Shown here piece after piece: positions 1 through 64,000 of a stretch of 64,000 nucleotides of DNA (position 1 is its first letter; each line of letters starts with the position of its first letter). This DNA is from Colwellia sp. C2M11 (lineage in GTDB: Bacteria; Pseudomonadota; Gammaproteobacteria; Enterobacterales; Alteromonadaceae): contig NZ_JAHKQD010000009.1 of NCBI RefSeq assembly GCF_018860915.1, positions 185,455 to 249,454 of the forward strand, in the 5' to 3' direction. The translations under genes were made by a program, and so were the position numbers. The notes beneath the pieces were generated by a model. That model was not told the DNA's origin and made no database searches. It saw only the letters and a program-made list of their open reading frames with translations.

Positions 1-1587
1 GCCTATATTAGTGAGTAACTCATCAAAGGATTTATTGCCACTTTGTTTAACAACTTCGGCAATTTTCTCTTTACTAATATCTTCAAGTTTCACTTTACCC
101 AAGGCATGGCTTAATAAGCGGCTACCTAATGTTTTCGATTCAGTTTGTTCTCTGCTACGAAGGTAAGTTCTGATTTGTAATCTTGCTTTGGCAGTAACCA
201 CAAAATTGAGCCAGGTGGCATTTGGTCTTGCGGCGGCGGAAGTGATAACTTCAATTGTTTGGCCCGAATCTAAAGGTTGACTCATAGGGTAAGGTTTACG
301 GTCGACTTTAACCCCGACACAAGAGTTACCTATATCAGTATGAACTGCGTAGGCAAAATCAACGGCTGTAGCACCCATTGGAAGTTCGATAATACGGCCT
401 TCTGGGGTGAATACATAAATTTCTTCTGGGAAAAGATCTGATTTAACATTCTCAATAAATTCAAACGAGCTACCGGCGCTTTGCTGAAGTTCTAATAAGC
501 TCTGCATCCAACGACGAGCTTTCATTTGTGCAGTAGTGTCTGATTGATCGCTTCCTTCTTTGTATAACCAGTGTGCAGCTACCCCTTTGTCTGCCATTTG
601 ATCCATATCTTTGGTACGAATCTGCACTTCTACTGGAATACCATGTGGGCCTATCAGTGAGGTGTGCAGCGAACGATAACCATTTGTTTTAGGGATAGCG
701 ATATAATCTTTAAAACGGCCTTCTATCGGTTTAAATAAGTTATGCATAGCGCCTAAAGCGCGATAACAGTCGTCAATGCTGTCGTCTACAATAACGCGGA
801 AAGCGTATATATCCATCACTTCATTGAACATTAGTTCCTTGTTCAACATTTTACGATAGATAGAATATAAGTGCTTTTCACGCCCTAAAATTTGTGCGGA
901 TATATTACTTTCTTTTAAGCGACCAGCAGCTTCTTCTTGTATATTATCAATAATTGCTTTTCGATTACCACGGGCACTTTTTACGGCCGATTTTAGTGCT
1001 CTTGAACGCATTGGATAAAGTGCTTGGAAGCCTAAAAGTTCTAACTCATTTTTTATATCGTGAATACCAAGGCGATTGGCTATTGGGGCATATATTTCAA
1101 GTGTTTCTCGGGCGATACGACGGCGTTTATCAGGTCTTAGTGAGCCTAATGTACGCATGTTGTGTGTTCGATCCGCTAATTTGATTAAGATAACGCGAAT
1201 ATCTTGCACCATGGCGAGTACCATTTTGCGAAAGTTTTCCGCTTGCATTTCTTCTTTATTATCAAATTTTAATTTGTCTAGTTTACTAACACCTTCAACT
1301 AGCTCTGCCACTGTGTGGCCAAATAGCTCGGCTAACTCATCTTTAGTAACGTTGGTATCTTCAATTACATCATGAAGTAGTGCTGCCATTAAGGTTTCAT
1401 GATCTAAATGCATATGGGCTAAATTTAGCGCGACTGCAACTGGGTGAGTAATATAAGGATCACCGCTAGAGCGCATTTGCCCATCGTGTGCTTCTCTTGC
1501 CACTATGTAGGCATGTTTAAGCAGATCAACTTGTACTTTTGATAGATAGGTTGAGCTTAATTCTTTTAATGGTTCAAATAGATACAC
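1..1587 (-). CDS. spoT: Bifunctional (p)ppGpp synthetase/hydrolase SpoT, 3' end outside window
   Basis: Makes and degrades the stringent-response alarmone (p)ppGpp in the cytoplasm. About 529 codons are visible; the family is about 700 residues, so the C-terminal regulatory part (ACT end) lies beyond the window edge. Seen: the HD hydrolase motif HDVIED near residue 70, the RFKD loop of the synthetase domain (the RxKD form typical of bifunctional SpoT/Rel rather than RelA), and a TGS domain beginning DEIYVFTPEGR. The start is GTG at 1587 because GGAG lies six bases upstream and the protein then begins VYLFEPLKEL, matching the usual SpoT N-terminus. It follows rpoZ on the same strand, but a terminator-like hairpin sits between them, so spoT may have its own promoter or rely on readthrough. 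Confidence 0.96.
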   Translation of the reverse strand, partial: MYLFEPLKELSSTYLSKVQVDLLKHAYIVAREAHDGQMRSSGDPYITHPVAVALNLAHMHLDHETLMAALLHDVIEDTNVTKDELAELFGHTVAELVEGVSKLDKLKFDNKEEMQAENFRKMVLAMVQDIRVILIKLADRTHNMRTLGSLRPDKRRRIARETLEIYAPIANRLGIHDIKNELELLGFQALYPMRSRALKSAVKSARGNRKAIIDNIQEEAAGRLKESNISAQILGREKHLYSIYRKMLNKELMFNEVMDIYAFRVIVDDSIDDCYRALGAMHNLFKPIEGRFKDYIAIPKTNGYRSLHTSLIGPHGIPVEVQIRTKDMDQMADKGVAAHWLYKEGSDQSDTTAQMKARRWMQSLLELQQSAGSSFEFIENVKSDLFPEEIYVFTPEGRIIELPMGATAVDFAYAVHTDIGNSCVGVKVDRKPYPMSQPLDSGQTIEVITSAAARPNATWLNFVVTAKARLQIRTYLRSREQTESKTLGSRLLSHALGKVKLEDISKEKIAEVVKQSGNKSFDELLTNIG

Positions 1588-1660
1588 CTATCACTCCAAA
1601 TTAATGTTAAAACAACTTGATTTATTAGAATACGTGGCTTTAAGGCAAATGCAAAGCAAT

Positions 1661-1695
1661 AAAAAACGCGTAACTATTAAAGAATAGATTACGCG
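1661..1695 (-). terminator. Rho-independent terminator after rpoZ
   Basis: On the minus strand the arm CGCGTAA plus CTATT pairs with AATAG plus TTACGCG (one bulged base), with a four-base loop, followed at once by TTTTTTA. It lies 40 bases past the rpoZ stop and about 75 bases before the spoT start. It could end rpoZ transcripts or act as a partial terminator inside an rpoZ-spoT operon. Confidence 0.75.
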
Positions 1696-1735
1696 CTTTC
1701 AAGTGGATCAAAAATAAACTAAATAAGTTTTATTT

Positions 1736-2023
1736 TTAACCTAATTCTTGTGTTTGACTACCCACAATTGCAGCAACAGCATCTAACTCAGCAGTATCTT
1801 GCTGAATCTGTTGTTGGCGATCTGAGGAATCCATTACATCAGTGGTGATTAAACCCGCTTCGATTTCACGCAAAGCTAATACCGTTGGTTTGTCATTTTC
1901 AATATCAACCAAAGGTGTTTTACCGCCAGTTGCAATTTGACGAGCACGACGTGATGCAACTAACACCAAATCAAAACGATTACCGACTTTTTCTACGGCA
2001 TCTTCAACAGTTACGCGAGCCAT
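1736..2023 (-). CDS. rpoZ: RNA polymerase omega subunit
   Basis: Small subunit that helps assemble and stabilise RNA polymerase and forms part of a ppGpp site in enterobacteria. The 95-residue product has the family opening [20 protein letters not shown], the RARQI segment, and the core ending near [12 protein letters not shown]; length is normal (about 90). The C-terminal third is rich in Q and D, as in other Alteromonadales. It lies between gmk and spoT, the usual gammaproteobacterial order gmk-rpoZ-spoT, about 100 bases after gmk. Confidence 0.97.
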
Positions 2024-2122
2024 GTGGTCACTCCAACTTAAAATTCATAAAATAGCGCTGCATTTTACGCAGTACGAGGTCATTTAGCAAGCAAAAGCCG
2101 TGCTGAGATAGAAAATTTCCAG

Positions 2123-2758
2123 TTATTCACCTACTAATTCATCAAGTAGTGTTTTATGTTGAACCATTTGTTGGCTGCACTTGAGACGTTGATTATTTAC
2201 GATAGTGGTGAGATCAGCTAATGCTTGCTGAAAGTCATCATTAATTACAATGTAATCAAATTCTTGAAAATGTGAGCACTCTTGTTGAGCTTGAGCCATA
2301 CGACTCGCTATTATCTCTTCACTATCTTGACCGCGGCCACGTAAGCGTTTTTCTAATTCTTGTCGAGATGGCGGGCTAATAAATATGGTGGTGACTGATG
2401 GCTTTTTCATTCGTACTTGTTGTGCACCTTGCCAGTCAATATCGAGAAATACATCAATACCTTGAGCAAGTTGAGCATCAATAGCGGCTTCTGAAGTGCC
2501 ATAATAATTACCAAACACTTCTGCATATTCATAGAAAGCATTTTGTTTAATTTGAGTTTTAAAGTTTTCTACAGAAACAAAATGATAATGCTCACCATCG
2601 TTTTCACCAGGGCGAGGTGCCCGAGTTGTGTGGGAAACAGAAACTTGCATGGGTCTTGATGGTGTTTCTTTGCCTTGTTCAAGTAGTGCTTTAATTAAGC
2701 TCGATTTACCTGCACCACTTGGAGCTGAAAGAATGAATAAGTTACCAGAAGCCGTCAC
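2123..2758 (-). CDS. gmk: Guanylate kinase
   Basis: Phosphorylates GMP to GDP with ATP in purine nucleotide metabolism. The 211-residue protein carries the Walker A loop [10 protein letters not shown] near residues 11-20, the GMP-binding segment [10 protein letters not shown] and the [11 protein letters not shown] motif. Length matches the family (about 205-210). Same strand and order as rpoZ and spoT, which links GTP supply with (p)ppGpp genes. The start follows an AAGGAAA-like ribosome site just upstream of 2758. Confidence 0.97.
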
Positions 2759-2921
2759 AATGTTTTCCTTTGTTTTATGAGATAGAAGTTAACTGAAAAG
2801 TTAAATGAAAAAGTACATTCAAGACTTAATATGCCTTAAATGAAAAAGGCTAAGCTCTATTTTACTCTATTAGAATAAAAAAAACCTAGCCTTGATGATA
2901 AATAATAATTTATCGGTTTAC

Positions 2922-4112
2922 TTATAATACCTTAGCAATTGATTGTGCTAAGTAGTCAATATTACTTTTAGCAATACCTGCGATACTCATGCGGCTAGAG
3001 CCAACCATATAAATGCTGTATTCATCTTGTAATTGTTGAACTTGCGCTGGTGTTATTCCTAAGAAAGAAAACATACCAGCTTGTTTAGTAATAAAGCTAA
3101 AATCACGAGTCACGCCATTTTCAATGAGTTTATCAACAATAAGTTGGCGGTTACCATTTATGCGATTACGCATTTCTGCTAATTCAACATACCATTCATT
3201 GCGTAGTTCATCAGAAGTTAAAATAGTTTCAACCAATGCCGCACCGTGAGCTGGAGGCATAGAATAAATCACACGCACCACACTTAACACAACAGAGTAG
3301 GCAATGTCTGCTTGTACACTTGATTCACCGATAACAGTACAAGCGCCAATACGCTCACGATATAAACCAAAATTCTTTGAACAAGAGCTACAAACTACCA
3401 TTTCGTTTACTGATGCTGCCATTAAACGCAAGCCGTAAGCGTCTTCGTCTAAGCCTTGCCCAAATCCTTGGTATGCCATATCGATAACGGGTGTAAAACC
3501 TACCGATTTTGCTACCTCAGCCACTTGTTGCCATTGTTCGTTGTTTAAGTCCATACCACTTGGATTATGACAACAGGCATGTAGTAACACGGCATCATCT
3601 GCTGAAACTTGCTTAAGGGCAGTTAACATACCATCAAAATCTAGTGTTTTATTGTCGTAATCGTAATAAGGGTAGGTTTTTACCGTTAAACCAGCCGCTT
3701 CAAATAACCCAGTATGGTTTGCCCATGTAGGATTACTTACCCAAATAGTCGCACCGGCTTTACATGACTTAATAAACTCAGCAGCGACACGCAATGCACC
3801 TGTTCCTCCGGGAGTAGAAACAGTGCGAGCACGGTGTTCATTTAATACTTTATGATCTTCGCCAAAAATAAGCTTACTCATTTCATCATTGAAAAGTGTT
3901 GAGCCTGTTGGGCCTAAGTAAACTTTACTGGTTTCGGTATCAGTACGATGTTGCTCTGCTTTTTTCACGCAATTAAGCACAGTGGTTTCACCGGCTTCAT
4001 TTTTATAAACACCAACACCCAAATCAATTTTTTGAGGATTGGTGTCTTCGCGATATTTAGCTAATAGACCTAAAATAGGATCGGCAGGAGAAGTTTTTAA
4101 GCTAGCAAACAT
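2922..4112 (-). CDS. Aspartate/aromatic amino acid aminotransferase (class I)
   Basis: PLP-dependent transaminase of the AspC/TyrB family, exchanging amino groups between aspartate or aromatic amino acids and 2-oxoglutarate. The 396-residue length equals E. coli AspC/TyrB. Seen: N-terminus MFASLKTSPADPILGL, the TPGGTGALRVAAEF segment, CCHNPSGMD, and the PLP lysine in SKNFGLYRERIG at about K246. AspC and TyrB cannot be told apart by eye, so no symbol is given. The gene stands alone between gmk and a DUF445 gene, with about 160 bases on either side. Confidence 0.93.
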   Translation of the reverse strand: MFASLKTSPADPILGLLAKYREDTNPQKIDLGVGVYKNEAGETTVLNCVKKAEQHRTDTETSKVYLGPTGSTLFNDEMSKLIFGEDHKVLNEHRARTVSTPGGTGALRVAAEFIKSCKAGATIWVSNPTWANHTGLFEAAGLTVKTYPYYDYDNKTLDFDGMLTALKQVSADDAVLLHACCHNPSGMDLNNEQWQQVAEVAKSVGFTPVIDMAYQGFGQGLDEDAYGLRLMAASVNEMVVCSSCSKNFGLYRERIGACTVIGESSVQADIAYSVVLSVVRVIYSMPPAHGAALVETILTSDELRNEWYVELAEMRNRINGNRQLIVDKLIENGVTRDFSFITKQAGMFSFLGITPAQVQQLQDEYSIYMVGSSRMSIAGIAKSNIDYLAQSIAKVL

Positions 4113-4268
4113 GACTGAAATTTACCTTATAAGTACGGGGCTGAATTTGATTATGCAAACCCCAGAAATAGAAAAAGCAGCATAGCTCAAAATCACAGCA
4201 AAATTAAGGGTTTTTGTTTAATGTTTAAGACTATTTTTTAACTTTAGATGATAGATCTTTTATAAGGC

Positions 4269-4979
4269 TTAAAAATTAGTAGTTAGTGCTGCAATTAAAC
4301 CAATGATACCACCGAAAATACCACCCCAAACGACCAACCAGCCTAGGTGTTTTTTTATCATCGCTTGAATGATTTCTTTCACTAACTGAGGGGTTAATTC
4401 ATTAAGACGTTTTTCAATTATATCGCTGACTTTAGCTTGTAGGTTTTCAATCATGTCAGGCTGTTCTAATTCTTCACGCAGTAACGTAGTAAATTGTTCA
4501 CTTTGGCTAATTTCTTGAATTGATACTTTCATCTTCTCTATAAAAGGCGTTTTCATTGGTTGAAGTGCTTCGCTACCGCCAACCATGGCTAACATAGGCG
4601 CGAATGATGAATTTTCTATTACGGCAACTAAGTTGTTAAAAGCAGGAGTTAAGTCGATTTTTTCAATAACGTTTGTTAAGTCTATACTGGTAGCCGCTCC
4701 AGAGCCGTTTGATAAAAAACGGTCGATATTTTCCTTAGTGAAAAACTGCTCCATCATTAATTGGCGGATAGCGAGTTTAAAATCTTCGAAACGTGCGGGA
4801 ATTACCCCAGAACCATACAATAATGGCACTTTTTCAAAAAGCATATGTATAGCAAGCCAGTTAGTTATGGCGCCAGATAGAGCAAATAATCCAACGGTAT
4901 ATAAAATATGATTACCGAGATATAAACCTAATAAAGTACTTATTAAGGCAATAAAATTGGTGATAATACTTTTATTCAT
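4269..4979 (-). CDS. DUF445 family membrane protein
   Basis: Function unknown. The 236-residue protein has a hydrophobic N-terminus (two closely spaced segments within residues 5-50, with the family-like TNWLAIHMLFEKVPLLYGSGVIPARFEDFK), a soluble mainly helical middle, and a C-terminal membrane segment rich in G and I. This layout fits DUF445 (YjiN/YheB-like) proteins. I start it at the second ATG, 4979, because GGAG sits six bases before it; the ATG at 4991 overlaps that site and has none of its own. Stand-alone gene divergent from greB. Confidence 0.8.
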   Translation of the reverse strand: MNKSIITNFIALISTLLGLYLGNHILYTVGLFALSGAITNWLAIHMLFEKVPLLYGSGVIPARFEDFKLAIRQLMMEQFFTKENIDRFLSNGSGAATSIDLTNVIEKIDLTPAFNNLVAVIENSSFAPMLAMVGGSEALQPMKTPFIEKMKVSIQEISQSEQFTTLLREELEQPDMIENLQAKVSDIIEKRLNELTPQLVKEIIQAMIKKHLGWLVVWGGIFGGIIGLIAALTTNF

Positions 4980-5208
4980 TGAAGGCTCCATGATTAGGTG
5001 TTGGGTTTAGCGTGTTATTCTCACTATTATTTTAGCAAGGTAAATTCGATGCTATGATAGCATTGAATCCTCTTAGCTAGAATAATACCAATAGTAATAA
5101 TTGAGATAAAATAATGTCTTATTCAATGATTGATAAATCGTTGTCAATGCTAGGTATCTGCTAAGTGCTAATGAGTAGCTGATAAGTAAATTACAAGGTT
5201 AGTCCAAC

Positions 5209-5676
5209 GTGAAAACAAATTTAATTACCCGTGAAGGTTTTGAACTACTGCAAAAAGAATTAACACACCTTTGGAAGGTGGAGCGCCCTGAAACAACCAG
5301 AAAAGTTTCTTGGGCGGCGAGCTTAGGTGACCGATCAGAAAATGCGGACTATCAATATAATAAAAAGCGCCTAAGAGAGATTGATCGTCGAGTTCGATAT
5401 TTAACCAAGCGACTCGAAGATATTAAAGTCATTGATTACAATGCACAGCAAGCAGGAAAAGTTTTTTTTGGTGCATGGGTTGAACTGGAAAATGAAGAGG
5501 GTGAGCAGCTTAAGTTTAAAATAGTTGGCCCTGATGAAATTTTTGGTCGTAATGATTATATTTCTATTGATTCACCAATGGCACGGGCTTTATTAAAAAA
5601 AGAAATAGATGATGAAGCGGTTGTGAGAACGCCTTCTGGGGAAAAATATTGGACGGTATTAAGCATTAATTATTAA
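5209..5676 (+). CDS. greB: Transcription elongation factor GreB
   Basis: Rescues backtracked RNA polymerase by stimulating transcript cleavage in the secondary channel. The 155-residue protein aligns closely in memory with E. coli GreB: an N-terminal coiled coil with TWAASLGDRSENADYQYN-like sequence carrying the acidic tip (D and E of GDRSENADY), then KVFFGAWVELENEEGE and DYISIDSPMARALLKKE in the C-terminal globular domain. The start is GTG at 5209; an AAGG lies somewhat far upstream. No partner gene is adjacent. Confidence 0.95.
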   Translation: MKTNLITREGFELLQKELTHLWKVERPETTRKVSWAASLGDRSENADYQYNKKRLREIDRRVRYLTKRLEDIKVIDYNAQQAGKVFFGAWVELENEEGEQLKFKIVGPDEIFGRNDYISIDSPMARALLKKEIDDEAVVRTPSGEKYWTVLSINY

Positions 5677-6065
5677 CATTTAAGCGTTGGTTAAAATCAC
5701 ATCGTTTTCTACTCCACTAAAGTACCATCCAGCTTTTAATCGTTGTTGAGCGTGATTTAGGTTACTTGGTTTTATATTACTTGAGAGTATAACCACACAA
5801 TAATGTGATGAAGCATAGCAATTGCTTAGTAATTAGTAAGTCGTTCATTTTTGCTGTGTAATAGCTTTAATTGGCTTAGGTACAAGGTTGATTGGTTTGA
5901 CAGGTTACTATTGTGATTAGCAAGGGAGTTCCGATAGTCCTTGCTAATCTTGGCATAGTCATATTGGTTAAGCTAAATGAGTTTAACGTCTCTGTCTTTA
6001 ATCCAACTTATTTATATTTCCTGAACTAGTGTAAAACTTCAATTGTTTTACCCAAATGATCGGAT
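5677..6065. other. Intergenic stretch without recognised gene
   Basis: AT-rich space between two convergent genes, greB and the TlpA-like gene. I see no open reading frame with a plausible start, no tRNA-like fold and no convincing terminator. It marks the left border between core genes and the accessory sugar island. Confidence 0.5.
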
Positions 6066-6560
6066 TCAAAATTCAGAAACAAGTTTATCAACCATTGCTT
6101 CAAGGTAGTTCTCTTGGGCTTTATCAAAACCTAAATTTTTGACCCGAACATTGCCTTTTTTACCTATTAAATAACCTGTGGGCATAGCGAATATGTTATA
6201 GATTTGACCAATATTACTATTGTCGCCTTTTAAAACCGGGTATGAAACCGGAAATTGAGCTAAAAACTTTTTTGCATCCTCAGGGGTTTGCTCAAGGTTA
6301 ATGGCTATAACTTCAAAACCTTTATCTGCATACTGTGCTTGCAATTTATTTAGAAAAGGAAATGATCGGCGGCATGGAATGCACCATGACGCCCAAAAAT
6401 CAATATATACTACTCTGCCCTTATAGTCAGACAAGGTGACCTTTTCTTTACCTTCTAATAAGGGCAGGGTAAATGCAGGGGCAGCATCATTAACCGCTAA
6501 TGATTCGGCTATACAAAATGACGATATTAAGTAAAGTAGCATACATATCAGTAGTTTCAT
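6066..6560 (-). CDS. Periplasmic TlpA/ResA-like thioredoxin
   Basis: Predicted periplasmic thiol-disulfide oxidoreductase of the AhpC-TSA/Redoxin group. The 164 residues begin with a signal peptide (MKLLICMLLYLISSFCIAES) and hold the thioredoxin active site WASWCIPC at about C60 and C63, followed by the strand QFPVSYPVLKGD and the cis-Pro region FAMPTGYLIGKKG. Its ATG lies three bases past the stop of the upstream GH36-like gene, so the two are almost certainly co-transcribed. A redox partner in a glycosidase operon is unusual; it might keep cysteines of a secreted enzyme in the right state, but that is inference. Confidence 0.87.
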   Translation of the reverse strand: MKLLICMLLYLISSFCIAESLAVNDAAPAFTLPLLEGKEKVTLSDYKGRVVYIDFWASWCIPCRRSFPFLNKLQAQYADKGFEVIAINLEQTPEDAKKFLAQFPVSYPVLKGDNSNIGQIYNIFAMPTGYLIGKKGNVRVKNLGFDKAQENYLEAMVDKLVSEF

Positions 6561-6563
6561 CTG

Positions 6564-8663
6564 TTATTTACTCACTACAGGCGATAACTCTATGAGTAAA
6601 TAGCCTTTAAATTTAGTCGTTAATGTAGCTGATGATGCGTCAACTGTTCCTAATACTACATTATTTATATAGTCTTTTATTTGATACTTACCAGGCGTTA
6701 AGCCACGTAATTCAAGTTCACCTTGCCAGTCATCATAATAGAATGCGTAATACATATTGGCTCCTTTTCTAATGGCATGGGTTTCAGGTATATCAAACCC
6801 AATATCATATAATTCACCTAGGTAAACACCTTTAGGTAGCATTTTCTCTTTGTATACCGTTATCCATTTTGTCCATGTTTTTTCTGTTTCGTCATCAAGT
6901 GCATATGCTGCACCAGCACCTTTTGAACCAGGCATAGTAAACTTAGTGCCAACAATTGCGCCTATACCAACAGAAGATGCAAAATCATTAGCATTATCAC
7001 TTAGTTCAACATGATCACCATAGTATGGTGCAGAATCACCCATTAACCCTTTTAAAGTTTTACCTTTATGACGTACTTGCCAAGAAGTAAGAGGATCTGA
7101 ACTAACTGTTTGGTTCATATAGGGTAAGTTATGGAAAGCATAGGAGGTACCACAAGGGCAAATTTCAATAACTGCTTCAGGGTTTATCTCTTTAGCTGTT
7201 TTAAATATTTCTTCCCAATATTCGCCTAACTTTTCTACTGATTCTTCTGGATATGCATGATTATGTGCAGGGTTATAGCAAGGAGCAACACCATTTAAAT
7301 GCTGACCATCAATTTTTAAACCTTCGTAGCCCCATTCGCCTAACATTTTTCTAACAAGTTGTTTACTGTGTTCAATCGTTCCTTCATAAGCTGGACAAAG
7401 GTAAAAACTATTCCACCACGTAATGTCTTGTACAGCACCGTTTTTATCGAGTAGTAACATATCTGAATGTTCATGCAACAAATCTGTGCCTGGATCAACT
7501 GCTAAAGGCGCCCACCATAATTTAGCTTTAAGTCCAGCATCATTAATTTTCTTAACGAAGCTTTGCATGTCTTTATCGCCATTTGGGAATTTTTTACGGT
7601 CTAAGTACCAATCGCCTTCGGCTGTTTGCCACCCATCATCAAGTACAGCCCATTCTAATCCCATGTTTTTTGCTTTTTTTAAGGTACCGAGTACTTCATC
7701 AACATTAAAGTTACGTTCATACCCCCAAGCACACCAAACAGGATCATAAGCAGAGTCTGGTACATCAGCCATTTTTAAGCCTTTATCCGCCATAACCTTA
7801 CGATAATTTTTAAGCGTTGCGTAATAATCTTTATTATGTATATTGACAAATGTTTGAATGGTCTTGAGCGTTTCGCCTATTTTTAATTCATTACCTTTTT
7901 CTAATTCTATATGAATAGTTGCTCCGCGCTTTTCTTGTTTATAACTAAGCGGTAAGGAAACTAATTTTGGTGATGTCTCAGCGTGACCGACTGCAATACC
8001 AATATCTTGTCGCCATAAATCTACAACAGCTGTACCTCCACCATAATCTGATGAATTCATGCCCATATAGTTTTGTTGGCTATACCCTGGGTTTATCGCG
8101 GTTATCCAATCGCGTCGATCTGCATAGGAAGCACCCTGATATGACCAAAAATCAGGCTGTGTTGTGCTTTTCGTTTTAGGGGCTAATAGTGAGTAATGGT
8201 TATTAACCCATTTGGTAATTTTAATGCTGTTTTCACTTGTATTTGTATAACTAACATCAAAAAATACCATGGTAGGGTAACGTTCATATATGCTCACAAT
8301 TGTTTTCTTTATAAGCCCTTCACTTGATAAACCATTTAATGTTATTTGTGTTCCAGCGCCTAATTCATTGTTGACTTTTTGGACGCTTTTCTCAATAAAA
8401 TTAAAATCAGAAATGATTTTATTCTCAAGAGTTACTACATATTCACTAGGCTGCATATCGCCTAATGACATCATGTTTCCTTTTATGTTTCCTGAAACTT
8501 TACTGTGTAACTGGTTATTAAATGAAATTGTAATATCTTTAGTTTTTACTGAGTATACAATATCTTCTTCTGTATTTGGGGTGCTAGACTGCTTTGCGCA
8601 GCTAACAAGAGAGCAAAGACTAATTGCAAAAATGAGTAAGCTGTAAGCATAATTTTTTTTCAT
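6564..8663 (-). CDS. GH36-like alpha-galactosidase / alpha-N-acetylgalactosaminidase, lipoprotein
   Basis: Predicted retaining exo-alpha-galactosidase-type enzyme of clan GH-D, anchored as a lipoprotein: the signal peptide ends in the lipobox LVSC near residue 22. An N-terminal beta-sandwich (to about residue 290) leads into the TIM barrel with VLDDGWQ, the nucleophile in LKIDGQ (about D452), and the likely acid/base in SSDPLTSW (about D523). A short beta domain ends the 699 residues. The set CYNPAH and EICPCG resembles a GH36-like branch common in marine Bacteroidetes. Substrate is not proven; its place beside AgaS/AgaZ/AgaR-type genes suggests alpha-linked galactose or GalNAc. First gene of a two-gene unit with the TlpA protein. 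Confidence 0.85.
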   Translation of the reverse strand: MKKNYAYSLLIFAISLCSLVSCAKQSSTPNTEEDIVYSVKTKDITISFNNQLHSKVSGNIKGNMMSLGDMQPSEYVVTLENKIISDFNFIEKSVQKVNNELGAGTQITLNGLSSEGLIKKTIVSIYERYPTMVFFDVSYTNTSENSIKITKWVNNHYSLLAPKTKSTTQPDFWSYQGASYADRRDWITAINPGYSQQNYMGMNSSDYGGGTAVVDLWRQDIGIAVGHAETSPKLVSLPLSYKQEKRGATIHIELEKGNELKIGETLKTIQTFVNIHNKDYYATLKNYRKVMADKGLKMADVPDSAYDPVWCAWGYERNFNVDEVLGTLKKAKNMGLEWAVLDDGWQTAEGDWYLDRKKFPNGDKDMQSFVKKINDAGLKAKLWWAPLAVDPGTDLLHEHSDMLLLDKNGAVQDITWWNSFYLCPAYEGTIEHSKQLVRKMLGEWGYEGLKIDGQHLNGVAPCYNPAHNHAYPEESVEKLGEYWEEIFKTAKEINPEAVIEICPCGTSYAFHNLPYMNQTVSSDPLTSWQVRHKGKTLKGLMGDSAPYYGDHVELSDNANDFASSVGIGAIVGTKFTMPGSKGAGAAYALDDETEKTWTKWITVYKEKMLPKGVYLGELYDIGFDIPETHAIRKGANMYYAFYYDDWQGELELRGLTPGKYQIKDYINNVVLGTVDASSATLTTKFKGYLLIELSPVVSK

Positions 8664-8699
8664 TTTTAACCTCTAAAATATTATGTATGTTGAATGTTA

Positions 8700-9797
8700 T
8701 TATGTTTTTGGAGCTAGATTGAAAAATCGAATAGCATTTTTAGCATATAAATTATCAATGACATTTTTCGGTAACGCTAAACTTATGATTTCACCGTCGA
8801 CTTCTGGTACGGAAATAGTTTGGTTACTAGTTAAATATTGCCAATCTTCGAGCCATTTTTTATGTGCTTGTGATTTGAACTGGGCATCACTTACTGTTGG
8901 AGAATGGGTTAAATCTGTGGCATATAAAATACGGTTTTGATATTTAATAAAGAAATTACGTACTTTACTTCTATCCAGTGTAGATTGATATTGAATTTGT
9001 CCCATTCTTGCGGCTAAATCAACCACGGCATCGGGATAAGTATCTAAAAATATTGAGATTTGGTCGACACTCCACTCTAAACTAGCTAAATGAGCGCCCA
9101 TAAATTGCAGTGTAGGATGATTGTTAAGCATATTGTTACGTGCTTGCATTTGGTCTTCATAGCTAGGCATCTCAGGGTGAAGATACATATGATATTGTGG
9201 ATGAGCAGTAAAATATTGTTTATCATTATTTACCGTCATTTGACTAACAGGAAGCCAACAGTTTTTTGGTTCACCTTGATGACCAATAAGTGGTATATGA
9301 ATATCTGTTAAATGTTTAAAAATAGGCGTAAAAAGAGGATCATCAATCATGATGAGGTTTTGTTTATTGTCTTTTTCTGCCATCCCAATATTTTTCCAAA
9401 CCTTGACAGCAACCGCACCTTCTCCAATTTCGGCATCTATACGCTTAATAACATTATTTTTCCACTGTCCATTGTTAGACCCTTCCATAGAGAAAGTCGT
9501 TGCAAAGTAGAAATTATTTGGATGTTCTTTCGCAAATTGGTGGGCAATATCTGCTTGCTTATCAATATTCGGAAAATCTTGGTAGTCAACATTAATAGAA
9601 AGCAATTTCATATTGTCATTTTTTGCTTGCATAATAAATGCAGTAGATGAGTTATTTGCATGTACATGCGCATCAATTTTTTTTACTGCATAGTAATCAA
9701 CCATGGTGTAATACTGATTATTTAAATTACTATTAGGGGTTGAACAGGCAGCAAGAGCCTGTGTGATAACGGAAATTGCTACTAAGTATTTTTTCAT
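8700..9797 (-). CDS. Amidohydrolase-family lipoprotein (amidohydrolase 2 fold)
   Basis: Predicted metal-dependent TIM-barrel hydrolase of the amidohydrolase 2 type. The lipobox ALAAC near residue 18 marks it as a lipoprotein, so it should act in the periplasm or on the outer membrane. Metal-ligand motifs are visible in order: KIDAHVHA (HxH) near 40-48, GHQGEP, GAHLAS, and YATD near the C-terminus. It is not NagA/AgaA-like, since those deacetylases are cytoplasmic and carry different motifs, so it does not fill the missing deacetylation step. Thirty-six bases separate it from the GH36-like gene on the same strand, so it probably leads a three-gene operon. Its substrate is unknown. Confidence 0.8.
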   Translation of the reverse strand: MKKYLVAISVITQALAACSTPNSNLNNQYYTMVDYYAVKKIDAHVHANNSSTAFIMQAKNDNMKLLSINVDYQDFPNIDKQADIAHQFAKEHPNNFYFATTFSMEGSNNGQWKNNVIKRIDAEIGEGAVAVKVWKNIGMAEKDNKQNLIMIDDPLFTPIFKHLTDIHIPLIGHQGEPKNCWLPVSQMTVNNDKQYFTAHPQYHMYLHPEMPSYEDQMQARNNMLNNHPTLQFMGAHLASLEWSVDQISIFLDTYPDAVVDLAARMGQIQYQSTLDRSKVRNFFIKYQNRILYATDLTHSPTVSDAQFKSQAHKKWLEDWQYLTSNQTISVPEVDGEIISLALPKNVIDNLYAKNAIRFFNLAPKT

Positions 9798-10003
9798 AAT
9801 AATCTCTTGATATAAATTTAGTACTTTATTCGTTACTAGGTTTTATCTTTATGTTATATAGGCAATAAATGGGCTACAGCAACATGACTGAAAAAAGGTT
9901 TTTAGTATAAGAAGAGAATAAAGTCATATATTAGCTTAATGCATGGGATGTACTGCTAATATTGTTGGCTTTATTGTCGCTGTTACTAAAGAATAATATC
10001 ATA

Positions 10004-10050
10004 CTGAAGGATATTGAAAGCGCTGTCAACAAAAAGAAAGTTACTGAAGG
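10004..10050. promoter_or_regulatory. Candidate AgaR operator cluster, four phased repeats
   Basis: GAAGG at 10006, GAAAG at 10016, GAAAG at 10036 and GAAGG at 10046 all fall in the same 10-bp register, so they face one side of the helix. On the other strand they read CTTTC/CCTTC, the word reported for AgaR sites in proteobacteria, where it occurs in several copies. About 210 bases upstream of the amidohydrolase start. Confidence 0.6.
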
Positions 10051-10105
10051 TTTTTTTGCAGGTTGATATAAGATTAATATGAACTTTTATACTTGGATAT
10101 CATCT

Positions 10106-10125
10106 ATTGAAAGATAATGAAAGCC
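10106..10125. promoter_or_regulatory. Candidate AgaR operator, tandem GAAAG
   Basis: The sequence ATTGAAAGATAATGAAAGCC has two perfect GAAAG words 10 bp apart (10109 and 10119). It shares the TGAARG-N4-TGAARG form of the other sites in this island. About 355 bases before the kinase start. Confidence 0.6.
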
Positions 10126-10479
10126 TAAAGTGATTTACTTTTAAATTTAGTTGTTTCATACTCCTGTTTATATTTCGAAAGCATCCATCTAAATATTTTA
10201 TCGGGGGATTACTCCGTTACTTCACGAAAGACTAGTGCTTAATTCTTTAAATACAGTTCTTATCACTATATGAGTAGGTTATAGCCCATCATTTAGACAT
10301 GAATTTTTCAGGATTAACGAATGTTAAATGAATGCAATATATGGTTGTTGTATTCAAGTTTATAATTTTTTGACATGTATTAAATGTCCCTACTATTTTA
10401 TATCGTAGTAATGAGCATTTTTTAGTATGTAGATATTCATAAGTTTAAAAGATATGAATAATATAAGAGGAGATATATT

Positions 10480-11406
10480 GTGTATTACTTAGGGGTTGAC
10501 GGTGGCGGAACCAAAACTGCATTTGTGTTATTGGATCAGCAGCGTAATGTAGTAGCGACCCATGAACTCGGAACCTGTTATCATGTTGAAGTCGGTTTGG
10601 AAGGTGCGCAATCGATTCTTCAGTCAGGTGTTTTAGCATTACTTGAACAAGTCTCAGGATCAATTGACGATATTATTTTTGCTTTTTTCGGTTTACCGGC
10701 ATACGGCGAAGATAGCGAATTAATTAACCAAATAGATGCTTTGCCTTCAAGTTTTATGAGTGCAGAAAAGTATCAATGTGATAATGATATGGTCAATGGT
10801 TGGGCTGCAGCCTTTGACTGTGCTGACGGTATTAATATTGTCGCAGGTACTGGCTCTATCGCTTATGGTGTAAACCAAACGAAAACTGCTCGTTGTGGTG
10901 GCTGGGGGGAAGTTTTTAGCGATGAAGGCTCTGCTTATTGGGTGGGGCGTAAAGGTTTACAAGTATTTACAAAAATGAGTGATGGTCGGTTAAGTAAAGG
11001 TCCTTTGTATGATATTTTAAAATCTACTTTGGATTTTGATTATGATTTAGATATAACGGCGCTTGTTCTTTGTCATTGGAATTCTGAGCGTAGTAAAATA
11101 GCTGCTGTTTCGGCGTTAGTCTATCAAGCAGCCTCAGAAGGCGATCAGCATGCCATTGCAATTTTGGCAGAAGCCGCTAATGAATTAGCTGACATAGTAG
11201 AAGGCACAACAAAATCATTAGCATTTAAAGACGAAGATATTATCAAAGTGTCATACTCTGGCGGTATCTTTAATGCTGGGAAGTTTGTATTAGACCCTTT
11301 TGTTAAAGCTTTAGAGCGCTTGCCAAATCATTATAAAGTTTACGAGCCATTATGCAGTCCAGTTATTGGTGCGGCTCTATATGCAGAAAAGTTATCGACG
11401 TTATAA
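10480..11406 (+). CDS. agaK: BadF/BadG-type amino-sugar kinase, probable GalNAc kinase
   Basis: Predicted ATP-dependent kinase for N-acetylgalactosamine or N-acetylglucosamine, cytoplasmic. The 308 residues show the ASKHA fold: phosphate-1 loop YYLGVDGGGTKTAFVL at the N-terminus, NDMVNGWAAA (catalytic-base region) near 105, IVAGTGSIAYG near 126, and the adenosine motif YSGGIFNAG near 255. The start is GTG at 10480 with GAGGAG seven bases upstream. The specificity call rests on the neighbouring AgaR-, AgaZ- and AgaS-like genes; a GlcNAc kinase (nagK-like) is the alternative. It stands alone on the plus strand, convergent with pgi. Confidence 0.72.
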   Translation: MYYLGVDGGGTKTAFVLLDQQRNVVATHELGTCYHVEVGLEGAQSILQSGVLALLEQVSGSIDDIIFAFFGLPAYGEDSELINQIDALPSSFMSAEKYQCDNDMVNGWAAAFDCADGINIVAGTGSIAYGVNQTKTARCGGWGEVFSDEGSAYWVGRKGLQVFTKMSDGRLSKGPLYDILKSTLDFDYDLDITALVLCHWNSERSKIAAVSALVYQAASEGDQHAIAILAEAANELADIVEGTTKSLAFKDEDIIKVSYSGGIFNAGKFVLDPFVKALERLPNHYKVYEPLCSPVIGAALYAEKLSTL

Positions 11407-11455
11407 AGTTAAATGTTATTGGTTAACATAAATTAACCTAACGGATAATATCGAA

Positions 11456-11490
11456 AGTGCTACATAGTAAAATTGAAAATATGTAGCACT
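11456..11490. repeat. 11-bp perfect inverted repeat between kinase and pgi
   Basis: AGTGCTACATA and TATGTAGCACT are exact complements separated by 13 bases. It lies between the ends of two convergent genes. No T-run follows on either strand, so it may be a transcript-end stabiliser, a weak bidirectional terminator, or one copy of a repeat family (see the related element at 13244). Confidence 0.75.
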
Positions 11491-11519
11491 GTCTATACTA
11501 GTTTAAATCATACACTGGC

Positions 11520-13166
11520 CTAAATCTTTCGCTCGGTCATATAATATTCTATTAACCCTTGAGTTGAGCTATCATGATTTGTATTTACTTCACTCTTTTG
11601 TAGCTCAAGTTGTATTTTATTTGCTAAACCTTTTCCTAACTCAACACCCCATTGATCAAATGAACATATTTTAAGGATAATGCCCTGTACAAAAATCTTA
11701 TGTTCATAGAGTGCAATTAAGCTACCGAGTGTTTTAGGTGATAATTGTTTCATTAAAATAGAATTAGTAGGGCGGTTACCTTGGTGCACTTTATGGGGTG
11801 CTACTTTATTAATATATTCTTGTGTTCTACCTTTCGCTTTCAGGTCTTCTCGTACTTGAGCTTCATCAACCCCTTTCATTAATGCTTGGGTTTGTGCAAA
11901 AAAGTTAGCCATTAATGTTTCATGGTGACCATCAACAGGTGTTACACTTTCGATAGAGCCTATAAAGTCAGCAGGCACAACATTATTACTTTGATGCAAG
12001 TATTGATAAAAAGCATGCTGTCCATTAATTCCTAGTTCACCCCAAATGGTTGGTACGGTAGGGTAGTCAATTTTATCACCATCCCAAGAAACTGATTTAC
12101 CATTACTTTCCATTTCAGCTTGTTGCATATAAGCTGAAAACATATGTAGATTTTGATCGTAAGGTAAAATAGCTTGTGATTGAGCGCCTAAGAAAGTGCA
12201 GTTCCAAATACTTAATAAAGCGAGTAATACTGGTGCATTTTCTTTTAATGGCGCATGATAGAAGTGCTCATCTAGTTCATGAGCGCCAGCAAGTAACTCG
12301 GTGAACTTTTCAAAACCTAAATCAATAGCAATAGGTAATCCGATAGCAGACCATAAGGAAAATCTACCACCAACCCAATCCCACATATCAAAAATATTTT
12401 CTTCGAGAATACCAAATTCAATGGCATTTACCTTGTTAGAAGACACCGCTATAAAGTGTTTCTCTACAGCGCTAGAGTCAAACGATGATGCTACCAACCA
12501 CTTCATCGCGGTTTGAGCATTAGTAATGGTTTCAGTTGTGGTAAAGGTTTTACTAGAAACAATAAAAAGTACTTGCTCAGGGTTTAACGGTTTTAAAATA
12601 TTTGCGATTTGTGTACCGTCAACGTTAGAAACATAATGTGTATTAACACTGTTATCACTATAGCCCTTAAGAGCTTCTGTGACCATTTGTGGACCTAAAT
12701 TTGAGCCACCAACACCAATGTTTACAACATCAGTGATGCGCTTTCCTGAATAACCTAACCATTCACCCTTGCGCACTTTATCACTAAATTTTTTTATTTT
12801 TTCGAGCGATTTTGTTACATTCGACGTAATGTTTTTTTCAAAGGTATCGGTATTTTTAGTTACCGAGCCACGTAATGCCGTATGCAATACCGCGCGCTCT
12901 TCTGTTTTGTTAATGGCAGTACCATTAAACATTTTCTCACGCCATTGTTGTACTTCACAATCATCAGCTAACAGTGTTAATAAAGACATAGTCTCTGTTG
13001 TTATGATGTTTTTAGAGTAGTCGAGTATAAAAGGGGTTAATTTTATAGAAAATTCATTGAAACGACTGGGATTTTTAGCAAACAAGTCATTCATATGTTG
13101 ATCTTTCATGTCTTTTGCATGAGCAACCAATTTTTTCCAGCTTTCTAAATTTGTTCTGCTTTTCAT
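11520..13166 (-). CDS. pgi: Glucose-6-phosphate isomerase
   Basis: Interconverts glucose-6-phosphate and fructose-6-phosphate in glycolysis and gluconeogenesis. The 548-residue length matches bacterial Pgi. Seen: VNIGVGGSNLGPQMV (phosphate-binding), SKTFTTTET, GGRFSLWSAIGLPIA, the catalytic segment GELGINGQHAFYQYLHQ, and the C-terminal SFDQWGVELGKGLA. It appears intact. Its position inside a GalNAc/galactoside island is odd, because pgi is normally unlinked. It is bracketed by two related inverted repeats (11456 and 13244). It could be the only housekeeping copy or a second one; the window cannot tell. Confidence 0.95.
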   Translation of the reverse strand: MKSRTNLESWKKLVAHAKDMKDQHMNDLFAKNPSRFNEFSIKLTPFILDYSKNIITTETMSLLTLLADDCEVQQWREKMFNGTAINKTEERAVLHTALRGSVTKNTDTFEKNITSNVTKSLEKIKKFSDKVRKGEWLGYSGKRITDVVNIGVGGSNLGPQMVTEALKGYSDNSVNTHYVSNVDGTQIANILKPLNPEQVLFIVSSKTFTTTETITNAQTAMKWLVASSFDSSAVEKHFIAVSSNKVNAIEFGILEENIFDMWDWVGGRFSLWSAIGLPIAIDLGFEKFTELLAGAHELDEHFYHAPLKENAPVLLALLSIWNCTFLGAQSQAILPYDQNLHMFSAYMQQAEMESNGKSVSWDGDKIDYPTVPTIWGELGINGQHAFYQYLHQSNNVVPADFIGSIESVTPVDGHHETLMANFFAQTQALMKGVDEAQVREDLKAKGRTQEYINKVAPHKVHQGNRPTNSILMKQLSPKTLGSLIALYEHKIFVQGIILKICSFDQWGVELGKGLANKIQLELQKSEVNTNHDSSTQGLIEYYMTERKI

Positions 13167-13243
13167 TTTTTTACCTTTAAAAATTAGGTGATTATATTGT
13201 TGAGTTGATTCTTACATGATCTTTTATTACGCAAAGAAAGGTG

Positions 13244-13278
13244 GCTACATTGATATACAAGGTCAATTGAAATGTAGC
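13244..13278. repeat. Inverted repeat upstream of pgi, related to the one downstream
   Basis: GCTACATT pairs with AATGTAGC across 19 bases. The right part, AATTGAAATGTAGCA, resembles the right part of the repeat at 11456 (AATTGAAAATATGTAGCA). The two copies flank pgi at distances of 30 and 78 bases. Confidence 0.55.
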
Positions 13279-13356
13279 AAAATAGTCACGTTATATAGAG
13301 CTTTTCATCGGTACTTCATGTGTATTTTATTTTGTGATGTGTACTTTATTAACTCT

Positions 13357-14700
13357 CTATAAGTTAGCGTCGAATTGAATAATTTGACCTGGAACTAAAC
13401 GATCACTTTCAATGGTCAAAATAGGGTTATCACCGCCGATAGCAACATCAAAAACTTTGCTTTCGTTAGGTAATAATCCTTTAAGAGATGCACTTGAACG
13501 AACACCGTTTACAGTGGCATAAGCATCATAATATATAGGTGCTATACCTATATTTTTGATAACGACTTTGCTGGCTACACTAGACGAGGCGAATGCCTCA
13601 ACTTTGAATTTATACCCTGTGGCCATTGCTGCATCTTTGATACGGCTAGGTGTTTGATACGAAGACTGGTTATTACCTATAATATAACTAATATGGTACA
13701 GGCTAGCGAAGTACTCGAAGCTTTTTCCATAAGAGCCTTGATTTGGATTTAACACGTTCATTTGGTCATAGTCAGAATAGTAGCTAAATTCTCCACCTGC
13801 AGGATTTGTTTTATATCTATTTTCGCCAAAGAATAACCAATTCGCACGGTTATATTCATCATCACTAGTAGAATGCATTTTATGCATAAATGAATCGTCA
13901 AATAGGCCAAAATTAAGTGCCTGTAAATCAGGGGCTGCAGCTATAGGCGTGTAATTATGGTCAGCAGCATCAATAGAAAATGACCAAAGCAGTTGCTTGA
14001 ACTCTTGATGTAAATGCTTCAAAAAGTCAGTTTGAAATGCTTTTGAGGGAAAATTTTGACCTAGATTTACAGGACCATCATATAAATGATATTCAGCATA
14101 AGAGCCAAATCCTACTTGTAAGAAAGCAATTCTAGGATCGTTGTCGTATTGCTTAGCAAAGGCACTAAAAAAATCTAATGTAAACTCCTCTAGCCCTTTA
14201 AAGCTCCAATCAGGTAAGTATGTGTTGCGTCCTTCTACTAGTGCTATTGTTGAATTATAATCAGGTGTTGTTTCTATATATTTAGGTACTGAGCTTTGTG
14301 TTTTTCCAGGGTAAGTATAACGAAAGCGTAATATGGCTTGATGACCCCTTTGCTCTATATTTGTTAACAAATTATCAATGCTTGTCCAATCATACATACC
14401 TTTTTCATTAACAACATCGGCGTAAATAACATAAGCATATTCAAGCTGCACGTTATCTCCTAAGTCGTCTAATGTTGTTAAATTATCAGCCCAATACACG
14501 ATCCCTGTCATCGGTTGTACTCGATCGATGGATGATTGTAATGGTATAGAGCGAAATGAAAGCTCTGTATTATCAATGTGAGTGTTTGCATCACCTGAAG
14601 AGGAGTCACCACAAGCATTAAGGAGTAGCAATAAATAAAAAATCGTAAAAAAATGAATTATATTAGTATATTTTTTTTTACTGTAATTTTTAGCTTTCAT
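13357..14700 (-). CDS. DUF4832-like secreted lipoprotein with glycosidase-like fold
   Basis: Function unknown. The 447 residues begin with a long signal peptide and lipobox LLNAC near residue 30. The N-terminal two thirds look like a TIM barrel: VQPMTGIVYWAD, YAYVIYADVVNEKG, QAILRFRYTYPG, and FLQVGFGSYAEYHLYDG, the strand where glycosidases often place catalytic acids. The C-terminal 90 residues look like a beta-sandwich (VIKNIGIAPIYYDAYATVNG, LKGLLPNESKVFDV). This matches the general form of DUF4832 proteins found in sugar-use loci, which is recall, not a search result. The setting suggests it binds or cuts the same glycan as the GH27 and GH36-like enzymes. Confidence 0.6.
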   Translation of the reverse strand: MKAKNYSKKKYTNIIHFFTIFYLLLLLNACGDSSSGDANTHIDNTELSFRSIPLQSSIDRVQPMTGIVYWADNLTTLDDLGDNVQLEYAYVIYADVVNEKGMYDWTSIDNLLTNIEQRGHQAILRFRYTYPGKTQSSVPKYIETTPDYNSTIALVEGRNTYLPDWSFKGLEEFTLDFFSAFAKQYDNDPRIAFLQVGFGSYAEYHLYDGPVNLGQNFPSKAFQTDFLKHLHQEFKQLLWSFSIDAADHNYTPIAAAPDLQALNFGLFDDSFMHKMHSTSDDEYNRANWLFFGENRYKTNPAGGEFSYYSDYDQMNVLNPNQGSYGKSFEYFASLYHISYIIGNNQSSYQTPSRIKDAAMATGYKFKVEAFASSSVASKVVIKNIGIAPIYYDAYATVNGVRSSASLKGLLPNESKVFDVAIGGDNPILTIESDRLVPGQIIQFDANL

Positions 14701-14839
14701 AAAACTCTCAAAGTAAATGAAATCAACAATATTTGGTGTTGTTACGCTTGGTTATTGTTAACTATAATTTGGCGGTATATATTTTTATGGAAGAGGCTCA
14801 ATTGTATTTAAACACTTGTACTATAATATTCATTGAAAG

Positions 14840-14863
14840 AACCATGCGATTTTTCGCATGGTT
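14840..14863 (-). terminator. Hairpin after the GH27 gene
   Basis: AACCATGCGA and TCGCATGGTT form a 10-bp stem with a four-base loop 17 bases past the GH27 stop on the minus strand. The tail TTCTTTC is only moderately U-rich, so termination is likely but not certain. Confidence 0.6.
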
Positions 14864-14880
14864 TAATCGTTAAATAATAC

Positions 14881-16152
14881 TTATTTAGTTGGATAAATTC
14901 TCAACACTATGGCTTCGTGAGAAATAACTTCGTCAGTGTAACTTTCTGGAAAATTGCCCATATCTTTGTGTTTCCAAAGATCTCTAACATGGACTTCTTT
15001 CCAATCTAGACCAAGTTCTTGTTTCCAATTAATAGAAATATTTTCTGTTTCACTGCCTCTGTTCAGCATAGCTATAGCCCAACTTCCATCTGCCATTGGT
15101 TTGGCTAATATATGAATTTTCCCTTCTTTTTTAACCGTTTTTGCTTGTTTACCCAATGGATCTTGATTTAAGGCTATTACTTCCCGGTTAGTCAGTGTTT
15201 TTAACGTATAAGTATCAAGATCACGTACATCGGTCCCAGTTAAAAGAGGGGTAGATAAGATTGACCATAAACTGAAGTGGGCACGATATTCAACGTTAGA
15301 GGCACCTGCGCCAACAAGCTCTTTACTTTCACCGTTAAGACCTACAATTAACATATCAAAATCATTCCATTGACCTGGCTTATTGTATCCTTCTAACCCT
15401 TGGCCTCTATCTAACATATCTAGCACATCAAAATAATAACCCTCTCTATTCTCTGGGTAGTCGAAGTCATCCGAAATGTCTTGGCCAATTCTCCAATGGT
15501 TTGCACCTATATCACCAGCCCATTGCCAAATATTTTGCCAACCACAATGACAAGCATGTAATACGATATCTTTAGGGTTTTCAATCAAGGGTTTAGACAT
15601 TTTGTAAAAAGCTTCTTTTAGTTCTTCTTTACTTGCGTCTTTATGAGAGCAGCAGCTATCATATTTTAGGTGGTCTACACCCCATGATGCGAACATGTCG
15701 GCATCTTGTTTTTCATACCCTTCACTACCTGAGTAGCCTGCACATGTGGTTTGTCCAGGACCAGAATAAATTCCTAACTTCATTCCGTTTTCATGAGCGT
15801 AATCGGCTAAATATTTTATCCCTCTAGGGAATTTCTCTTTATCAAAATCTAAGGGTTTATTCTTACGGTTCCCCTTATCTTGTTGCCAACCATCATCTAA
15901 ATTAACGTAAATATAGCCGGCGTCTTTCATACCATTGTTTACCATTGCATCGATAGTTTCGATAATCAATTGTTCATTTATCTCTACGCCAAATTGATTC
16001 CAGCTGCTCCACCCCATTGGAGGTGTTTTGGCGAGACCATTATTGAGTTTTTCAAAAATATGGTCACTACTATCCGCTTGAGCATTCACGGTTAGAGTAA
16101 ATAATATAAAGACAGATATTATAAAAATACGAGATGTTGCCATAAGTTTCAT
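14881..16152 (-). CDS. GH27 alpha-galactosidase / alpha-N-acetylgalactosaminidase
   Basis: Predicted retaining exo-glycosidase removing terminal alpha-galactose or alpha-GalNAc. The start is taken at 16152: from there the protein opens with MKLMATSRIFIISVFILFT, a clear signal peptide ending near VNAQA, and a GGAAAG ribosome site precedes it. An in-frame ATG at 16308 would add 52 unlikely residues. Seen in the 423 residues: LAKTPPMGWSSWNQF, YVNLDDGWQ, GIYSGPGQTTCAGYSGS, the nucleophile in LKYDSC (about D165), and the acid/base in RIGQDISDD (about D225). A C-terminal beta domain follows. It lacks a lipobox, so it is probably periplasmic or secreted. Divergent from agaR. Confidence 0.93.
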   Translation of the reverse strand: MKLMATSRIFIISVFILFTLTVNAQADSSDHIFEKLNNGLAKTPPMGWSSWNQFGVEINEQLIIETIDAMVNNGMKDAGYIYVNLDDGWQQDKGNRKNKPLDFDKEKFPRGIKYLADYAHENGMKLGIYSGPGQTTCAGYSGSEGYEKQDADMFASWGVDHLKYDSCCSHKDASKEELKEAFYKMSKPLIENPKDIVLHACHCGWQNIWQWAGDIGANHWRIGQDISDDFDYPENREGYYFDVLDMLDRGQGLEGYNKPGQWNDFDMLIVGLNGESKELVGAGASNVEYRAHFSLWSILSTPLLTGTDVRDLDTYTLKTLTNREVIALNQDPLGKQAKTVKKEGKIHILAKPMADGSWAIAMLNRGSETENISINWKQELGLDWKEVHVRDLWKHKDMGNFPESYTDEVISHEAIVLRIYPTK

Positions 16153-16527
16153 ATACTTTCCAAAAATGGTTGATATTAATTTATTTAAGATAAAACATAC
16201 TAATCGAAAACAAATGAAAGGTAAAGGGCGGGAGTGGTAATATGAAAAATTTACCATTAATGTAAAACTTACAACTAATAAAAGTGACAAGGTTAATTGT
16301 ATAACCACCTGTTATTATTATAAAAAATTATCTTTGATTTATTGTTTTTTAGCATGTCTTTAATTGTTACTGAAGGGTATTGAAGGCATATGTAAGAAGA
16401 AATACTTGATTTATATGGTTAAAATAGAAATTTTGATTAAAATAAGGTCTTCATTATCTTTCGTTGATGCGTTACTCGATTACTGTTAAAATACTAACTA
16501 TTAAATAAAAAATATAGTAACTTAAAT
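16153..16527. promoter_or_regulatory. Divergent promoter region of GH27 and agaR genes
   Basis: AT-rich 375 bases between two divergent starts. It contains one GAAGG tandem (16372 and 16382), listed separately. I see no clear ribosome site before the agaR ATG and no small gene. Confidence 0.5.
16370..16387. promoter_or_regulatory. Candidate AgaR operator between GH27 and agaR
   Basis: CTGAAGGGTATTGAAGGC contains GAAGG twice with 10-bp spacing. It matches the site at 10004 (CTGAAGGATATTGAAAGC) at 16 of 18 positions. Its place between divergent GH27 and agaR fits autoregulation plus control of the glycosidase. Confidence 0.65.
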
Positions 16528-17301
16528 ATGCTTAATACTATTGAAAGACGCCAGAAAATTATTGATAAAGTAAATGAGTTAAGCCGTGTCGACGTAGCAC
16601 AATTGGCTAGTGAGTTTGATGTTTCGACTGTTACGATAAGAACTGACTTAAATGACCTCAGTAAAAGACGATTATTAATTAGATCTCGAGGCGGCGCTGT
16701 TGCAATTAGTAAGATAACTAAAGAATTATCAGTAAAAGAAAAGCATTGCAAAAACTCTCACATTAAAGAAAAGTTGGCCGAAGCCGCTGTACAGTTAATA
16801 AATAATGATGAGTTAATAATACTTGATTCCGGCACCACTACCGAAGAAATAGCCAAGTTATTGCAGAACCATGAAAATCTAGTTGTAATGACTAATGGTT
16901 TAAATATAGCCACTGAGCTTTCTCATTTACAAAACTCAGAAGTGCTAATGACTGGTGGAACGTTAAGACAAAAGTCATTATCGTTTTATGGACGTCAAGC
17001 AGAAGCGAGCCTTAATAATCTTCGCTTTGATAAAGTGATTTTAGGTGTGGATGGTGTGGAAATATCTTCAGGTTTCACGACACATTTTGAACATGAAGCA
17101 ACATTAAATCGTTTAATGTGTAATATTTCAAAAGAAGTTATTGTTGTTACCGATTCTTCTAAGTTCGGGAGAAGTGGATTATATATCATCGATTCGCTTG
17201 ATTCAATTGATATACTCATCACGGACAATAAGATTCCTTCTCAATATATAGACTATTTTCAATCAAAAAACGTTAAGCTAATTATTATTGATGTTGATTA
17301 G
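16528..17301 (+). CDS. agaR: DeoR-family repressor, AgaR-type
   Basis: Predicted transcriptional repressor that responds to an amino-sugar or tagatose phosphate. The 257 residues hold the DeoR winged helix (IERRQKIIDKVNELSRVDVA, recognition helix VSTVTIRTDLNDLSKRRLL, then RSRGGAV) and the sugar-phosphate isomerase-like effector domain with LDSGTTTEEIA, VMTNGLNIA, and VTDSSKFGRSG. The family opening supports the ATG at 16528, although no good ribosome site is visible. Operator-like GAARG repeats lie in its own upstream region and in three other island control regions. The AgaR label rests on neighbours AgaS and AgaZ. Confidence 0.82.
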   Translation: MLNTIERRQKIIDKVNELSRVDVAQLASEFDVSTVTIRTDLNDLSKRRLLIRSRGGAVAISKITKELSVKEKHCKNSHIKEKLAEAAVQLINNDELIILDSGTTTEEIAKLLQNHENLVVMTNGLNIATELSHLQNSEVLMTGGTLRQKSLSFYGRQAEASLNNLRFDKVILGVDGVEISSGFTTHFEHEATLNRLMCNISKEVIVVTDSSKFGRSGLYIIDSLDSIDILITDNKIPSQYIDYFQSKNVKLIIIDVD

Positions 17302-17330
17302 CATTTTTATTTTAATAGTGTAAGAATATA

Positions 17331-17370
17331 AAGGAGCTAATATTTTCATATCAGCTCCTTTTTATTTTTT
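17331..17370 (+). terminator. Rho-independent terminator after agaR
   Basis: AAGGAGCT (17331-17338) pairs with AGCTCCTT (17353-17360), loop of 14, followed by TTTATTTTTT. It lies between two convergent genes, 30 bases past the agaR stop. The U-tract favours plus-strand transcripts. Confidence 0.85.
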
Positions 17371-17375
17371 AGGTC

Positions 17376-20267
17376 TTAAAACTTATATCTAACGCCTACA
17401 CTATAACTCCGGCCCCATTCAGAGTAGCCACCAGAGCCTGTTAAGCTTGTTGAGCCGTTGTATCCTTGCCAGCCATCATCTAAAAGATTATCAATTTGAA
17501 CAAAAGTCTCTAAGCCTTCAGATATATAGAAGGTCGCAGAGGCTGATGCCCAAGTAGAAGCTGTTGCAATCGCTTTATACGTACTTTCAGTTATACCGTC
17601 AGCATTAGGAGCATTTAATGATGACCAATGAGAGGTTACAAAGCTTTCGGTGTGATCAGCGGATAAGCTTAAACTCATGTAGTCGTTATTATACATTAAG
17701 CTAAGTGAATACGCTGTGTCAGGAATTCCGGCTAATACGCCAATAACATAACCATCTACAATAGACTCTGTATCAATATAGGTATAATTGGCGACAACGC
17801 CAAAGCCAGACTCAAAAAAGTGTTGCATGGCAAATTCATAACCTAATACTTTAGCTTGGTCTAAATTTAGCGGTTGATTTACCCCAAATACGACATCTTC
17901 AAAACCTTGAGGATCCCATGGTCGAGGGTTATTTACACTGTAAACTGGCGCATCTTCTCTGTTGTTGACGTAAACATCTTGCCCTCCTTGAACGAAACCA
18001 TCGATATCTTTGTAAAATAATGCCGCTGATAGCGATGAGCCTTTTTGATAATACCATTCAATAGAGACATCGACTTGTTCAGCCGTAACAGGTGTTAAGT
18101 CAGGGTTACCAAGCTTGTTAATGGTGTATTCGCCCCAAGTGGAAGGGGATGTATCTATTTGTGTTGACAGTTTATCAATTTCTGCTCTTGCCATTACTTC
18201 TGCGTAAGAAAAACGCACAATTAATTCATCAGAAAATTCGAATTGCAAATTAACTGATGGTAATAATTCACTATAGTCATTACTAATTGAAATAGGTGTT
18301 CTCTCACCATGGACAACGATATGTGTCCATATATCGGCGGGTGATTGATCAATATAAGCAATTGGCCAATCCCAACCTGTTGAGGTAGTTTCAGTTTGAA
18401 CGTAGCGAAGCCCAATATTACCTGAAACGTTTACTGAATCGAATTCATGACTAAAATCAGCTTCTAGGTAAAGAGCAATCGTTTCTTCTGCAACTGCACC
18501 AGACAAATCTGAATTCCATGTAGGAAAAAGTGCGTCTGAATAATCATCCACATAAGGTACGCCTGTGACAGGATCTATGATATTTGGATTGCCATCAGCG
18601 GCTCTAACGCCATTGAAAGCTTGTTCAACATCAAAAATAGCAAACTCTCGAGGGAAATCACCACCTACATTGTCTAAGAAGTTATCGAAAGGAAAAGCTT
18701 GAACAACATCAACACCCACATCTGACCATGAAAATGGAGCACCGCTATATAAAGACATAGAAGAAACGTTATCAAGTTGTGTACGTTCTTTTGTACGTTT
18801 ATTATAAACAATACCGGTATGAATATTATTAATAATAGGCATATCTAAAAAGAGATCATATTTAAGTGAGGCACCAATCACTTCATCTTCTATGTCAACT
18901 CCTTCTAGTTTGGTGAAATGAGGACCAAATTGGCTATTCTCTACTAAATCACTAACTTCACTAATGCCTGCTGTATTATCAATGAAATTGAGATCAATAC
19001 TGGGAAGCTCTCCTGGTGCTAACGTCACTCTGGATGTTGTTGAACCAGCAACGGATGCTAAAGGAACTGAAACAACAAATCTATCCTTACCACCTGCTTC
19101 ACGTTTTGCATTTGATAAATATAAGTCACCGCTAAGTACTGAGTTTTTTGTTAAGTTATATTTAGCGTTGAGGCCTAAGTTTAAAGTGTCAACCACACGA
19201 TGTTCTTCTAAAGTCACTAATTGTGGCACTAAGTTATCAACGGTTAACCCTGTGATTAAAATACCGTCAGGATTTAATTCAGTTGTTGGTCCTCCGTATT
19301 CTACATCTCTCCAATTTGAAGAGTCGGGAAAATAATAAGACTCTGTATAGCCTTTCACCGGTGTATCTAAGCGAGTGAACAGGGCGTCAACTACAATATC
19401 TAAGTCATCATTAGGGCGATATTGAAAAGCTGCTGAAATAGCTGTCCGCTCTTTATTTTCTTCGTATGCTGTGTAAGCGATAGTGCCGGGAAAAACTAAT
19501 TCTCTATCTGCTGCATCATTCGTGTCGCCATCACCATTACGATCCCAGTTCCAGTTATCTGCTGATGCGGCATTAAAGTTATTATCTGATAATGAATCTG
19601 TTCGTGTAGGTGTTCTACTATAAAGGGCAGAGAATAAAATTCCCATGGTGTCGTCAGCAAAGGTGTGCGAGCCTACACCGGTCATTTTATAACCATATTT
19701 TTCAGCTTGATCGCCATACTGGCCTGTGAAAGAAGCCGATCCATGTGTGCCTAGATTGTCAAAAGGTCGTGCGGTAACAAGGTTGACTGCACCACCAATA
19801 CTGCCTTCTAATTGTGAAGCTTTGCTCGACTTTAAAACCCAAGCCTCTGAAATAACTTCTGCTGGCAATACATCAAAAGCAAATTCACGACCACTTGAGT
19901 CAGTTGCCATAATGCGTTCATTAATCGTAACAATACTAAATTCGGGCCCTAAACCTCGAATATTAACGCCTTTACCCTCACCACCACTGGTTCTATCGAT
20001 GGTAACACCGGTTATGTGCGATAATGAGTCAGCAACGTTAGCATCAGGGAATGCACCTAATTCACTTGCGGTAATTCCATCCATTATAGAATCAGCATCA
20101 CGCTTATAATCTAATGCTTTTATTAAACCTGATTGAGAAGAAGTAACTGTAATTACTTCCATATCGCTTTCAGACTGTTTTTGATTTTCAGCTGAATAAG
20201 CGGTATTCGTACAAAAAAACAGGCCAATTGCTACTGTTAACGCATTCTTTACAAATATATCCTTCAT
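17376..20267 (-). CDS. TonB-dependent outer-membrane receptor for the sugar island
   Basis: Predicted outer-membrane active transporter, energised by TonB. The 963 residues begin with a signal peptide (to about TAYSAE at 26) and a TonB-box-like EVITVTSSQ. The plug follows (DANVADSLSHITGVTIDRT, GVNIRGLGPEFSIVTINER, GSIGGAVNLVT), then a long beta-barrel ending in the aromatic motif YSVGVRYKF. Size and plug motif match carbohydrate-type receptors of Alteromonadales. A GAARG operator-like pair lies about 85 bases before its start, which ties it to AgaR. GalNAc-containing oligosaccharides are the likely cargo by context only. Confidence 0.88.
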   Translation of the reverse strand: MKDIFVKNALTVAIGLFFCTNTAYSAENQKQSESDMEVITVTSSQSGLIKALDYKRDADSIMDGITASELGAFPDANVADSLSHITGVTIDRTSGGEGKGVNIRGLGPEFSIVTINERIMATDSSGREFAFDVLPAEVISEAWVLKSSKASQLEGSIGGAVNLVTARPFDNLGTHGSASFTGQYGDQAEKYGYKMTGVGSHTFADDTMGILFSALYSRTPTRTDSLSDNNFNAASADNWNWDRNGDGDTNDAADRELVFPGTIAYTAYEENKERTAISAAFQYRPNDDLDIVVDALFTRLDTPVKGYTESYYFPDSSNWRDVEYGGPTTELNPDGILITGLTVDNLVPQLVTLEEHRVVDTLNLGLNAKYNLTKNSVLSGDLYLSNAKREAGGKDRFVVSVPLASVAGSTTSRVTLAPGELPSIDLNFIDNTAGISEVSDLVENSQFGPHFTKLEGVDIEDEVIGASLKYDLFLDMPIINNIHTGIVYNKRTKERTQLDNVSSMSLYSGAPFSWSDVGVDVVQAFPFDNFLDNVGGDFPREFAIFDVEQAFNGVRAADGNPNIIDPVTGVPYVDDYSDALFPTWNSDLSGAVAEETIALYLEADFSHEFDSVNVSGNIGLRYVQTETTSTGWDWPIAYIDQSPADIWTHIVVHGERTPISISNDYSELLPSVNLQFEFSDELIVRFSYAEVMARAEIDKLSTQIDTSPSTWGEYTINKLGNPDLTPVTAEQVDVSIEWYYQKGSSLSAALFYKDIDGFVQGGQDVYVNNREDAPVYSVNNPRPWDPQGFEDVVFGVNQPLNLDQAKVLGYEFAMQHFFESGFGVVANYTYIDTESIVDGYVIGVLAGIPDTAYSLSLMYNNDYMSLSLSADHTESFVTSHWSSLNAPNADGITESTYKAIATASTWASASATFYISEGLETFVQIDNLLDDGWQGYNGSTSLTGSGGYSEWGRSYSVGVRYKF

Positions 20268-20863
20268 GACTTCCTGCCTTAATATTTATTTTAATTCAAT
20301 GTTTTTTTTGTTTTATTTGTAACATTAAAACAGTAACAAAAGAGAATGTATCTTTCAAGTTCCTTCATAGTGTCTGTTTTTAGTTTTCTTTATTTACGTT
20401 TTTTTTGGGGGGATCTCTTTATTACTTGAATAGCTGGGGTCATGTCAAAGTTATAATGAATACTTATCACTATAATATTTTTAATAGTGAAATAACATTT
20501 GCTGCTAGAAGCTTTATAAGAAGGAGAAGTAATACAGTATTGTCTCTAATTTATTCAAGCCTCGTTACCTTTCATTTTTTAACTAACAATAATATATGAA
20601 GCTTTCGTTTGTTGTCATAAGTCGTAGGGTGATGTAGTATGAAATAATCAGTAAATAATGAAGCGTATAACAAGGTATTTAAATGGCATTGGTTATCGAG
20701 TTAAGCCCACTAATGCACAACGATAATGCTTCAAGCCGTTATACATTAGGTTGGTTAAATAGAAAGTAAGTAAAATATAAGTTAAAAGAATGGGTTATCA
20801 TTTTTGTTAAAAATAATTAACTTATTTTGAAAATTTTACATAATTCATAATAAGAGGTAAATA
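20268..20863. promoter_or_regulatory. Divergent region between receptor and permease genes
   Basis: About 600 AT-rich bases between divergent genes. It holds one operator-like repeat near 20350. A ribosome site AGAGGT precedes the permease ATG. No further gene, RNA fold or operator pair with exact 10-bp spacing was found on the permease side. Confidence 0.5.
20350..20367. promoter_or_regulatory. Candidate AgaR operator before the TonB receptor
   Basis: CTTTC at 20352 and CCTTC at 20362 are 10 bp apart. Read on the minus strand this is TGAAGGAACTTGAAAG, the same form as the sites at 10004 and 16370. It is about 85 bases upstream of the receptor start. Confidence 0.62.
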
Positions 20864-21790
20864 ATGAGTACAACTGATGTCGATAAAGGAAAGCACGTAG
20901 GTGTATTAAAAACAAAAAATAGTAAGTATAGCTGGTTGACGTTTTCAATAATCACTATAACGCTATGGGGAACATGGGGAGCATTGATTTCTATTCCTGA
21001 GCAGAATAATTTTCCTGCAGAGCTTGGTTTTATAATGTGGGCTTTATCCATGATAGTACCAGCGTTTTTTGCATTAAAAAGTGTGGATTGGAAATTAAAT
21101 ACAGGAAAGTTTTCAATAATATTTGGCAGTATTATTGGCTTACTCGGCGGTGTAGGACAGCTCATTTTATATTCAGGTGCAATTGCCAATGGTCCTGCGT
21201 ATTTAATCTTTCCAATAATTGCTTTAGCACCTGTTGTCACTATTATTATGTCGCTGATTTTTCTAAAAGAAAGAGCAGGAGTAAAAGGCTGGCTTGGTAT
21301 TGCGCTAGCAATAATTGCTGTGCCATTCTTAAATTACTCTGAAGCAGGAGCGGGTGGAGAACATTCTGGTTGGTTGATCTTTGCATTATTAGTTTTTCTT
21401 GCTTGGGGGGTTCAAGGTTACTTTATAAAGTATGCTAATGAAAAAATAGAAGCCGAAAGCATTTTCTTTTATATGGCACTTACTAGTTTACTGCTTTGCC
21501 CGGTTGCGTGGTTAATGGTTGATACGCCAATGGCCGCTAATTGGCATTGGGATGGGGCTGGATTAGCTTTTACTATTGGTTTATTAAACTCTTTTGGAGC
21601 ATTATTTTTAGTATTCGCTTTTCGATATGGAAAAGCGATTGTTGTTAGCCCTCTTGTGAATTGCTTGCCGCCTATTATTACCAGTATCCTTTCATTAATA
21701 ATGCTTTCGGTATTACCAACACTTGTTGTGGGGATTGGTATGTTGATTGCGTTGATTTCAGCGTATTTCTTGGCTTTTGATGAGTCATAA
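20864..21790 (+). CDS. DMT/EamA-like inner-membrane permease, probable sugar transporter
   Basis: Predicted multi-pass inner-membrane transporter. The 308 residues show about ten hydrophobic segments in two similar halves, the pattern of the drug/metabolite transporter superfamily (for example YLIFPIIALAPVVTIIMSLIFLKER, and the second-half VVSPLVNCLPPIITSILSLIML). A short hydrophilic N-terminus precedes the first segment. A GRP-type glucose/ribose permease is another possible label. Because the island encodes a soluble kinase and no PTS components, this is the best candidate for inner-membrane entry of free GalNAc or galactose. It precedes agaZ on the same strand, with a gap of about 300 bases. 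Confidence 0.75.
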   Translation: MSTTDVDKGKHVGVLKTKNSKYSWLTFSIITITLWGTWGALISIPEQNNFPAELGFIMWALSMIVPAFFALKSVDWKLNTGKFSIIFGSIIGLLGGVGQLILYSGAIANGPAYLIFPIIALAPVVTIIMSLIFLKERAGVKGWLGIALAIIAVPFLNYSEAGAGGEHSGWLIFALLVFLAWGVQGYFIKYANEKIEAESIFFYMALTSLLLCPVAWLMVDTPMAANWHWDGAGLAFTIGLLNSFGALFLVFAFRYGKAIVVSPLVNCLPPIITSILSLIMLSVLPTLVVGIGMLIALISAYFLAFDES

Positions 21791-22093
21791 AAATACCTAG
21801 GTTGTTGGTGAAATTATAGTTAAGCTAGTAACCATTAGCTTATATTAACCTAATGAATATATAGGGTATTTTTTGTTAAATAATGATTTATTTATATTTT
21901 AATATTGTTTATTGCAATAAAACTCAACATGCCTAGCTCAATAGGAAATTAGTTAAGTTTCTTGCGTGGTTAATAAAGTAAATGTAAATAAATAGATAAA
22001 AAAACAAAAGCATTTGAAAAGATGTGTAAACAATGTTAGATTTCACTTTTTAATAAATGATTATTGGATTACTAGTTTACCTTAAGGCTTTTT
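21791..22093. other. Gap between permease and agaZ
   Basis: AT-rich space with a weak seven-base stem (TAAGCTA with TAGCTTA, near 21821-21842) and no U-tract. No clear promoter or AgaR-like repeat with exact spacing was found, so it is open whether agaZ-agaS is transcribed from here or with the permease gene. Confidence 0.4.
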
Positions 22094-23395
22094 ATGAATG
22101 AAATAACACAGATAATGACAGACAACAAGAATGGTATTCCACGTGGTATTTATTCTGTATGTAGCGCTCATCCGACAGTAATAGAAGCAGCATTGCTTCA
22201 AGGCGTTGAAGATAATTCTCCTGTGCTTATAGAAGCGACAGCAAATCAGGTTAATCAATTTGGTGGCTACACCAATATGAAGCCTGCTGACTTTACCGTT
22301 TTTGTAAAAAAAATCGCTGAAAAGGTTAAATTTCCGATAGCTAACATCATTTTTGGTGGCGATCATTTAGGGCCAACTTGTTGGACTAGTGATACAGCAA
22401 CTGATGCGATGGAAAAATCAAAGCAATTGATCGAAAGTTATGTTGCTGCTGGTTTTAAAAAAATTCATTTAGACACCAGCATGCAATGTGTGGATGACTT
22501 AGCACCTCTTTCAGATGAGACAGTTGCTAAGCGAGCTGCGATACTTTGTAAAGTAGCTGAAGAAACAGCGATACGTGAATTTGGTAAATCAGATATTTTA
22601 TATATTGTGGGTACTGAAGTACCTCCACCAGGCGGTGCTAAAGAAGAAATCGATACCTTAGAAGTTACCCCTGTAAGTAATGTTAAAGAAACAATTAGTG
22701 TTCATGAAGCTGAGTTTTTAGCAAAAGGCTTAAATGACGCTTGGACACGAGTGATTGGGTTAGTTGTTCAACCCGGTGTAGAGTTTGATAACTTTACTGT
22801 CTTTAAATATGACGCAGAAAAAGCTAAACCATTAAAAAGTTTTGGGGCTAGCATGCCAAGACTGGTATTTGAAGCACACTCTACAGATTATCAACCTCCT
22901 GAAGCATATAAAGCATTAGTGCAAGATCATTTTGCTATTTTAAAAGTGGGACCTCAACTTACTTTTGCTCTTCGAGAATCGCTTTTTGCATTAAGTTTTA
23001 TTGAGCAAGAGTTAGTAGATAATGTTTCACTATCAAATCTACGTGAAGTTTGTGAAACCGTTATGTTAGAGAATCCAAATGGCTGGGATAAATTTTATCC
23101 ACATGACCAAAACAATTTAGCAACTTATAGACGTTATAGTTTTAGTGATCGTATTCGCTATTATTGGAATAATGAAGTCATTGAGAAAGCAATAGATAAG
23201 TTATTTGAAAACCTTAAAGGCATTGAGATTCCATTGCCTTTATTGAGTCAATTTATGCCAAAGCAATATGATGCTGTAATAGCTGGCAAGCTTAATAATT
23301 CACCTAAAGCTTTAGTGTTAAATAATATTATGCAAGTGACTAAAATATATGCGGATGCATGTCACTTTCAAACAACATCAAGAGTAAAAAAATAA
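22094..23395 (+). CDS. agaZ: AgaZ/KbaZ/GatZ family protein of tagatose phosphate metabolism
   Basis: Member of the family described as the non-catalytic partner of class II tagatose-1,6-bisphosphate aldolase (KbaZ, GatZ). The 433 residues match the E. coli proteins in length and sequence: GIYSVCSAHPTVIEAALLQG, LIEATANQVNQFGGYT, FGGDHLGPTCW, KKIHLDTSM, IVGTEVPPPGG, and FEAHSTDYQ. It is intact. No gene for the catalytic subunit (AgaY/KbaY) or a tagatose-6-phosphate kinase is in this window, so it either works with distant partners or has an activity of its own. Its TAA overlaps the agaS ATG by one base, so the two are translationally coupled. Confidence 0.92.
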   Translation: MNEITQIMTDNKNGIPRGIYSVCSAHPTVIEAALLQGVEDNSPVLIEATANQVNQFGGYTNMKPADFTVFVKKIAEKVKFPIANIIFGGDHLGPTCWTSDTATDAMEKSKQLIESYVAAGFKKIHLDTSMQCVDDLAPLSDETVAKRAAILCKVAEETAIREFGKSDILYIVGTEVPPPGGAKEEIDTLEVTPVSNVKETISVHEAEFLAKGLNDAWTRVIGLVVQPGVEFDNFTVFKYDAEKAKPLKSFGASMPRLVFEAHSTDYQPPEAYKALVQDHFAILKVGPQLTFALRESLFALSFIEQELVDNVSLSNLREVCETVMLENPNGWDKFYPHDQNNLATYRRYSFSDRIRYYWNNEVIEKAIDKLFENLKGIEIPLPLLSQFMPKQYDAVIAGKLNNSPKALVLNNIMQVTKIYADACHFQTTSRVKK

Positions 23396-24510
23396 TGAAT
23401 GAGTACTTATCAATATCTACCGAGAGCTTAAAGAAAAACAATGCTTTTTGGACGGCAAAAGAAATAACACAACAACCTGAGTGTTGGTCAATTACCCGTG
23501 ATTTAGTACGTAATAATGATGAATTAGCACCTTGGTTAGAAAGTGTTTTGGCAAAAGAAAATTTACGTATCATTCTAACGGGTGCCGGTACATCTGCCTA
23601 TGTTGGTGAGGCATTAGCACCGCATTTAACGAAAGCATGTAACCGTTTAGTTGAGGCTGTAAGTACTACGGATATTGTATCAAGTCCTGATCAGTACCTC
23701 ATTAGCAGTATTCCCACGTTACTAGTATCATATGGGCGTTCAGGTGATAGCCCTGAAAGTGTTGCTGCGATTAAACTAGCAGATCAAGTACTTGATGATT
23801 GTTACCATTTGGTCATCACGTGTAATGAAGATGGCAGTCTTGCTAGGTATGCCAATGAGTCTGAAAAAGCATTCAGTGTTTTAATGCCAAGCCAATCACT
23901 TGATCAAAGTTTTGCAATGACCAGTAGTTTTACTTCAATGTATGTTGCGACACTCGCTATTTTTGCTGCAGATGATAAGCAGTTAGCTTTTGCTATTGAC
24001 GCAGCACAACATGTGATTGAAACATTGTGCCCAACAATACAAGACATTAGTCAGCTGAATAATACCAAACAAATTTTCTTAGGCTCTGCAGCACTTTCTG
24101 GAATGGCAAAAGAAGCATCGTTAAAATATTTAGAATTAACTGCCGGTAAAATAGGTTGTTTTTGTGAAAGTTCTTTGGGTTTTCGACACGGACCGAAATC
24201 GAACGTTGATGAGAAGAGTATCATCATAATGCTTGACTCAAATGATGAATATATTAGTCATTATGATAATGATATGGTCAATGAGTTAACTGCCAATGCT
24301 ATTGCGATGAAAGTGGTTACATTAAAGAGCCTTTTACCAGAAGTGCCTGACGATCTTAGTGATGTATGGCTTGGGCTACCTTATATTGTTATTTGCCAAA
24401 TACTGTCGTTCTATAAATCATTATCTTTAAATTTCACCCCAGACAATCCTTGCCCTACTGGTGAAGTGAATCGTGTTGTTCAAGGTGTAAATCTTTATCC
24501 TTTCGGATAA
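23395..24510 (+). CDS. agaS: AgaS, galactosamine-6-phosphate deaminase/isomerase (SIS domains)
   Basis: Predicted cytoplasmic enzyme converting galactosamine-6-phosphate to tagatose-6-phosphate and ammonia, the role established for Shewanella and E. coli AgaS. The 371 residues contain two SIS domains: ILTGAGTSAYVGEAL near 60-74, SYGRSGDSPESVAA near 115, then ASLKYLELTAGKIGCF and SLGFRHGPKS in the second half. The start at 23395 uses the TAATG overlap with agaZ; an in-frame ATG at 23359 lies inside agaZ. It is the last gene of the unit, followed by a terminator. Confidence 0.92.
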   Translation: MNEYLSISTESLKKNNAFWTAKEITQQPECWSITRDLVRNNDELAPWLESVLAKENLRIILTGAGTSAYVGEALAPHLTKACNRLVEAVSTTDIVSSPDQYLISSIPTLLVSYGRSGDSPESVAAIKLADQVLDDCYHLVITCNEDGSLARYANESEKAFSVLMPSQSLDQSFAMTSSFTSMYVATLAIFAADDKQLAFAIDAAQHVIETLCPTIQDISQLNNTKQIFLGSAALSGMAKEASLKYLELTAGKIGCFCESSLGFRHGPKSNVDEKSIIIMLDSNDEYISHYDNDMVNELTANAIAMKVVTLKSLLPEVPDDLSDVWLGLPYIVICQILSFYKSLSLNFTPDNPCPTGEVNRVVQGVNLYPFG

Positions 24511-24581
24511 GTAGCATTCACATCAAAATGGTTTTAGCAAACAATGGTACGGCTTTGTTTAAAAGTCTGCCATTAAAATAA

Positions 24582-24612
24582 AAACATCAATCATCATGAT
24601 TGGTGTTTTTTT
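24582..24612 (+). terminator. Rho-independent terminator after agaS
   Basis: ACATCAATC pairs with GATTGGTGT (one G-U) around a short loop, followed by TTTTTTT at 24606-24612. It closes the agaZ-agaS unit and sits between convergent genes. Confidence 0.82.
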
Positions 24613-24637
24613 GTATAAAGTCATAATGTAGTGAAGA

Positions 24638-25153
24638 CTACTTTAATTCAAACTCTTGTTTGTTTTGTACTTCCTTTTGTTCTAAATTCAACAGCCAAGC
24701 TTTTCTTTCTAAGCCTCCGGCATAACCGGTTAAGCTGCCATCTTTACCTATCACGCGATGGCAAGGAATAATAATAGAAATAGGGTTCGCACCATTGGCA
24801 GCACCAACGGCTCGCACTGCTTTAGTATTATCCATTAATTCGGCTTGTTCACTGTAATAACGAGTTTCGCCATAGGGGATCTTTTGTAACGCCTGCCAGG
24901 CTTGTTGTCTAAATGACGTTCCTTGAGGGGCTAAAGGTAAGTTAAATGTACTTCTTTTACCGTCAAAATATTGAGAGAGCTGTTTTTTGGCTAATAGTGT
25001 TATTTCGTTTTCTTGATAAATATCGGTATTCATTAATTCAATATCTTTAACGCGATCGGTAAATTTAACCCGATAAATAGCATCATGATCGGAAAAAATG
25101 GCAAGGTCGCCTAATGGTGTCGGTAAAATACTCAAAAAGAGGTTATTAGTCAT
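24638..25153 (-). CDS. ogt: Methylated-DNA-protein-cysteine methyltransferase
   Basis: Repairs O6-methylguanine by suicidal alkyl transfer to its own cysteine. From the ATG at 25153 the protein is 171 residues and shows the active-site motif IIPCHRVIG (about C131), preceded by AVGAANGANP, and the C-terminal YAGGLERKAWLL. An in-frame ATG at 25255 would add 34 residues that overlap the upstream gene and do not fit the family, so I reject it. Last gene of a leftward cluster with bdhA and the CMD protein. Confidence 0.93.
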   Translation of the reverse strand: MTNNLFLSILPTPLGDLAIFSDHDAIYRVKFTDRVKDIELMNTDIYQENEITLLAKKQLSQYFDGKRSTFNLPLAPQGTSFRQQAWQALQKIPYGETRYYSEQAELMDNTKAVRAVGAANGANPISIIIPCHRVIGKDGSLTGYAGGLERKAWLLNLEQKEVQNKQEFELK

Positions 25154-25181
25154 AACAATGATATGCCTTAGTAAAGTTGAT

Positions 25182-25544
25182 CTAGTGGTTGTTGAGTATT
25201 TCTTTGGCCGCTCGAAAGGCTTCTTGTGCTGCAGGAGCACCGCAATATACGGCACTATGAAGAATTACTTCACGTATTTCTTCCATTGTCGCACCGTTAT
25301 TTAGCGCGCCTCGAATATGACCTTTTAATTCTTGTGGTGTTCTTAAGGCGGCAAGCATGGCAATGGTAACTAAACTGCGGGTTTTAAGGTCTATACCGCT
25401 TCGTTGCCAAGTTGACCCCCAACCATGATCATTAATAAAATCTTGCATAGGTTGAGTGAACTCATCGGCATTATTTAAAGCCCGATCAACAAATTCCTCG
25501 CCCATTACTTGTCGACGTATTTTTTCACCTTTAGTTATTGTCAT
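25182..25544 (-). CDS. Carboxymuconolactone decarboxylase-family protein
   Basis: Small helical protein of the CMD/AhpD-like superfamily, 120 residues. It resembles 4-carboxymuconolactone decarboxylase (PcaC type): GEKIRRQVMGEEFVDRAL, RSLVTIAMLAALRTPQELKGHI, GATMEEIREVILHSAVYCGAPAA. No other protocatechuate-pathway gene is nearby, so that role is unproven. I use the ATG at 25544 rather than a TTG two codons earlier. It lies 17 bases downstream of bdhA and probably shares its transcript. Confidence 0.85.
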   Translation of the reverse strand: MTITKGEKIRRQVMGEEFVDRALNNADEFTQPMQDFINDHGWGSTWQRSGIDLKTRSLVTIAMLAALRTPQELKGHIRGALNNGATMEEIREVILHSAVYCGAPAAQEAFRAAKEILNNH

Positions 25545-25561
25545 CTTCAATTCTCTTTACA

Positions 25562-26344
25562 TTATTGTGCAGTCCAAGCACCATCCATCGGTAAAGATGA
25601 GCCTGTTATACTGCGAGCACTATTACTACATAAGAATAAAATAAATTCACCAATTTGGCGAGGATCCATCATTTCAGGTAATGGTTGCTTTGCCGTGACT
25701 AAATTATATTTAGCTTGTTCAAATTCAACATCTTGTTTCTGTGCTATTTCATTAATTTGGTTATTAATTAATGGGGTATCGACCCATCCTGGACAAATAG
25801 CATTGACAGTAATACTTTGTTCAGCGCACTCGAGTGCTACTGCTTTTGTTAAACCGACAATACCGTGCTTAGCTGCTACGTAAGCTGATTTATTCAATGA
25901 TGCAACTAAACCATGAACTGAAGCAATATTAATTATACGGCCCCAGCCATTATTTTTCATGTTAGGTAATGACTGTTGAATAGTATGAAATGCAGCGGTT
26001 AAATTAATTGCGATAATAGCATTCCATTTATCTTCAGGAAAGGTAGCTATGCTTTCAGTATGCTGAATACCAGCATTGTTAATTAAAATATCAATTGAAC
26101 CCATAACCTCTAAAGCATTATGTATAAAAGCTGAAATTTCATGAGAGTCCATGAGATTCGCCTTATCAAACATAGTTTTTATATGATATTTTTTTGAGAA
26201 TTTTTCTGCTAATTGTTCGCCTTCTGCTTGACTCATTAAACCATGTAAAACTAAGTTGATGCCCTGTTCAGCAAGTGTATGTGCTGTTGCTAAACCAATA
26301 CCGCTTGTTGATCCTGTGATTAAAGCTGTTTTTCCTTTAAGCAT
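25562..26344 (-). CDS. bdhA: D-3-hydroxybutyrate dehydrogenase (SDR family)
   Basis: Oxidises 3-hydroxybutyrate to acetoacetate with NAD, feeding acetyl-CoA. The 260 residues hold the SDR cofactor loop TGSTSGIGLA near 11-20, NNAG near 89, the catalytic S..Y..K set (NIASVHG, YVAAKHG), and the family-typical C-terminus GSSLPMDGAWTAQ. Length is normal. It heads a cluster with the CMD protein and ogt. A half-match to the GTCTAA palindrome found near the acetate permease lies about 32 bases upstream. Confidence 0.93.
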   Translation of the reverse strand: MLKGKTALITGSTSGIGLATAHTLAEQGINLVLHGLMSQAEGEQLAEKFSKKYHIKTMFDKANLMDSHEISAFIHNALEVMGSIDILINNAGIQHTESIATFPEDKWNAIIAINLTAAFHTIQQSLPNMKNNGWGRIINIASVHGLVASLNKSAYVAAKHGIVGLTKAVALECAEQSITVNAICPGWVDTPLINNQINEIAQKQDVEFEQAKYNLVTAKQPLPEMMDPRQIGEFILFLCSNSARSITGSSLPMDGAWTAQ

Positions 26345-26694
26345 AATGAATTCCTAATTTATTGTAAAAATAACATCTAACAAAAGTCTAAAGTGAGTTT
26401 TCTTCTATAAACCATGAGTAAATATCACGAGTAAAAAATTGGTATGTCCATATACCGAAAACGAAGGAAACCAAGGTGATTCTTGTCATTTTAAAGTGTT
26501 TATTACTTAGCATATTAACTGGTATAGGTTATTTAATATTTAGCACCATAGTGCTACATACTCTTTTTGATACACTTATATTTTGTTCAAAAGTAGTTAA
26601 ATGCATATTAGTAGTTATTCGACAAAGCGACTTTCTGGTATGATTTGCCATTATTGGAAAATACTTATTTATTTAACGTTGGAACTGTAAATCA
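26345..26694. promoter_or_regulatory. Divergent region between bdhA and tex, with a possible CrbR-type half site
   Basis: TCTAACAAAAGTCTAA at 26376-26391 has one perfect GTCTAA half and a degenerate left half of the palindrome seen near actP and the porin gene. The rest of the 350 bases shows no gene. Evidence for regulation is weak. Confidence 0.35.
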
Positions 26695-29082
26695 ATGTCA
26701 GCTATTGCCGAGCAAATTAGTGAGCAAATCGCTCAAGAACTTAAAGTTAAAACCTCTCAAATTAATGCCGCTATTAACTTATTAGATGATGGGTCAACCG
26801 TACCTTTTATTGCTCGTTATAGAAAAGAGGCAACAGAAGGTTTGGATGATAATCACTTGCGTGAGCTAGCAACTCGATTGGTTTATCTTCGTGATTTAGA
26901 GGCTCGACGCCAAGTTATTTTAACCAGCATAAAGCAACAGGATAAACTAACGGCAGAATTAGCTAAACAGATTAACAGTGCCGATAATAAAACTCGGTTA
27001 GAAGATTTATATTTGCCTTATAAGCCTAAGCGTCGCACCAAAGGGCAAATTGCTATTGAAGCAGGCATTGAGCCATTAGCGACTAGTCTTTTTAATAATT
27101 GGCAGTTAGATCCTGAACAAGAAGCGCATGCTTACTTAGGTAAGGTCGCTATCAAGAATGCTGGTTTTGATGATGTTGAAGCGATTTTGGCGGGCGCTAG
27201 TGCTATTTTAGCCGAGCGTTTTAGTGAAGACGCTAACCTATTACAAAAACTACGTAGCCATATCCTTAAGCAAGCGCATTTAACAAGTAAAGTTGTGAAA
27301 GGTAAAGAAAAAGAAGGTACTAAGTTTAGAGATTATTTCGACCATAGTGAAAAATTAAAAACAGTCCCTTCACATCGTATGCTTGCAATGTTGCGTGGCC
27401 GTAATGAGGGTTTTTTGCAGTTAAAAATTGATGTTGATCCTAGTCAGGAAAAAAATGCAGTTTCCAGTGCTGAACAAGTTATTAATGATCATTTAACATT
27501 GCGTTTAACACAGCAAAAAGCGGCTAGCTTTTTAACCAGTACTGTGCGTTTAGCGTGGAAAAGTAAGTTGAGCGTTAGTTTAAGTAATGAAATTTTAACA
27601 CAGTTACGTGAGCAAGCTGAGCAACAGGCAATTAAAGTGTTTGCCGAAAATTTATCAGACTTATTAATGGCAGCACCTGCAGGGGCGAAAGTAACACTAG
27701 GATTAGATCCCGGTTTACGTACAGGTTGTAAAATTGCCATTGTAGATGCCACGGGTAAATTACTACATACCACCACTATTTTTCCTCACGCTCCACAAAA
27801 TCATTGGGATAAATCAGTACGTACTTTGGTTAATATATGTCGTCAACATAAGGTTGAATTAATTGCTATTGGTAATGGCACTGGATCCCGTGAGAGTGAT
27901 AAATTAGTTAGTGATGTTATTGCGCAATTTGACTCTACTACGGGATTAGCGAAACCGAAAAAAATGATAGTAAGCGAAGCCGGGGCGTCGGTTTATTCTG
28001 CCTCTGAATTTGCCGCGAAAGAATTTCCAGACCTTGATGTTTCAATACGTGGCGCAGTGTCTATCGCAAGACGTTTACAAGATCCCTTAGCTGAACTAGT
28101 TAAGATTGACCCAAAAGCTATTGGTGTAGGTCAATATCAGCATGATGTGAGTCAAAGCCAGTTAAGTAAAAGTTTGGATGATGTTGTAGAAGATTGTGTA
28201 AATGCTGTTGGTGTTGATTTAAATTCAGCATCTGTGGCATTGTTAACTCGCGTTGCTGGCTTAAATAAAACGATGGCGAATAATATTGTACAGTTTCGTG
28301 ATGAACAGGGCGCTTTTAGTAATAGAAAACAATTAAAGAAAGTCGCTCGTTTAGGGCCAAAAGCTTTTGAACAAGCGGCTGGATTTTTACGTATTAGTGG
28401 TGGTGACAATCCCCTTGACCAGTGTGCTGTTCATCCAGAAACATACCCTATTGTAGAAAGCATTATTAAGCAGCTTAATATTGATAGTGCCAATTTACTT
28501 AATAGCGCAGAGCAATTACAGAAAGTTAATATCAGTGAATTAGCAACTGAGCAATTTGGTGAAGTGACGATTAAAGAAATTATTAAAGAGTTAGTCAAGC
28601 CAAACAGAGATCCAAGACCTGAATTTAAAACAGCGACTTTTGTTGATGGTGTTAATAACATAACTGACTTAGAAGTTGGTATGGTGCTTGAAGGGGTTGT
28701 TTCCAACGTTGCTAATTTTGGTGCATTTGTTGACGTAGGTGTGCATCAAGATGGTTTAGTACATATTTCGGCAATTACTGATAAATTTATTAGTGATCCA
28801 CGAGAAATCATCAAAGCTGGTGAAATAGTTAAAGTTAAAGTCGTGGAGGTTGATGCTGCTCGCAAGCGTATTAGCTTAACTATGCGTTTAGATGACAGTG
28901 TCAGTAAGAGCGATGGTAGTTCTCAGGCAAAGCATGAAAAGACAAGTAGTCAATATAAGCCTAAAAGTAACAAGTCTCAAGAAGCTGCGCCAAGAAAGCA
29001 ACATAAGCCTAAAAGTCAAAAAGTAGAAAATGCTGTAATGGGTAATGCTTTTGCCGATGCTTTTGCCAAATTGAAAAAGTAA
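26695..29082 (+). CDS. tex: Tex family RNA-binding protein
   Basis: Conserved nucleic-acid-binding protein linked to transcription regulation and RNA turnover. The 795 residues run through the Tex N-terminal helical region ([16 protein letters not shown]), the YqgF-like RNase fold ([18 protein letters not shown] near 340), helix-hairpin-helix motifs ([37 protein letters not shown]), and an S1 domain ([20 protein letters not shown]) from about 660. The tail after 730 is low-complexity, rich in K, S and Q. Length is normal. Divergent from bdhA; a gene-free stretch with an sRNA candidate follows. Confidence 0.96.
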
Positions 29083-29271
29083 ATTTGTCCTGAATTTAGT
29101 TATCTAATTAAGCCATTTAGAATAATCTTTAAGTGGCTTAATACCTTTTTGACGCTGTTAGCGTTGCAACTATTCCCCCAAAAATCGAGTAAAGATAACA
29201 TTACTAAGAATGGATTATTGCCATTCAATATTTTCGCGCCTAAAAAAATTTAAAATAAATGAAAATAATAG

Positions 29272-29300
29272 TTGACTATGTAAATGCAAATCATTATCAT
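29272..29300 (+). promoter_or_regulatory. Strong promoter overlapped by a Fur box
   Basis: TTGACT (29272-29277) and TATCAT (29295-29300) are separated by exactly 17 bases, giving five of six consensus matches in each box. The 19 bases at 29280-29298, GTAAATGCAAATCATTATC, match the classical Fur consensus at 15 positions. The Fur site fills the spacer and part of the -10, the arrangement of tightly iron-repressed promoters. No protein gene of normal size follows. Confidence 0.78.
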
Positions 29301-29306
29301 TTCTAT

Positions 29307-29503
29307 ATTGGTTGAGGCAAATGAATGCTCTCTCAGGCGCTTTAACTAATGGAGTAAGGCAGTAGCTTGGTGGTTATGCTTCAGGACACATAATCATCAA
29401 GTTTCTTCTTTGCACCTTGATTCAACTTATTCCTTTGGGTCAGTCGATTAAAAATTTTTGATGGTTTTACCAGTACTTACAATTTGTAAGTACTGGTTTT
29501 TTT
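29307..29503 (+). ncRNA. Candidate Fur-regulated small RNA
   Basis: A transcript starting about seven bases after the -10 would run about 200 nt to the terminator at 29470-29503. Inside it, the arm CTTGGTGGTTATG (29366-29378) pairs over 13 bp with CATAATCATCAAG (29389-29401), including two G-U pairs. G-U pairs favour selection at RNA level over a DNA palindrome. After the hairpin comes a C/U-rich single-stranded stretch (29402-29440) with UUCUUCUUU, CACCUU and UUCCUUU, complementary to Shine-Dalgarno sequences. This is the layout of Hfq-dependent, RyhB-like RNAs, though the conserved RyhB core was not recognised. A 14-codon frame (ATG 29321, stop TAG) lies in its 5' part. Predicted only. Confidence 0.65.
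29470..29503 (+). terminator. Rho-independent terminator of the sRNA candidate
   Basis: CCAGTACTTAC and GTAAGTACTGG are perfect complements around a five-base loop, followed by seven T residues. It lies almost 400 bases past tex, too far to be its natural end, and faces away from the convergent chemoreceptor gene. Confidence 0.92.
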
Positions 29504-29535
29504 ATTTTACCGATTTATTATTTATCTTGTATCAA

Positions 29536-31170
29536 TTAGAACTTAAATCGTCCAACTACCTCTGACATGCTATGGCTACTGGCTCTTAGCTCCGAACTAG
29601 CATCTAAAAGTGACTCTGATGTTGCTAGCGATTCATCTGTCATTCCGGCTAAATCATTAATACGTAAATTGACTTCATCAGCGGCTTGAGTTTGTTGCTC
29701 TGTTGCACGTGCTATTTGAGTATTCATTTCTGAAATAAGTTCCATTAGTTTATCTATTTCAGATAAAGCATCATTAGCTTTACTCGTTTGTTCTACAGTT
29801 TGGTTAGAAATGTCTTGGCTAACTTGTACTGCAGCTACTGCTTCTTGTGCACCTGCCTGCAACTTTTGAATCATTTGCTGAATTTCATTAGTACTTTGTT
29901 CTGTTCTATTCGCAAGTGTTCGTACTTCATCAGCAACGACAGCAAAGCCACGACCTTGTTCTCCGGCTCTAGCTGCTTCAATAGCAGCATTGAGTGCTAA
30001 TAAATTGGTTTGCTCGGCAATACCGCGAATTACATCAAGTACCGAACCAATATTGTCACTTTCAGCCGCAAGGCTAGTTACCACTTGTGAAACACCATCA
30101 ATATTAGTTGATAAAGACTGCATTTGGGTTATGGTGTTTGCAATGATTTCTTTCCCGTGATTTGTGTTATTTTGTGCGTCATTGGCGGCATTTTCAGCAG
30201 CAGATGCATTATTACTTACATCACGTATTTGTGACGTCATTTGCTCCATTGCCGTTGCGACTTGTGTAGTTATATCACTTTGGTTTTGTGTTAATAACTG
30301 TGCGCTTTCGCTGGCATCTGCAACTGACTGAGCACGGCTAAGTACAATATTAGCGTTGTTTGCTACATCGGCAAGGGAATCACGCATTTTAGTCGTAAAC
30401 TCATTAAAATAGTGTGCTAAACGTGAAATCTCATCTTGTGCCTTTTCATCTAACGTGCGGGTTAAGTCGCCATCTCCTTCAGCAATATCTTTCATTAAGT
30501 CAGAGGCTTCGTGAGTAGGTGTGATAATACTTTTGCCGATAATATAACCAAGAAGGGTTATCAATAGTATTAAGATGAAGACATAAATCAGTAATGAATT
30601 TCGTTGAGTTTCAAATATAGTATCTACATCATCAATATAGGTACCTGAGCCAATAATCCATTGCCAAGGCGTGAATCCTTTAACAAATGATATTTTATTT
30701 ACTGGCTGGTCGATACCAGGCTTCGGCCATTTGTAAGGGACAAAGCCTTCACCTTTGTCTCGCACAATATTAACCATATTAATAAATAGAAGAGTTCCAT
30801 CAGGATCTTTTGTGGTACCAACATCTTTGCCATTAAGTGCAGGTGTTATCGGGTGCATAATTATGCGAGGTGTAAAATCATTTATCCAAAAATAATTACC
30901 GTCTTCATATCTCAAGCTATTAAGTACTTCCATTGCTTGCTTTTTAGCTTGTTCTTCATTTAATAAGCCATCGTTTTGTTGTTGATGAAAATGTTCTACT
31001 ACACCATAGGCAGTTTCAACAACTTGCTGATTAGTATTATATTTTTGTTTTAATAATGATTGATATGCTTGAGATAAGCTAATTGAGCTTAGAATGATAA
31101 AACCAGATAAAACCAAGGCTATAAGTAATATTAAGCGCTGTTGGATAGTAAATTTACGTAAAAGTCGCAT
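29536..31170 (-). CDS. Methyl-accepting chemotaxis protein with Cache sensor
   Basis: Inner-membrane chemoreceptor. The 544 residues show a first membrane segment at about 12-34, a periplasmic single-Cache type domain (EDGNYFWINDFTPRIIMHP, FVPYKWPKPG, PWQWIIGSGTYIDDV), a second membrane segment near 195-215, a HAMP linker, and the signalling hairpin tip [20 protein letters not shown]. Domains with the sensor motif YFWI..P..IMHP often sense small organic acids; the ligand here is unknown. The C-terminus lacks an obvious CheR-docking pentapeptide. Neighbour of a porin and a second chemoreceptor on the same strand. Confidence 0.93.
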   Translation of the reverse strand: MRLLRKFTIQQRLILLIALVLSGFIILSSISLSQAYQSLLKQKYNTNQQVVETAYGVVEHFHQQQNDGLLNEEQAKKQAMEVLNSLRYEDGNYFWINDFTPRIIMHPITPALNGKDVGTTKDPDGTLLFINMVNIVRDKGEGFVPYKWPKPGIDQPVNKISFVKGFTPWQWIIGSGTYIDDVDTIFETQRNSLLIYVFILILLITLLGYIIGKSIITPTHEASDLMKDIAEGDGDLTRTLDEKAQDEISRLAHYFNEFTTKMRDSLADVANNANIVLSRAQSVADASESAQLLTQNQSDITTQVATAMEQMTSQIRDVSNNASAAENAANDAQNNTNHGKEIIANTITQMQSLSTNIDGVSQVVTSLAAESDNIGSVLDVIRGIAEQTNLLALNAAIEAARAGEQGRGFAVVADEVRTLANRTEQSTNEIQQMIQKLQAGAQEAVAAVQVSQDISNQTVEQTSKANDALSEIDKLMELISEMNTQIARATEQQTQAADEVNLRINDLAGMTDESLATSESLLDASSELRASSHSMSEVVGRFKF

Positions 31171-31324
31171 AGAAACCTCTTTTATAGAAAAGCTATTAAG
31201 TTTTAGTATAGACCTTTATAGATCTAATCTACATAGAAATAGCAGCGATATCAGTCATTTTCATGATAATTATAGTACTGATTAATAGAGTTGGAGAGAT
31301 GATTTTGAAGATTGTTATTTTCTG

Positions 31325-31372
31325 AAAAAGAGGAAGCAAATGCTTCCTCAAAACAACCTCAACTCGAGGTTG
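31325..31372 (-). terminator. Tandem hairpins ending the porin transcript
   Basis: On the minus strand, hairpin CAACCTC/GAGGTTG (31354-31372) comes first and GAGGAAGC/GCTTCCTC (31330-31349) second, the latter followed by TTTTTC. They lie 40-80 bases past the porin stop. The second is a standard intrinsic terminator; the first may be a backup or protect the transcript end. Confidence 0.85.
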
Positions 31373-31409
31373 ATTAACGCAAGTTAATATAGTTATTAGT
31401 GGTTAAGCG

Positions 31410-32462
31410 CTATAAAACGTATTTAGCTGACAGTTGTAGGTATGTTGAATCTCTGTCAACTTCATCCATTTCAAAGTTACCAATTTCAGCACCAAATGAA
31501 AGCTGTTTAGTGATATCTTTAAATAAGTTAACAGCCACGTGATTGCGTTTAGTATCAGCTAAATCGGCATCTGTGCTGCCATAAAATACTGTTGAGCGCA
31601 TATCGTCAGTCCAAAAATGACGGTAAGCCATCATAAATGAAGTGGTTTTTTCAGCTTTCTCGCCGACTAAATCTCTAGCAGCAACTACACCAACGTAACG
31701 ACCAGTGTTACCACCATGTACTTGAAAACGGAAATCATCTTTACCAACAGTTTTAATGCGACCGGCAATACCGAAACCTAAAGCAGATTCTGTACTACCA
31801 CCTACGGTATTTAATTGACGTGCCAAACCAGACACTGAAACGTTACCCCAATCACCTTTAAAAGTATATTTAGCAATGAAGTCAGGAATAGAATCTTGGC
31901 TGCTATCGCCTTTGTCAGAATGTGGATTTTCTAATGATAATTGTAAACCACCGTTGGTATAACGAATTTGACCTTGTCTGATGAAAGCAGAAGCATTGAG
32001 TGGTCCACCGAAATCAGCGGCTTCAGCTAAAGAGCTAGTGTTTTGGAACGTTGTCCAAGTTTGACCTACTAATATGTTTTTATATTGAATAAATGCATGG
32101 CGCAAACGCGGATTTGATGAGTTAGATACTATTTCATTACCACCACCTGAAACGGCGTCACCATAAAAGTCCATTTCAATAAAGCCGGTAACATCGCCAT
32201 GTACATATTTAGTATTAAAGCGAGTTTCATTTACTGCAATACCAAAATTAGAGGTGCCACCTTCTGCGACTGAGCCACTACCGTACCAATAATCTGTTGG
32301 AGAAACATCACCATCGGTGTAGCGAGCATCAACTTTAATATAACCGCCAAAAGTCAATTTATCATTGTCAGAAAGATCGAAGGTGTAACCTGCATTTGCA
32401 GCGCCCGCCATCGTTAAAAGACCTATTGCTAACAAGGTTTTACTTTTTTGAATTTTAAACAT
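31410..32462 (-). CDS. DcaP-like outer-membrane porin
   Basis: Predicted trimeric beta-barrel for uptake of small organic acids. The 350 residues begin with a signal peptide ending in ANA near residue 24, then YTFDLSDNDKLTFGGYIKVDARYTD, and the segment VGQTWTTFQNTSSLAEAADFGGP that typifies the DcaP family. It ends in the aromatic motif LSAKYVL. Its upstream region carries two copies of the TTAGAC-N4-GTCTAA palindrome also found before the acetate permease, which suggests joint control with carboxylate uptake. Strong tandem terminators follow, typical of a highly expressed single gene. Confidence 0.87.
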   Translation of the reverse strand: MFKIQKSKTLLAIGLLTMAGAANAGYTFDLSDNDKLTFGGYIKVDARYTDGDVSPTDYWYGSGSVAEGGTSNFGIAVNETRFNTKYVHGDVTGFIEMDFYGDAVSGGGNEIVSNSSNPRLRHAFIQYKNILVGQTWTTFQNTSSLAEAADFGGPLNASAFIRQGQIRYTNGGLQLSLENPHSDKGDSSQDSIPDFIAKYTFKGDWGNVSVSGLARQLNTVGGSTESALGFGIAGRIKTVGKDDFRFQVHGGNTGRYVGVVAARDLVGEKAEKTTSFMMAYRHFWTDDMRSTVFYGSTDADLADTKRNHVAVNLFKDITKQLSFGAEIGNFEMDEVDRDSTYLQLSAKYVL

Positions 32463-32614
32463 TATGCTTCCCCATTTTATCTGCCTAAGGCAATATTATT
32501 TGTTGTATTAATTATTTTTATTATAAAAATAGATTTTTGTCTCTACTTTCCGATATGGCATGGATTAAGTGTTCATTCGAGTCTTAAGGTAAAATTAATA
32601 TCTACTTAAAGAAA

Positions 32615-32663
32615 TTAGACATAAGTCTAAAGAGAAGATTTTTAACCTTATACTTTAGTCTAG
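32615..32663. promoter_or_regulatory. Two palindromic sites upstream of the porin gene (CrbR-type candidate)
   Basis: TTAGACATAAGTCTAA (32615-32630) is a perfect inverted repeat of TTAGAC with a four-base spacer. TTATACTTTAGTCTAG (32648-32663) is a second, imperfect copy 33 bp away, about three helical turns. They lie 150-200 bases before the porin start. The same 16-base form occurs upstream of the acetate permease operon. The surrounding gap (32463-32843) has no gene. Confidence 0.6.
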
Positions 32664-32843
32664 CGTATCAGTATTAAATAAATTATTGTTGCGGTAAAGA
32701 TAATTATATTACAGCAGTATGTGTTTCTATTTTGATTGGGTTTGATAACTCAAGCATTAATGCTAAGCATGTTATGAGCTATCAATTAATATAGTTACTT
32801 ACCGGTGGTAAAGTGCATTGGATAGAATAATAAATACCATTTA

Positions 32844-34424
32844 TTATTTTGCTTTAAAACCGATTCTGAAGCCGCCCCAATGTTTGCCATTTATAAAAAT
32901 AGGCGCGGATACATCATGCATGATTTCACCAGTGTCACGTTTGTAAGTTTGTAATAAAAACTTGTCGGTGTGTTGGCCACAACGTATGCCTGTTGGGTCG
33001 GTAAATAATCGTTTGGTTCTATTATTAACCATGTCAGTTTCAGGATTACCGGTTAGCGGCTTAGAGAAACATTTGTTATGCGTTGGAAAATAGCCATTAA
33101 TATCAACGGCACCGGCATAAATCATATCACTGAATTCTTGCAACAAGGGCTCTTGAATTTGAGGTAGGTATTGATCTGTAAAGCTATCAAAACTTGTTGT
33201 GAATTTTTCAGGAACACTATTACCTAGAGGTTTATAATTAAAGTCAAAAAGTTGTTGCTGTGATATTTTATTAGCGGCAATACTTTGTTCAAAAAGTTCG
33301 CCGACTTTTTGAGCTGCTAATTCAGCCTGCTTACACATGTTATGGATTGGCGTGTCGTTATCAAATTCTGACAGATATACGAAAATAGATTCCGTACTAT
33401 TAGACAGTGTTTGGGCTTGTGTTGAAATATGCTGAGTCTCACGGCTTTTATCAACGAGAAAGTCATGTAAACTCACAACAGAGGTGGATATTTCGGCAGC
33501 GGCTAAATCTTGTTCTTGGAGTGCATGACTAATTTGGTTACTAGCTGCGGATGAATCAGCCATTAAGTTATCTATATCAGTAAATGATTGTGACAAATCT
33601 TGTAAGGTAGTAACTACACTGTCTGTTTGACTCACAATTGTAGTCATAACCGTGGTAGTTTCATTCGTTTCTTGACTAATTTGTTTGAGCATTTCGCCTA
33701 TTTGCTGAGTAGCATCAGCCGTTTTAGCAGCTAAAGCTCTAACTTCATCGGCTACAACAGCAAACCCTCGACCTTGATCTCCTGCTCTAGCGGCTTCAAT
33801 TGCTGCATTTAATGCTAATAAATTTGTTTGAGAAGATATACCATCAATTACATCAGTAATACTTTGTATTTCAAGTGCTTTTTGTTCAAGTGATTGAATT
33901 TTACTTGAGGCGCTATTGACTGATTCGCTAAGTAAATTAACAACAGAAATATTATCATGTAATTGTTGTGAACTTGATGAACTGGCATTCATGGCTTGGC
34001 TTGCTTGTTGTGAAGCGAGCTCAGCATTATCATGTATTTGCTTGCTATTCATTGACATTTCTTCAGCTGCGGTGGCTAGACGGTCAACATCGTCACTGGA
34101 TTTTTCTATAGCTTCACTTAATTTCGTAAGAAAGAAGCTAATCTCGGCAGAGTTGATTGCCAATTCACTAACTTGGCTTCCCATTTTTTCGCCAATATTT
34201 GTGAAGTGATTTGAGGTGTGTTGTGATGTGTCTGTTGAGGTGTTATCTAAAGCAGGTTGGCTTTTTTTGGTGATAATGAATAGTGATATAAAGCTGATAC
34301 TTGCAATGGCTATTGTCGATAATAATAAGGAGGAAAATATATAGGCACTCAAATAGTGAATAGTTCCGATAGATAGAGATAGCAAAATTGCTAATAGCAT
34401 GTCAGATATCAATTTATTATTCAT
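32844..34424 (-). CDS. Methyl-accepting chemotaxis protein with C-terminal sensor domain
   Basis: Chemoreceptor with an unusual order. Two hydrophobic segments within residues 8-52 anchor it with almost no periplasmic loop. The signalling domain follows directly ([21 protein letters not shown] near 205), and a cytoplasmic sensor-like domain sits at the C-terminus ([55 protein letters not shown]). This C-terminal domain recurs in receptors of marine and pseudomonad bacteria, by recall. A cytoplasmic or membrane-permeant signal is therefore likely. Degenerate copies of the actP-type palindrome lie 80-125 bases upstream. Confidence 0.9.
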
Positions 34425-34503
34425 TATTATTATCCTTAAGTAACTAAGAAAACTCTATTTCTTTTAGCATAGCAGAATATAATAGAAGAATAACTTTCAG
34501 CAA

Positions 34504-34550
34504 TAGGACTTTAGTTGGAATAAATTTAATCAAATTGAGCTAAAGTCATA
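34504..34550. promoter_or_regulatory. Degenerate CrbR-type sites upstream of the second chemoreceptor
   Basis: TAGGACTTTAGTTGGA (34504-34519) and TTGAGCTAAAGTCATA (34535-34550) keep the centre of the palindrome seen at 39099 (AC-TAAA-GT in one orientation or the other) but not the outer bases. They are 31 bp apart, close to the 33 bp spacing of the porin sites. Low certainty. Confidence 0.35.
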
Positions 34551-34616
34551 TTGCTGGATTGCTTAGTAAAAATAGTGTGAATAAGTGCTAGTGAACACAC
34601 TATTTTTACTTGATAG

Positions 34617-35993
34617 TTAATTGTATTTTATTTGTAAATAGTCAAACACAGCTCGAATACCAAAGGCTTCACCTCCTAGAGGACGACCCGAGAGGGGACG
34701 AACATTAAAGGCCATAACGTCAAAATGTACCCAATTAGTTTCTTTACTGATAAATTTTTGTAAATATAACGCAGCCGTAATAGCGCCACCAAAAGGACCT
34801 GAAGAGCAGTTGGTCATGTCAGCTATGCTACTTTTAAATAAATCATTATAAGGTTGGTACAAAGGCATACGCCATACAGGATCGTTGATTTTGCTGCCAG
34901 CGTTGGTTATACCCTCTGCAATCTCGTCGTTTGTTGAGAAAAATCCTGGTAATTCAGTACCCAAAGCAACACGCATTGCACCAGTTAAGGTAGCAAAATC
35001 AATAATTAAGTCAGGCTTATCATTTTCTGCTTCAGCTAAAGCATCACAAAGTACTAATCGCCCTTCAGCATCAGTATTGTCTATTTCAACCGTTAATCCT
35101 TTGCGAGTGGTAATAACATCGCCAGGGCGCATGGCATTACTAGAAACTGCATTTTCGACAGCTGGAATAAGGACACGTAAATAAATAGGAAGATCATGAG
35201 ACATAATTAAGCGTGCTAAGCCTAAAACATGTGCAGCACCGCCCATATCTTTTTTCATATTACGCATACCAGCAGATGGTTTTAAATCTAGGCCACCACT
35301 ATCAAAACAGACACCTTTACCTACTAGTGTAATTTGTGGGTGCTGCTTATTACCCCATGTGAAGTCAATTAAACGTGGTTGATTGGCGCTTGCTCGACCT
35401 ACGGCATGTATCGTGGGATAATTTTGAGTCAGTAAATCATCGCCAATAATTTGTGATAGCTTTCCACCAAAGCTATCAACTAATGACTGCGCAGTATCGC
35501 CAAGGTTTTCAGGCATCATATCGGCAGCAGGAGTATTTACTAAATCTCTTACTAAGGCTGTGGCTTCAGCGTATTTAATCGCATTACTTACTAATGTCGG
35601 TTCTTCGACAGTAAGGCTAGGCAGTTTTTTTTCTTTATGATCTGTTTTATATGAGGAAAATTGATAAGCGCCGATTAACCAAGCAAAGCATATGGCTTGT
35701 TGGTGCTCTGGTGTAGCTTCTAGCTTGTATTGGCCTAATGGCAGCTGAGTGATTAAGTTACCACAAGAAAAATAATGGCTGGCATCATCAACGACAAAAA
35801 TAGCTTGGGATAATGAACCTTCAGTACCAACAGAGAAACTTGGCAATAACGCAAGGCCTTCACCTTGATAGCTGGTTTTTTCTAACCAGTTTTGAGCACT
35901 CTGGTTTTGTGATTTTAGCCATTGTGCATAAGTGGATTTTTCTAGAATAGTGAGTGGAGTGCCAGTATTTCCAACGTTAAGTAATGAGTTCAT
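34617..35993 (-). CDS. Leucyl aminopeptidase family protein (M17)
   Basis: Cytosolic two-metal aminopeptidase acting on peptide N-termini. The 458 residues show the M17 landmarks: VGKGVCFDSGGLDLKPS, MKKDMGGAAHVLG (catalytic Lys), and the signature NTDAEGRLVLCDAL, then DFATLTGAMRVALG. Length fits the shorter M17 branch (PepB-like) rather than PepA (about 500), so no symbol is assigned. Stand-alone gene; upstream lie about 260 bases before the exonuclease gene. Confidence 0.93.
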   Translation of the reverse strand: MNSLLNVGNTGTPLTILEKSTYAQWLKSQNQSAQNWLEKTSYQGEGLALLPSFSVGTEGSLSQAIFVVDDASHYFSCGNLITQLPLGQYKLEATPEHQQAICFAWLIGAYQFSSYKTDHKEKKLPSLTVEEPTLVSNAIKYAEATALVRDLVNTPAADMMPENLGDTAQSLVDSFGGKLSQIIGDDLLTQNYPTIHAVGRASANQPRLIDFTWGNKQHPQITLVGKGVCFDSGGLDLKPSAGMRNMKKDMGGAAHVLGLARLIMSHDLPIYLRVLIPAVENAVSSNAMRPGDVITTRKGLTVEIDNTDAEGRLVLCDALAEAENDKPDLIIDFATLTGAMRVALGTELPGFFSTNDEIAEGITNAGSKINDPVWRMPLYQPYNDLFKSSIADMTNCSSGPFGGAITAALYLQKFISKETNWVHFDVMAFNVRPLSGRPLGGEAFGIRAVFDYLQIKYN

Positions 35994-36253
35994 GTGGGTC
36001 CTTTAGTGATATCCATCGAAGAGCATTTAAAATTCAAATGGAATTTTGCTGCGTAAGATAAATTGGGTGTATAAGATCAACTCAGCGGTAAGCCTAAGTT
36101 ATCATCATTAATTGATTGTAACTTATACCGACCATGCTGACTAAGTGATTTTTATCAATGGCTTAAATATCGCATAAAATCGTTAGCGTCAATCTAAATG
36201 TTGGTGAAATATCGGTCAATCTTTGAGTAGTTTACACCGCTTTTATTACAAAA

Positions 36254-36955
36254 CTATAAGAGGATGTCTTTTAGCTGTACTGTTGCATTTTTACTGTTGT
36301 CATTAATCTGTGCAAGTAACAATTCAGCCGTAGCGATAGCATCATTAAGCGCATTGTGCCCGTGGTGATCAGGCAATTGATATTTTTGACGCAAGTTTGA
36401 TAAGCGTAGCTCTGATGGGTCATACGATACATCACGTTTATCTAATTTACGTTTAGCTATCACTAAGGTATCTATGATGGGGAAGTCAGGTGCTAACCCA
36501 TAAAGTTCAAGGCAGGCTTGTTGTAAAAATTGTCGCTCTATTCGAGCGAAATGTACTAACATTACTTTACCTGTTAATGCTGTTAATAGCTTTTTAACGA
36601 CAAGCTCCAAAGGCTGACCTTGCTCTTTCTGGTCATCGGTAATTTGATGAATAATAACATTACTTTCTTTTAATCTTGTTGTTGTGTTTATGATTTGGTG
36701 ATAACAGGAGTTCAGTTTTATTTGCTCTTGCTCCATTGCAACGAATCCAATACTAAGCAGTTTATCTTTTTTCGCGTCTAGCCCCGTAGTCTCGAAGTCT
36801 ACAGCTAAAATCCCTAACTCATGGATAGGTGTCTCTAATGACGGAAAAGGGGTTGATAAAAAGTCTTTTAACGGCCCTTCAGGCGCTTTTTTTAATAACC
36901 GTTTCCGTTTTGCTTCATAGCCTGAAATATAGTTGATTAACGCACCTATTGGCAT
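36254..36955 (-). CDS. DEDDh 3'-5' exonuclease (DnaQ-like)
   Basis: Predicted exonuclease of the DNA polymerase III epsilon fold. The 233 residues contain LAVDFETTGLDAKKDKLLSIG (Exo I, D and E), a central VMLVHFARIERQFLQ (Exo II region), and DHHGHNALNDAIATAELLLAQ (Exo III with the H and D). The ATG overlaps the stop of the upstream DUF294 gene (TAATG), so both are translated from one message. This exonuclease-DUF294 pair is widespread and is often found near actP, as here; the functional link is not established. Confidence 0.88.
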   Translation of the reverse strand: MPIGALINYISGYEAKRKRLLKKAPEGPLKDFLSTPFPSLETPIHELGILAVDFETTGLDAKKDKLLSIGFVAMEQEQIKLNSCYHQIINTTTRLKESNVIIHQITDDQKEQGQPLELVVKKLLTALTGKVMLVHFARIERQFLQQACLELYGLAPDFPIIDTLVIAKRKLDKRDVSYDPSELRLSNLRQKYQLPDHHGHNALNDAIATAELLLAQINDNSKNATVQLKDILL

Positions 36956-38853
36956 TAGAAGTTTGCCTGTCTTGAATCTTGTAGTGTTTTAATAACTTTA
37001 AAAGCGTCTTTTAGGTGCTCACGTTCTAATTTGGATAACTCTTTCGGTGAAAGGTAATTATCAGGTTCAATATCTTTTGTTAATTGATTTGCTTGATGTT
37101 TTACACGTAATATTCCTAAAAATTCGTATGCATCTATTAGGTTTTCTGCCGATGATCGAGTTATAGCTGCTGAGCCTGCAGCTTGTTTTATACGCTCAAT
37201 GGTATTAACAGCACTAATACCCTGAGATAGAGCATAAATACGAGCAAGATCGACAATAGGAGCAATGCCATTATGTTTAAGATCTAACGTGGCTTTGTGC
37301 TTGCCATTTTGTTTTAGAACAAAGTCTCTAAAAAAGCCAAGAGGAGGACGTAAAGCTAATGCATTTTTAGATAAATGGGCAATAAACAAACTGCTATTTT
37401 GTGTTTTTTTAAGCAAATTAGTGCGAACATTGTCAAGTAAGCTTGTATCACCGCAAATCGTTTCTAAGTCAAAAAAGACACTTGAATTCAATAAGGCTTC
37501 TGGACTGGGAGTGTCAATCCAACCATCAAAGTATTTTTGCCAATTTTTTACCGGTTGTCGCCATTTGTCATTGGTTGCCATAATATAACCCGGACAGTAA
37601 ATAAAGCCACAGTCGGCTAAACCATCACAAACAAAATGAGCCAAACTTTCAAACCAAGCGTCATCGCTTGGCTTCATAGAGTCGCAAATAATGATGGCGT
37701 TGTCTTGATCTGAATGGGCGAGTTGTTCTTGTCTTGCTTGTGAGCCAGCAGCCAACCATGCATAGGGAACTGGTGGTGGTCCAAGCTTTGCTTCGGCCAT
37801 TTCAATAAGGCGTTTGGTAAAGGACATAGTAATAGCGCTAATACTTTTGCCAACATGATCAGCACTGGCCCCTAATTTTGCTAAGCGTATTTGTAATTTA
37901 GGTAGTAAAGCACTCACTTCTATTAACTGTTCTAAACTTTTAGCTTTATGAATAATGCTAGAGAAATTAACCGTATTATGACCTTCATTATTCATTAAAT
38001 CTGTCACCGTTACCATGCCCACGACTTCACCTTGGTTGGTAACTGGTAAGTGTTGTATATGTTTCGCTGTCATGGTCATTAATGCATCGTAAGCATTGTT
38101 TTTTATATCAATAGTACTCATTTCTCGAGTCATTATTTCAGCGATACTTGTTGTAATGGGTAAACCTTCTGCAACACAGCGCCGACGTATGTCTTTATCG
38201 GTCACTATCCCCACGCAGCTTTTGTTATCTAGTACCACTAAGCAAGTATAACCTTGCTCTGTCATTTGTATGGCGGCTTGTTGGATGCTTTGACTAGCCT
38301 CGATACCTGCAACAGGAGAGTGATAGAAGTTGCTTACAGGCATATTCATTAAGGTAGAGGAGATAATGGCTTCTTCATTGATTTTAGACATTTTCTTCTT
38401 TAATCGTTCAGCAGAATTGTGGTTAAAATAGTCACTAATACTTGGATATTTTTCACCTATGTCTCTCAATATTTGAGCATCTAAACTATAAACTAAGCTA
38501 TCTTCATCGGTTTTTACACGCTGCTCTGTTAAGAGCGGAGTATTATTTTCGTTTCCACTAATTTCATCTGTGTTGCTTATCGGTTGCAATTTCTGTTTGC
38601 AAAATTCGGTGCATAAATCGCCTTCACCTAAGCGTGAAATTAATTCGTTACTACTGGAAAGGCAGCTTAAGGCACCTTTACGAACAATATACAGACGTGC
38701 TTCATTCACGCCTTTTGGAGGAAGGAACTCATCTTTTCGTACATAATTAATAGCTAGTTCTCTAATTAAACGCGCTAAAGCAGGTTGTGGCAAACTGTCA
38801 AACGGCGGAATACTTTGGATGAAGCTATAAATTTCAGAAAGTTCAGTGTCCAT
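36955..38853 (-). CDS. cNMP-binding / CBS / DUF294 putative nucleotidyltransferase
   Basis: Predicted signal-transduction protein of about 632 residues. Domains in order: a cyclic-nucleotide-binding-like region (LARLIRELAINYVRKDEFLPP, ARLYIVRKGALSCLS), two CBS repeats (TCLVVLDNKSCVGIVTDKD; HLPVTNQGEVVGMVTVTDL), then the DUF294 nucleotidyltransferase-like part (AAGSQARQEQLAHSDQDNAI, with the GS...D.D pattern) and its C-terminal helical domain. I start at ATG 38853, preceded by AGGT at a good distance; in-frame ATGs at 38895 and 38907 lack one. It resembles the GlnD-like fold. It is divergent from the acetate permease operon, so it may tune that system. Confidence 0.85.
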   Translation of the reverse strand: MDTELSEIYSFIQSIPPFDSLPQPALARLIRELAINYVRKDEFLPPKGVNEARLYIVRKGALSCLSSSNELISRLGEGDLCTEFCKQKLQPISNTDEISGNENNTPLLTEQRVKTDEDSLVYSLDAQILRDIGEKYPSISDYFNHNSAERLKKKMSKINEEAIISSTLMNMPVSNFYHSPVAGIEASQSIQQAAIQMTEQGYTCLVVLDNKSCVGIVTDKDIRRRCVAEGLPITTSIAEIMTREMSTIDIKNNAYDALMTMTAKHIQHLPVTNQGEVVGMVTVTDLMNNEGHNTVNFSSIIHKAKSLEQLIEVSALLPKLQIRLAKLGASADHVGKSISAITMSFTKRLIEMAEAKLGPPPVPYAWLAAGSQARQEQLAHSDQDNAIIICDSMKPSDDAWFESLAHFVCDGLADCGFIYCPGYIMATNDKWRQPVKNWQKYFDGWIDTPSPEALLNSSVFFDLETICGDTSLLDNVRTNLLKKTQNSSLFIAHLSKNALALRPPLGFFRDFVLKQNGKHKATLDLKHNGIAPIVDLARIYALSQGISAVNTIERIKQAAGSAAITRSSAENLIDAYEFLGILRVKHQANQLTKDIEPDNYLSPKELSKLEREHLKDAFKVIKTLQDSRQANF

Positions 38854-38996
38854 ATTGATTACCTGTATACGCTCTTGTTGGATAGGATTAAGCATTGATA
38901 TAGCCAAGCAAATTGTAAAAGCGTTTGTCTAATTCGCAAGGTAACCATGATAATTTAGAGTGGTGCTGGTAGCTAGTCAACCATTGAAGTGACAAT

Positions 38997-39212
38997 GTAG
39001 ACTAAAGTTGCACTTGTACTATTATTCGCTCTTGAAGCCCCTAAAATACTGACCAACATATGTTGTTGATATACCAATTCATTAGCTAAATTATTGATTT
39101 AGACTAAAGTTTAATACCCGAAAAAATGAAAGCTTGCTAGATTTGATGATAGTTGAAGTTGAATATGGATTTTTGTCTTTATTAATAATAATGACTACTG
39201 ACTAAAATCTAT
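38997..39212. promoter_or_regulatory. Three spaced palindromic sites upstream of the acetate permease operon
   Basis: GTAGACTAAAGTTGCA (38997-39012), TTAGACTAAAGTTTAA (39099-39114) and ACTGACTAAAATCTAT (39197-39212) share the form TTAGAC-N4-GTCTAA with TAAA in the centre. Their starts are 102 and 98 bp apart. The last lies about 95 bases before the operon start. They sit in the 450-base gap that also serves the divergent DUF294 gene. A LuxR-type response regulator such as the CrbR-like protein at 51133 would suit such sites, by inference. Confidence 0.6.
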
Positions 39213-39304
39213 ATCCATACTTTTACTGAAATTATTACAATAAAAGCCTTATAAAAATACACATTAACGTGAAATAAGGGCTACAACATCGCTAGGAGAC
39301 TATT

Positions 39305-39553
39305 GTGGAGAATAAAGAAACTTATTGGTCGGAAAATCTTCGCCTAATCTTTATATGTCTTGCAATCTGGTTTGCAGTTTCATTTGGGTTAGGTTTATTA
39401 CTGGTAGAGCCGCTTAATGAAATTCGTCTAGGTGGGTACAAACTTGGTTTTTGGTTTGCACAGCAAGGTTCTATTTACTCATTTCTTGCCTTAATTTTTT
39501 GGTATGGCGTGAAAATGAATAAGCTTGATAAAAAATATCAGGCGGAGGGTTAG
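39305..39553 (+). CDS. DUF4212 small subunit of sodium/solute symporter
   Basis: Small inner-membrane protein, 82 residues, with two hydrophobic segments (LIFICLAIWFAVSFGLGLLL; IYSFLALIFWYGV) joined by the conserved loop LNEIRLGGYKLGFWFAQQGS. This matches the small partner subunit found before VC_2705-type symporters. The start is GTG at 39305, fixed by AGGAG six bases upstream. It ends two bases before the symporter ATG, so they form one operon. Confidence 0.9.
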   Translation: MENKETYWSENLRLIFICLAIWFAVSFGLGLLLVEPLNEIRLGGYKLGFWFAQQGSIYSFLALIFWYGVKMNKLDKKYQAEG

Positions 39554-39555
39554 GC

Positions 39556-41292
39556 ATGGAAGAGTTAAAACTATATACATATATTGCTGTATTTGGCACA
39601 TTTGCCTTATATTTCGGCATCGCTTGGTGGGCACGTGCAGGCTCAACGAGTGACTTCTACGTAGCAGGTGGCGGTATCAGCCCGATGCAAAATGGTATGG
39701 CAATTGGTGCCGATTGGATGAGTGCAGCGTCATTTATTTCAATGGCAGGTATGATTGCTTTCATGGGGTATGGTGGTTCAGTTTTCTTAATGGGTTGGAC
39801 AGGTGGCTATGTACTACTAGCCATGTTACTTGCTCCTTACATGCGTAAGCATGGAAAATTCACAGTACCGGAATTCATCTTCGATCGATATTATTCTAAA
39901 ACTGCACGTATTGTTGCGGTGGTTTGTTTAATTATTGCTTCGTTGACTTACATTATTGGTCAAATGAAGGGTGTTGGTGTAGCTTTCTCTCGCTTCTTAG
40001 AAGTAGATTACGGATTAGGCTTAGGCATCGGTATGGCTGTTGTTTGGGTATATGCAGTACTTGGTGGTATGAAAGGTATTACTTATACACAAATTGCACA
40101 ATATGTAGTAATGATTTTTGCTTATACGATTCCTGCTGTATTTATTTCATTACAACTAACAGGTAATCCTATTCCACAATTAGGTTTAGGTAGTACATTA
40201 GCTGATGGTAGCGGTGTTTACTTATTAGATAAGCTAGACATGGTGGTAACTGATTTAGGCTTTAAAGAATATACAACAAGTAGTTTAGGCGGTACATTAA
40301 ATATGTTCGCTTACACTATGTCACTTATGATTGGTACTGCGGGTCTTCCTCATGTAATTATGCGCTTCTTTACTGTTCCTTCAGTTAAAGCGGCACGTTC
40401 TTCTGCAGGTTACGCACTAATATTTATTGGTTTACTTTATACTGTAGCTCCAGCAGTTGGCGCAATGGCTCGTTTGAACTTAATGAATACTATTGAACCT
40501 ACAGCAGGTGAAAACCTTGTTTATGATGAACGCCCACAATGGTTTAAAGATTGGGAGCAAACAGGTTTATTGAAATTTGAAGATAAGAATGGCGATGGTA
40601 AAATTCAATATTCTGCCGATAAAGTAACAAATGAAATGGTTACTGTTGATAACGATATTATGGTACTAGCTAATCCAGCAATCGCTAATTTACCAAACTG
40701 GGTAATTGCTTTGGTAGCCGCAGGTGGTTTAGCTGCTGCACTGTCAACCGCAGCCGGTTTATTACTTGCGATATCATCCTCAATCTCTCATGATTTAATG
40801 AAGGGTGTTTTAACTCCTGATTTATCAGAGAAAAATGAGTTATTGGCGGGGCGTATTGTAATGACTATTGCGATACTGGTTTCAGGCTACCTTGGCTTAC
40901 ATCCACCTGGATTTGCCGCGGGTACTGTTGCCTTAGCCTTTGGTTTAGCAGCATCAAGTATTTTCCCAGCATTAATGATGGGTATATTCTCTAAGAAAAT
41001 GAGTGGTACTGCAGCTGTTTCGGGTATGATTGCAGGTATTGGTGTAACTATGCTGTATGTATTCCAACATAAAGGTATTATGTTTATTCCAGGCACTTCA
41101 TTCTTAGGTGATATGGGTCCTAATTGGTTCTTTGGTATCTCGCCTAATGCTTTTGGTGCGGTTGGTGCTTTAGTTAACTTTGCAGTGGCTTTTGTTTTAC
41201 TTAAAGTGACTGGACCAGCGCCAGATCATATTCAAGATATGGTAGAAAACATGCGTATACCAGGCGATGTTAGTGCAGCACACGTTCACTAA
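39556..41292 (+). CDS. Sodium/solute symporter, VC_2705-type acetate permease
   Basis: Predicted Na+-coupled monocarboxylate (acetate) importer of the SSS family. The 578 residues hold about 13 membrane segments, with early signature FYVAGGGISPMQNGMAIGADWMSAASFI and the core GTLNMFAYTMSLMIGTAGLPHVIMRFFTVPSVKAAR. An extra hydrophilic loop near residues 310-370 carries DKNGDGKIQ, similar to a calcium-binding EF-hand loop. It follows the DUF4212 subunit. ActP is related but lacks the small partner, so I leave the symbol blank. Upstream palindromes and the CrbS/CrbR-like pair in the same window support acetate control. Confidence 0.9.
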   Translation: MEELKLYTYIAVFGTFALYFGIAWWARAGSTSDFYVAGGGISPMQNGMAIGADWMSAASFISMAGMIAFMGYGGSVFLMGWTGGYVLLAMLLAPYMRKHGKFTVPEFIFDRYYSKTARIVAVVCLIIASLTYIIGQMKGVGVAFSRFLEVDYGLGLGIGMAVVWVYAVLGGMKGITYTQIAQYVVMIFAYTIPAVFISLQLTGNPIPQLGLGSTLADGSGVYLLDKLDMVVTDLGFKEYTTSSLGGTLNMFAYTMSLMIGTAGLPHVIMRFFTVPSVKAARSSAGYALIFIGLLYTVAPAVGAMARLNLMNTIEPTAGENLVYDERPQWFKDWEQTGLLKFEDKNGDGKIQYSADKVTNEMVTVDNDIMVLANPAIANLPNWVIALVAAGGLAAALSTAAGLLLAISSSISHDLMKGVLTPDLSEKNELLAGRIVMTIAILVSGYLGLHPPGFAAGTVALAFGLAASSIFPALMMGIFSKKMSGTAAVSGMIAGIGVTMLYVFQHKGIMFIPGTSFLGDMGPNWFFGISPNAFGAVGALVNFAVAFVLLKVTGPAPDHIQDMVENMRIPGDVSAAHVH

Positions 41293-41343
41293 AATTAATA
41301 ACTCGAAATTTAATTATTGAATTTTGAGTTAAGTCTGAATAAA

Positions 41344-41387
41344 TAAAAGGCTAGACGACAATTTTGTACAGAGTCGTCTAGCCTTTT
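41344..41387 (+). terminator. Strong terminator after the acetate permease
   Basis: AAAAGGCTAGACGAC (41344-41358) and GTCGTCTAGCCTTTT (41372-41386) are perfect 15-bp complements around 13 bases, ending in a T-run. It separates the permease operon from the next small gene. Confidence 0.92.
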
Positions 41388-41441
41388 CTGTTAAATTAAC
41401 CTCCTTGTGAAATTAGAAGAATTAATTAAGAAGAAATAAAT

Positions 41442-41882
41442 ATGAATAGACACCTTAAAGTTGCTTTTATGGTCGCCCCTTTTCTTTCTATACTAGGTTA
41501 TATTGGCGCTGACTATTACAATGAAAGTAAAGCAGCCGTTAATAAAATAATTCAGTTAGTACCGGAAGGTCATTGTGATGTTATTAATCACAGTTGCGTA
41601 TTAAAGTCAGGCGAATTCAAGGTTAATATTTCGGATAAAGACGGAATAACTGAAGTTAATTCTACTTTCCCTCTAGATAGCGCAACACTTTTTTTAGTGG
41701 ATGATGCCGAGCAAATCACCCCTTATCTTTTAGGCATGAAAGAGAGCCCTTATTATTGGAAAAATGAAACAGCGTTAAGAAGCTTTACTGCTAATAAAGG
41801 AGATAGTTATAAATTGCGTTTAATTGCTAAAATAAAAGGTGGGCAGTATATTGCAGAGTTTTACACGCAAACAGTAAAGTAG
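41442..41882 (+). CDS. Hypothetical membrane-anchored protein
   Basis: Not recognised. The 146 residues begin with one hydrophobic segment (about 8-25, VAFMVAPFLSILGYIGADYY), followed by a soluble part likely in the periplasm. Two cysteines (EGHCDVINHSCVLKSGEF) sit ten residues apart and could form a disulfide. The rest alternates short strands (FKVNISDKDGITEVNSTFPL, SYKLRLIAKIKGGQYIAEF), suggesting a small beta-sandwich. It lies between two terminators, so it is a single transcription unit next to the acetate permease. Similar small proteins occur in Colwellia-type genomes as I recall, without known role. Confidence 0.7.
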   Translation: MNRHLKVAFMVAPFLSILGYIGADYYNESKAAVNKIIQLVPEGHCDVINHSCVLKSGEFKVNISDKDGITEVNSTFPLDSATLFLVDDAEQITPYLLGMKESPYYWKNETALRSFTANKGDSYKLRLIAKIKGGQYIAEFYTQTVK

Positions 41883-42110
41883 GCCATACCTGCTTATAAC
41901 TATTTTAATCGTAACTTATTTTTGAGTTGGAATGCTTACATTTGCCATTGTTTTTATAAGTAGCTCAACAATGCGATTAAAGTCTCTTTCGTTATAATTC
42001 TATTGTATTAAAATTAATCCGAGTATCGCTGGTGTATTTAGCAAAGAGACACTCTACTATAGGTTATTAACCTGTAATATTAATTTAGGTGCCACACAGG
42101 CATAAATAAT

Positions 42111-42155
42111 AAGCCAGTTTATGTAAATTAGTTAAACTGGCTGTTTATCTTTTCT
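42111..42155. terminator. Bidirectional hairpin between two convergent genes
   Basis: AGCCAGTTTA (42112-42121) pairs with TAAACTGGCT (42133-42142), followed by GTTTATCTTTTCTTTT on the plus strand. It lies between the small membrane protein gene and the CheX-receiver gene, touching the latter's stop. Confidence 0.72.
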
Positions 42156-42156
42156 T

Positions 42157-43101
42157 TTAAATAACTTTTAAATATGACTTTATGATTTCAGCGCCATTGT
42201 TTGCTTGAATTGGCTTAAAAATAAAACCAGAAACACCATGTTGTTCACACTGCTTAACTAACGTTTGGTCAGTGACAGATGACAGCATGACTACTGGTAC
42301 GTTATAGCCCTTTTCTCGAATGATTTTTAATGCTTCATCACCATTCATTTCGCCCATAACAACATCCATAAACATAAAGTCGGGCGATTCATTTTCTACC
42401 ATGGTTAATGCACTAGTACCATCGTTAGCTTCAATGACATTCTCATATCCTAGGCTATTTAGAAAACGTTTTAATGCTTTTCGAATCATAGCACTATCGT
42501 CAACTAGTAATATTTTATTGTTTGTTGGTAATGGGGTAGTGTGCGGGTTAGCAATACCTGTACTTTCTTCACGTTTGGTTGTGTTAGTTTGGAAACTTAC
42601 ATCGCGAATGAGCAGGTTGAAATAATATCGGCCAACACCTTCAACAGTTATAGGTACAGTGACAATTTCTTTAACGCCGTCTAAATATTTCTCCATTTCA
42701 TCAAAGTTATGTAGAAAGTAAGGGCTTGAAAAATTAAACTCTAAATTATGACGACTGAGTAAATCAGTAGAGCGACCAACAATAGTGTTGCCCCATTCAG
42801 CTAGAGCATTGCTAAGTTCTTCATTTATTTCGCTATAATCATATTTTTCATTAAACATAGTTTCGCATACTGAGTTGCCTATTGCGATGGCAGTCTCTGG
42901 GTAATGATGCATCATAATCACGCCATTAATACAGCCACTCACCTCAGAGCAAACGGCATAGCCTTTGAACCTAAAGTCTTCTACCTTATCCATGAAAGCA
43001 TCTGCAGAAGATCCTGACAGATGAGCCATTGCCTTTAAGCTTGCAATAGATTCATTGATAAAAGGATGTAAAGCCACCTTGTAAATAGTTTCTACGGACA
43101 T
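42157..43101 (-). CDS. CheX-like domain fused to a CheY-like receiver
   Basis: Predicted chemotaxis or signalling protein of 314 residues. The N-terminal part (about 1-165) looks like CheX, a CheY-P phosphatase, with the helix SEINEELSNALAEWGNTIVG carrying the ExxN pattern (E-L-S-N). A short linker follows, then a receiver KILLVDDSAMIRKALKRFL with phospho-acceptor in FMFMDVVMGEMNG (about D246) and the conserved Lys in FIFKPI. The start at 43101 is chosen because the receiver-CheX proteins begin about there and GGAT precedes; an in-frame ATG at 43188 adds 29 odd residues. The fusion suggests self-regulated dephosphorylation. It may serve the two chemoreceptors upstream. Confidence 0.82.
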   Translation of the reverse strand: MSVETIYKVALHPFINESIASLKAMAHLSGSSADAFMDKVEDFRFKGYAVCSEVSGCINGVIMMHHYPETAIAIGNSVCETMFNEKYDYSEINEELSNALAEWGNTIVGRSTDLLSRHNLEFNFSSPYFLHNFDEMEKYLDGVKEIVTVPITVEGVGRYYFNLLIRDVSFQTNTTKREESTGIANPHTTPLPTNNKILLVDDSAMIRKALKRFLNSLGYENVIEANDGTSALTMVENESPDFMFMDVVMGEMNGDEALKIIREKGYNVPVVMLSSVTDQTLVKQCEQHGVSGFIFKPIQANNGAEIIKSYLKVI

Positions 43102-43205
43102 AAATGAGATCCAATTGTTTGTGTGAAATAGATATAGGGTTACAGTTAAACTACTCGAACTATTGTAGCTTTGCAATGTGTTCATCACATGAGCTTGATG
43201 AAGGA

Positions 43206-44063
43206 TTAAATGTTAAAGAAGAGGTTTTGCTGAAAAGGAAGGTGTTGCCATTGTTGTTTGGCTAGGTGAACAAACTGTTCAAGATTAGACTTATTGTATG
43301 CTTGCGCATACCAAAGACCATTAATAAAGTAACAAAATTGCAGATAGTCTTTTACTCGTGTTTGATTAATATCACCAGGAATATGCTTTTGGTATAGTTT
43401 AATAACTAGGGATAATTTATCTTCATTGAGGTTATTTACTGCAACTAGCATGGCTAGATCATATTCAGCTGGCGCTAAGCACACACATTCATAATCAACT
43501 AAATATGCGGTTTGATCTAATGACAGAACTATATTACTAAAATTAATATCGCCATGGCAACAAACGAGGTTTGTGTGACCCTTGCTAGTTGTATCAGCTG
43601 TGGCGTTAAGTGAGGTAATTATGTCTTTACTGCAGCGCAGAAGGGCGTTCTGTTGTTGAGTTGAAAATTGTTGCGCTAAAAATGCTTGTTCATTCATGAA
43701 AGAACCAATAACACTTTCTGGTACTTGCTTGTTTACATTAACTTTTAATTGATGGCATTGTGCCATTAATTTAGTCGCAAGCATTATTTTTTCATCAAGG
43801 GTTTCTTGCGCTAAAGATAAGTTATCTCCAGCGATAAACTCTGTAATGAGCCAATGATTATCGTGATAAATTACGCTTGGGCTGATATTTTTTGACGCAG
43901 CATATATATTGACAAGTGGTTCGTCAGTAGTAGTGACCTGTTTAGCAAAAAAACACTTATTATCCGCAAATACTTGGTAGCATTGGCTACTTAACCCTGC
44001 TGTGATTGGCACAATAGCATCGACAGTCTTAAAACAGGCTAATGTACTTAGTGGTGGCAGCAT
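43206..44063 (-). CDS. Thiamine kinase-like phosphotransferase
   Basis: Predicted small-molecule kinase of the aminoglycoside phosphotransferase fold, 285 residues. Seen: the catalytic loop CCHGDINFSNIVL (about 168-180) and the metal-binding LVDYECVCLAPAEYDLAMLV. Being the fourth gene of a TPP-riboswitch operon with a thiamine permease, it is best read as thiamine kinase (ThiK type), making thiamine phosphate from imported thiamine. Six bases separate it from pnuT. Choline kinase-like or other APH roles are less likely in this setting. Confidence 0.82.
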   Translation of the reverse strand: MLPPLSTLACFKTVDAIVPITAGLSSQCYQVFADNKCFFAKQVTTTDEPLVNIYAASKNISPSVIYHDNHWLITEFIAGDNLSLAQETLDEKIMLATKLMAQCHQLKVNVNKQVPESVIGSFMNEQAFLAQQFSTQQQNALLRCSKDIITSLNATADTTSKGHTNLVCCHGDINFSNIVLSLDQTAYLVDYECVCLAPAEYDLAMLVAVNNLNEDKLSLVIKLYQKHIPGDINQTRVKDYLQFCYFINGLWYAQAYNKSNLEQFVHLAKQQWQHLPFQQNLFFNI

Positions 44064-44069
44064 AATAAT

Positions 44070-44717
44070 TTAACTATTTACTCTGTGTTTTATTGCTATG
44101 CGATTGCCCAAATATAGACTGCGCCATTTGAAATAACCCCAGGTGGCAATAAATGTATAAAGGATAAATAAAACAGCGGTTGGCGTTAAATCTTTTTCAA
44201 TATACAAATAAATTGATGCAGCATCTATTACTATCCAGTAAAGCCAATTCTCGAGTACTTTCTGAGCGACCAAATAGGTAGCAAATACAGCAAATACTGT
44301 CGTAAAGGTATCAAGATAGGGGAAATCTGCAGGGGTATAGTTCGCCATGATATACCCTAATGCTAAGGCAATAAAGGTTAATACTAAGCAAGCTTTCACG
44401 TGAAAACTAAATTGCCAAGAAACAATGTCTAAAGGGGGCGAACTCTGTTCATTTTTTGTTGGTGTACGTTGTTGCCAAGCCCAATACCCATAAACAGCCA
44501 TCACTAAATAATAAATACTTAAAGCGCTATCCATCAATAGTAATACGTCATAGAACACATAAGTATAGATTGCGGTGCTGATTAACGCAGCAGGCCAACA
44601 CCATATTGAACCTGCTGCAGCTAATAAAACATAAGCAAGTGCTAGTAGCATTGCTACTAGCTCAAGCCAAGGTAAACTTTCAGCATAAGTAATAAAACTG
44701 ATGAGTAAGTCAGACAT
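44070..44717 (-). CDS. pnuT: PnuT, thiamine transporter of the PnuC family
   Basis: Predicted inner-membrane facilitator, 215 residues with about seven hydrophobic segments and the PnuC-type motifs (AAGSIWCWPAALISTAIYTY, and the C-terminal NWLYWIVIDAASIYLYIEK). PnuC-type proteins pair diffusion with a kinase that traps the substrate; here the adjacent kinase-like gene fits. The TPP riboswitch upstream points to thiamine rather than nicotinamide riboside. Its ATG overlaps the stop of the thiamine-binding protein gene (TAATG). Confidence 0.9.
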   Translation of the reverse strand: MSDLLISFITYAESLPWLELVAMLLALAYVLLAAAGSIWCWPAALISTAIYTYVFYDVLLLMDSALSIYYLVMAVYGYWAWQQRTPTKNEQSSPPLDIVSWQFSFHVKACLVLTFIALALGYIMANYTPADFPYLDTFTTVFAVFATYLVAQKVLENWLYWIVIDAASIYLYIEKDLTPTAVLFILYTFIATWGYFKWRSLYLGNRIAIKHRVNS

Positions 44718-44983
44718 TAACTTTCAGCTTCCGGCTGTGCATGATGACCACTGATAAATTTACACACAAAAACAGCTGCGCCAGTAGTGCTATGAACTCG
44801 TTTGATTTCAGCCATTACTTTATTCATTGCTAAATCATAGTCACCAAATACTTGAGTACTCATGCCATTAGTAACAACCTCTAAACCCTCTGTATCACGA
44901 AGACGTCTAATAAAAGCCCAAATTTCGCTTTTATATTGGTCTTCGGCCAATGGATATAAACTTAATTCGATAGAGATATTCAT
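44717..44983 (-). CDS. Thiamine-binding protein, YkoF/MTH1187 type
   Basis: Small cytosolic protein of 88 residues with the ferredoxin-like fold of the thiamine-binding family (PF01910 type): N-terminal strand ISIELSLYPL, helix EIWAFIRRLRDTEGLEVVTNGMSTQVFGDYDLAM, and C-terminal strand GAAVFVCKFISG. The family binds thiamine or its pyrimidine part. It sits between the outer-membrane receptor and pnuT and is coupled to pnuT by a one-base overlap. It may deliver or buffer thiamine; its exact role is not known. Confidence 0.87.
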   Translation of the reverse strand: MNISIELSLYPLAEDQYKSEIWAFIRRLRDTEGLEVVTNGMSTQVFGDYDLAMNKVMAEIKRVHSTTGAAVFVCKFISGHHAQPEAES

Positions 44984-45057
44984 AAAAATCCTATAATTAT
45001 AAATGGTCGTTCATATGTAATCTGAACGCGGTGTATTTACCCTGTTATCGTTAGTTA

Positions 45058-47181
45058 TTAGAATTGGTAATCGAACGTTATACCAAAAACTAAAGGTTCA
45101 GATAGTTGTGTATATGCTTTATCTTTATATCCATCTCGTGGATCATTACCAAAATAGAAACCACGATTAGTATAGTTTTCATCAGCTAAATTACGTGCCC
45201 AAATTTTAACTTGGTAGTCATCCTGTAAATAAGTGATAGAAGCATTGATTAACTCAACAGATTTAGATCTTTCATTATGGCTATCAGAGTAATAAAACCC
45301 ATCTTTACCATCAAGAGAAATATTAACTAACCAGTATTCACTAGGATAAAGGTTCACGCCAAGGTTAAATTGATAATTTGGCGCATGTGCTTGTTGACGA
45401 CCATCTAAAGATACACCGTCGGCATTGATGAAATCATTAAATTCGGTATCAAGTAAACCTAGCGCACCATAAAGCTCAAACTGTTCGTTAATTTGCCAGT
45501 TTGCTTCAATTTCAACACCTATATTTGATCCTGTAGCGGCATTGCCAAGATATGAAATAAACTCAGAGCTGGCATCTTCACGAACTATGGTTTGTGAACT
45601 TTTAACTTGAACATCGGTTCTGTCCATATAAAAAACAGCAGTACGAATAAACGCTGAATTATCGAGTAAGGAAAGCTTGTAACCTAATTCATAATTGATT
45701 AAATATTCCGGCTCAAAGGTTCGTAAGTCATCAGGCAAGCTACCATCGGTATTTGCACCACCTGCTTTATACCCTCTGTTGATTGAACCATACCAAAAAG
45801 CATCATCATTTTGTTGGTAACTAAGGACTACCTTACCTCCAACCATGGTATCGTCAGGACTGTCATTAAAACCATCTGAGTTAAAGTAATCAGCAGTACG
45901 CTGTTCAATTCTAATACCTGACGTTAGTTGCCATTGTTCGTTTAATTGAGTATCAAGTTGACCATAAATAGCAATAGATTGGCTGTCAAATGTTGATGTG
46001 TAGTCATTTGATAAGTATGTATATTGACGCTTTAAATCTGCATCATCTTGCTTGAAATAGAGACCAGTAACCCAAGATGTTGTACCATTGAATAATGCAC
46101 TTTCTTTATTTGATAATGCTCGTAATTCAATCGTTTGGGTCGATTTATCACGAAAGTAATAATCGGTAGAAGAATATTCATAATAAGCATAATCTTGATT
46201 TTCAATATTTTCAGGTGTGGAAATACCAACATAAGCCCAGTCTTCATCAAAGCCATAGGTTAAATCAGAGTCTGCATGGCTTAATAAGGTAACCAAGGTA
46301 AAATTGTCAAAACCTTCATAGGTAAATTTTGCGGCTAAAGCGCTTGTTTCTTGCTGATCAACACCAGGTTGATCAGATAATGTTTGACGATTATTATCTA
46401 ATGAAAAAGCATCAAAGCCATTGTCAAAGTCAAAATGAAAGGCCGATAAGTCAATGGTTAAGTCATCGCTTGCTTGTATTGATAATTTGCCTCTCAGGCT
46501 TAATTCATCTCTGTTATTGGTGTCACTTTTGTTTAAATAAGTATTGTCAATAAAGCCATCACTTTGGTATTTATTTACCGATAAACGATAATTAACTGCA
46601 TCTGAAGCTGGACCCGAAAGCGCCACGCCTAAACCATAGCTATGATAATTGCCAGCATCTAGTTTTATGTTACCTTCAAATTCATCTGTCGGTGCCTTGG
46701 TGGTAATATTAAACATGCCCGCGAGCGCATTTGCACCAAAGCGAGTGCCTTGAGGGCCGCGAAATACTTCGACCTGTTGAACATCAAAAAGGGTTGCAAT
46801 ACTACCAATACCAGTAAAGTCTATGCCGTCAATAATCATGCCCACAGATGGGTTAATAGGTTCATTGTATTGACTACGTTCACCAATGCCACGAATTTGA
46901 TAATAACGTGCACGTTGAGAGCCACTAGCGAAATTAACGTTGGGAATAATCGCGGCTAATTCTTCAAGATTTTGAGCATTACGTTGCTGTATTTCTAGAT
47001 CAGTTAACACTGATAATGCGCTAGGAGTATTTAATAAGTTTTGCTGCCTGAAATCACTAGTAACGGTAATCGTTTCTAAGGCTGTTTTTTCTTCTTGAGC
47101 ATGAACGTGCAAACTCATTAAGGGAGTTGAAAGTACTAAAGAAGCAATTGCTAAAGTAAGCGTGGATTTGGTAAAATTCAT
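45058..47181 (-). CDS. TonB-dependent receptor for thiamine or its precursors
   Basis: Predicted outer-membrane transporter, 707 residues. A signal peptide ends near VHAQE at 30, followed by the TonB-box-like ETITVTSDF, the plug (LEELAAIIPNVNFASGSQRA, QIRGIGERSQYNEPINPSVG, VEVFRGPQGTRFGANALAG) and a beta-barrel ending FGITFDYQF. It is the first gene after the TPP riboswitch and is followed by thiamine-binding, permease and kinase genes, so thiamine or thiamine phosphates are the likely cargo. The start at 47181 follows a GAGA site. Confidence 0.92.
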   Translation of the reverse strand: MNFTKSTLTLAIASLVLSTPLMSLHVHAQEEKTALETITVTSDFRQQNLLNTPSALSVLTDLEIQQRNAQNLEELAAIIPNVNFASGSQRARYYQIRGIGERSQYNEPINPSVGMIIDGIDFTGIGSIATLFDVQQVEVFRGPQGTRFGANALAGMFNITTKAPTDEFEGNIKLDAGNYHSYGLGVALSGPASDAVNYRLSVNKYQSDGFIDNTYLNKSDTNNRDELSLRGKLSIQASDDLTIDLSAFHFDFDNGFDAFSLDNNRQTLSDQPGVDQQETSALAAKFTYEGFDNFTLVTLLSHADSDLTYGFDEDWAYVGISTPENIENQDYAYYEYSSTDYYFRDKSTQTIELRALSNKESALFNGTTSWVTGLYFKQDDADLKRQYTYLSNDYTSTFDSQSIAIYGQLDTQLNEQWQLTSGIRIEQRTADYFNSDGFNDSPDDTMVGGKVVLSYQQNDDAFWYGSINRGYKAGGANTDGSLPDDLRTFEPEYLINYELGYKLSLLDNSAFIRTAVFYMDRTDVQVKSSQTIVREDASSEFISYLGNAATGSNIGVEIEANWQINEQFELYGALGLLDTEFNDFINADGVSLDGRQQAHAPNYQFNLGVNLYPSEYWLVNISLDGKDGFYYSDSHNERSKSVELINASITYLQDDYQVKIWARNLADENYTNRGFYFGNDPRDGYKDKAYTQLSEPLVFGITFDYQF

Positions 47182-47265
47182 AAAGATCTCATAAGTATTA
47201 AATCAAGTTATACTATGGGATCCGGCACTGGGAGGTTGTCTAAGGTAGACTGTGATGCGATCACT

Positions 47266-47418
47266 AACCATTCCTACGCCGGTTATATTAATCGCTAAAG
47301 TTATTTTAGTGACTAATTCCCGTCCAGGTTCAAAGGGTTTGTTGAAATCATCAACATCTCAGCAGCTATTTATTTTATTACTATCGAAAGTAAGGAAATA
47401 AAACCGCACTCCTTGGTT
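47266..47418 (-). ncRNA. TPP riboswitch (THI element)
   Basis: Read on the minus strand, the conserved blocks appear in order: outer stem AACCA (47418-47414) pairing TGGTT (47270-47266), GGAGTGC (47412-47406), CTGAGA (47362-47357), ACCCTTTGAACCTG (47338-47325) and GGCGTAGGAA (47280-47271). These are the landmarks of the thiamine-pyrophosphate sensor. The variable arms are long, about 43 bases between the first two blocks and 44 between the last two. Short hairpins (GTGAT/ATCAC and GTCTA/TAGAC) follow before the receptor start and may form the expression platform. High TPP should switch the salvage operon off. Confidence 0.95.
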
Positions 47419-47601
47419 CGAGGCGCAGTCTAGCAAGATTTTAATAATAATGCTTAGCTATTTAGTAAAAGAGTGCGATAACTTTTTAATTATTTAGCTA
47501 AAGGTCGTATTTATTCAGCTGTTACTTTGTCGGTATATTGATAAAGTATCGTATTCAAATCGGATAGAACTATTTCTATCCATTAATATCAGAGAAGCGT
47601 A

Positions 47602-50600
47602 ATGTTCCCCAATTGGCAATTAGTTAGTATTAGTTTAATTTACATTTGCTTACTCTTCATCATTGCTTTTTTAGGTGATAAGTACCGTAACCAACTGGCC
47701 AAAAAAGGGCAAAGTGCTATTTATGCGCTGACACTCGGTGTTTATTGTACGTCATGGAGCTTTTTAGGTACGGCAGGGCAAGCATCAACAAATTTTTTAT
47801 CACATATACCGATTTACCTTGGCCCTACCTTGCTTTTTGTTTTTGCTTGGCCGTTTATTCAACGTATTATTCGTATTAGTTTAAAGCTAAACCTCACCTC
47901 TATTGCAGATTTGCTCGCTTCTCGATTCGGTAAATCACACAACCTCGCTATTATTGTCACGATTGTTTCCTTCGTTGGAACCATGCCATATATTGCGCTT
48001 CAGTTAAAAGCTATGGTGTATACCTTCCAGCAATTACAGGTCGATCAAAGTTTAAGTAGTTGGCATATTGGTTTGGTGATCAGTATTGTCTTGTCTATAT
48101 TTACTATTTTATTTGGCATCCGAAATATTGATGTAACTGAGCGGCATCCTGGAGTGATGTTGGCGATTGCTTTTGAGTCATTGGTGAAAATTATTGCCTT
48201 TTTAGCCGTAAGTTTATTTGTATGCTTTTCATTATTTGATTCGCCACTTGATATTTGGCAGCAGTCTAATGCAACAGTGAAAATGGAGCAGCAAATAAAT
48301 GTAGGTAATATTAGCTCAATGTTGGCAATGTTGGTGATTGTGATGGCGGCATTTCTTTCGTTACCAAGGCAGTTTCAAGTAATGGTAGTAGAGCTAAGAT
48401 CTAACAAAGATACTTGGCTAGGCCGACGTGTATTTCCACTATACTTATTAATTTTTGCTTTTTTTGCTGCCCCTCTAGGGCTTGCTGGACAGTTACTATT
48501 AGGCGATACAGTTTCTTCTGATATGTATGTATTGTTTTTACCTAGTATTGGTGATCAAACTTGGCTAACACTTTTTACTTTTCTGGGTGCGGTTTCAGCA
48601 GCTAGTTCTATGGTGATTATTTCAGCGATTGCTTTGAGTACCATGCTCAGTAATGAAATTATTTTTCCTTTACTTTATCGCAGACAAAAAGTTGCTCAAA
48701 CTAATTACGATAATTTTAGAAGACGGTTATTAAATATACGTAAATTGCTGATATTATTTGTAATAATGTCTGGATATGGGGTGTTTAGTCTGGCATCGAC
48801 TGACACATTATCTTCATCAGGTGAAGTGGCTTTTGGGGCGTTCGCACAATTAACACCAGCTCTAGTTGTTGCTTTTTATTGGCGAAGAGCGAGTTTAGTT
48901 GGGGTATATGCAGGGATTTTAGTTGGCTTTATATTGTGGTTAACTTTAAACTTTTTGCCTCAGTTTGGTTTATATTCAACTCCTTTTGCTGAAGGACTTT
49001 TATCTTCTAAATCAACGGCGACACTTTTTAGTTTATCGGCAAATATTATTGTGATGTGGGCATTGTCACAAATCAGCCGTCAAAGTGTTCAAGAACGCGT
49101 TCAGGCCTCATTATTTCTAGAATGGCAATCACCTACATTATTGAAAGTAGAAAAGAAGCGACAATTAGATGTGAGCGAATTAGAATTACTTGCCTCGCGT
49201 TTCGTGGGTGAAAGTAAAGCGAAATCAAGTTTTAGTTTGTTCCAATCGTCACACAATAAAAAACAATTAGGTAATGCTAAATATAATCAATTATTACTAC
49301 AGCAAACTGAAAATACATTAGCGTTGGTGATGGGAGCATCTTCCGCACGCTTAGTATTATCTTCAGCACTTGATGGTCGGGATATTGCTTTAGATGAAAT
49401 AGCGGTATTGGTAGAAGATGCTTCGAGTCAAAAACAAGAGTTTTCTCAGAATTTACTGCAAAGCGCGATAGAAAATGCCAGTGAAGGTATTTCTATTGTT
49501 GATGAAGAGCTAAAACTTGTGGCATGGAACAAAAAGTATTTAGATTTATTCGATTACCCTCCTGAACTTGTCAAAATAGGTAGTCCTATTGAAGCGTTAA
49601 TTCGTCATAATGTTAAACGTGGTTTGTGTGGCGCGGGAGATATTGATAATCAGGTTTTTAGACGATTAGAGTATTTACGAAAAGGTAGTCCACATAGCTC
49701 AGAAAGACAGCACGCTAATGGTCAAACTATTCTTATTGAAGGTAATCCATTACCAGGTGGTGGTTTTGTTATGCTATTTTCTGATATCACAGCGTATCGT
49801 CAAGCTGAACAAGTATTAAAAGAAGCTAACTTAGATCTTGAAACACGAGTTTATGAGCGTACATTAACCCTAGCAAAAACCAATGAAGCACTTGCTAAAG
49901 CCCATGAAAAAGCTGAACAGGCACATATTAAAAAGAGCCAATATTTAAAAGCATGCAGTCATGATCTTATGCAACCTCTAGAGGCAGCTCGCTTATTTAC
50001 TTCGGCCTTAACGGAGCAAAAAGACTTAACCTTTGAGCAACAAAGACAAGTGGACAATATTGATAAGTCGCTTAGGGCTGCAAACGATTTATTAGCTGAT
50101 TTAGCCGAAATTGCTCGTTTAGAAAGTGGCAATATTAAGCCGCATATTGAGGTATTTTCTTTAAATGAATTGTTTGATGACTTAGAGCAAGAATTTGCTG
50201 CGTTAGCTATTGAACAAAATGTTGAATTTAGATTGGTGGCAACTAAAACTTGGGTCAAGTCTGATAAGCACTTACTTCGACGTATTATTCAAAACCTTGT
50301 CGGTAATGCCTTTAGATATGCGAGCCCAGGTAAGGTGTTGTTAGGGGCGAGAATATCAAATAATGATGTGGTTATTCAAGTGCTTGATAATGGACCTGGT
50401 ATTCCATTGGAAAAACAAGTCTTAGTATTTGAGCAATTTACTCAATTAGATACACCAACAAGCCAGTCATCTCGAGGCTTGGGGTTAGGATTAAATATTA
50501 CGCAATCTTTGGTGCAACTACTAGGTCATTCTCTAAGTTTGCAATCAAGGGAGATGCAAGGCTGTAAATTTTCTATTTCGGTTGAAAGATCGAGCCAAGT

Positions 50601-51066
50601 AATAGCGCAACCGCAGTTAGCTACCCCAATAAAGAATATGGGTTTAAAAGGTATTACCGTATTATGTATAGATAATGATCCCGACGTGTTAAGCGGTATG
50701 GTTGAGTTATTGTCTGCGTGGCAATGTAATATACTTGCTGCTGATTCTCGAGAAACAGCATTAATAGAGTTTGCTAATCATCAAAGTGATATTGATATTT
50801 TGTTGGTTGATTATCAACTAGGTTACCATGAAGGTTTACCTGTAGGAGAGCAAGCGGATGGCCTAACATTAATTGCTGATATGCGACGTGATTGTAATCA
50901 CTATATACCAGCAATATTAATTACAGCCACAACAGAGATTGGTATTGAAAATAAAGCAAAAAATGCTGATGTAGGCTTTATGCGAAAACTAGTAAAACCG
51001 GCTGCGCTGAGAGCGTTAATGAGTGCCAAACTGGCGCAGAAGTTACAAGTAGATTACGGCGATTAA
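47602..51066 (+). CDS. crbS: Symporter-fused hybrid histidine kinase, CrbS-like
   Basis: Predicted membrane sensor of acetate or related carbon sources. The 1154 residues start with a full sodium/solute symporter-like domain (to about 490; LTLGVYCTSWSFLGTAGQA and about 13 membrane segments). A PAS domain follows (SEGISIVDEELKLVAWNKKY, about 630-740), then a coiled coil, a histidine-kinase core (phospho-acceptor in ACSHDLMQPL, about H787; ATP lid SSRGLGLGLNI) and a C-terminal receiver (LLVDYQLGYHEG, about D1070). This is the layout of CrbS/MxtR proteins. The LuxR-type regulator that should receive the phosphate is encoded just downstream and convergently. Confidence 0.9.
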   Translation: MFPNWQLVSISLIYICLLFIIAFLGDKYRNQLAKKGQSAIYALTLGVYCTSWSFLGTAGQASTNFLSHIPIYLGPTLLFVFAWPFIQRIIRISLKLNLTSIADLLASRFGKSHNLAIIVTIVSFVGTMPYIALQLKAMVYTFQQLQVDQSLSSWHIGLVISIVLSIFTILFGIRNIDVTERHPGVMLAIAFESLVKIIAFLAVSLFVCFSLFDSPLDIWQQSNATVKMEQQINVGNISSMLAMLVIVMAAFLSLPRQFQVMVVELRSNKDTWLGRRVFPLYLLIFAFFAAPLGLAGQLLLGDTVSSDMYVLFLPSIGDQTWLTLFTFLGAVSAASSMVIISAIALSTMLSNEIIFPLLYRRQKVAQTNYDNFRRRLLNIRKLLILFVIMSGYGVFSLASTDTLSSSGEVAFGAFAQLTPALVVAFYWRRASLVGVYAGILVGFILWLTLNFLPQFGLYSTPFAEGLLSSKSTATLFSLSANIIVMWALSQISRQSVQERVQASLFLEWQSPTLLKVEKKRQLDVSELELLASRFVGESKAKSSFSLFQSSHNKKQLGNAKYNQLLLQQTENTLALVMGASSARLVLSSALDGRDIALDEIAVLVEDASSQKQEFSQNLLQSAIENASEGISIVDEELKLVAWNKKYLDLFDYPPELVKIGSPIEALIRHNVKRGLCGAGDIDNQVFRRLEYLRKGSPHSSERQHANGQTILIEGNPLPGGGFVMLFSDITAYRQAEQVLKEANLDLETRVYERTLTLAKTNEALAKAHEKAEQAHIKKSQYLKACSHDLMQPLEAARLFTSALTEQKDLTFEQQRQVDNIDKSLRAANDLLADLAEIARLESGNIKPHIEVFSLNELFDDLEQEFAALAIEQNVEFRLVATKTWVKSDKHLLRRIIQNLVGNAFRYASPGKVLLGARISNNDVVIQVLDNGPGIPLEKQVLVFEQFTQLDTPTSQSSRGLGLGLNITQSLVQLLGHSLSLQSREMQGCKFSISVERSSQVIAQPQLATPIKNMGLKGITVLCIDNDPDVLSGMVELLSAWQCNILAADSRETALIEFANHQSDIDILLVDYQLGYHEGLPVGEQADGLTLIADMRRDCNHYIPAILITATTEIGIENKAKNADVGFMRKLVKPAALRALMSAKLAQKLQVDYGD

Positions 51067-51132
51067 CTTGTTGCTGAAACAACTAATGTTTACTTATTTT
51101 GCACGGCTGGTTAATGGTCAATCGGGTATTCG

Positions 51133-51792
51133 TTATGATTGATCAAAACCTGTTTCAGCTAAATTTAGTTGAGAGATAGCGATAACTGCTTGTGTTCTAT
51201 TACGCACATCGAGCTTACGAAATATGGCTGTAGCATGCGCTTTGATCGTTGCTTCAGAAACATTAAGATCATAGGCAATTTGTTTATTTAGTAAACCTTG
51301 AGCAAACATCATTAAAATACGGTATTGTTGCTGAGTTAAGCTGGCAACGCGTTCCGCTATATCTGTTGTGTCGGTGTTTGCTGAAGTCGCTTGAAATGAA
51401 GCAGGTAACCAAATATCACCAGATAAAACGGTCATAATCGCGGTAAAAATATCATCAACGGGTGTTGATTTTGGAATAAAGCCCGCTGCGCCATAACCCA
51501 TTGCTTTACCAATAGTATTTTGATCTTCATGAGCGGAAACGACAACAACAGGAATTTGCGGAAAATGATTTCTAACGTGAATTAAGGTACTAAAACCGTG
51601 AGCACCAGGAATATTTAAATCTAATAGCAACAAGTCACTTTCGTTATTATTTTGTAACTGTTGTTCAAGCTCTGCTATGGTTTCCGCTTCAAGCCAAATT
51701 GTTTGACTTAACTTATTCCGTAAGGTTCCCAATAAAGCCTGTCTAAATAAAGGGTGATCATCAGCAATTATTATTTTTTGTGGCTGAATCAT
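51133..51792 (-). CDS. crbR: LuxR-family response regulator, CrbR/ErdR-like
   Basis: Predicted DNA-binding response regulator, 219 residues. Receiver: IIIADDHPLFRQALLGTL at the N-terminus, phospho-acceptor in LLLLDLNIPGAHG (about D58), and the conserved Lys in GFIPKSTP. A LuxR/FixJ helix-turn-helix follows (LNKQIAYDLNVSEATIKAHATAIFRKLDVRNRTQAV). It ends 66 bases from the CrbS-like kinase gene, with which it converges. By family it should activate acetate uptake and activation genes. The TTAGAC-N4-GTCTAA palindromes in this window are candidate sites for it. Confidence 0.85.
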   Translation of the reverse strand: MIQPQKIIIADDHPLFRQALLGTLRNKLSQTIWLEAETIAELEQQLQNNNESDLLLLDLNIPGAHGFSTLIHVRNHFPQIPVVVVSAHEDQNTIGKAMGYGAAGFIPKSTPVDDIFTAIMTVLSGDIWLPASFQATSANTDTTDIAERVASLTQQQYRILMMFAQGLLNKQIAYDLNVSEATIKAHATAIFRKLDVRNRTQAVIAISQLNLAETGFDQS

Positions 51793-52119
51793 AGAAAAGT
51801 CCTATTTTAATTGTTCTCCTATTCTAACGGAAAATTGGCTAATGACCAATGTTACTTTTAAGTTAATATGGATAGGGAGAAATCCCACCTATATTAATAC
51901 CAATCTCACCAACCATGTGATCATTTCTACTTGCTAAAATCACCAACTGAAACGTTATTTATTTAATAATTAGAACAACTAGTTATCGAAATAAATGCCT
52001 TATATTTGGCAATTTTTTTTAGGTATAAAATTGTTCACTTAATTAATGAAACTGGTATAACTTAATATTGAAGCCCCAAAGTTAGATCTTTTTTGGGGCG
52101 AGTGAATTGCTAAGGTTGA
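51793..52119. other. Gap between pepD and crbR with a possible terminator hairpin
   Basis: About 330 AT-rich bases upstream of crbR. GCCCCAAA (52073-52080) and TTTGGGGC (52092-52099) form an 8-bp stem 20 bases past the pepD stop; no clear U-tract follows on the minus strand, so termination is only likely. No gene was seen in the rest. Confidence 0.45.
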
Positions 52120-53583
52120 TTATTTTTTTGGGGCTTTTGCTAACACAGCGGTTAATAGTTGCCAATATTGTTCAACTGTAGCAATTTCAATTTTCTCATC
52201 AGGTGAATGAGGAAATTTAATGGTTGGCCCTATTGATACCATATCCCAATGTGGATAAGGCTTTTTAAATAATCCACACTCTAAACCTGCATGAATTACC
52301 ATGACAGCTGGCACTTTATTAAATAGCTCTTCATATGTCTCACTGACTGTTTTCATAATGGCTGAATCTGGGTTTGGTTTCCAGCCTGGATATGCACCAC
52401 TAAATTTAATACTCGCATCAGCTAGCTCAAATACGGATTGCACCGTACGTTGTGTTTCTAAACGACCATCATCATGTAAACTTCGAATAAGTACTAGGGC
52501 AGTAAAGTTTTTACCTCGTGTACGTACAACACCTAAATTTAATGACGTTTCAACGATACCTTCAATATCATCACTCATTCGAATAACACCATTAGGGCAT
52601 GCATTTAACGCACGTAGTATTTGATGTTGTGTTGTGCTACTCCAACATTGTTCAAATTCTTCTGGTGAAATAAGCAGCATATCAATATCCGTTTCAATGA
52701 CGCTTAAATTGTGTTGAATTGTTGTTAAATATTGAGCTAGTTGCTCTTTTAATGCTGGTACGTCTGTTGTAGGTATAACAAAGCTTGCATTTGCTTCACG
52801 CGGAATAGCGTTACGTAAACTGCCACCATTTAGCTCAGTTAAACGTAGCTCGAATCTATTACTTGCTTCAAGTAAAAAGCGTACTAAGAGTTTATTTGCA
52901 TTTGCTCTGCCGGTATCGATATCAACGCCGGAATGCCCGCCCTTTAAACCAGAGATCGATAAGTTAAATGCTTGATAATTTGCGGGTACGTCATCAAAAT
53001 CTAATTTAAAAGTTGCTGTACCATCAATACCACCAGCACAGCCCATATAAACTTCGCCCTCTTGCTCAGAATCAGTATTAATTAAAATATCGCCATCTAA
53101 CCAACCAGACTCAAGACCAAAAGCACCAGACATACCCGCTTCTTCATCAATAGTGACTAAAACTTCAAGTGGGCCATGAGCAATATCATCGCTAGCTAAA
53201 ATAGCTAAAGCTGATGCTAAGCCAACGCCATTGTCAGCACCTAAAGTAGTGCCTTCAGCTGTAACCCAATCACCACTTTCAATAACATAAGGCTTAATCG
53301 GATCGGTTAAAAAATCATGTACGGTATCATTATTTTTTTGTGGCACCATATCCATGTGAGCTTGTAGAATGATGCCTTGGCGATCTTCCATACCTTTTGT
53401 AGCTGGTTTTTTAATAAAAAGATTTCCCACGGCATCTTCTTTAATGGATAAATTAAGCTCTGCTGCCCAACTTTGAATCCAAGCCGAAATTTTTTGCTCA
53501 TGTTTTGATGGGTGAGGGATGCTGCAAATTTTTTCGAATAATTGCCATAAACCTTCAGGTTTAAGATGTGATAATGTAGACAT
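52120..53583 (-). CDS. pepD: Aminoacyl-histidine dipeptidase (peptidase D)
   Basis: Zinc-dependent cytosolic dipeptidase of family M20, cleaving Xaa-His and other dipeptides. From ATG 53583 (AAGGAAAAA directly upstream) the protein has 487 residues, the family length. Seen: ILQAHMDMVPQKN (first metal His), TLGADNGVGLASALAIL, the glutamate in LVTIDEEAGMSGAFGLESGW, and a C-terminal VIHAGLECGLF with the last ligands. Its start is 8 bases downstream of the slmA stop, so the two may share a transcript. Confidence 0.95.
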   Translation of the reverse strand: MSTLSHLKPEGLWQLFEKICSIPHPSKHEQKISAWIQSWAAELNLSIKEDAVGNLFIKKPATKGMEDRQGIILQAHMDMVPQKNNDTVHDFLTDPIKPYVIESGDWVTAEGTTLGADNGVGLASALAILASDDIAHGPLEVLVTIDEEAGMSGAFGLESGWLDGDILINTDSEQEGEVYMGCAGGIDGTATFKLDFDDVPANYQAFNLSISGLKGGHSGVDIDTGRANANKLLVRFLLEASNRFELRLTELNGGSLRNAIPREANASFVIPTTDVPALKEQLAQYLTTIQHNLSVIETDIDMLLISPEEFEQCWSSTTQHQILRALNACPNGVIRMSDDIEGIVETSLNLGVVRTRGKNFTALVLIRSLHDDGRLETQRTVQSVFELADASIKFSGAYPGWKPNPDSAIMKTVSETYEELFNKVPAVMVIHAGLECGLFKKPYPHWDMVSIGPTIKFPHSPDEKIEIATVEQYWQLLTAVLAKAPKK

Positions 53584-53591
53584 GTTTTTCC

Positions 53592-54188
53592 TTATTTGCT
53601 CGCCATTAAAAATTGCCATTGCTCATTGAAGTTACTGCTAGGTTTTTTGTCAAAGCCAGATCGTACATATTGGCTGATCTTTCCTTCAGCAAAAGCCACT
53701 AAAATGTTAGCAAGCGCTTGTTCGTTAATGGTGAATGTTTTACCTTCGCGTAATTTTCGTTCACGCAATATTTGTTTAAATTGTGATTCAAGTTTTTCAA
53801 AAAATTGGTGAACTCGAACGCGTAAACGTTCATTTTCACCCATGAGAGCATCACCTGATAAAATGCGGCACATGCCTGGATTTCGCTCAGCAAAAACCAA
53901 TAACACATGAAGTACATGATGACAGCGCACTAGTGTTTCTTTGTGATCGGTTAAAATTAAGTTAATTCTAGAAAAAACAGATTCTTCAATAAAATCGATT
54001 AACCCTTCAAACATACGTGCTTTAGATGGAAAGTGTCGATACAAAGCCGCTTCTGATACGCCTACTTCCGCTGCAAGTTTTGCGGTTGTAATACGTTGAC
54101 CAGGGCTTGACTGTAACATCAGCGCTAAACACTCTAATATTTGTTGTTTCCGACTAATCTTTTGTGGGCTTTTGGGGCTAGCTGGCAT
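53592..54188 (-). CDS. slmA: Nucleoid occlusion factor SlmA
   Basis: TetR-fold DNA-binding protein that blocks FtsZ ring formation over the nucleoid. The 198-residue length and sequence fit: N-terminal helix-turn-helix [37 protein letters not shown], then the dimer domain with [19 protein letters not shown] and [14 protein letters not shown]. It follows coaBC on the same strand; slmA lies near coaBC and dut in many gammaproteobacteria. dut is not present in the 47 bases between them. Confidence 0.95.
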
Positions 54189-54235
54189 AGTAAGAAGATT
54201 CTCTATTATTTATTGTTTTTGTTAGGTATTGTTAC

Positions 54236-55441
54236 TTATTTTTGTTTTGCTAAATAATGCTGATTAATTAAAGAGACTAATTTTTGAGCCACTATTTGTT
54301 TGTTGGCTAACGGAATATCTGTTTTATCAATAGTACTATATAGGGTTAACGCATTATCATTACTGTTAAAGCCTTGACCTGATTTTGCTACATCATTAGC
54401 AGCTATTAAGTCTAAATTTTTACGTATTAGTTTACCACGAGCGTACTGCTCCACATTTTGTGTTTCAGCTGCGAAACCTACCATAAATGGTTTGTTATCT
54501 AAATGCGCTACATCAGCAACAATATCGTGATTTTTCACTAATTCAAGTTGCATAGCATCATTATTTTTTTTGATTTTTTGTGTCGCTATGTGTGCAACTC
54601 GGTAATCAGCAACGGCAGCACAAGCAACAAAAGTTGTACATTGGGGAGCAAATTTTAATGCTTGTTCATGCATTTCATCAGCACTGTTTACGTTAATCAA
54701 CTGGCTTCCAACAGGCGCTTTAATGTTAACGGGTCCTGAAATTAAGGTGACAGTAGCACCTGCACGTAAGGCAGCTTGAGCAATGGCATAACCCATTTTA
54801 CCTGAACTGTGATTAGAGATATAACGCACAGGATCTATCGCTTCACGTGTTGGACCTGCAGTAATCACCCAATGCTGTCCTTGTAAATATTTATCCGTAC
54901 AAAAATCACTCGCTAAAGTGACTAATTCATCCACATCAAGCATACGACCTAAGCCGACATCACCACAGGCTTGCTCACCACTACCTGGTCCCCAAATTTG
55001 TACATCACGCTCGCTCAAGGTTTTTATATTGGCTTGTGTTGCTAATGCGTGCCACATTTGTTGATTCATCGCCGGGGCAATCGCGATAGGTGCGCTAGTG
55101 GCTAAACAAATAGTTGTAAGTAAGTCATTTGCTATACCTGCAGTCATACGTGCAATAATATCTGCAGTTGCAGGGGCTATGATAATTAAGTCAGCCCATT
55201 TGGCTAGCTCTATGTGTCCCATGGCTAGTTCGGCTGCTGTATCTAGTAAACTATCTGCAACGGCATTGCCCGAAACAGCTTGTAACGTTAGTGGCGTGAT
55301 AAATGCTTTTGCACCTTCGGTCATAACAACCCGAATATCAGCACCTTGTTCTTTTAATCGACGGACTAATTCTGGGATTTTATAAGCGGCAATCCCTCCG
55401 CTGATACCTAGAACAATTTTTTTGTCCTGTAGAATTTGCAT
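54236..55441 (-). CDS. coaBC: Bifunctional phosphopantothenoylcysteine decarboxylase/synthase
   Basis: Catalyses two coenzyme A steps: joining cysteine to 4'-phosphopantothenate, then decarboxylation. The 401 residues combine the flavin-dependent CoaC half ([20 protein letters not shown], catalytic His in [13 protein letters not shown], and [10 protein letters not shown]) with the CoaB half ([28 protein letters not shown], and [19 protein letters not shown]). Length is normal. Divergent from radC, with about 100 bases between. Confidence 0.96.
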
Positions 55442-55543
55442 AATCTGCTAATCTTAAACTGATGAATAATATTATTAATACGATAGCATTTATTCGCACT
55501 ATTTGAAAAATAATCATTAACAAAAACAGCAAGGAAGCCGACT

Positions 55544-56266
55544 ATGTGTAAATTAGATAAAGCATCGTCCCATGACGCAAATGATCGAACACTAAAACAT
55601 TGGCCAAGTTCAGAGCGGCCTAGAGAAAAACTACTGGCACTTGGTGCAGCGAGTTTAAGTGATGCTGAGTTGCTTGCTATTTTTTTAAGAACAGGTGTTA
55701 AAGGGTGTAACGTTGTTGATTTGTCTAGAAACCTGTTAGTCAATTTTGGGAGTTTAGGGAATGTTTTTCGGGCGAATCAAAAAGAATTTTGTCATCACCA
55801 TGGCTTAGGCAGTGCTAAATACGTACAGCTGCAAGCTTGTTTAGAAATGTCAAAACGATATTTAGCAGAAAAACTAGTACAGCAGGGCAATGCTATAACA
55901 TCGTCACAAGCAACGAAAGATTATTTAGCAAGTGAACTGAGGAATGAAACAAGGGAAGTTTTTGCTGTTCTTTTTTTGGATAACCAGCACCAGGTCTTGA
56001 AATTTGAACGATTATTCTTGGGGACGCTAAATGCCGCAGCAGTTTATCCTAGAGTTGTTGTTGAGCAAGCCTTAGCTCATCATGCCGCAGCGGTTATTTT
56101 ATGCCATAATCACCCGTCAGGCATTGCTGAGGCGAGTGTTGCCGATAAACAGATAACACAAAAACTTGAACAGGCACTGCAACTAATTGATGTGAAAGTG
56201 TTAGATCATATGATTGTTGCAGGAAATCAATGTTATTCATTTGCAGAGCATGGTGAAATTGTTTAA
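55544..56266 (+). CDS. radC: RadC family JAB1/MPN protein
   Basis: Conserved protein once thought to act in DNA repair; its true role is unclear. The 240 residues hold the N-terminal helix-hairpin-helix type region (RPREKLLALGAASLSDAELLAIFLRTG) and the JAMM metalloprotease-like motif HHAAAVILCHNHPSG followed by EASVADKQIT. The ATG at 55544 is preceded by AAGGAAG. Its location between coaBC and rpmB is the standard gammaproteobacterial order. Confidence 0.95.
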   Translation: MCKLDKASSHDANDRTLKHWPSSERPREKLLALGAASLSDAELLAIFLRTGVKGCNVVDLSRNLLVNFGSLGNVFRANQKEFCHHHGLGSAKYVQLQACLEMSKRYLAEKLVQQGNAITSSQATKDYLASELRNETREVFAVLFLDNQHQVLKFERLFLGTLNAAAVYPRVVVEQALAHHAAAVILCHNHPSGIAEASVADKQITQKLEQALQLIDVKVLDHMIVAGNQCYSFAEHGEIV

Positions 56267-56626
56267 TTTTTAGCGATGAAACTTGTATTAATTGGACAAT
56301 TATTTACTAAAAAATAGCAAGCTAAAAGTAAATTTTAGGTAAATCAGGTGCTAATTAACATCATTTATTTTATAAAAACTATCATTAAAAAGCGTTTATT
56401 TTATATTTTTGCATATAAATAGCGCATATTTCGATAGTTGTGTGTATTCTAGCCTATTGATTAATAAGAATTTAAAATATCAAATGCGCTTTTTTATAGC
56501 TTTTTATTTTTAGTACTAGTATTAATTATTCAGTTTCTCTATAATATGCCACCTTTTTCAGGATCCCGAGGCGACGGTCTTGGGGAAAATATAGCTCGAG
56601 CTGAAATTAATTTTGGAGTGACTCAA
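56267..56626. promoter_or_regulatory. Leader and promoter region of the rpmB-rpmG operon
   Basis: Very AT-rich. A perfect -10 box TATAAT lies at 56540-56545, but the -35 is poor (TAGTAT). A purine/GC-richer leader of about 75 bases then runs to the GGAG ribosome site before rpmB. No gene was seen in the 280 bases before the promoter. Confidence 0.55.
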
Positions 56627-56863
56627 ATGTCTAAAGTTTGCCAAGTAACAGGCAAGAAACCAGTCGTAGGGAACAACCGTTCTCACGCAAGAAACGCGAC
56701 TCGTCGTCGTTTTTTACCAAACCTTCAATCTCACCGTTTTTGGGTAGAGAGTGAAAATCGTTTCGTTAAATTACGTTTAACTCCGAAAGGAATGCGTATT
56801 ATCGATAAGAAAGGTATTGATGCAGTATTAACTGATATCCGTGCCCGTGGCGAAAAAGTTTAA
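56627..56863 (+). CDS. rpmB: Ribosomal protein L28 (bL28)
   Basis: Component of the large ribosomal subunit. From ATG 56627 the product is 78 residues, [20 protein letters not shown] at the start, [19 protein letters not shown] in the middle, and [12 protein letters not shown]-like end, matching bL28. GGAG precedes the chosen ATG; an upstream in-frame ATG at 56546 lies in the leader at the -10 box and is rejected. It is followed 21 bases later by rpmG. Confidence 0.98.
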
Positions 56864-56884
56864 AAACTTTTCTAGGAGAATATT

Positions 56885-57040
56885 ATGCGTGATAAGATTC
56901 GTTTAGTTTCTAGTGCCGGTACAGGTCATTTTTATACTACTGATAAGAATAAAAAGACTATGCCAGAGAAAATGGAAATCAAAAAATTTGATCCAAAAGC
57001 TCGTAAGCACGTAATCTATAAAGAAGCTAAAATTAAGTAA
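56885..57040 (+). CDS. rpmG: Ribosomal protein L33 (bL33)
   Basis: Small protein of the large ribosomal subunit, 51 residues: [20 protein letters not shown], then [20 protein letters not shown] and a lysine-rich end. This is the cysteine-free form of bL33, so it needs no zinc. AGGAG lies seven bases before the ATG. Second gene of the rpmB operon and followed directly by a strong terminator. Confidence 0.97.
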
Positions 57041-57063
57041 TTAATTTTTACTTTGTTAAAATA

Positions 57064-57090
57064 AAAAACCCAGTTTAACTGGGTTTTTTT
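57064..57090 (+). terminator. Rho-independent terminator after rpmG
   Basis: AAACCCAGTT and AACTGGGTTT are perfect complements with almost no loop beyond TTTAA-type turn bases, followed by seven T residues ending at 57090. About 25 bases past the rpmG stop. Confidence 0.95.
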
Positions 57091-57241
57091 ATGCCCGTAA
57101 TTAATGAAATAGTCATTAAGGTTAGCCTCAATAGTAGCCCTGTTTAATTTATCCTCCGCATATAAAAATAGTCCTAATGTTCTTTTATGGTTATTATTTC
57201 AGTATGATGTCAGTCATCTTTATTTTACCAATGTATGAGTA

Positions 57242-57730
57242 ATGAAACTTTCTAAAACGGCATGGAATAATGTCATTATATTTTCAGTAATGATTATTAT
57301 TTTAATCATTAACACCACCAATAATCGACTATTCCCAGAGACAGACACTAATGATGAATTAATATTACCTGAGCATAGCGTGATATTAACGTTGTCTATT
57401 GCCTTTCCCAATAACACATCAGTAGTATTTGAGCGTGTTGCTAGAGCTTGGAAAACAAATAGCCAAGGGGTTTTAGTCGATTTAACTAATCAGCAAATAG
57501 ACCAAATGATGTTTGCATGGCAGCAAGGTAGCGGCTTAATGCAAGCGTCAGATATTGTTATTGAGGGGCAAGAAAGTATTGAAATAAGCATTGGTATCGC
57601 AGGAGTTGAGCAGGAGCAGTTATTCAGGTTGTATCCTTTAGTAGAGCAGCTGTTAGTGTATAATCAACAGAAGAAAATATGGTTAGCTTTACCTGCTACC
57701 ATGAAGCATCAACTTATACCTCTGTTTTGA
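57242..57730 (+). CDS. Hypothetical single-pass membrane protein upstream of mutM
   Basis: Not recognised as a named family. The 162 residues begin with one strong hydrophobic segment (about 9-28, NNVIIFSVMIIILIINTTNN); the rest is soluble, with IVIEGQESIEISIGIAGVEQ and LYPLVEQLLVYNQQKKIWLA suggesting mixed alpha/beta structure. It lies 25 bases before mutM on the same strand and likely shares its transcript. Small membrane proteins at this place occur in related marine genomes as far as I recall, without a known function. Confidence 0.75.
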   Translation: MKLSKTAWNNVIIFSVMIIILIINTTNNRLFPETDTNDELILPEHSVILTLSIAFPNNTSVVFERVARAWKTNSQGVLVDLTNQQIDQMMFAWQQGSGLMQASDIVIEGQESIEISIGIAGVEQEQLFRLYPLVEQLLVYNQQKKIWLALPATMKHQLIPLF

Positions 57731-57755
57731 GGTAGCCTAAGTATCATGAGAGTAT

Positions 57756-58571
57756 ATGCCTGAATTACCTGAAGTAGAAGTGTGCCGTTTAGGGATTAGT
57801 CCGCACATTATAAATAATGAAGTGTCTAAGGTGGTTGTTCGTAATGCGAAGTTACGATGGCCTATTCCTGATGATTTACAAAAACTTATAGGATTAAATG
57901 TTAAAAGTGTTGACCGACGTGCTAAGTATTTATTACTGCGTTTTGACACGGGAAGTCTACTTTTACATTTGGGTATGTCAGGTACACTTCGTGTGATTGA
58001 TAAAGAGGTACCTGTTGCTAAGCACGATCACTTCGATCTGGTGTTTGCCAATGGGGTCGTATTACGCTTAAATGATCCTCGGCGTTTTGGCGCCGTTTTG
58101 TGGTTTGATGAGCATTATGATTCTCAGGGGCTATTAAGTAAGCTAGGGCCAGAGCCACTCACCGATGATTTTGGTCACGATTATTTATTTAATAAGGCTA
58201 AAAAGAGAAAAGTACCCATTAAAACTTTTTTAATGAATAATCATGTAGTGGTGGGCGTTGGTAATATTTATGCTAATGAAGCGTTATTTTTAGCGGGTAT
58301 TTTACCTACAGCGCTAGCAGGAAGTATTAGCCGACAGCGTTATAATCGGTTAACCGATATTATAAAGCAAGTGCTTGCTGCTGCGATTGAGCAAGGGGGC
58401 ACTACCTTAAAAGATTTTACTCAAGCTGATGGCCGACCTGGATATTTTGCTCAATCATTATTTGTTTATGGCCGAGCAGGAGAAGCTTGTTTAACTTGTA
58501 AAGAAACATTGTTAGAAGTTAGGCAGTCAAATAGAAGCTCGGTATATTGTCCTAATTGTCAGCAAGACTAG
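57756..58571 (+). CDS. mutM: Formamidopyrimidine-DNA glycosylase
   Basis: Removes 8-oxoguanine and FaPy lesions and nicks the abasic site. The 271 residues start [13 protein letters not shown], where Pro2 is the nucleophile and Glu3 is catalytic after Met removal. Also visible: [24 protein letters not shown] (helix-two-turn-helix), and the C-terminal zinc finger [10 protein letters not shown]...CPNC. Length is normal and the gene intact. Its last 71 bp recur, diverged, about 1 kb downstream at 59568. Confidence 0.97.
58498..58568 (+). repeat. Direct repeat copy 1: 3' end of mutM
   Basis: These 71 bases encode the end of the MutM zinc finger. They match 59568-59638 at 62 of 71 positions (about 87 percent) with no gaps; the offset is exactly 1070 bases. 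The alpha/beta hydrolase gene lies between the two copies. Confidence 0.88.
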
Positions 58572-58770
58572 ACTGTAGTTGATTAGTACATCTTACGGCT
58601 TTATGAGTTAGTCTTGAACGGTTAATGGCGGATCGTTTTAGCATAACCAAGTTTATAATAATTTGTTTATTGCAAGGTCTTTGAAAACAGAACTTATTAA
58701 GAGATTTCTTAAAAAGTTAGTTATACTGACGACAATTAAGCGCGTCATAATAAGGTATGTGATTGTAAGA

Positions 58771-59568
58771 ATGAGTAAATCAATTCTTTTTCATCGTATT
58801 ATTCCACATAAAACCAGTAAAATATGGGTTGTTTTTGTCCATGGTGCCGGCGGAAGTTCGGCAATTTGGTTTCGTCAACTTAGAGTTTATCAGAAAGACT
58901 ATAATGTTCTTTTACTCGATCTTCGTGGCCATGGAAAATCTACCCATTTAGTACAAACTTTTGTCGACAGTAATTACTCTTTTAATAAAGTATCTGAAGA
59001 TATTATTGATGTATTAGATCATAACAATATCGTTTGTGCACATTTTGTTGGTATCTCATTAGGTACCATTATTATTCGTAATATTGCAGAAATCGCACCT
59101 GAATATGTATCAAGTATGGTGTTAGGAGGGGCTATTACTCGCTTTAATACCCGCAGCAATACACTAGTTTACTTAGGAAATATCTTTAAACATTGTTTGC
59201 CGTATATGTGGTTGTATCGTTTGTTTGCGTTTATTATGATGCCAAAAAAGCGTCATAAAGAATCTCGTCTGTTATTTGTGCGTGAAGCTAAATTATTGTG
59301 TCAAAAAGAATTTATTAGATGGTTTAAACTGGCTATGGATGTAAACCCTTTGATGCGTTACTTTAAGGAAAAAGAGATCGATATACCTATTCTTTATATT
59401 ATGGGCAAAGAGGATCATATGTTTTTAGGGCCTGTCAAAGAGATGGTAAAGCGCCATAAAAATAGTTTGCTACATACTATCCAACAATGTGGACATGTTT
59501 GTAATGTGGAGCAGCCAGATAGCTTTAATCAACATTCATTAGCCTTTATTGCAAAACAAGGTTGTTAG
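58771..59568 (+). CDS. Alpha/beta hydrolase
   Basis: Predicted serine hydrolase of unknown substrate, 265 residues from ATG 58771. Seen: oxyanion region VFVHGAGGSSAIW, DLRGHGKSTH, the nucleophile elbow FVGISLGTIIIR (GISLG), the acid region YIMGKEDHMF, and catalytic His in QQCGHVCNVEQP. A TTG at 58663 would give a longer, basic N-terminus; no good ribosome site supports either start, so the start is uncertain. It is inserted between mutM and coaD, usually close neighbours, and is flanked by the mutM 3'-end repeat, which points to later acquisition. Confidence 0.85.
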   Translation: MSKSILFHRIIPHKTSKIWVVFVHGAGGSSAIWFRQLRVYQKDYNVLLLDLRGHGKSTHLVQTFVDSNYSFNKVSEDIIDVLDHNNIVCAHFVGISLGTIIIRNIAEIAPEYVSSMVLGGAITRFNTRSNTLVYLGNIFKHCLPYMWLYRLFAFIMMPKKRHKESRLLFVREAKLLCQKEFIRWFKLAMDVNPLMRYFKEKEIDIPILYIMGKEDHMFLGPVKEMVKRHKNSLLHTIQQCGHVCNVEQPDSFNQHSLAFIAKQGC

Positions 59569-59638
59569 TAAAGCAACATTGTTAGAAACTAGGCAGTCAA
59601 ATAGAATCTCAGTATATTGCCCTAATTATCAGCCAAAC
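59568..59638 (+). pseudogene. Remnant of a second mutM 3' end
   Basis: A diverged copy of the last 71 bp of mutM. In the matching frame it reads KATLLETRQSNRISVYCPNY, where MutM has [20 protein letters not shown]; the final zinc-binding Cys is replaced by Tyr and the stop is lost. It begins at the stop codon of the hydrolase gene, has no upstream mutM body and cannot be functional. Confidence 0.85.
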
Positions 59639-59671
59639 ATACCTAAGAGCATAATAGTGTGAAAAGTCAGA

Positions 59672-60529
<858 letters not shown>

Positions 60530-61186
60530 ATGAAAACCCGCGATAAGATAATTCAGGCAAGCATTATATTATTTAATAAGCACGGAGAGCGAAATGTCAC
60601 CACAAATCATATTGCAGCACATTTAGGTATTAGCCCTGGTAATTTGTATTATCATTTTCGGAATAAAGAAGACATTATTTTGTCTATTTATGAGGAATAT
60701 GCAAGTAATTTACTGCTTGATACTATTCCCAAAGTGAGTAATGAGGTAAAACCACTTGATGCCATCATTCTTTATATGGATGCGGTATTTCAAATGATGA
60801 TGAAGTTTAGATTCTTCTATAGCAATTTACCCGTATTGTTAGATAAAAATCCAAGTTTACGAGAAAAATATGTTGAGGTTCAACATTCAATCGCTGAACG
60901 GGTAAGTCAGTTACTAATGTCTTTAAAAGATGCTGGTATTGTTGATTTTAATGATGATGATTTAACCGACATAGTCAGTATTTTACGTATTATTAATACA
61001 TTTTGGTTAAGCTTTTATCAAACACAAAATATGGTTAATGAAATAAATGACTCGGTATTCTATCAAGGCGTGCTTAAAATATTAGTTATTTTAAAACCTT
61101 ATACTACAGAAGCAGCAATGCCTGAGTTAATAAAAGCGAGAGATATGTATCAACAGCGTTGCAAAGATGCCTTGGTTACATTATAA
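60530..61186 (+). CDS. TetR family transcriptional regulator
   Basis: Predicted dimeric repressor, 218 residues. The N-terminal helix-turn-helix is clear: RDKIIQASIILFNKHGERNV, then TTNHIAAHLGISPGNLYYHF and RNKEDIILSIYEEY. The C-terminal ligand domain is all-helical, with FRFFYSNLPVLLDKNPSLREKYVEVQ near 90-115, a pattern common in TetR proteins of marine Alteromonadales. No target operon is adjacent; it may control itself or the HDOD gene 50 bases downstream. Ligand unknown. Confidence 0.92.
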   Translation: MKTRDKIIQASIILFNKHGERNVTTNHIAAHLGISPGNLYYHFRNKEDIILSIYEEYASNLLLDTIPKVSNEVKPLDAIILYMDAVFQMMMKFRFFYSNLPVLLDKNPSLREKYVEVQHSIAERVSQLLMSLKDAGIVDFNDDDLTDIVSILRIINTFWLSFYQTQNMVNEINDSVFYQGVLKILVILKPYTTEAAMPELIKARDMYQQRCKDALVTL

Positions 61187-61235
61187 AGACAGTATGTTAG
61201 ATTTATAATGCTAACGACTAGAATAGGATATTCAA

Positions 61236-62384
61236 ATGTCTTTGGAAACAGTAATTTCAATCAGTATCTTAGGGCTATTATCTTATTTTATTTGGCGCTT
61301 AAATAATCCTCGTCGCACTCCTAAAAACAGAGGGAGTGTGACCAAAAATAATATTAACCGAAAACCTTTGTTACCTTCTAGGCAAGATGATCAAGAGCAT
61401 AGCCTAGAGGGAATAACTAACGTTGCAACAAAGCTTGAATTTGAACTACCAGAGGAGTTTCTAGAATTCGAATTATTGTTTGCTGAAGAACTTACGGCCG
61501 AGCAACAGCATACAGCTAAAAATATTACGGAATCATTTCGGAAGCCACACCCATTATTATTGCCATTGATTCAAGGTGGATTTGAGCCAAGTGAACTGTT
61601 TGACTTAATAAAAACCGATGCCGAAATGACTGCTAAAATTTTGAATGCTGTTAATTCACCATTATTTTCTTTGCGTCAACCTATTACTAATATTAATCAC
61701 GCTATTATTTTTTTAGGTATTACACAAGTCAAAAATATCGCAACACAACTCGCTGTGCAGCAAGATTCGCATTTAACTGATAAAGCGCAGAATGCCGCGT
61801 ATAAAAAACTATGGACTGCAAGCTATTTGGCTAGTGCCTTTGGTTTGATTCTAGCAACAGAAATGAATGTGGAAAATTCAGCAGAGCTATCAACACATTG
61901 TTTACTCTCTTATTTAGGTGACCTCGCCATTTTGTCTTATCGCCCAGCGATGGCTGATGTTTACTTAAAGAATTATGGCTTATTTGAGCGTACTAAGGTT
62001 TTTCAGCATGTTATTGGTGTTAATAGCGCGGTATTAGGGAAACGTTTAGCTCAACAATGGCAATTACCGCAATCTATTGAAAAAGGTATAGCTTATAGCT
62101 TATTACCTTTAGCTAATAATACCGTTGATCTAGCTATATCTAGTGAAGAATTACAGCAGGTTTCTTTGTGTTATATTGCCTGTCGTTTAGCTGATTTAGT
62201 GGCATTTGGTGGGTTAAGAAATATATCAGAATATAAAGAATTAAGCTTTGAGGAGATGGGGAAAGTAGAATTTTATTACACCCAAGATATCATTAAAATG
62301 GCTCGACTTGATAAAATTAATACCCTGATTACGGATATTAATTTTAGAAAAAAAATCAATAAAGTTATAGAGCAGGCTTATTGA
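61236..62384 (+). CDS. HDOD domain protein
   Basis: Predicted signalling protein, 382 residues. One N-terminal membrane segment (about 4-20, TVISISILGLLSYFIWRLN) precedes a basic and then acidic linker, and an HDOD domain covers about 105-310: PLLLPLIQGGFEPSELFDLI, AKILNAVNSPLFSLRQPITN, NHAIIFLGITQVKNIATQLA. HDOD proteins lack the full catalytic HD set and are thought to work in regulation. The last seven bases overlap the kdkA 3' end on the other strand. Confidence 0.88.
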   Translation: MSLETVISISILGLLSYFIWRLNNPRRTPKNRGSVTKNNINRKPLLPSRQDDQEHSLEGITNVATKLEFELPEEFLEFELLFAEELTAEQQHTAKNITESFRKPHPLLLPLIQGGFEPSELFDLIKTDAEMTAKILNAVNSPLFSLRQPITNINHAIIFLGITQVKNIATQLAVQQDSHLTDKAQNAAYKKLWTASYLASAFGLILATEMNVENSAELSTHCLLSYLGDLAILSYRPAMADVYLKNYGLFERTKVFQHVIGVNSAVLGKRLAQQWQLPQSIEKGIAYSLLPLANNTVDLAISSEELQQVSLCYIACRLADLVAFGGLRNISEYKELSFEEMGKVEFYYTQDIIKMARLDKINTLITDINFRKKINKVIEQAY

Positions 62385-63115
62385 TTATAACCTGCTAATA
62401 ATGCATCCCAATGACTTTCTTGCCAGTAAAAATTAGAAAGTTTTTTTTGCTCTTTGCGGAAAGAGCGCAGTAACCGCTGCATATTATTCTGTTGCCAACG
62501 GGTGCTAACTGCTCTTAGCTCACCTTGATCAAAATCGATTAACCAAGCTTTATTATTATTATCAATTAAAATATTGTGCGCATTTAAGTCGTGGTGATAT
62601 ATACCTTGTGAGTGAAAACGACGAATCGTTTCGCCAATATTAAACCATAAATCATCACTTATTACTTTTTGGGTTAAAATGGCCACCAAATCTTGGGCGT
62701 TTTCAATGCGACTGCTCAGTAAATCTGCGCGATAAAGTAAACCTTGGCGTATCACCCGGTAAGCAATCGGTTTGGGTGCAGGCAATGCTAATGTTTGCAT
62801 ATGAGCTAATAAAGAAAACTCTCGATCTGCACGGGTATGTTTTAGAGCGGTGAAGAAGTAACTATCATTAACTATTTTACCAATTAAGCCACCACGATAA
62901 TAATGACGCAAAACCCATTGCTTGTCTTGTATGCTGGATTGATATTGAATAAACCAAGTTGTGCCTCGACCTTGCGCTGATCCGGTAATGGCATTGTTTT
63001 CTTGCCAATATTCAGCGGTAAGCATTTCTGGAGTGAAATCTTCAATTTCATTTCGATTAAAAAGACAGTACGTATTTCCGTCTTTAAAAGCTGCTAATTG
63101 TATCATGTTACTCAT
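62378..63115 (-). CDS. kdkA: 3-deoxy-D-manno-octulosonic acid (Kdo) kinase
   Basis: Predicted to phosphorylate the Kdo residue of lipid A-Kdo at the inner membrane, as in Haemophilus and Vibrio LPS. The 245 residues carry the kinase-like loop GIYHHDLNAHNILIDNN and the metal-binding WLIDFDQGELR, plus the N-terminal GRGTTWFI. Its ATG overlaps the waaA stop (ATGA), so the pair is translationally coupled; waaA makes the substrate that KdkA modifies. Confidence 0.93.
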   Translation of the reverse strand: MSNMIQLAAFKDGNTYCLFNRNEIEDFTPEMLTAEYWQENNAITGSAQGRGTTWFIQYQSSIQDKQWVLRHYYRGGLIGKIVNDSYFFTALKHTRADREFSLLAHMQTLALPAPKPIAYRVIRQGLLYRADLLSSRIENAQDLVAILTQKVISDDLWFNIGETIRRFHSQGIYHHDLNAHNILIDNNNKAWLIDFDQGELRAVSTRWQQNNMQRLLRSFRKEQKKLSNFYWQESHWDALLAGYNQ

Positions 63116-64000
63116 ATTACTAATTCCTTCACTTGAGCTAACGTTCGTGTACTCGCTCCTTGATTATTAAGTACTACCTTATGTGCTTGAGATCCGAGTA
63201 GTTGAGCTGCTTGTGTATTATTTAGTAGATGTATGACGGCTTGCGCTAATGCTTGTTGATTTTTATTTTCTAGAATAGGTAATTGTATAATTCCGTTATT
63301 TTTTTGTAATTGTAGTAAAATATCAGTGAAATTTTTCATGTCGTTACCCACAATAATGGGTTTTTTGAATAACGCTGGCTCTAATGGGTTATGTCCTCCA
63401 ATATCACTAAAACTGCCACCCATAGTAACAATATCTGCAAGAGCATAAGCAGCCATTAACTCCCCTAAGGTATCGAGTAGCCATATATTATGATTTGTCA
63501 CTTGTTCACTTTCACTGCGTTTAGCGAGTGAGTAACCTTGATTAATGCAAAGTTTGGCGACTGAACTAAAGCGTTCTGGATGCCTTGGTACAAGCACTAA
63601 TAATAATTGAGGGAATTTTTCTTTGATTACGTTATATGCGGCCAATGCTATTTCTTCATCACCTTGATGTGTACTTGCCACTAACCAAATGGGTCTATGT
63701 GGCGGTAGAAATTGTGCTAGGGTTCTTTGTTTATCTTCAGTTGTTGCATTAAGGCTAATATCAAATTTGAGATTGCCAGATACTTGGCATCGGTCACTCT
63801 CTGCTCCTAATTGCAGGAAGTTATCTAAATTGTCATGGCTTTGGCACAATATTTTATCAAAATGGTTTAACGTTGGGGTGATCAGCGTACTAATTTTTTG
63901 ATAACTTTTCATTGAGTTGGCAGATAATCGCCCATTAATTAGCAAGAGTTTTATTCTTTTGTTGGCGCATTGACTGATTAAATTAGGCCATAATTCTGTT
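63112..64000 (-). CDS. waaA: Kdo transferase WaaA (KdtA), 5' end outside window
   Basis: Adds Kdo to lipid IVA in LPS synthesis. About 296 codons are visible; the family is about 420 residues, so roughly the first 125 lie past the window edge. The frame runs open to the edge, beginning TELWPNLISQC, which matches the conserved ETELWPN segment holding the family's catalytic region. Further landmarks are LLINGRLSANS, RPIWLVASTHQGDEE, LVPRHPERF, and GGSFSDIGGHNPLEPALF. The TGA overlaps the kdkA ATG. Confidence 0.95.
   Translation of the reverse strand, partial: TELWPNLISQCANKRIKLLLINGRLSANSMKSYQKISTLITPTLNHFDKILCQSHDNLDNFLQLGAESDRCQVSGNLKFDISLNATTEDKQRTLAQFLPPHRPIWLVASTHQGDEEIALAAYNVIKEKFPQLLLVLVPRHPERFSSVAKLCINQGYSLAKRSESEQVTNHNIWLLDTLGELMAAYALADIVTMGGSFSDIGGHNPLEPALFKKPIIVGNDMKNFTDILLQLQKNNGIIQLPILENKNQQALAQAVIHLLNNTQAAQLLGSQAHKVVLNNQGASTRTLAQVKELVI

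Follow-up and report, generated by a model that had tools for sequence, protein, structure and literature searches.

We describe a short intergenic stretch of the Colwellia sp. C2M11 genome that lies between tex and a convergent chemoreceptor gene and that contains a promoter with a Fur-like box, the body of a predicted small RNA (sRNA) and a terminator. The stretch belongs to the window, that is, the whole 64,000 nucleotides of DNA that were analysed, and all coordinates are counted from its first letter. The features are as follows.

26695 to 29082, plus strand: tex, the gene upstream, lying outside the RNA (Pfam Tex domains)
29272 to 29300, plus strand: sigma-70-type promoter, TTGACT, 17 bases, TATCAT (from sequence; in relatives, TTGAC also precedes the copies at the tex locus)
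29280 to 29298, plus strand: Fur-like box overlapping the spacer and the -10 region of the promoter (15/19 match)
29307 to 29503, plus strand: predicted sRNA gene, about 198 nt (start placed from the -10 element)
29307 to 29350, plus strand: hairpin 1, an outer helix and a short inner helix (5 of 8 outer pairs with double changes)
29325 to 29332, plus strand: putative seed, the 8-nt loop ATGCTCTC of hairpin 1 (its complement, GAGAGCAT, stands at the ribosome-binding sites of predicted targets)
29365 to 29402, plus strand: hairpin 2, 14 pairs, loop CTTCAGGACA, with the invariant word CAGGAC
29450 to 29468, plus strand: A/U-rich stretch 5' of the terminator, a possible Hfq site (TTTTTGATGGTT largely conserved)
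29469 to 29503, plus strand: intrinsic terminator, stem and seven T (5 of 9 stem pairs with double changes)
29536 to 31170, minus strand: chemoreceptor (MCP) gene, the gene downstream, convergent and lying outside the RNA (Pfam MCPsignal and sCache_2)

Most of this anatomy had been proposed in a preliminary description of the sequence and was found again here. The promoter with its 17-base spacing is present, the Fur-like site in its spacer does match 15 of 19 positions, and no normal-sized gene follows: no open reading frame (ORF) of at least 25 amino acids overlaps 29254-29457, and a 35-residue frame with a TTG start begins at 29458 and runs across the terminator. The terminator stem (29469-29497) has 13 pairs rather than the 11 first reported, with the seven T running to 29503, and the internal hairpin has 14 pairs rather than 13. 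A tiny ORF, ATGCTCTCTCA, was considered and rejected; its ATG is ACG in two related loci (L007 and L028), and its reading frame meets a stop codon almost at once. The predicted RNA folds more stably than shuffled sequences (z -6.76, none of 200 shuffles as good). The stretch has the predicted noncoding RNA with its own intrinsic terminator and, as far as the sequence can tell, the Fur box overlapping the promoter that characterise Fur-repressed iron-sparing sRNAs, and the A/U-rich stretch and poly-U tail are sequence features that bear on a putative use of Hfq.

Two of these signals carry little weight individually. Between 28500 and 30200, four promoter-like matches were found compared to a mean of 5.8 in shuffled sequences; there is no excess, and consequently the promoter by itself proves nothing. 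The single Fur-like site is not decisive either, since 0.3 matches of this quality to the 19-base consensus are expected per strand in 64 kb and two more 15/19 sites occur on the minus strand of the window (6980 and 9212). What raises the sRNA candidate above chance is conservation, both of the Fur-like box and of the structure through covariation.

In an initial DNA search of 99 relatives, many genus genomes matched strongly and the matches elsewhere were all short; 30 loci were fetched, some of which end at contig edges. The promoter, Fur-like box, RNA and terminator recur beside tex and the chemoreceptor gene across records of Colwellia and Litorilituus; tex adjoins the RNA in 27 of the 30 fetched loci and the chemoreceptor gene does so in 23. 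Just upstream of 44 of the 50 motif occurrences in the examined loci lies a Fur match scoring 14/19 or better, while 0.3% of shuffled stretches have one. Three of the other six score 13/19, one scores 12/19, and two, with scores of 9 and 10, are internal modules of fused RNAs and have no promoter. The regular company of tex, and a promoter situated 190 bases downstream of that gene on the same strand, would also fit a structure at the 3' end of the tex mRNA, or a cis element, instead of a free sRNA. We consider this very improbable: the promoter and Fur-like box conserved at those 44 occurrences belong to the RNA itself, tex has a separate terminator-like stem at 29107-29142, copies with a similar promoter are found away from tex, and in the window the RNA is followed by no gene on its own strand, the chemoreceptor gene being convergent.

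The alignment of the copies (A1) comprises 40 copies from 28 loci and leaves out L007, where the 3' end is cut, and L030, a fused form. In the consensus structure, which was derived from the same alignment, 98.5% of cells pair, against at most 44.1% in controls where the structure was slid along the alignment, and 14 of 35 pairs show double changes compared to a mean of 7.3 after shuffling. In hairpin 2 double changes occur in 4 of 14 pairs, with 99.5% of cells paired. The words GCTCTCTCA and CAGGAC are both invariant in all 40 copies and stand beside fast-changing linkers. This pattern corrects one detail of the preliminary description, which had seen the pairing part of the RNA in a C/U-rich strand at about 29402-29436. 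That strand is mostly variable except for a short CTTT word, and the invariant anti-Shine-Dalgarno element is the loop of hairpin 1.

A covariance model (R1) was built from the aligned copies, with 28 genus loci in the training set. It matches the window copy, itself among the training copies, at 29301-29503 with 142.2 bits (E 3e-27). At E of at most 0.01 it matches 34 of 39 genus genomes, most of them by construction because 28 loci trained the model; G003, G010, G014, G020 and G029 lie outside the training set. The comparison among genomes strengthens the candidate. One of the 34 (G027) retains the terminator part only. Among the five genomes with no match, the assemblies of G031 and G008 contain no tex match, in G006 tex runs off the contig and the RNA locus is unassembled, and in G030 and G017 tex is complete with no copy seen in the 700 bases after it. 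In an order-wide search of 295 genomes, two of them of the genus, the best E value among the 293 genomes outside the genus was 0.045, under stricter filters and with 8 candidates scored per genome, a setting that a diverged relative could escape. A pattern scan of the contigs of named genomes returned 59 stretches, including Colwellia and Litorilituus records. Those confirmed by R1 include C. psychrerythraea, C. piezophila, C. demingiae, C. marinimaniae, C. ponticola, C. echini, C. maritima and L. lipolyticus; stretches from unrelated organisms (for example, Neptuniibacter and Pseudovibrio) gave no R1 match below E 1. A weak R1 match in G035 (L114) was set aside: it covers a terminator-like stem after another frame, which by eye we take to be glutaminyl-tRNA synthetase.

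The number of copies varies. The tex locus has two motif copies in 11 of the 30 loci and three in one, and the two in L030 lie within one RNA. The fused forms L030 and L117 have one promoter and two loop-1 words each, with three and two loop-2 words, respectively. Separately, in L115 (2740-3010) and at the corresponding position of L116, hairpin 1 is split from hairpin 2 by about 260 inserted bases. Dispersed copies also occur. In the Colwellia sp. C2M11 genome itself (contig C34) and in the relative G011, a copy with a Fur-like promoter adjoins acnA. These two copies (L111:3001-3136 and L110:3001-3121) are convergent with acnA and lack the usual terminator, and the tail of the former is a tandem repeat of TTAGTAACTACTTA; the acnA-side copy could be antisense to the 3' end of acnA. 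In G013 a copy with a Fur-like promoter (L109:2159-3206) directly follows sodN and a SodX-like gene, which places a nickel superoxide dismutase (Ni-SOD) and a putative repressor of its iron counterpart (Fe-SOD) side by side. The copy in G022 (L108) lies between two ferritin-family genes and a TonB receptor gene, has a weaker Fur-like box (12/19) and carries CAGAAC in place of CAGGAC.

Tandem series of one to three copies, fused modules and dispersed copies, one of which adjoins frames that by eye resemble transposases, could also stem from a repeat or a small mobile element multiplying without any regulatory role. We find this hardly probable at all, given that synteny is kept genus-wide, that copies per genome are few, that the structure covaries and the loops stay invariant amid fast-changing linkers, and that sodB and fumA carry the complement of the loop in this genus but not in the other genera sampled.

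The last point concerns the proposed targets. RyhB pairs at the sodB ribosome-binding site, and the loop ATGCTCTC of hairpin 1, predicted to be 96-100% unpaired, has its complement GAGAGCAT overlapping the Shine-Dalgarno sequence of sodB in the genus. For sodB we used 30 loci from the 37 matching genomes of the genus and another 30 from the 56 outside it; for the class I fumarase gene (fumA), 30 of 39 genus genomes, 27 with a readable start, and 28 of 56 outside the genus. The word GAGAG[CT]A is found in the sodB start region of 27/30 genus loci compared to 0/30 loci of other genera of the family, where the shorter words GAGAGC and GAGAG[CT] occur in 1/30 and 2/30, and at the fumA start of 25/27 genus loci compared to 0/28; GAGAGC alone gives 27/27 and 0/28 for fumA. 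The genomes are related and our counts, of target sites as of conservation, ignore kinship, so that they are not independent trials and the p-values of the start-site comparisons overstate the case. Median duplex energies are -12.6 kcal/mol in the genus and -5.5 kcal/mol outside it for sodB, and -11.9 and -6.9 kcal/mol for fumA, with overlap at the edge (best values outside the genus, -11.6 for sodB and -11.9 kcal/mol for fumA). The predicted pairing is short, 7-10 bp. Different fumA upstream contexts within the genus end in GAGAGCA, which argues against simple inheritance of one leader. None of 145 other ORF starts in the genus loci carries the seed complement, in a crude and small background where only 37 of the 145 have a Shine-Dalgarno-like word.

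Individual genomes depart from the common pattern in both directions. G026 has the RNA, yet GGAGAACA stands at its sodB, as it does in G006, where the RNA locus is unassembled. The sodB site is kept in G017, where no copy was seen, and in G027, with its remnant, and is lost in G030, which has no copy.

Target sites beyond sodB and fumA come from one genome, that of the window, where GAGAGCA followed after 0-7 bases by ATG was found in 30 places compared to 19 for a reversed-pattern control. After leaving out L167 and L186, where the ATG lies inside long frames, and frames of less than 60 residues, 12 plausible gene starts are left, of which 7 are iron-linked by protein family: SodB, the fumarase (Fumerase), RimO, NqrM (PF04400), a JmjC_2/ROXA-like (RoxA-like JmjC) protein, a three-domain cytochrome c and a Fer2/Fer2_2 (2Fe-2S) subunit. 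NqrM and RoxA-type enzymes depend on iron. The start of rimO (TIGR01125) has a ten-base match, TGAGAGAGCA, to the seed. The other five are DHDPS, OmpA, PstA, a 91-residue protein and a FliK-like protein, all without an iron link. As a comparison set we took 40 of the 46 ORFs called in the window, a single window and not a random sample, and among these proteins Pfam gave no clear iron-cofactor protein, with a BadF/BadG-type ATPase arguable and four proteins without a family. Outside this set are tex and the chemoreceptor gene (scanned separately), the edge-cut ORF at 1-1476, and those at 47602-51063, 53595-54188 and 59675-60154. The window also contains, at 6567-24507, a cluster of melibiase/alpha-galactosidase-type hydrolases, a PGI-domain protein, a DeoR regulator, a TonB receptor, a GatZ/KbaZ-like protein and SIS-domain proteins, which looks like an amino-sugar or galactoside utilisation locus. 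A longer, 15-base complement of the seed with at most two mismatches occurs in 4 places of the same genome compared to 6 in the control; of these, L148 is the RNA gene itself and L149 lies within a frame on the opposite strand, presumably that of NAD kinase as judged by eye, the others being L150 and L151.

The constancy of CAGGAC, and its multiplication in the fused forms, raise the question whether hairpin 2 is where the main partner binds. The RNA could be Fur-regulated and act chiefly through a CsrA-like protein or an mRNA bound by this hairpin, the match to sodB and fumA being secondary. AGGA in the loop does resemble CsrA sites. However, the complement of loop 2 precedes an ATG in 14 places, none of which is an evident gene start, and the dispersed copy in G022 has the altered word. 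CsrA sponges of the CsrB/RsmY type carry several GGA loops in one RNA, and one is few for such a sponge; the standard copy has one conserved AGGA loop, and multiple CAGGAC words are limited to the fused forms (2 in L117 and 3 in L030). GTCCTG is present on either strand in 21/30 sodB loci and 27/30 fumA loci, which is uninformative for a hexamer in loci of several kb. We give a main role of hairpin 2 a small chance. A two-headed iron RNA, in which loop 1 would block iron-protein messages and loop 2 would be a second seed or a protein-binding site (e.g., for CsrA), is a tentative possibility that we favour less than its absence. If it were true, loop 2 would tie iron starvation to another programme, and tandem and fused arrays could tune the dose of each head separately.

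We consider it highly probable that the locus encodes a Fur-repressed, trans-acting, iron-sparing sRNA that is separate in sequence from RyhB and PrrF and acts alike. With iron plentiful, Fe-Fur bound to the box overlapping the promoter would block transcription. In iron shortage, an RNA of about 198 nt would be made, ending at its own terminator and possibly using Hfq. The loop AUGCUCUC of hairpin 1 would then pair with GAGAGCA(U) on the Shine-Dalgarno sequence of the messages of sodB, class I fumarase and several other iron proteins. Pairing at the ribosome-binding sites of iron-protein mRNAs, which marks iron-sparing sRNAs, is thus predicted in silico; the complementarity is observed, and it would be expected to block ribosome entry, with iron sparing as the outcome, as by RyhB. 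If this is true, a cold-sea genus in which 39 genomes have no RyhB above the cut-off would have an iron-sparing RNA of its own, and a Fur-box promoter joined to a short loop that complements the sodB start site would have been arrived at independently once more. The presence of sodB and fumA sites in the genus and their absence from the sampled neighbouring genera suggests, in a testable way, how a new sRNA regulon was assembled.

The preliminary description had proposed for the RNA a role like that of RyhB or PrrF and, in the absence of a recognisable RyhB core, perhaps a family of its own, and both parts are supported as far as sequence can test them, given the covarying structure across the genus and the complementarity at the sodB and fumA starts. 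Rfam gave no match in the whole window at gathering score and nothing relevant at E 10, and RyhB (RF00057, gathering score 55 bits) gave no match in the stretch up to E 10. Under stricter filters, RF00057 exceeded its cut-off of 55 bits in 0/39 genus genomes (best, 28.3 bits) and in 6/99 genomes in all, each of another family. PrrF (RF00444) reached 15.4 bits (E 3.6, cut-off 90), and this weak match falls on the promoter stretch (29272-29314) instead of the body of the RNA. A literature search on Colwellia or Alteromonadales with RyhB, sRNA, Fur and iron returned no title describing the RNA; an unnamed prediction is possible in the supplements of PMC5471319, a study that takes C. psychrerythraea 34H as a comparison genome.

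RyhB is a Fur-repressed iron-sparing RNA (PMC8891985). The Colwellia RNA is proposed to resemble it in being Fur-repressed, iron-sparing and paired at the sodB start, and differs from it in having the seed in the loop of a 5' hairpin, a length of about 198 nt and no sequence or structure match. The PrrF RNAs were found by a search for a Fur site and a terminator, have no homology to RyhB and are tandem siblings, PrrF1 and PrrF2, in P. aeruginosa (PMC4211561); the Colwellia RNA is like them in its intergenic Fur site and terminator and in its tandem copies. In Streptomyces, an sRNA from the sodF 3'UTR takes part in regulating Fe- and Ni-SOD inversely (PMC3919588), and the likeness to it lies in the SOD context, with one dispersed Colwellia copy after sodN-sodX. 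The Streptomyces RNA arises by processing of a 3'UTR and is under Nur control, whereas the Colwellia RNA has its own Fur-like promoter.
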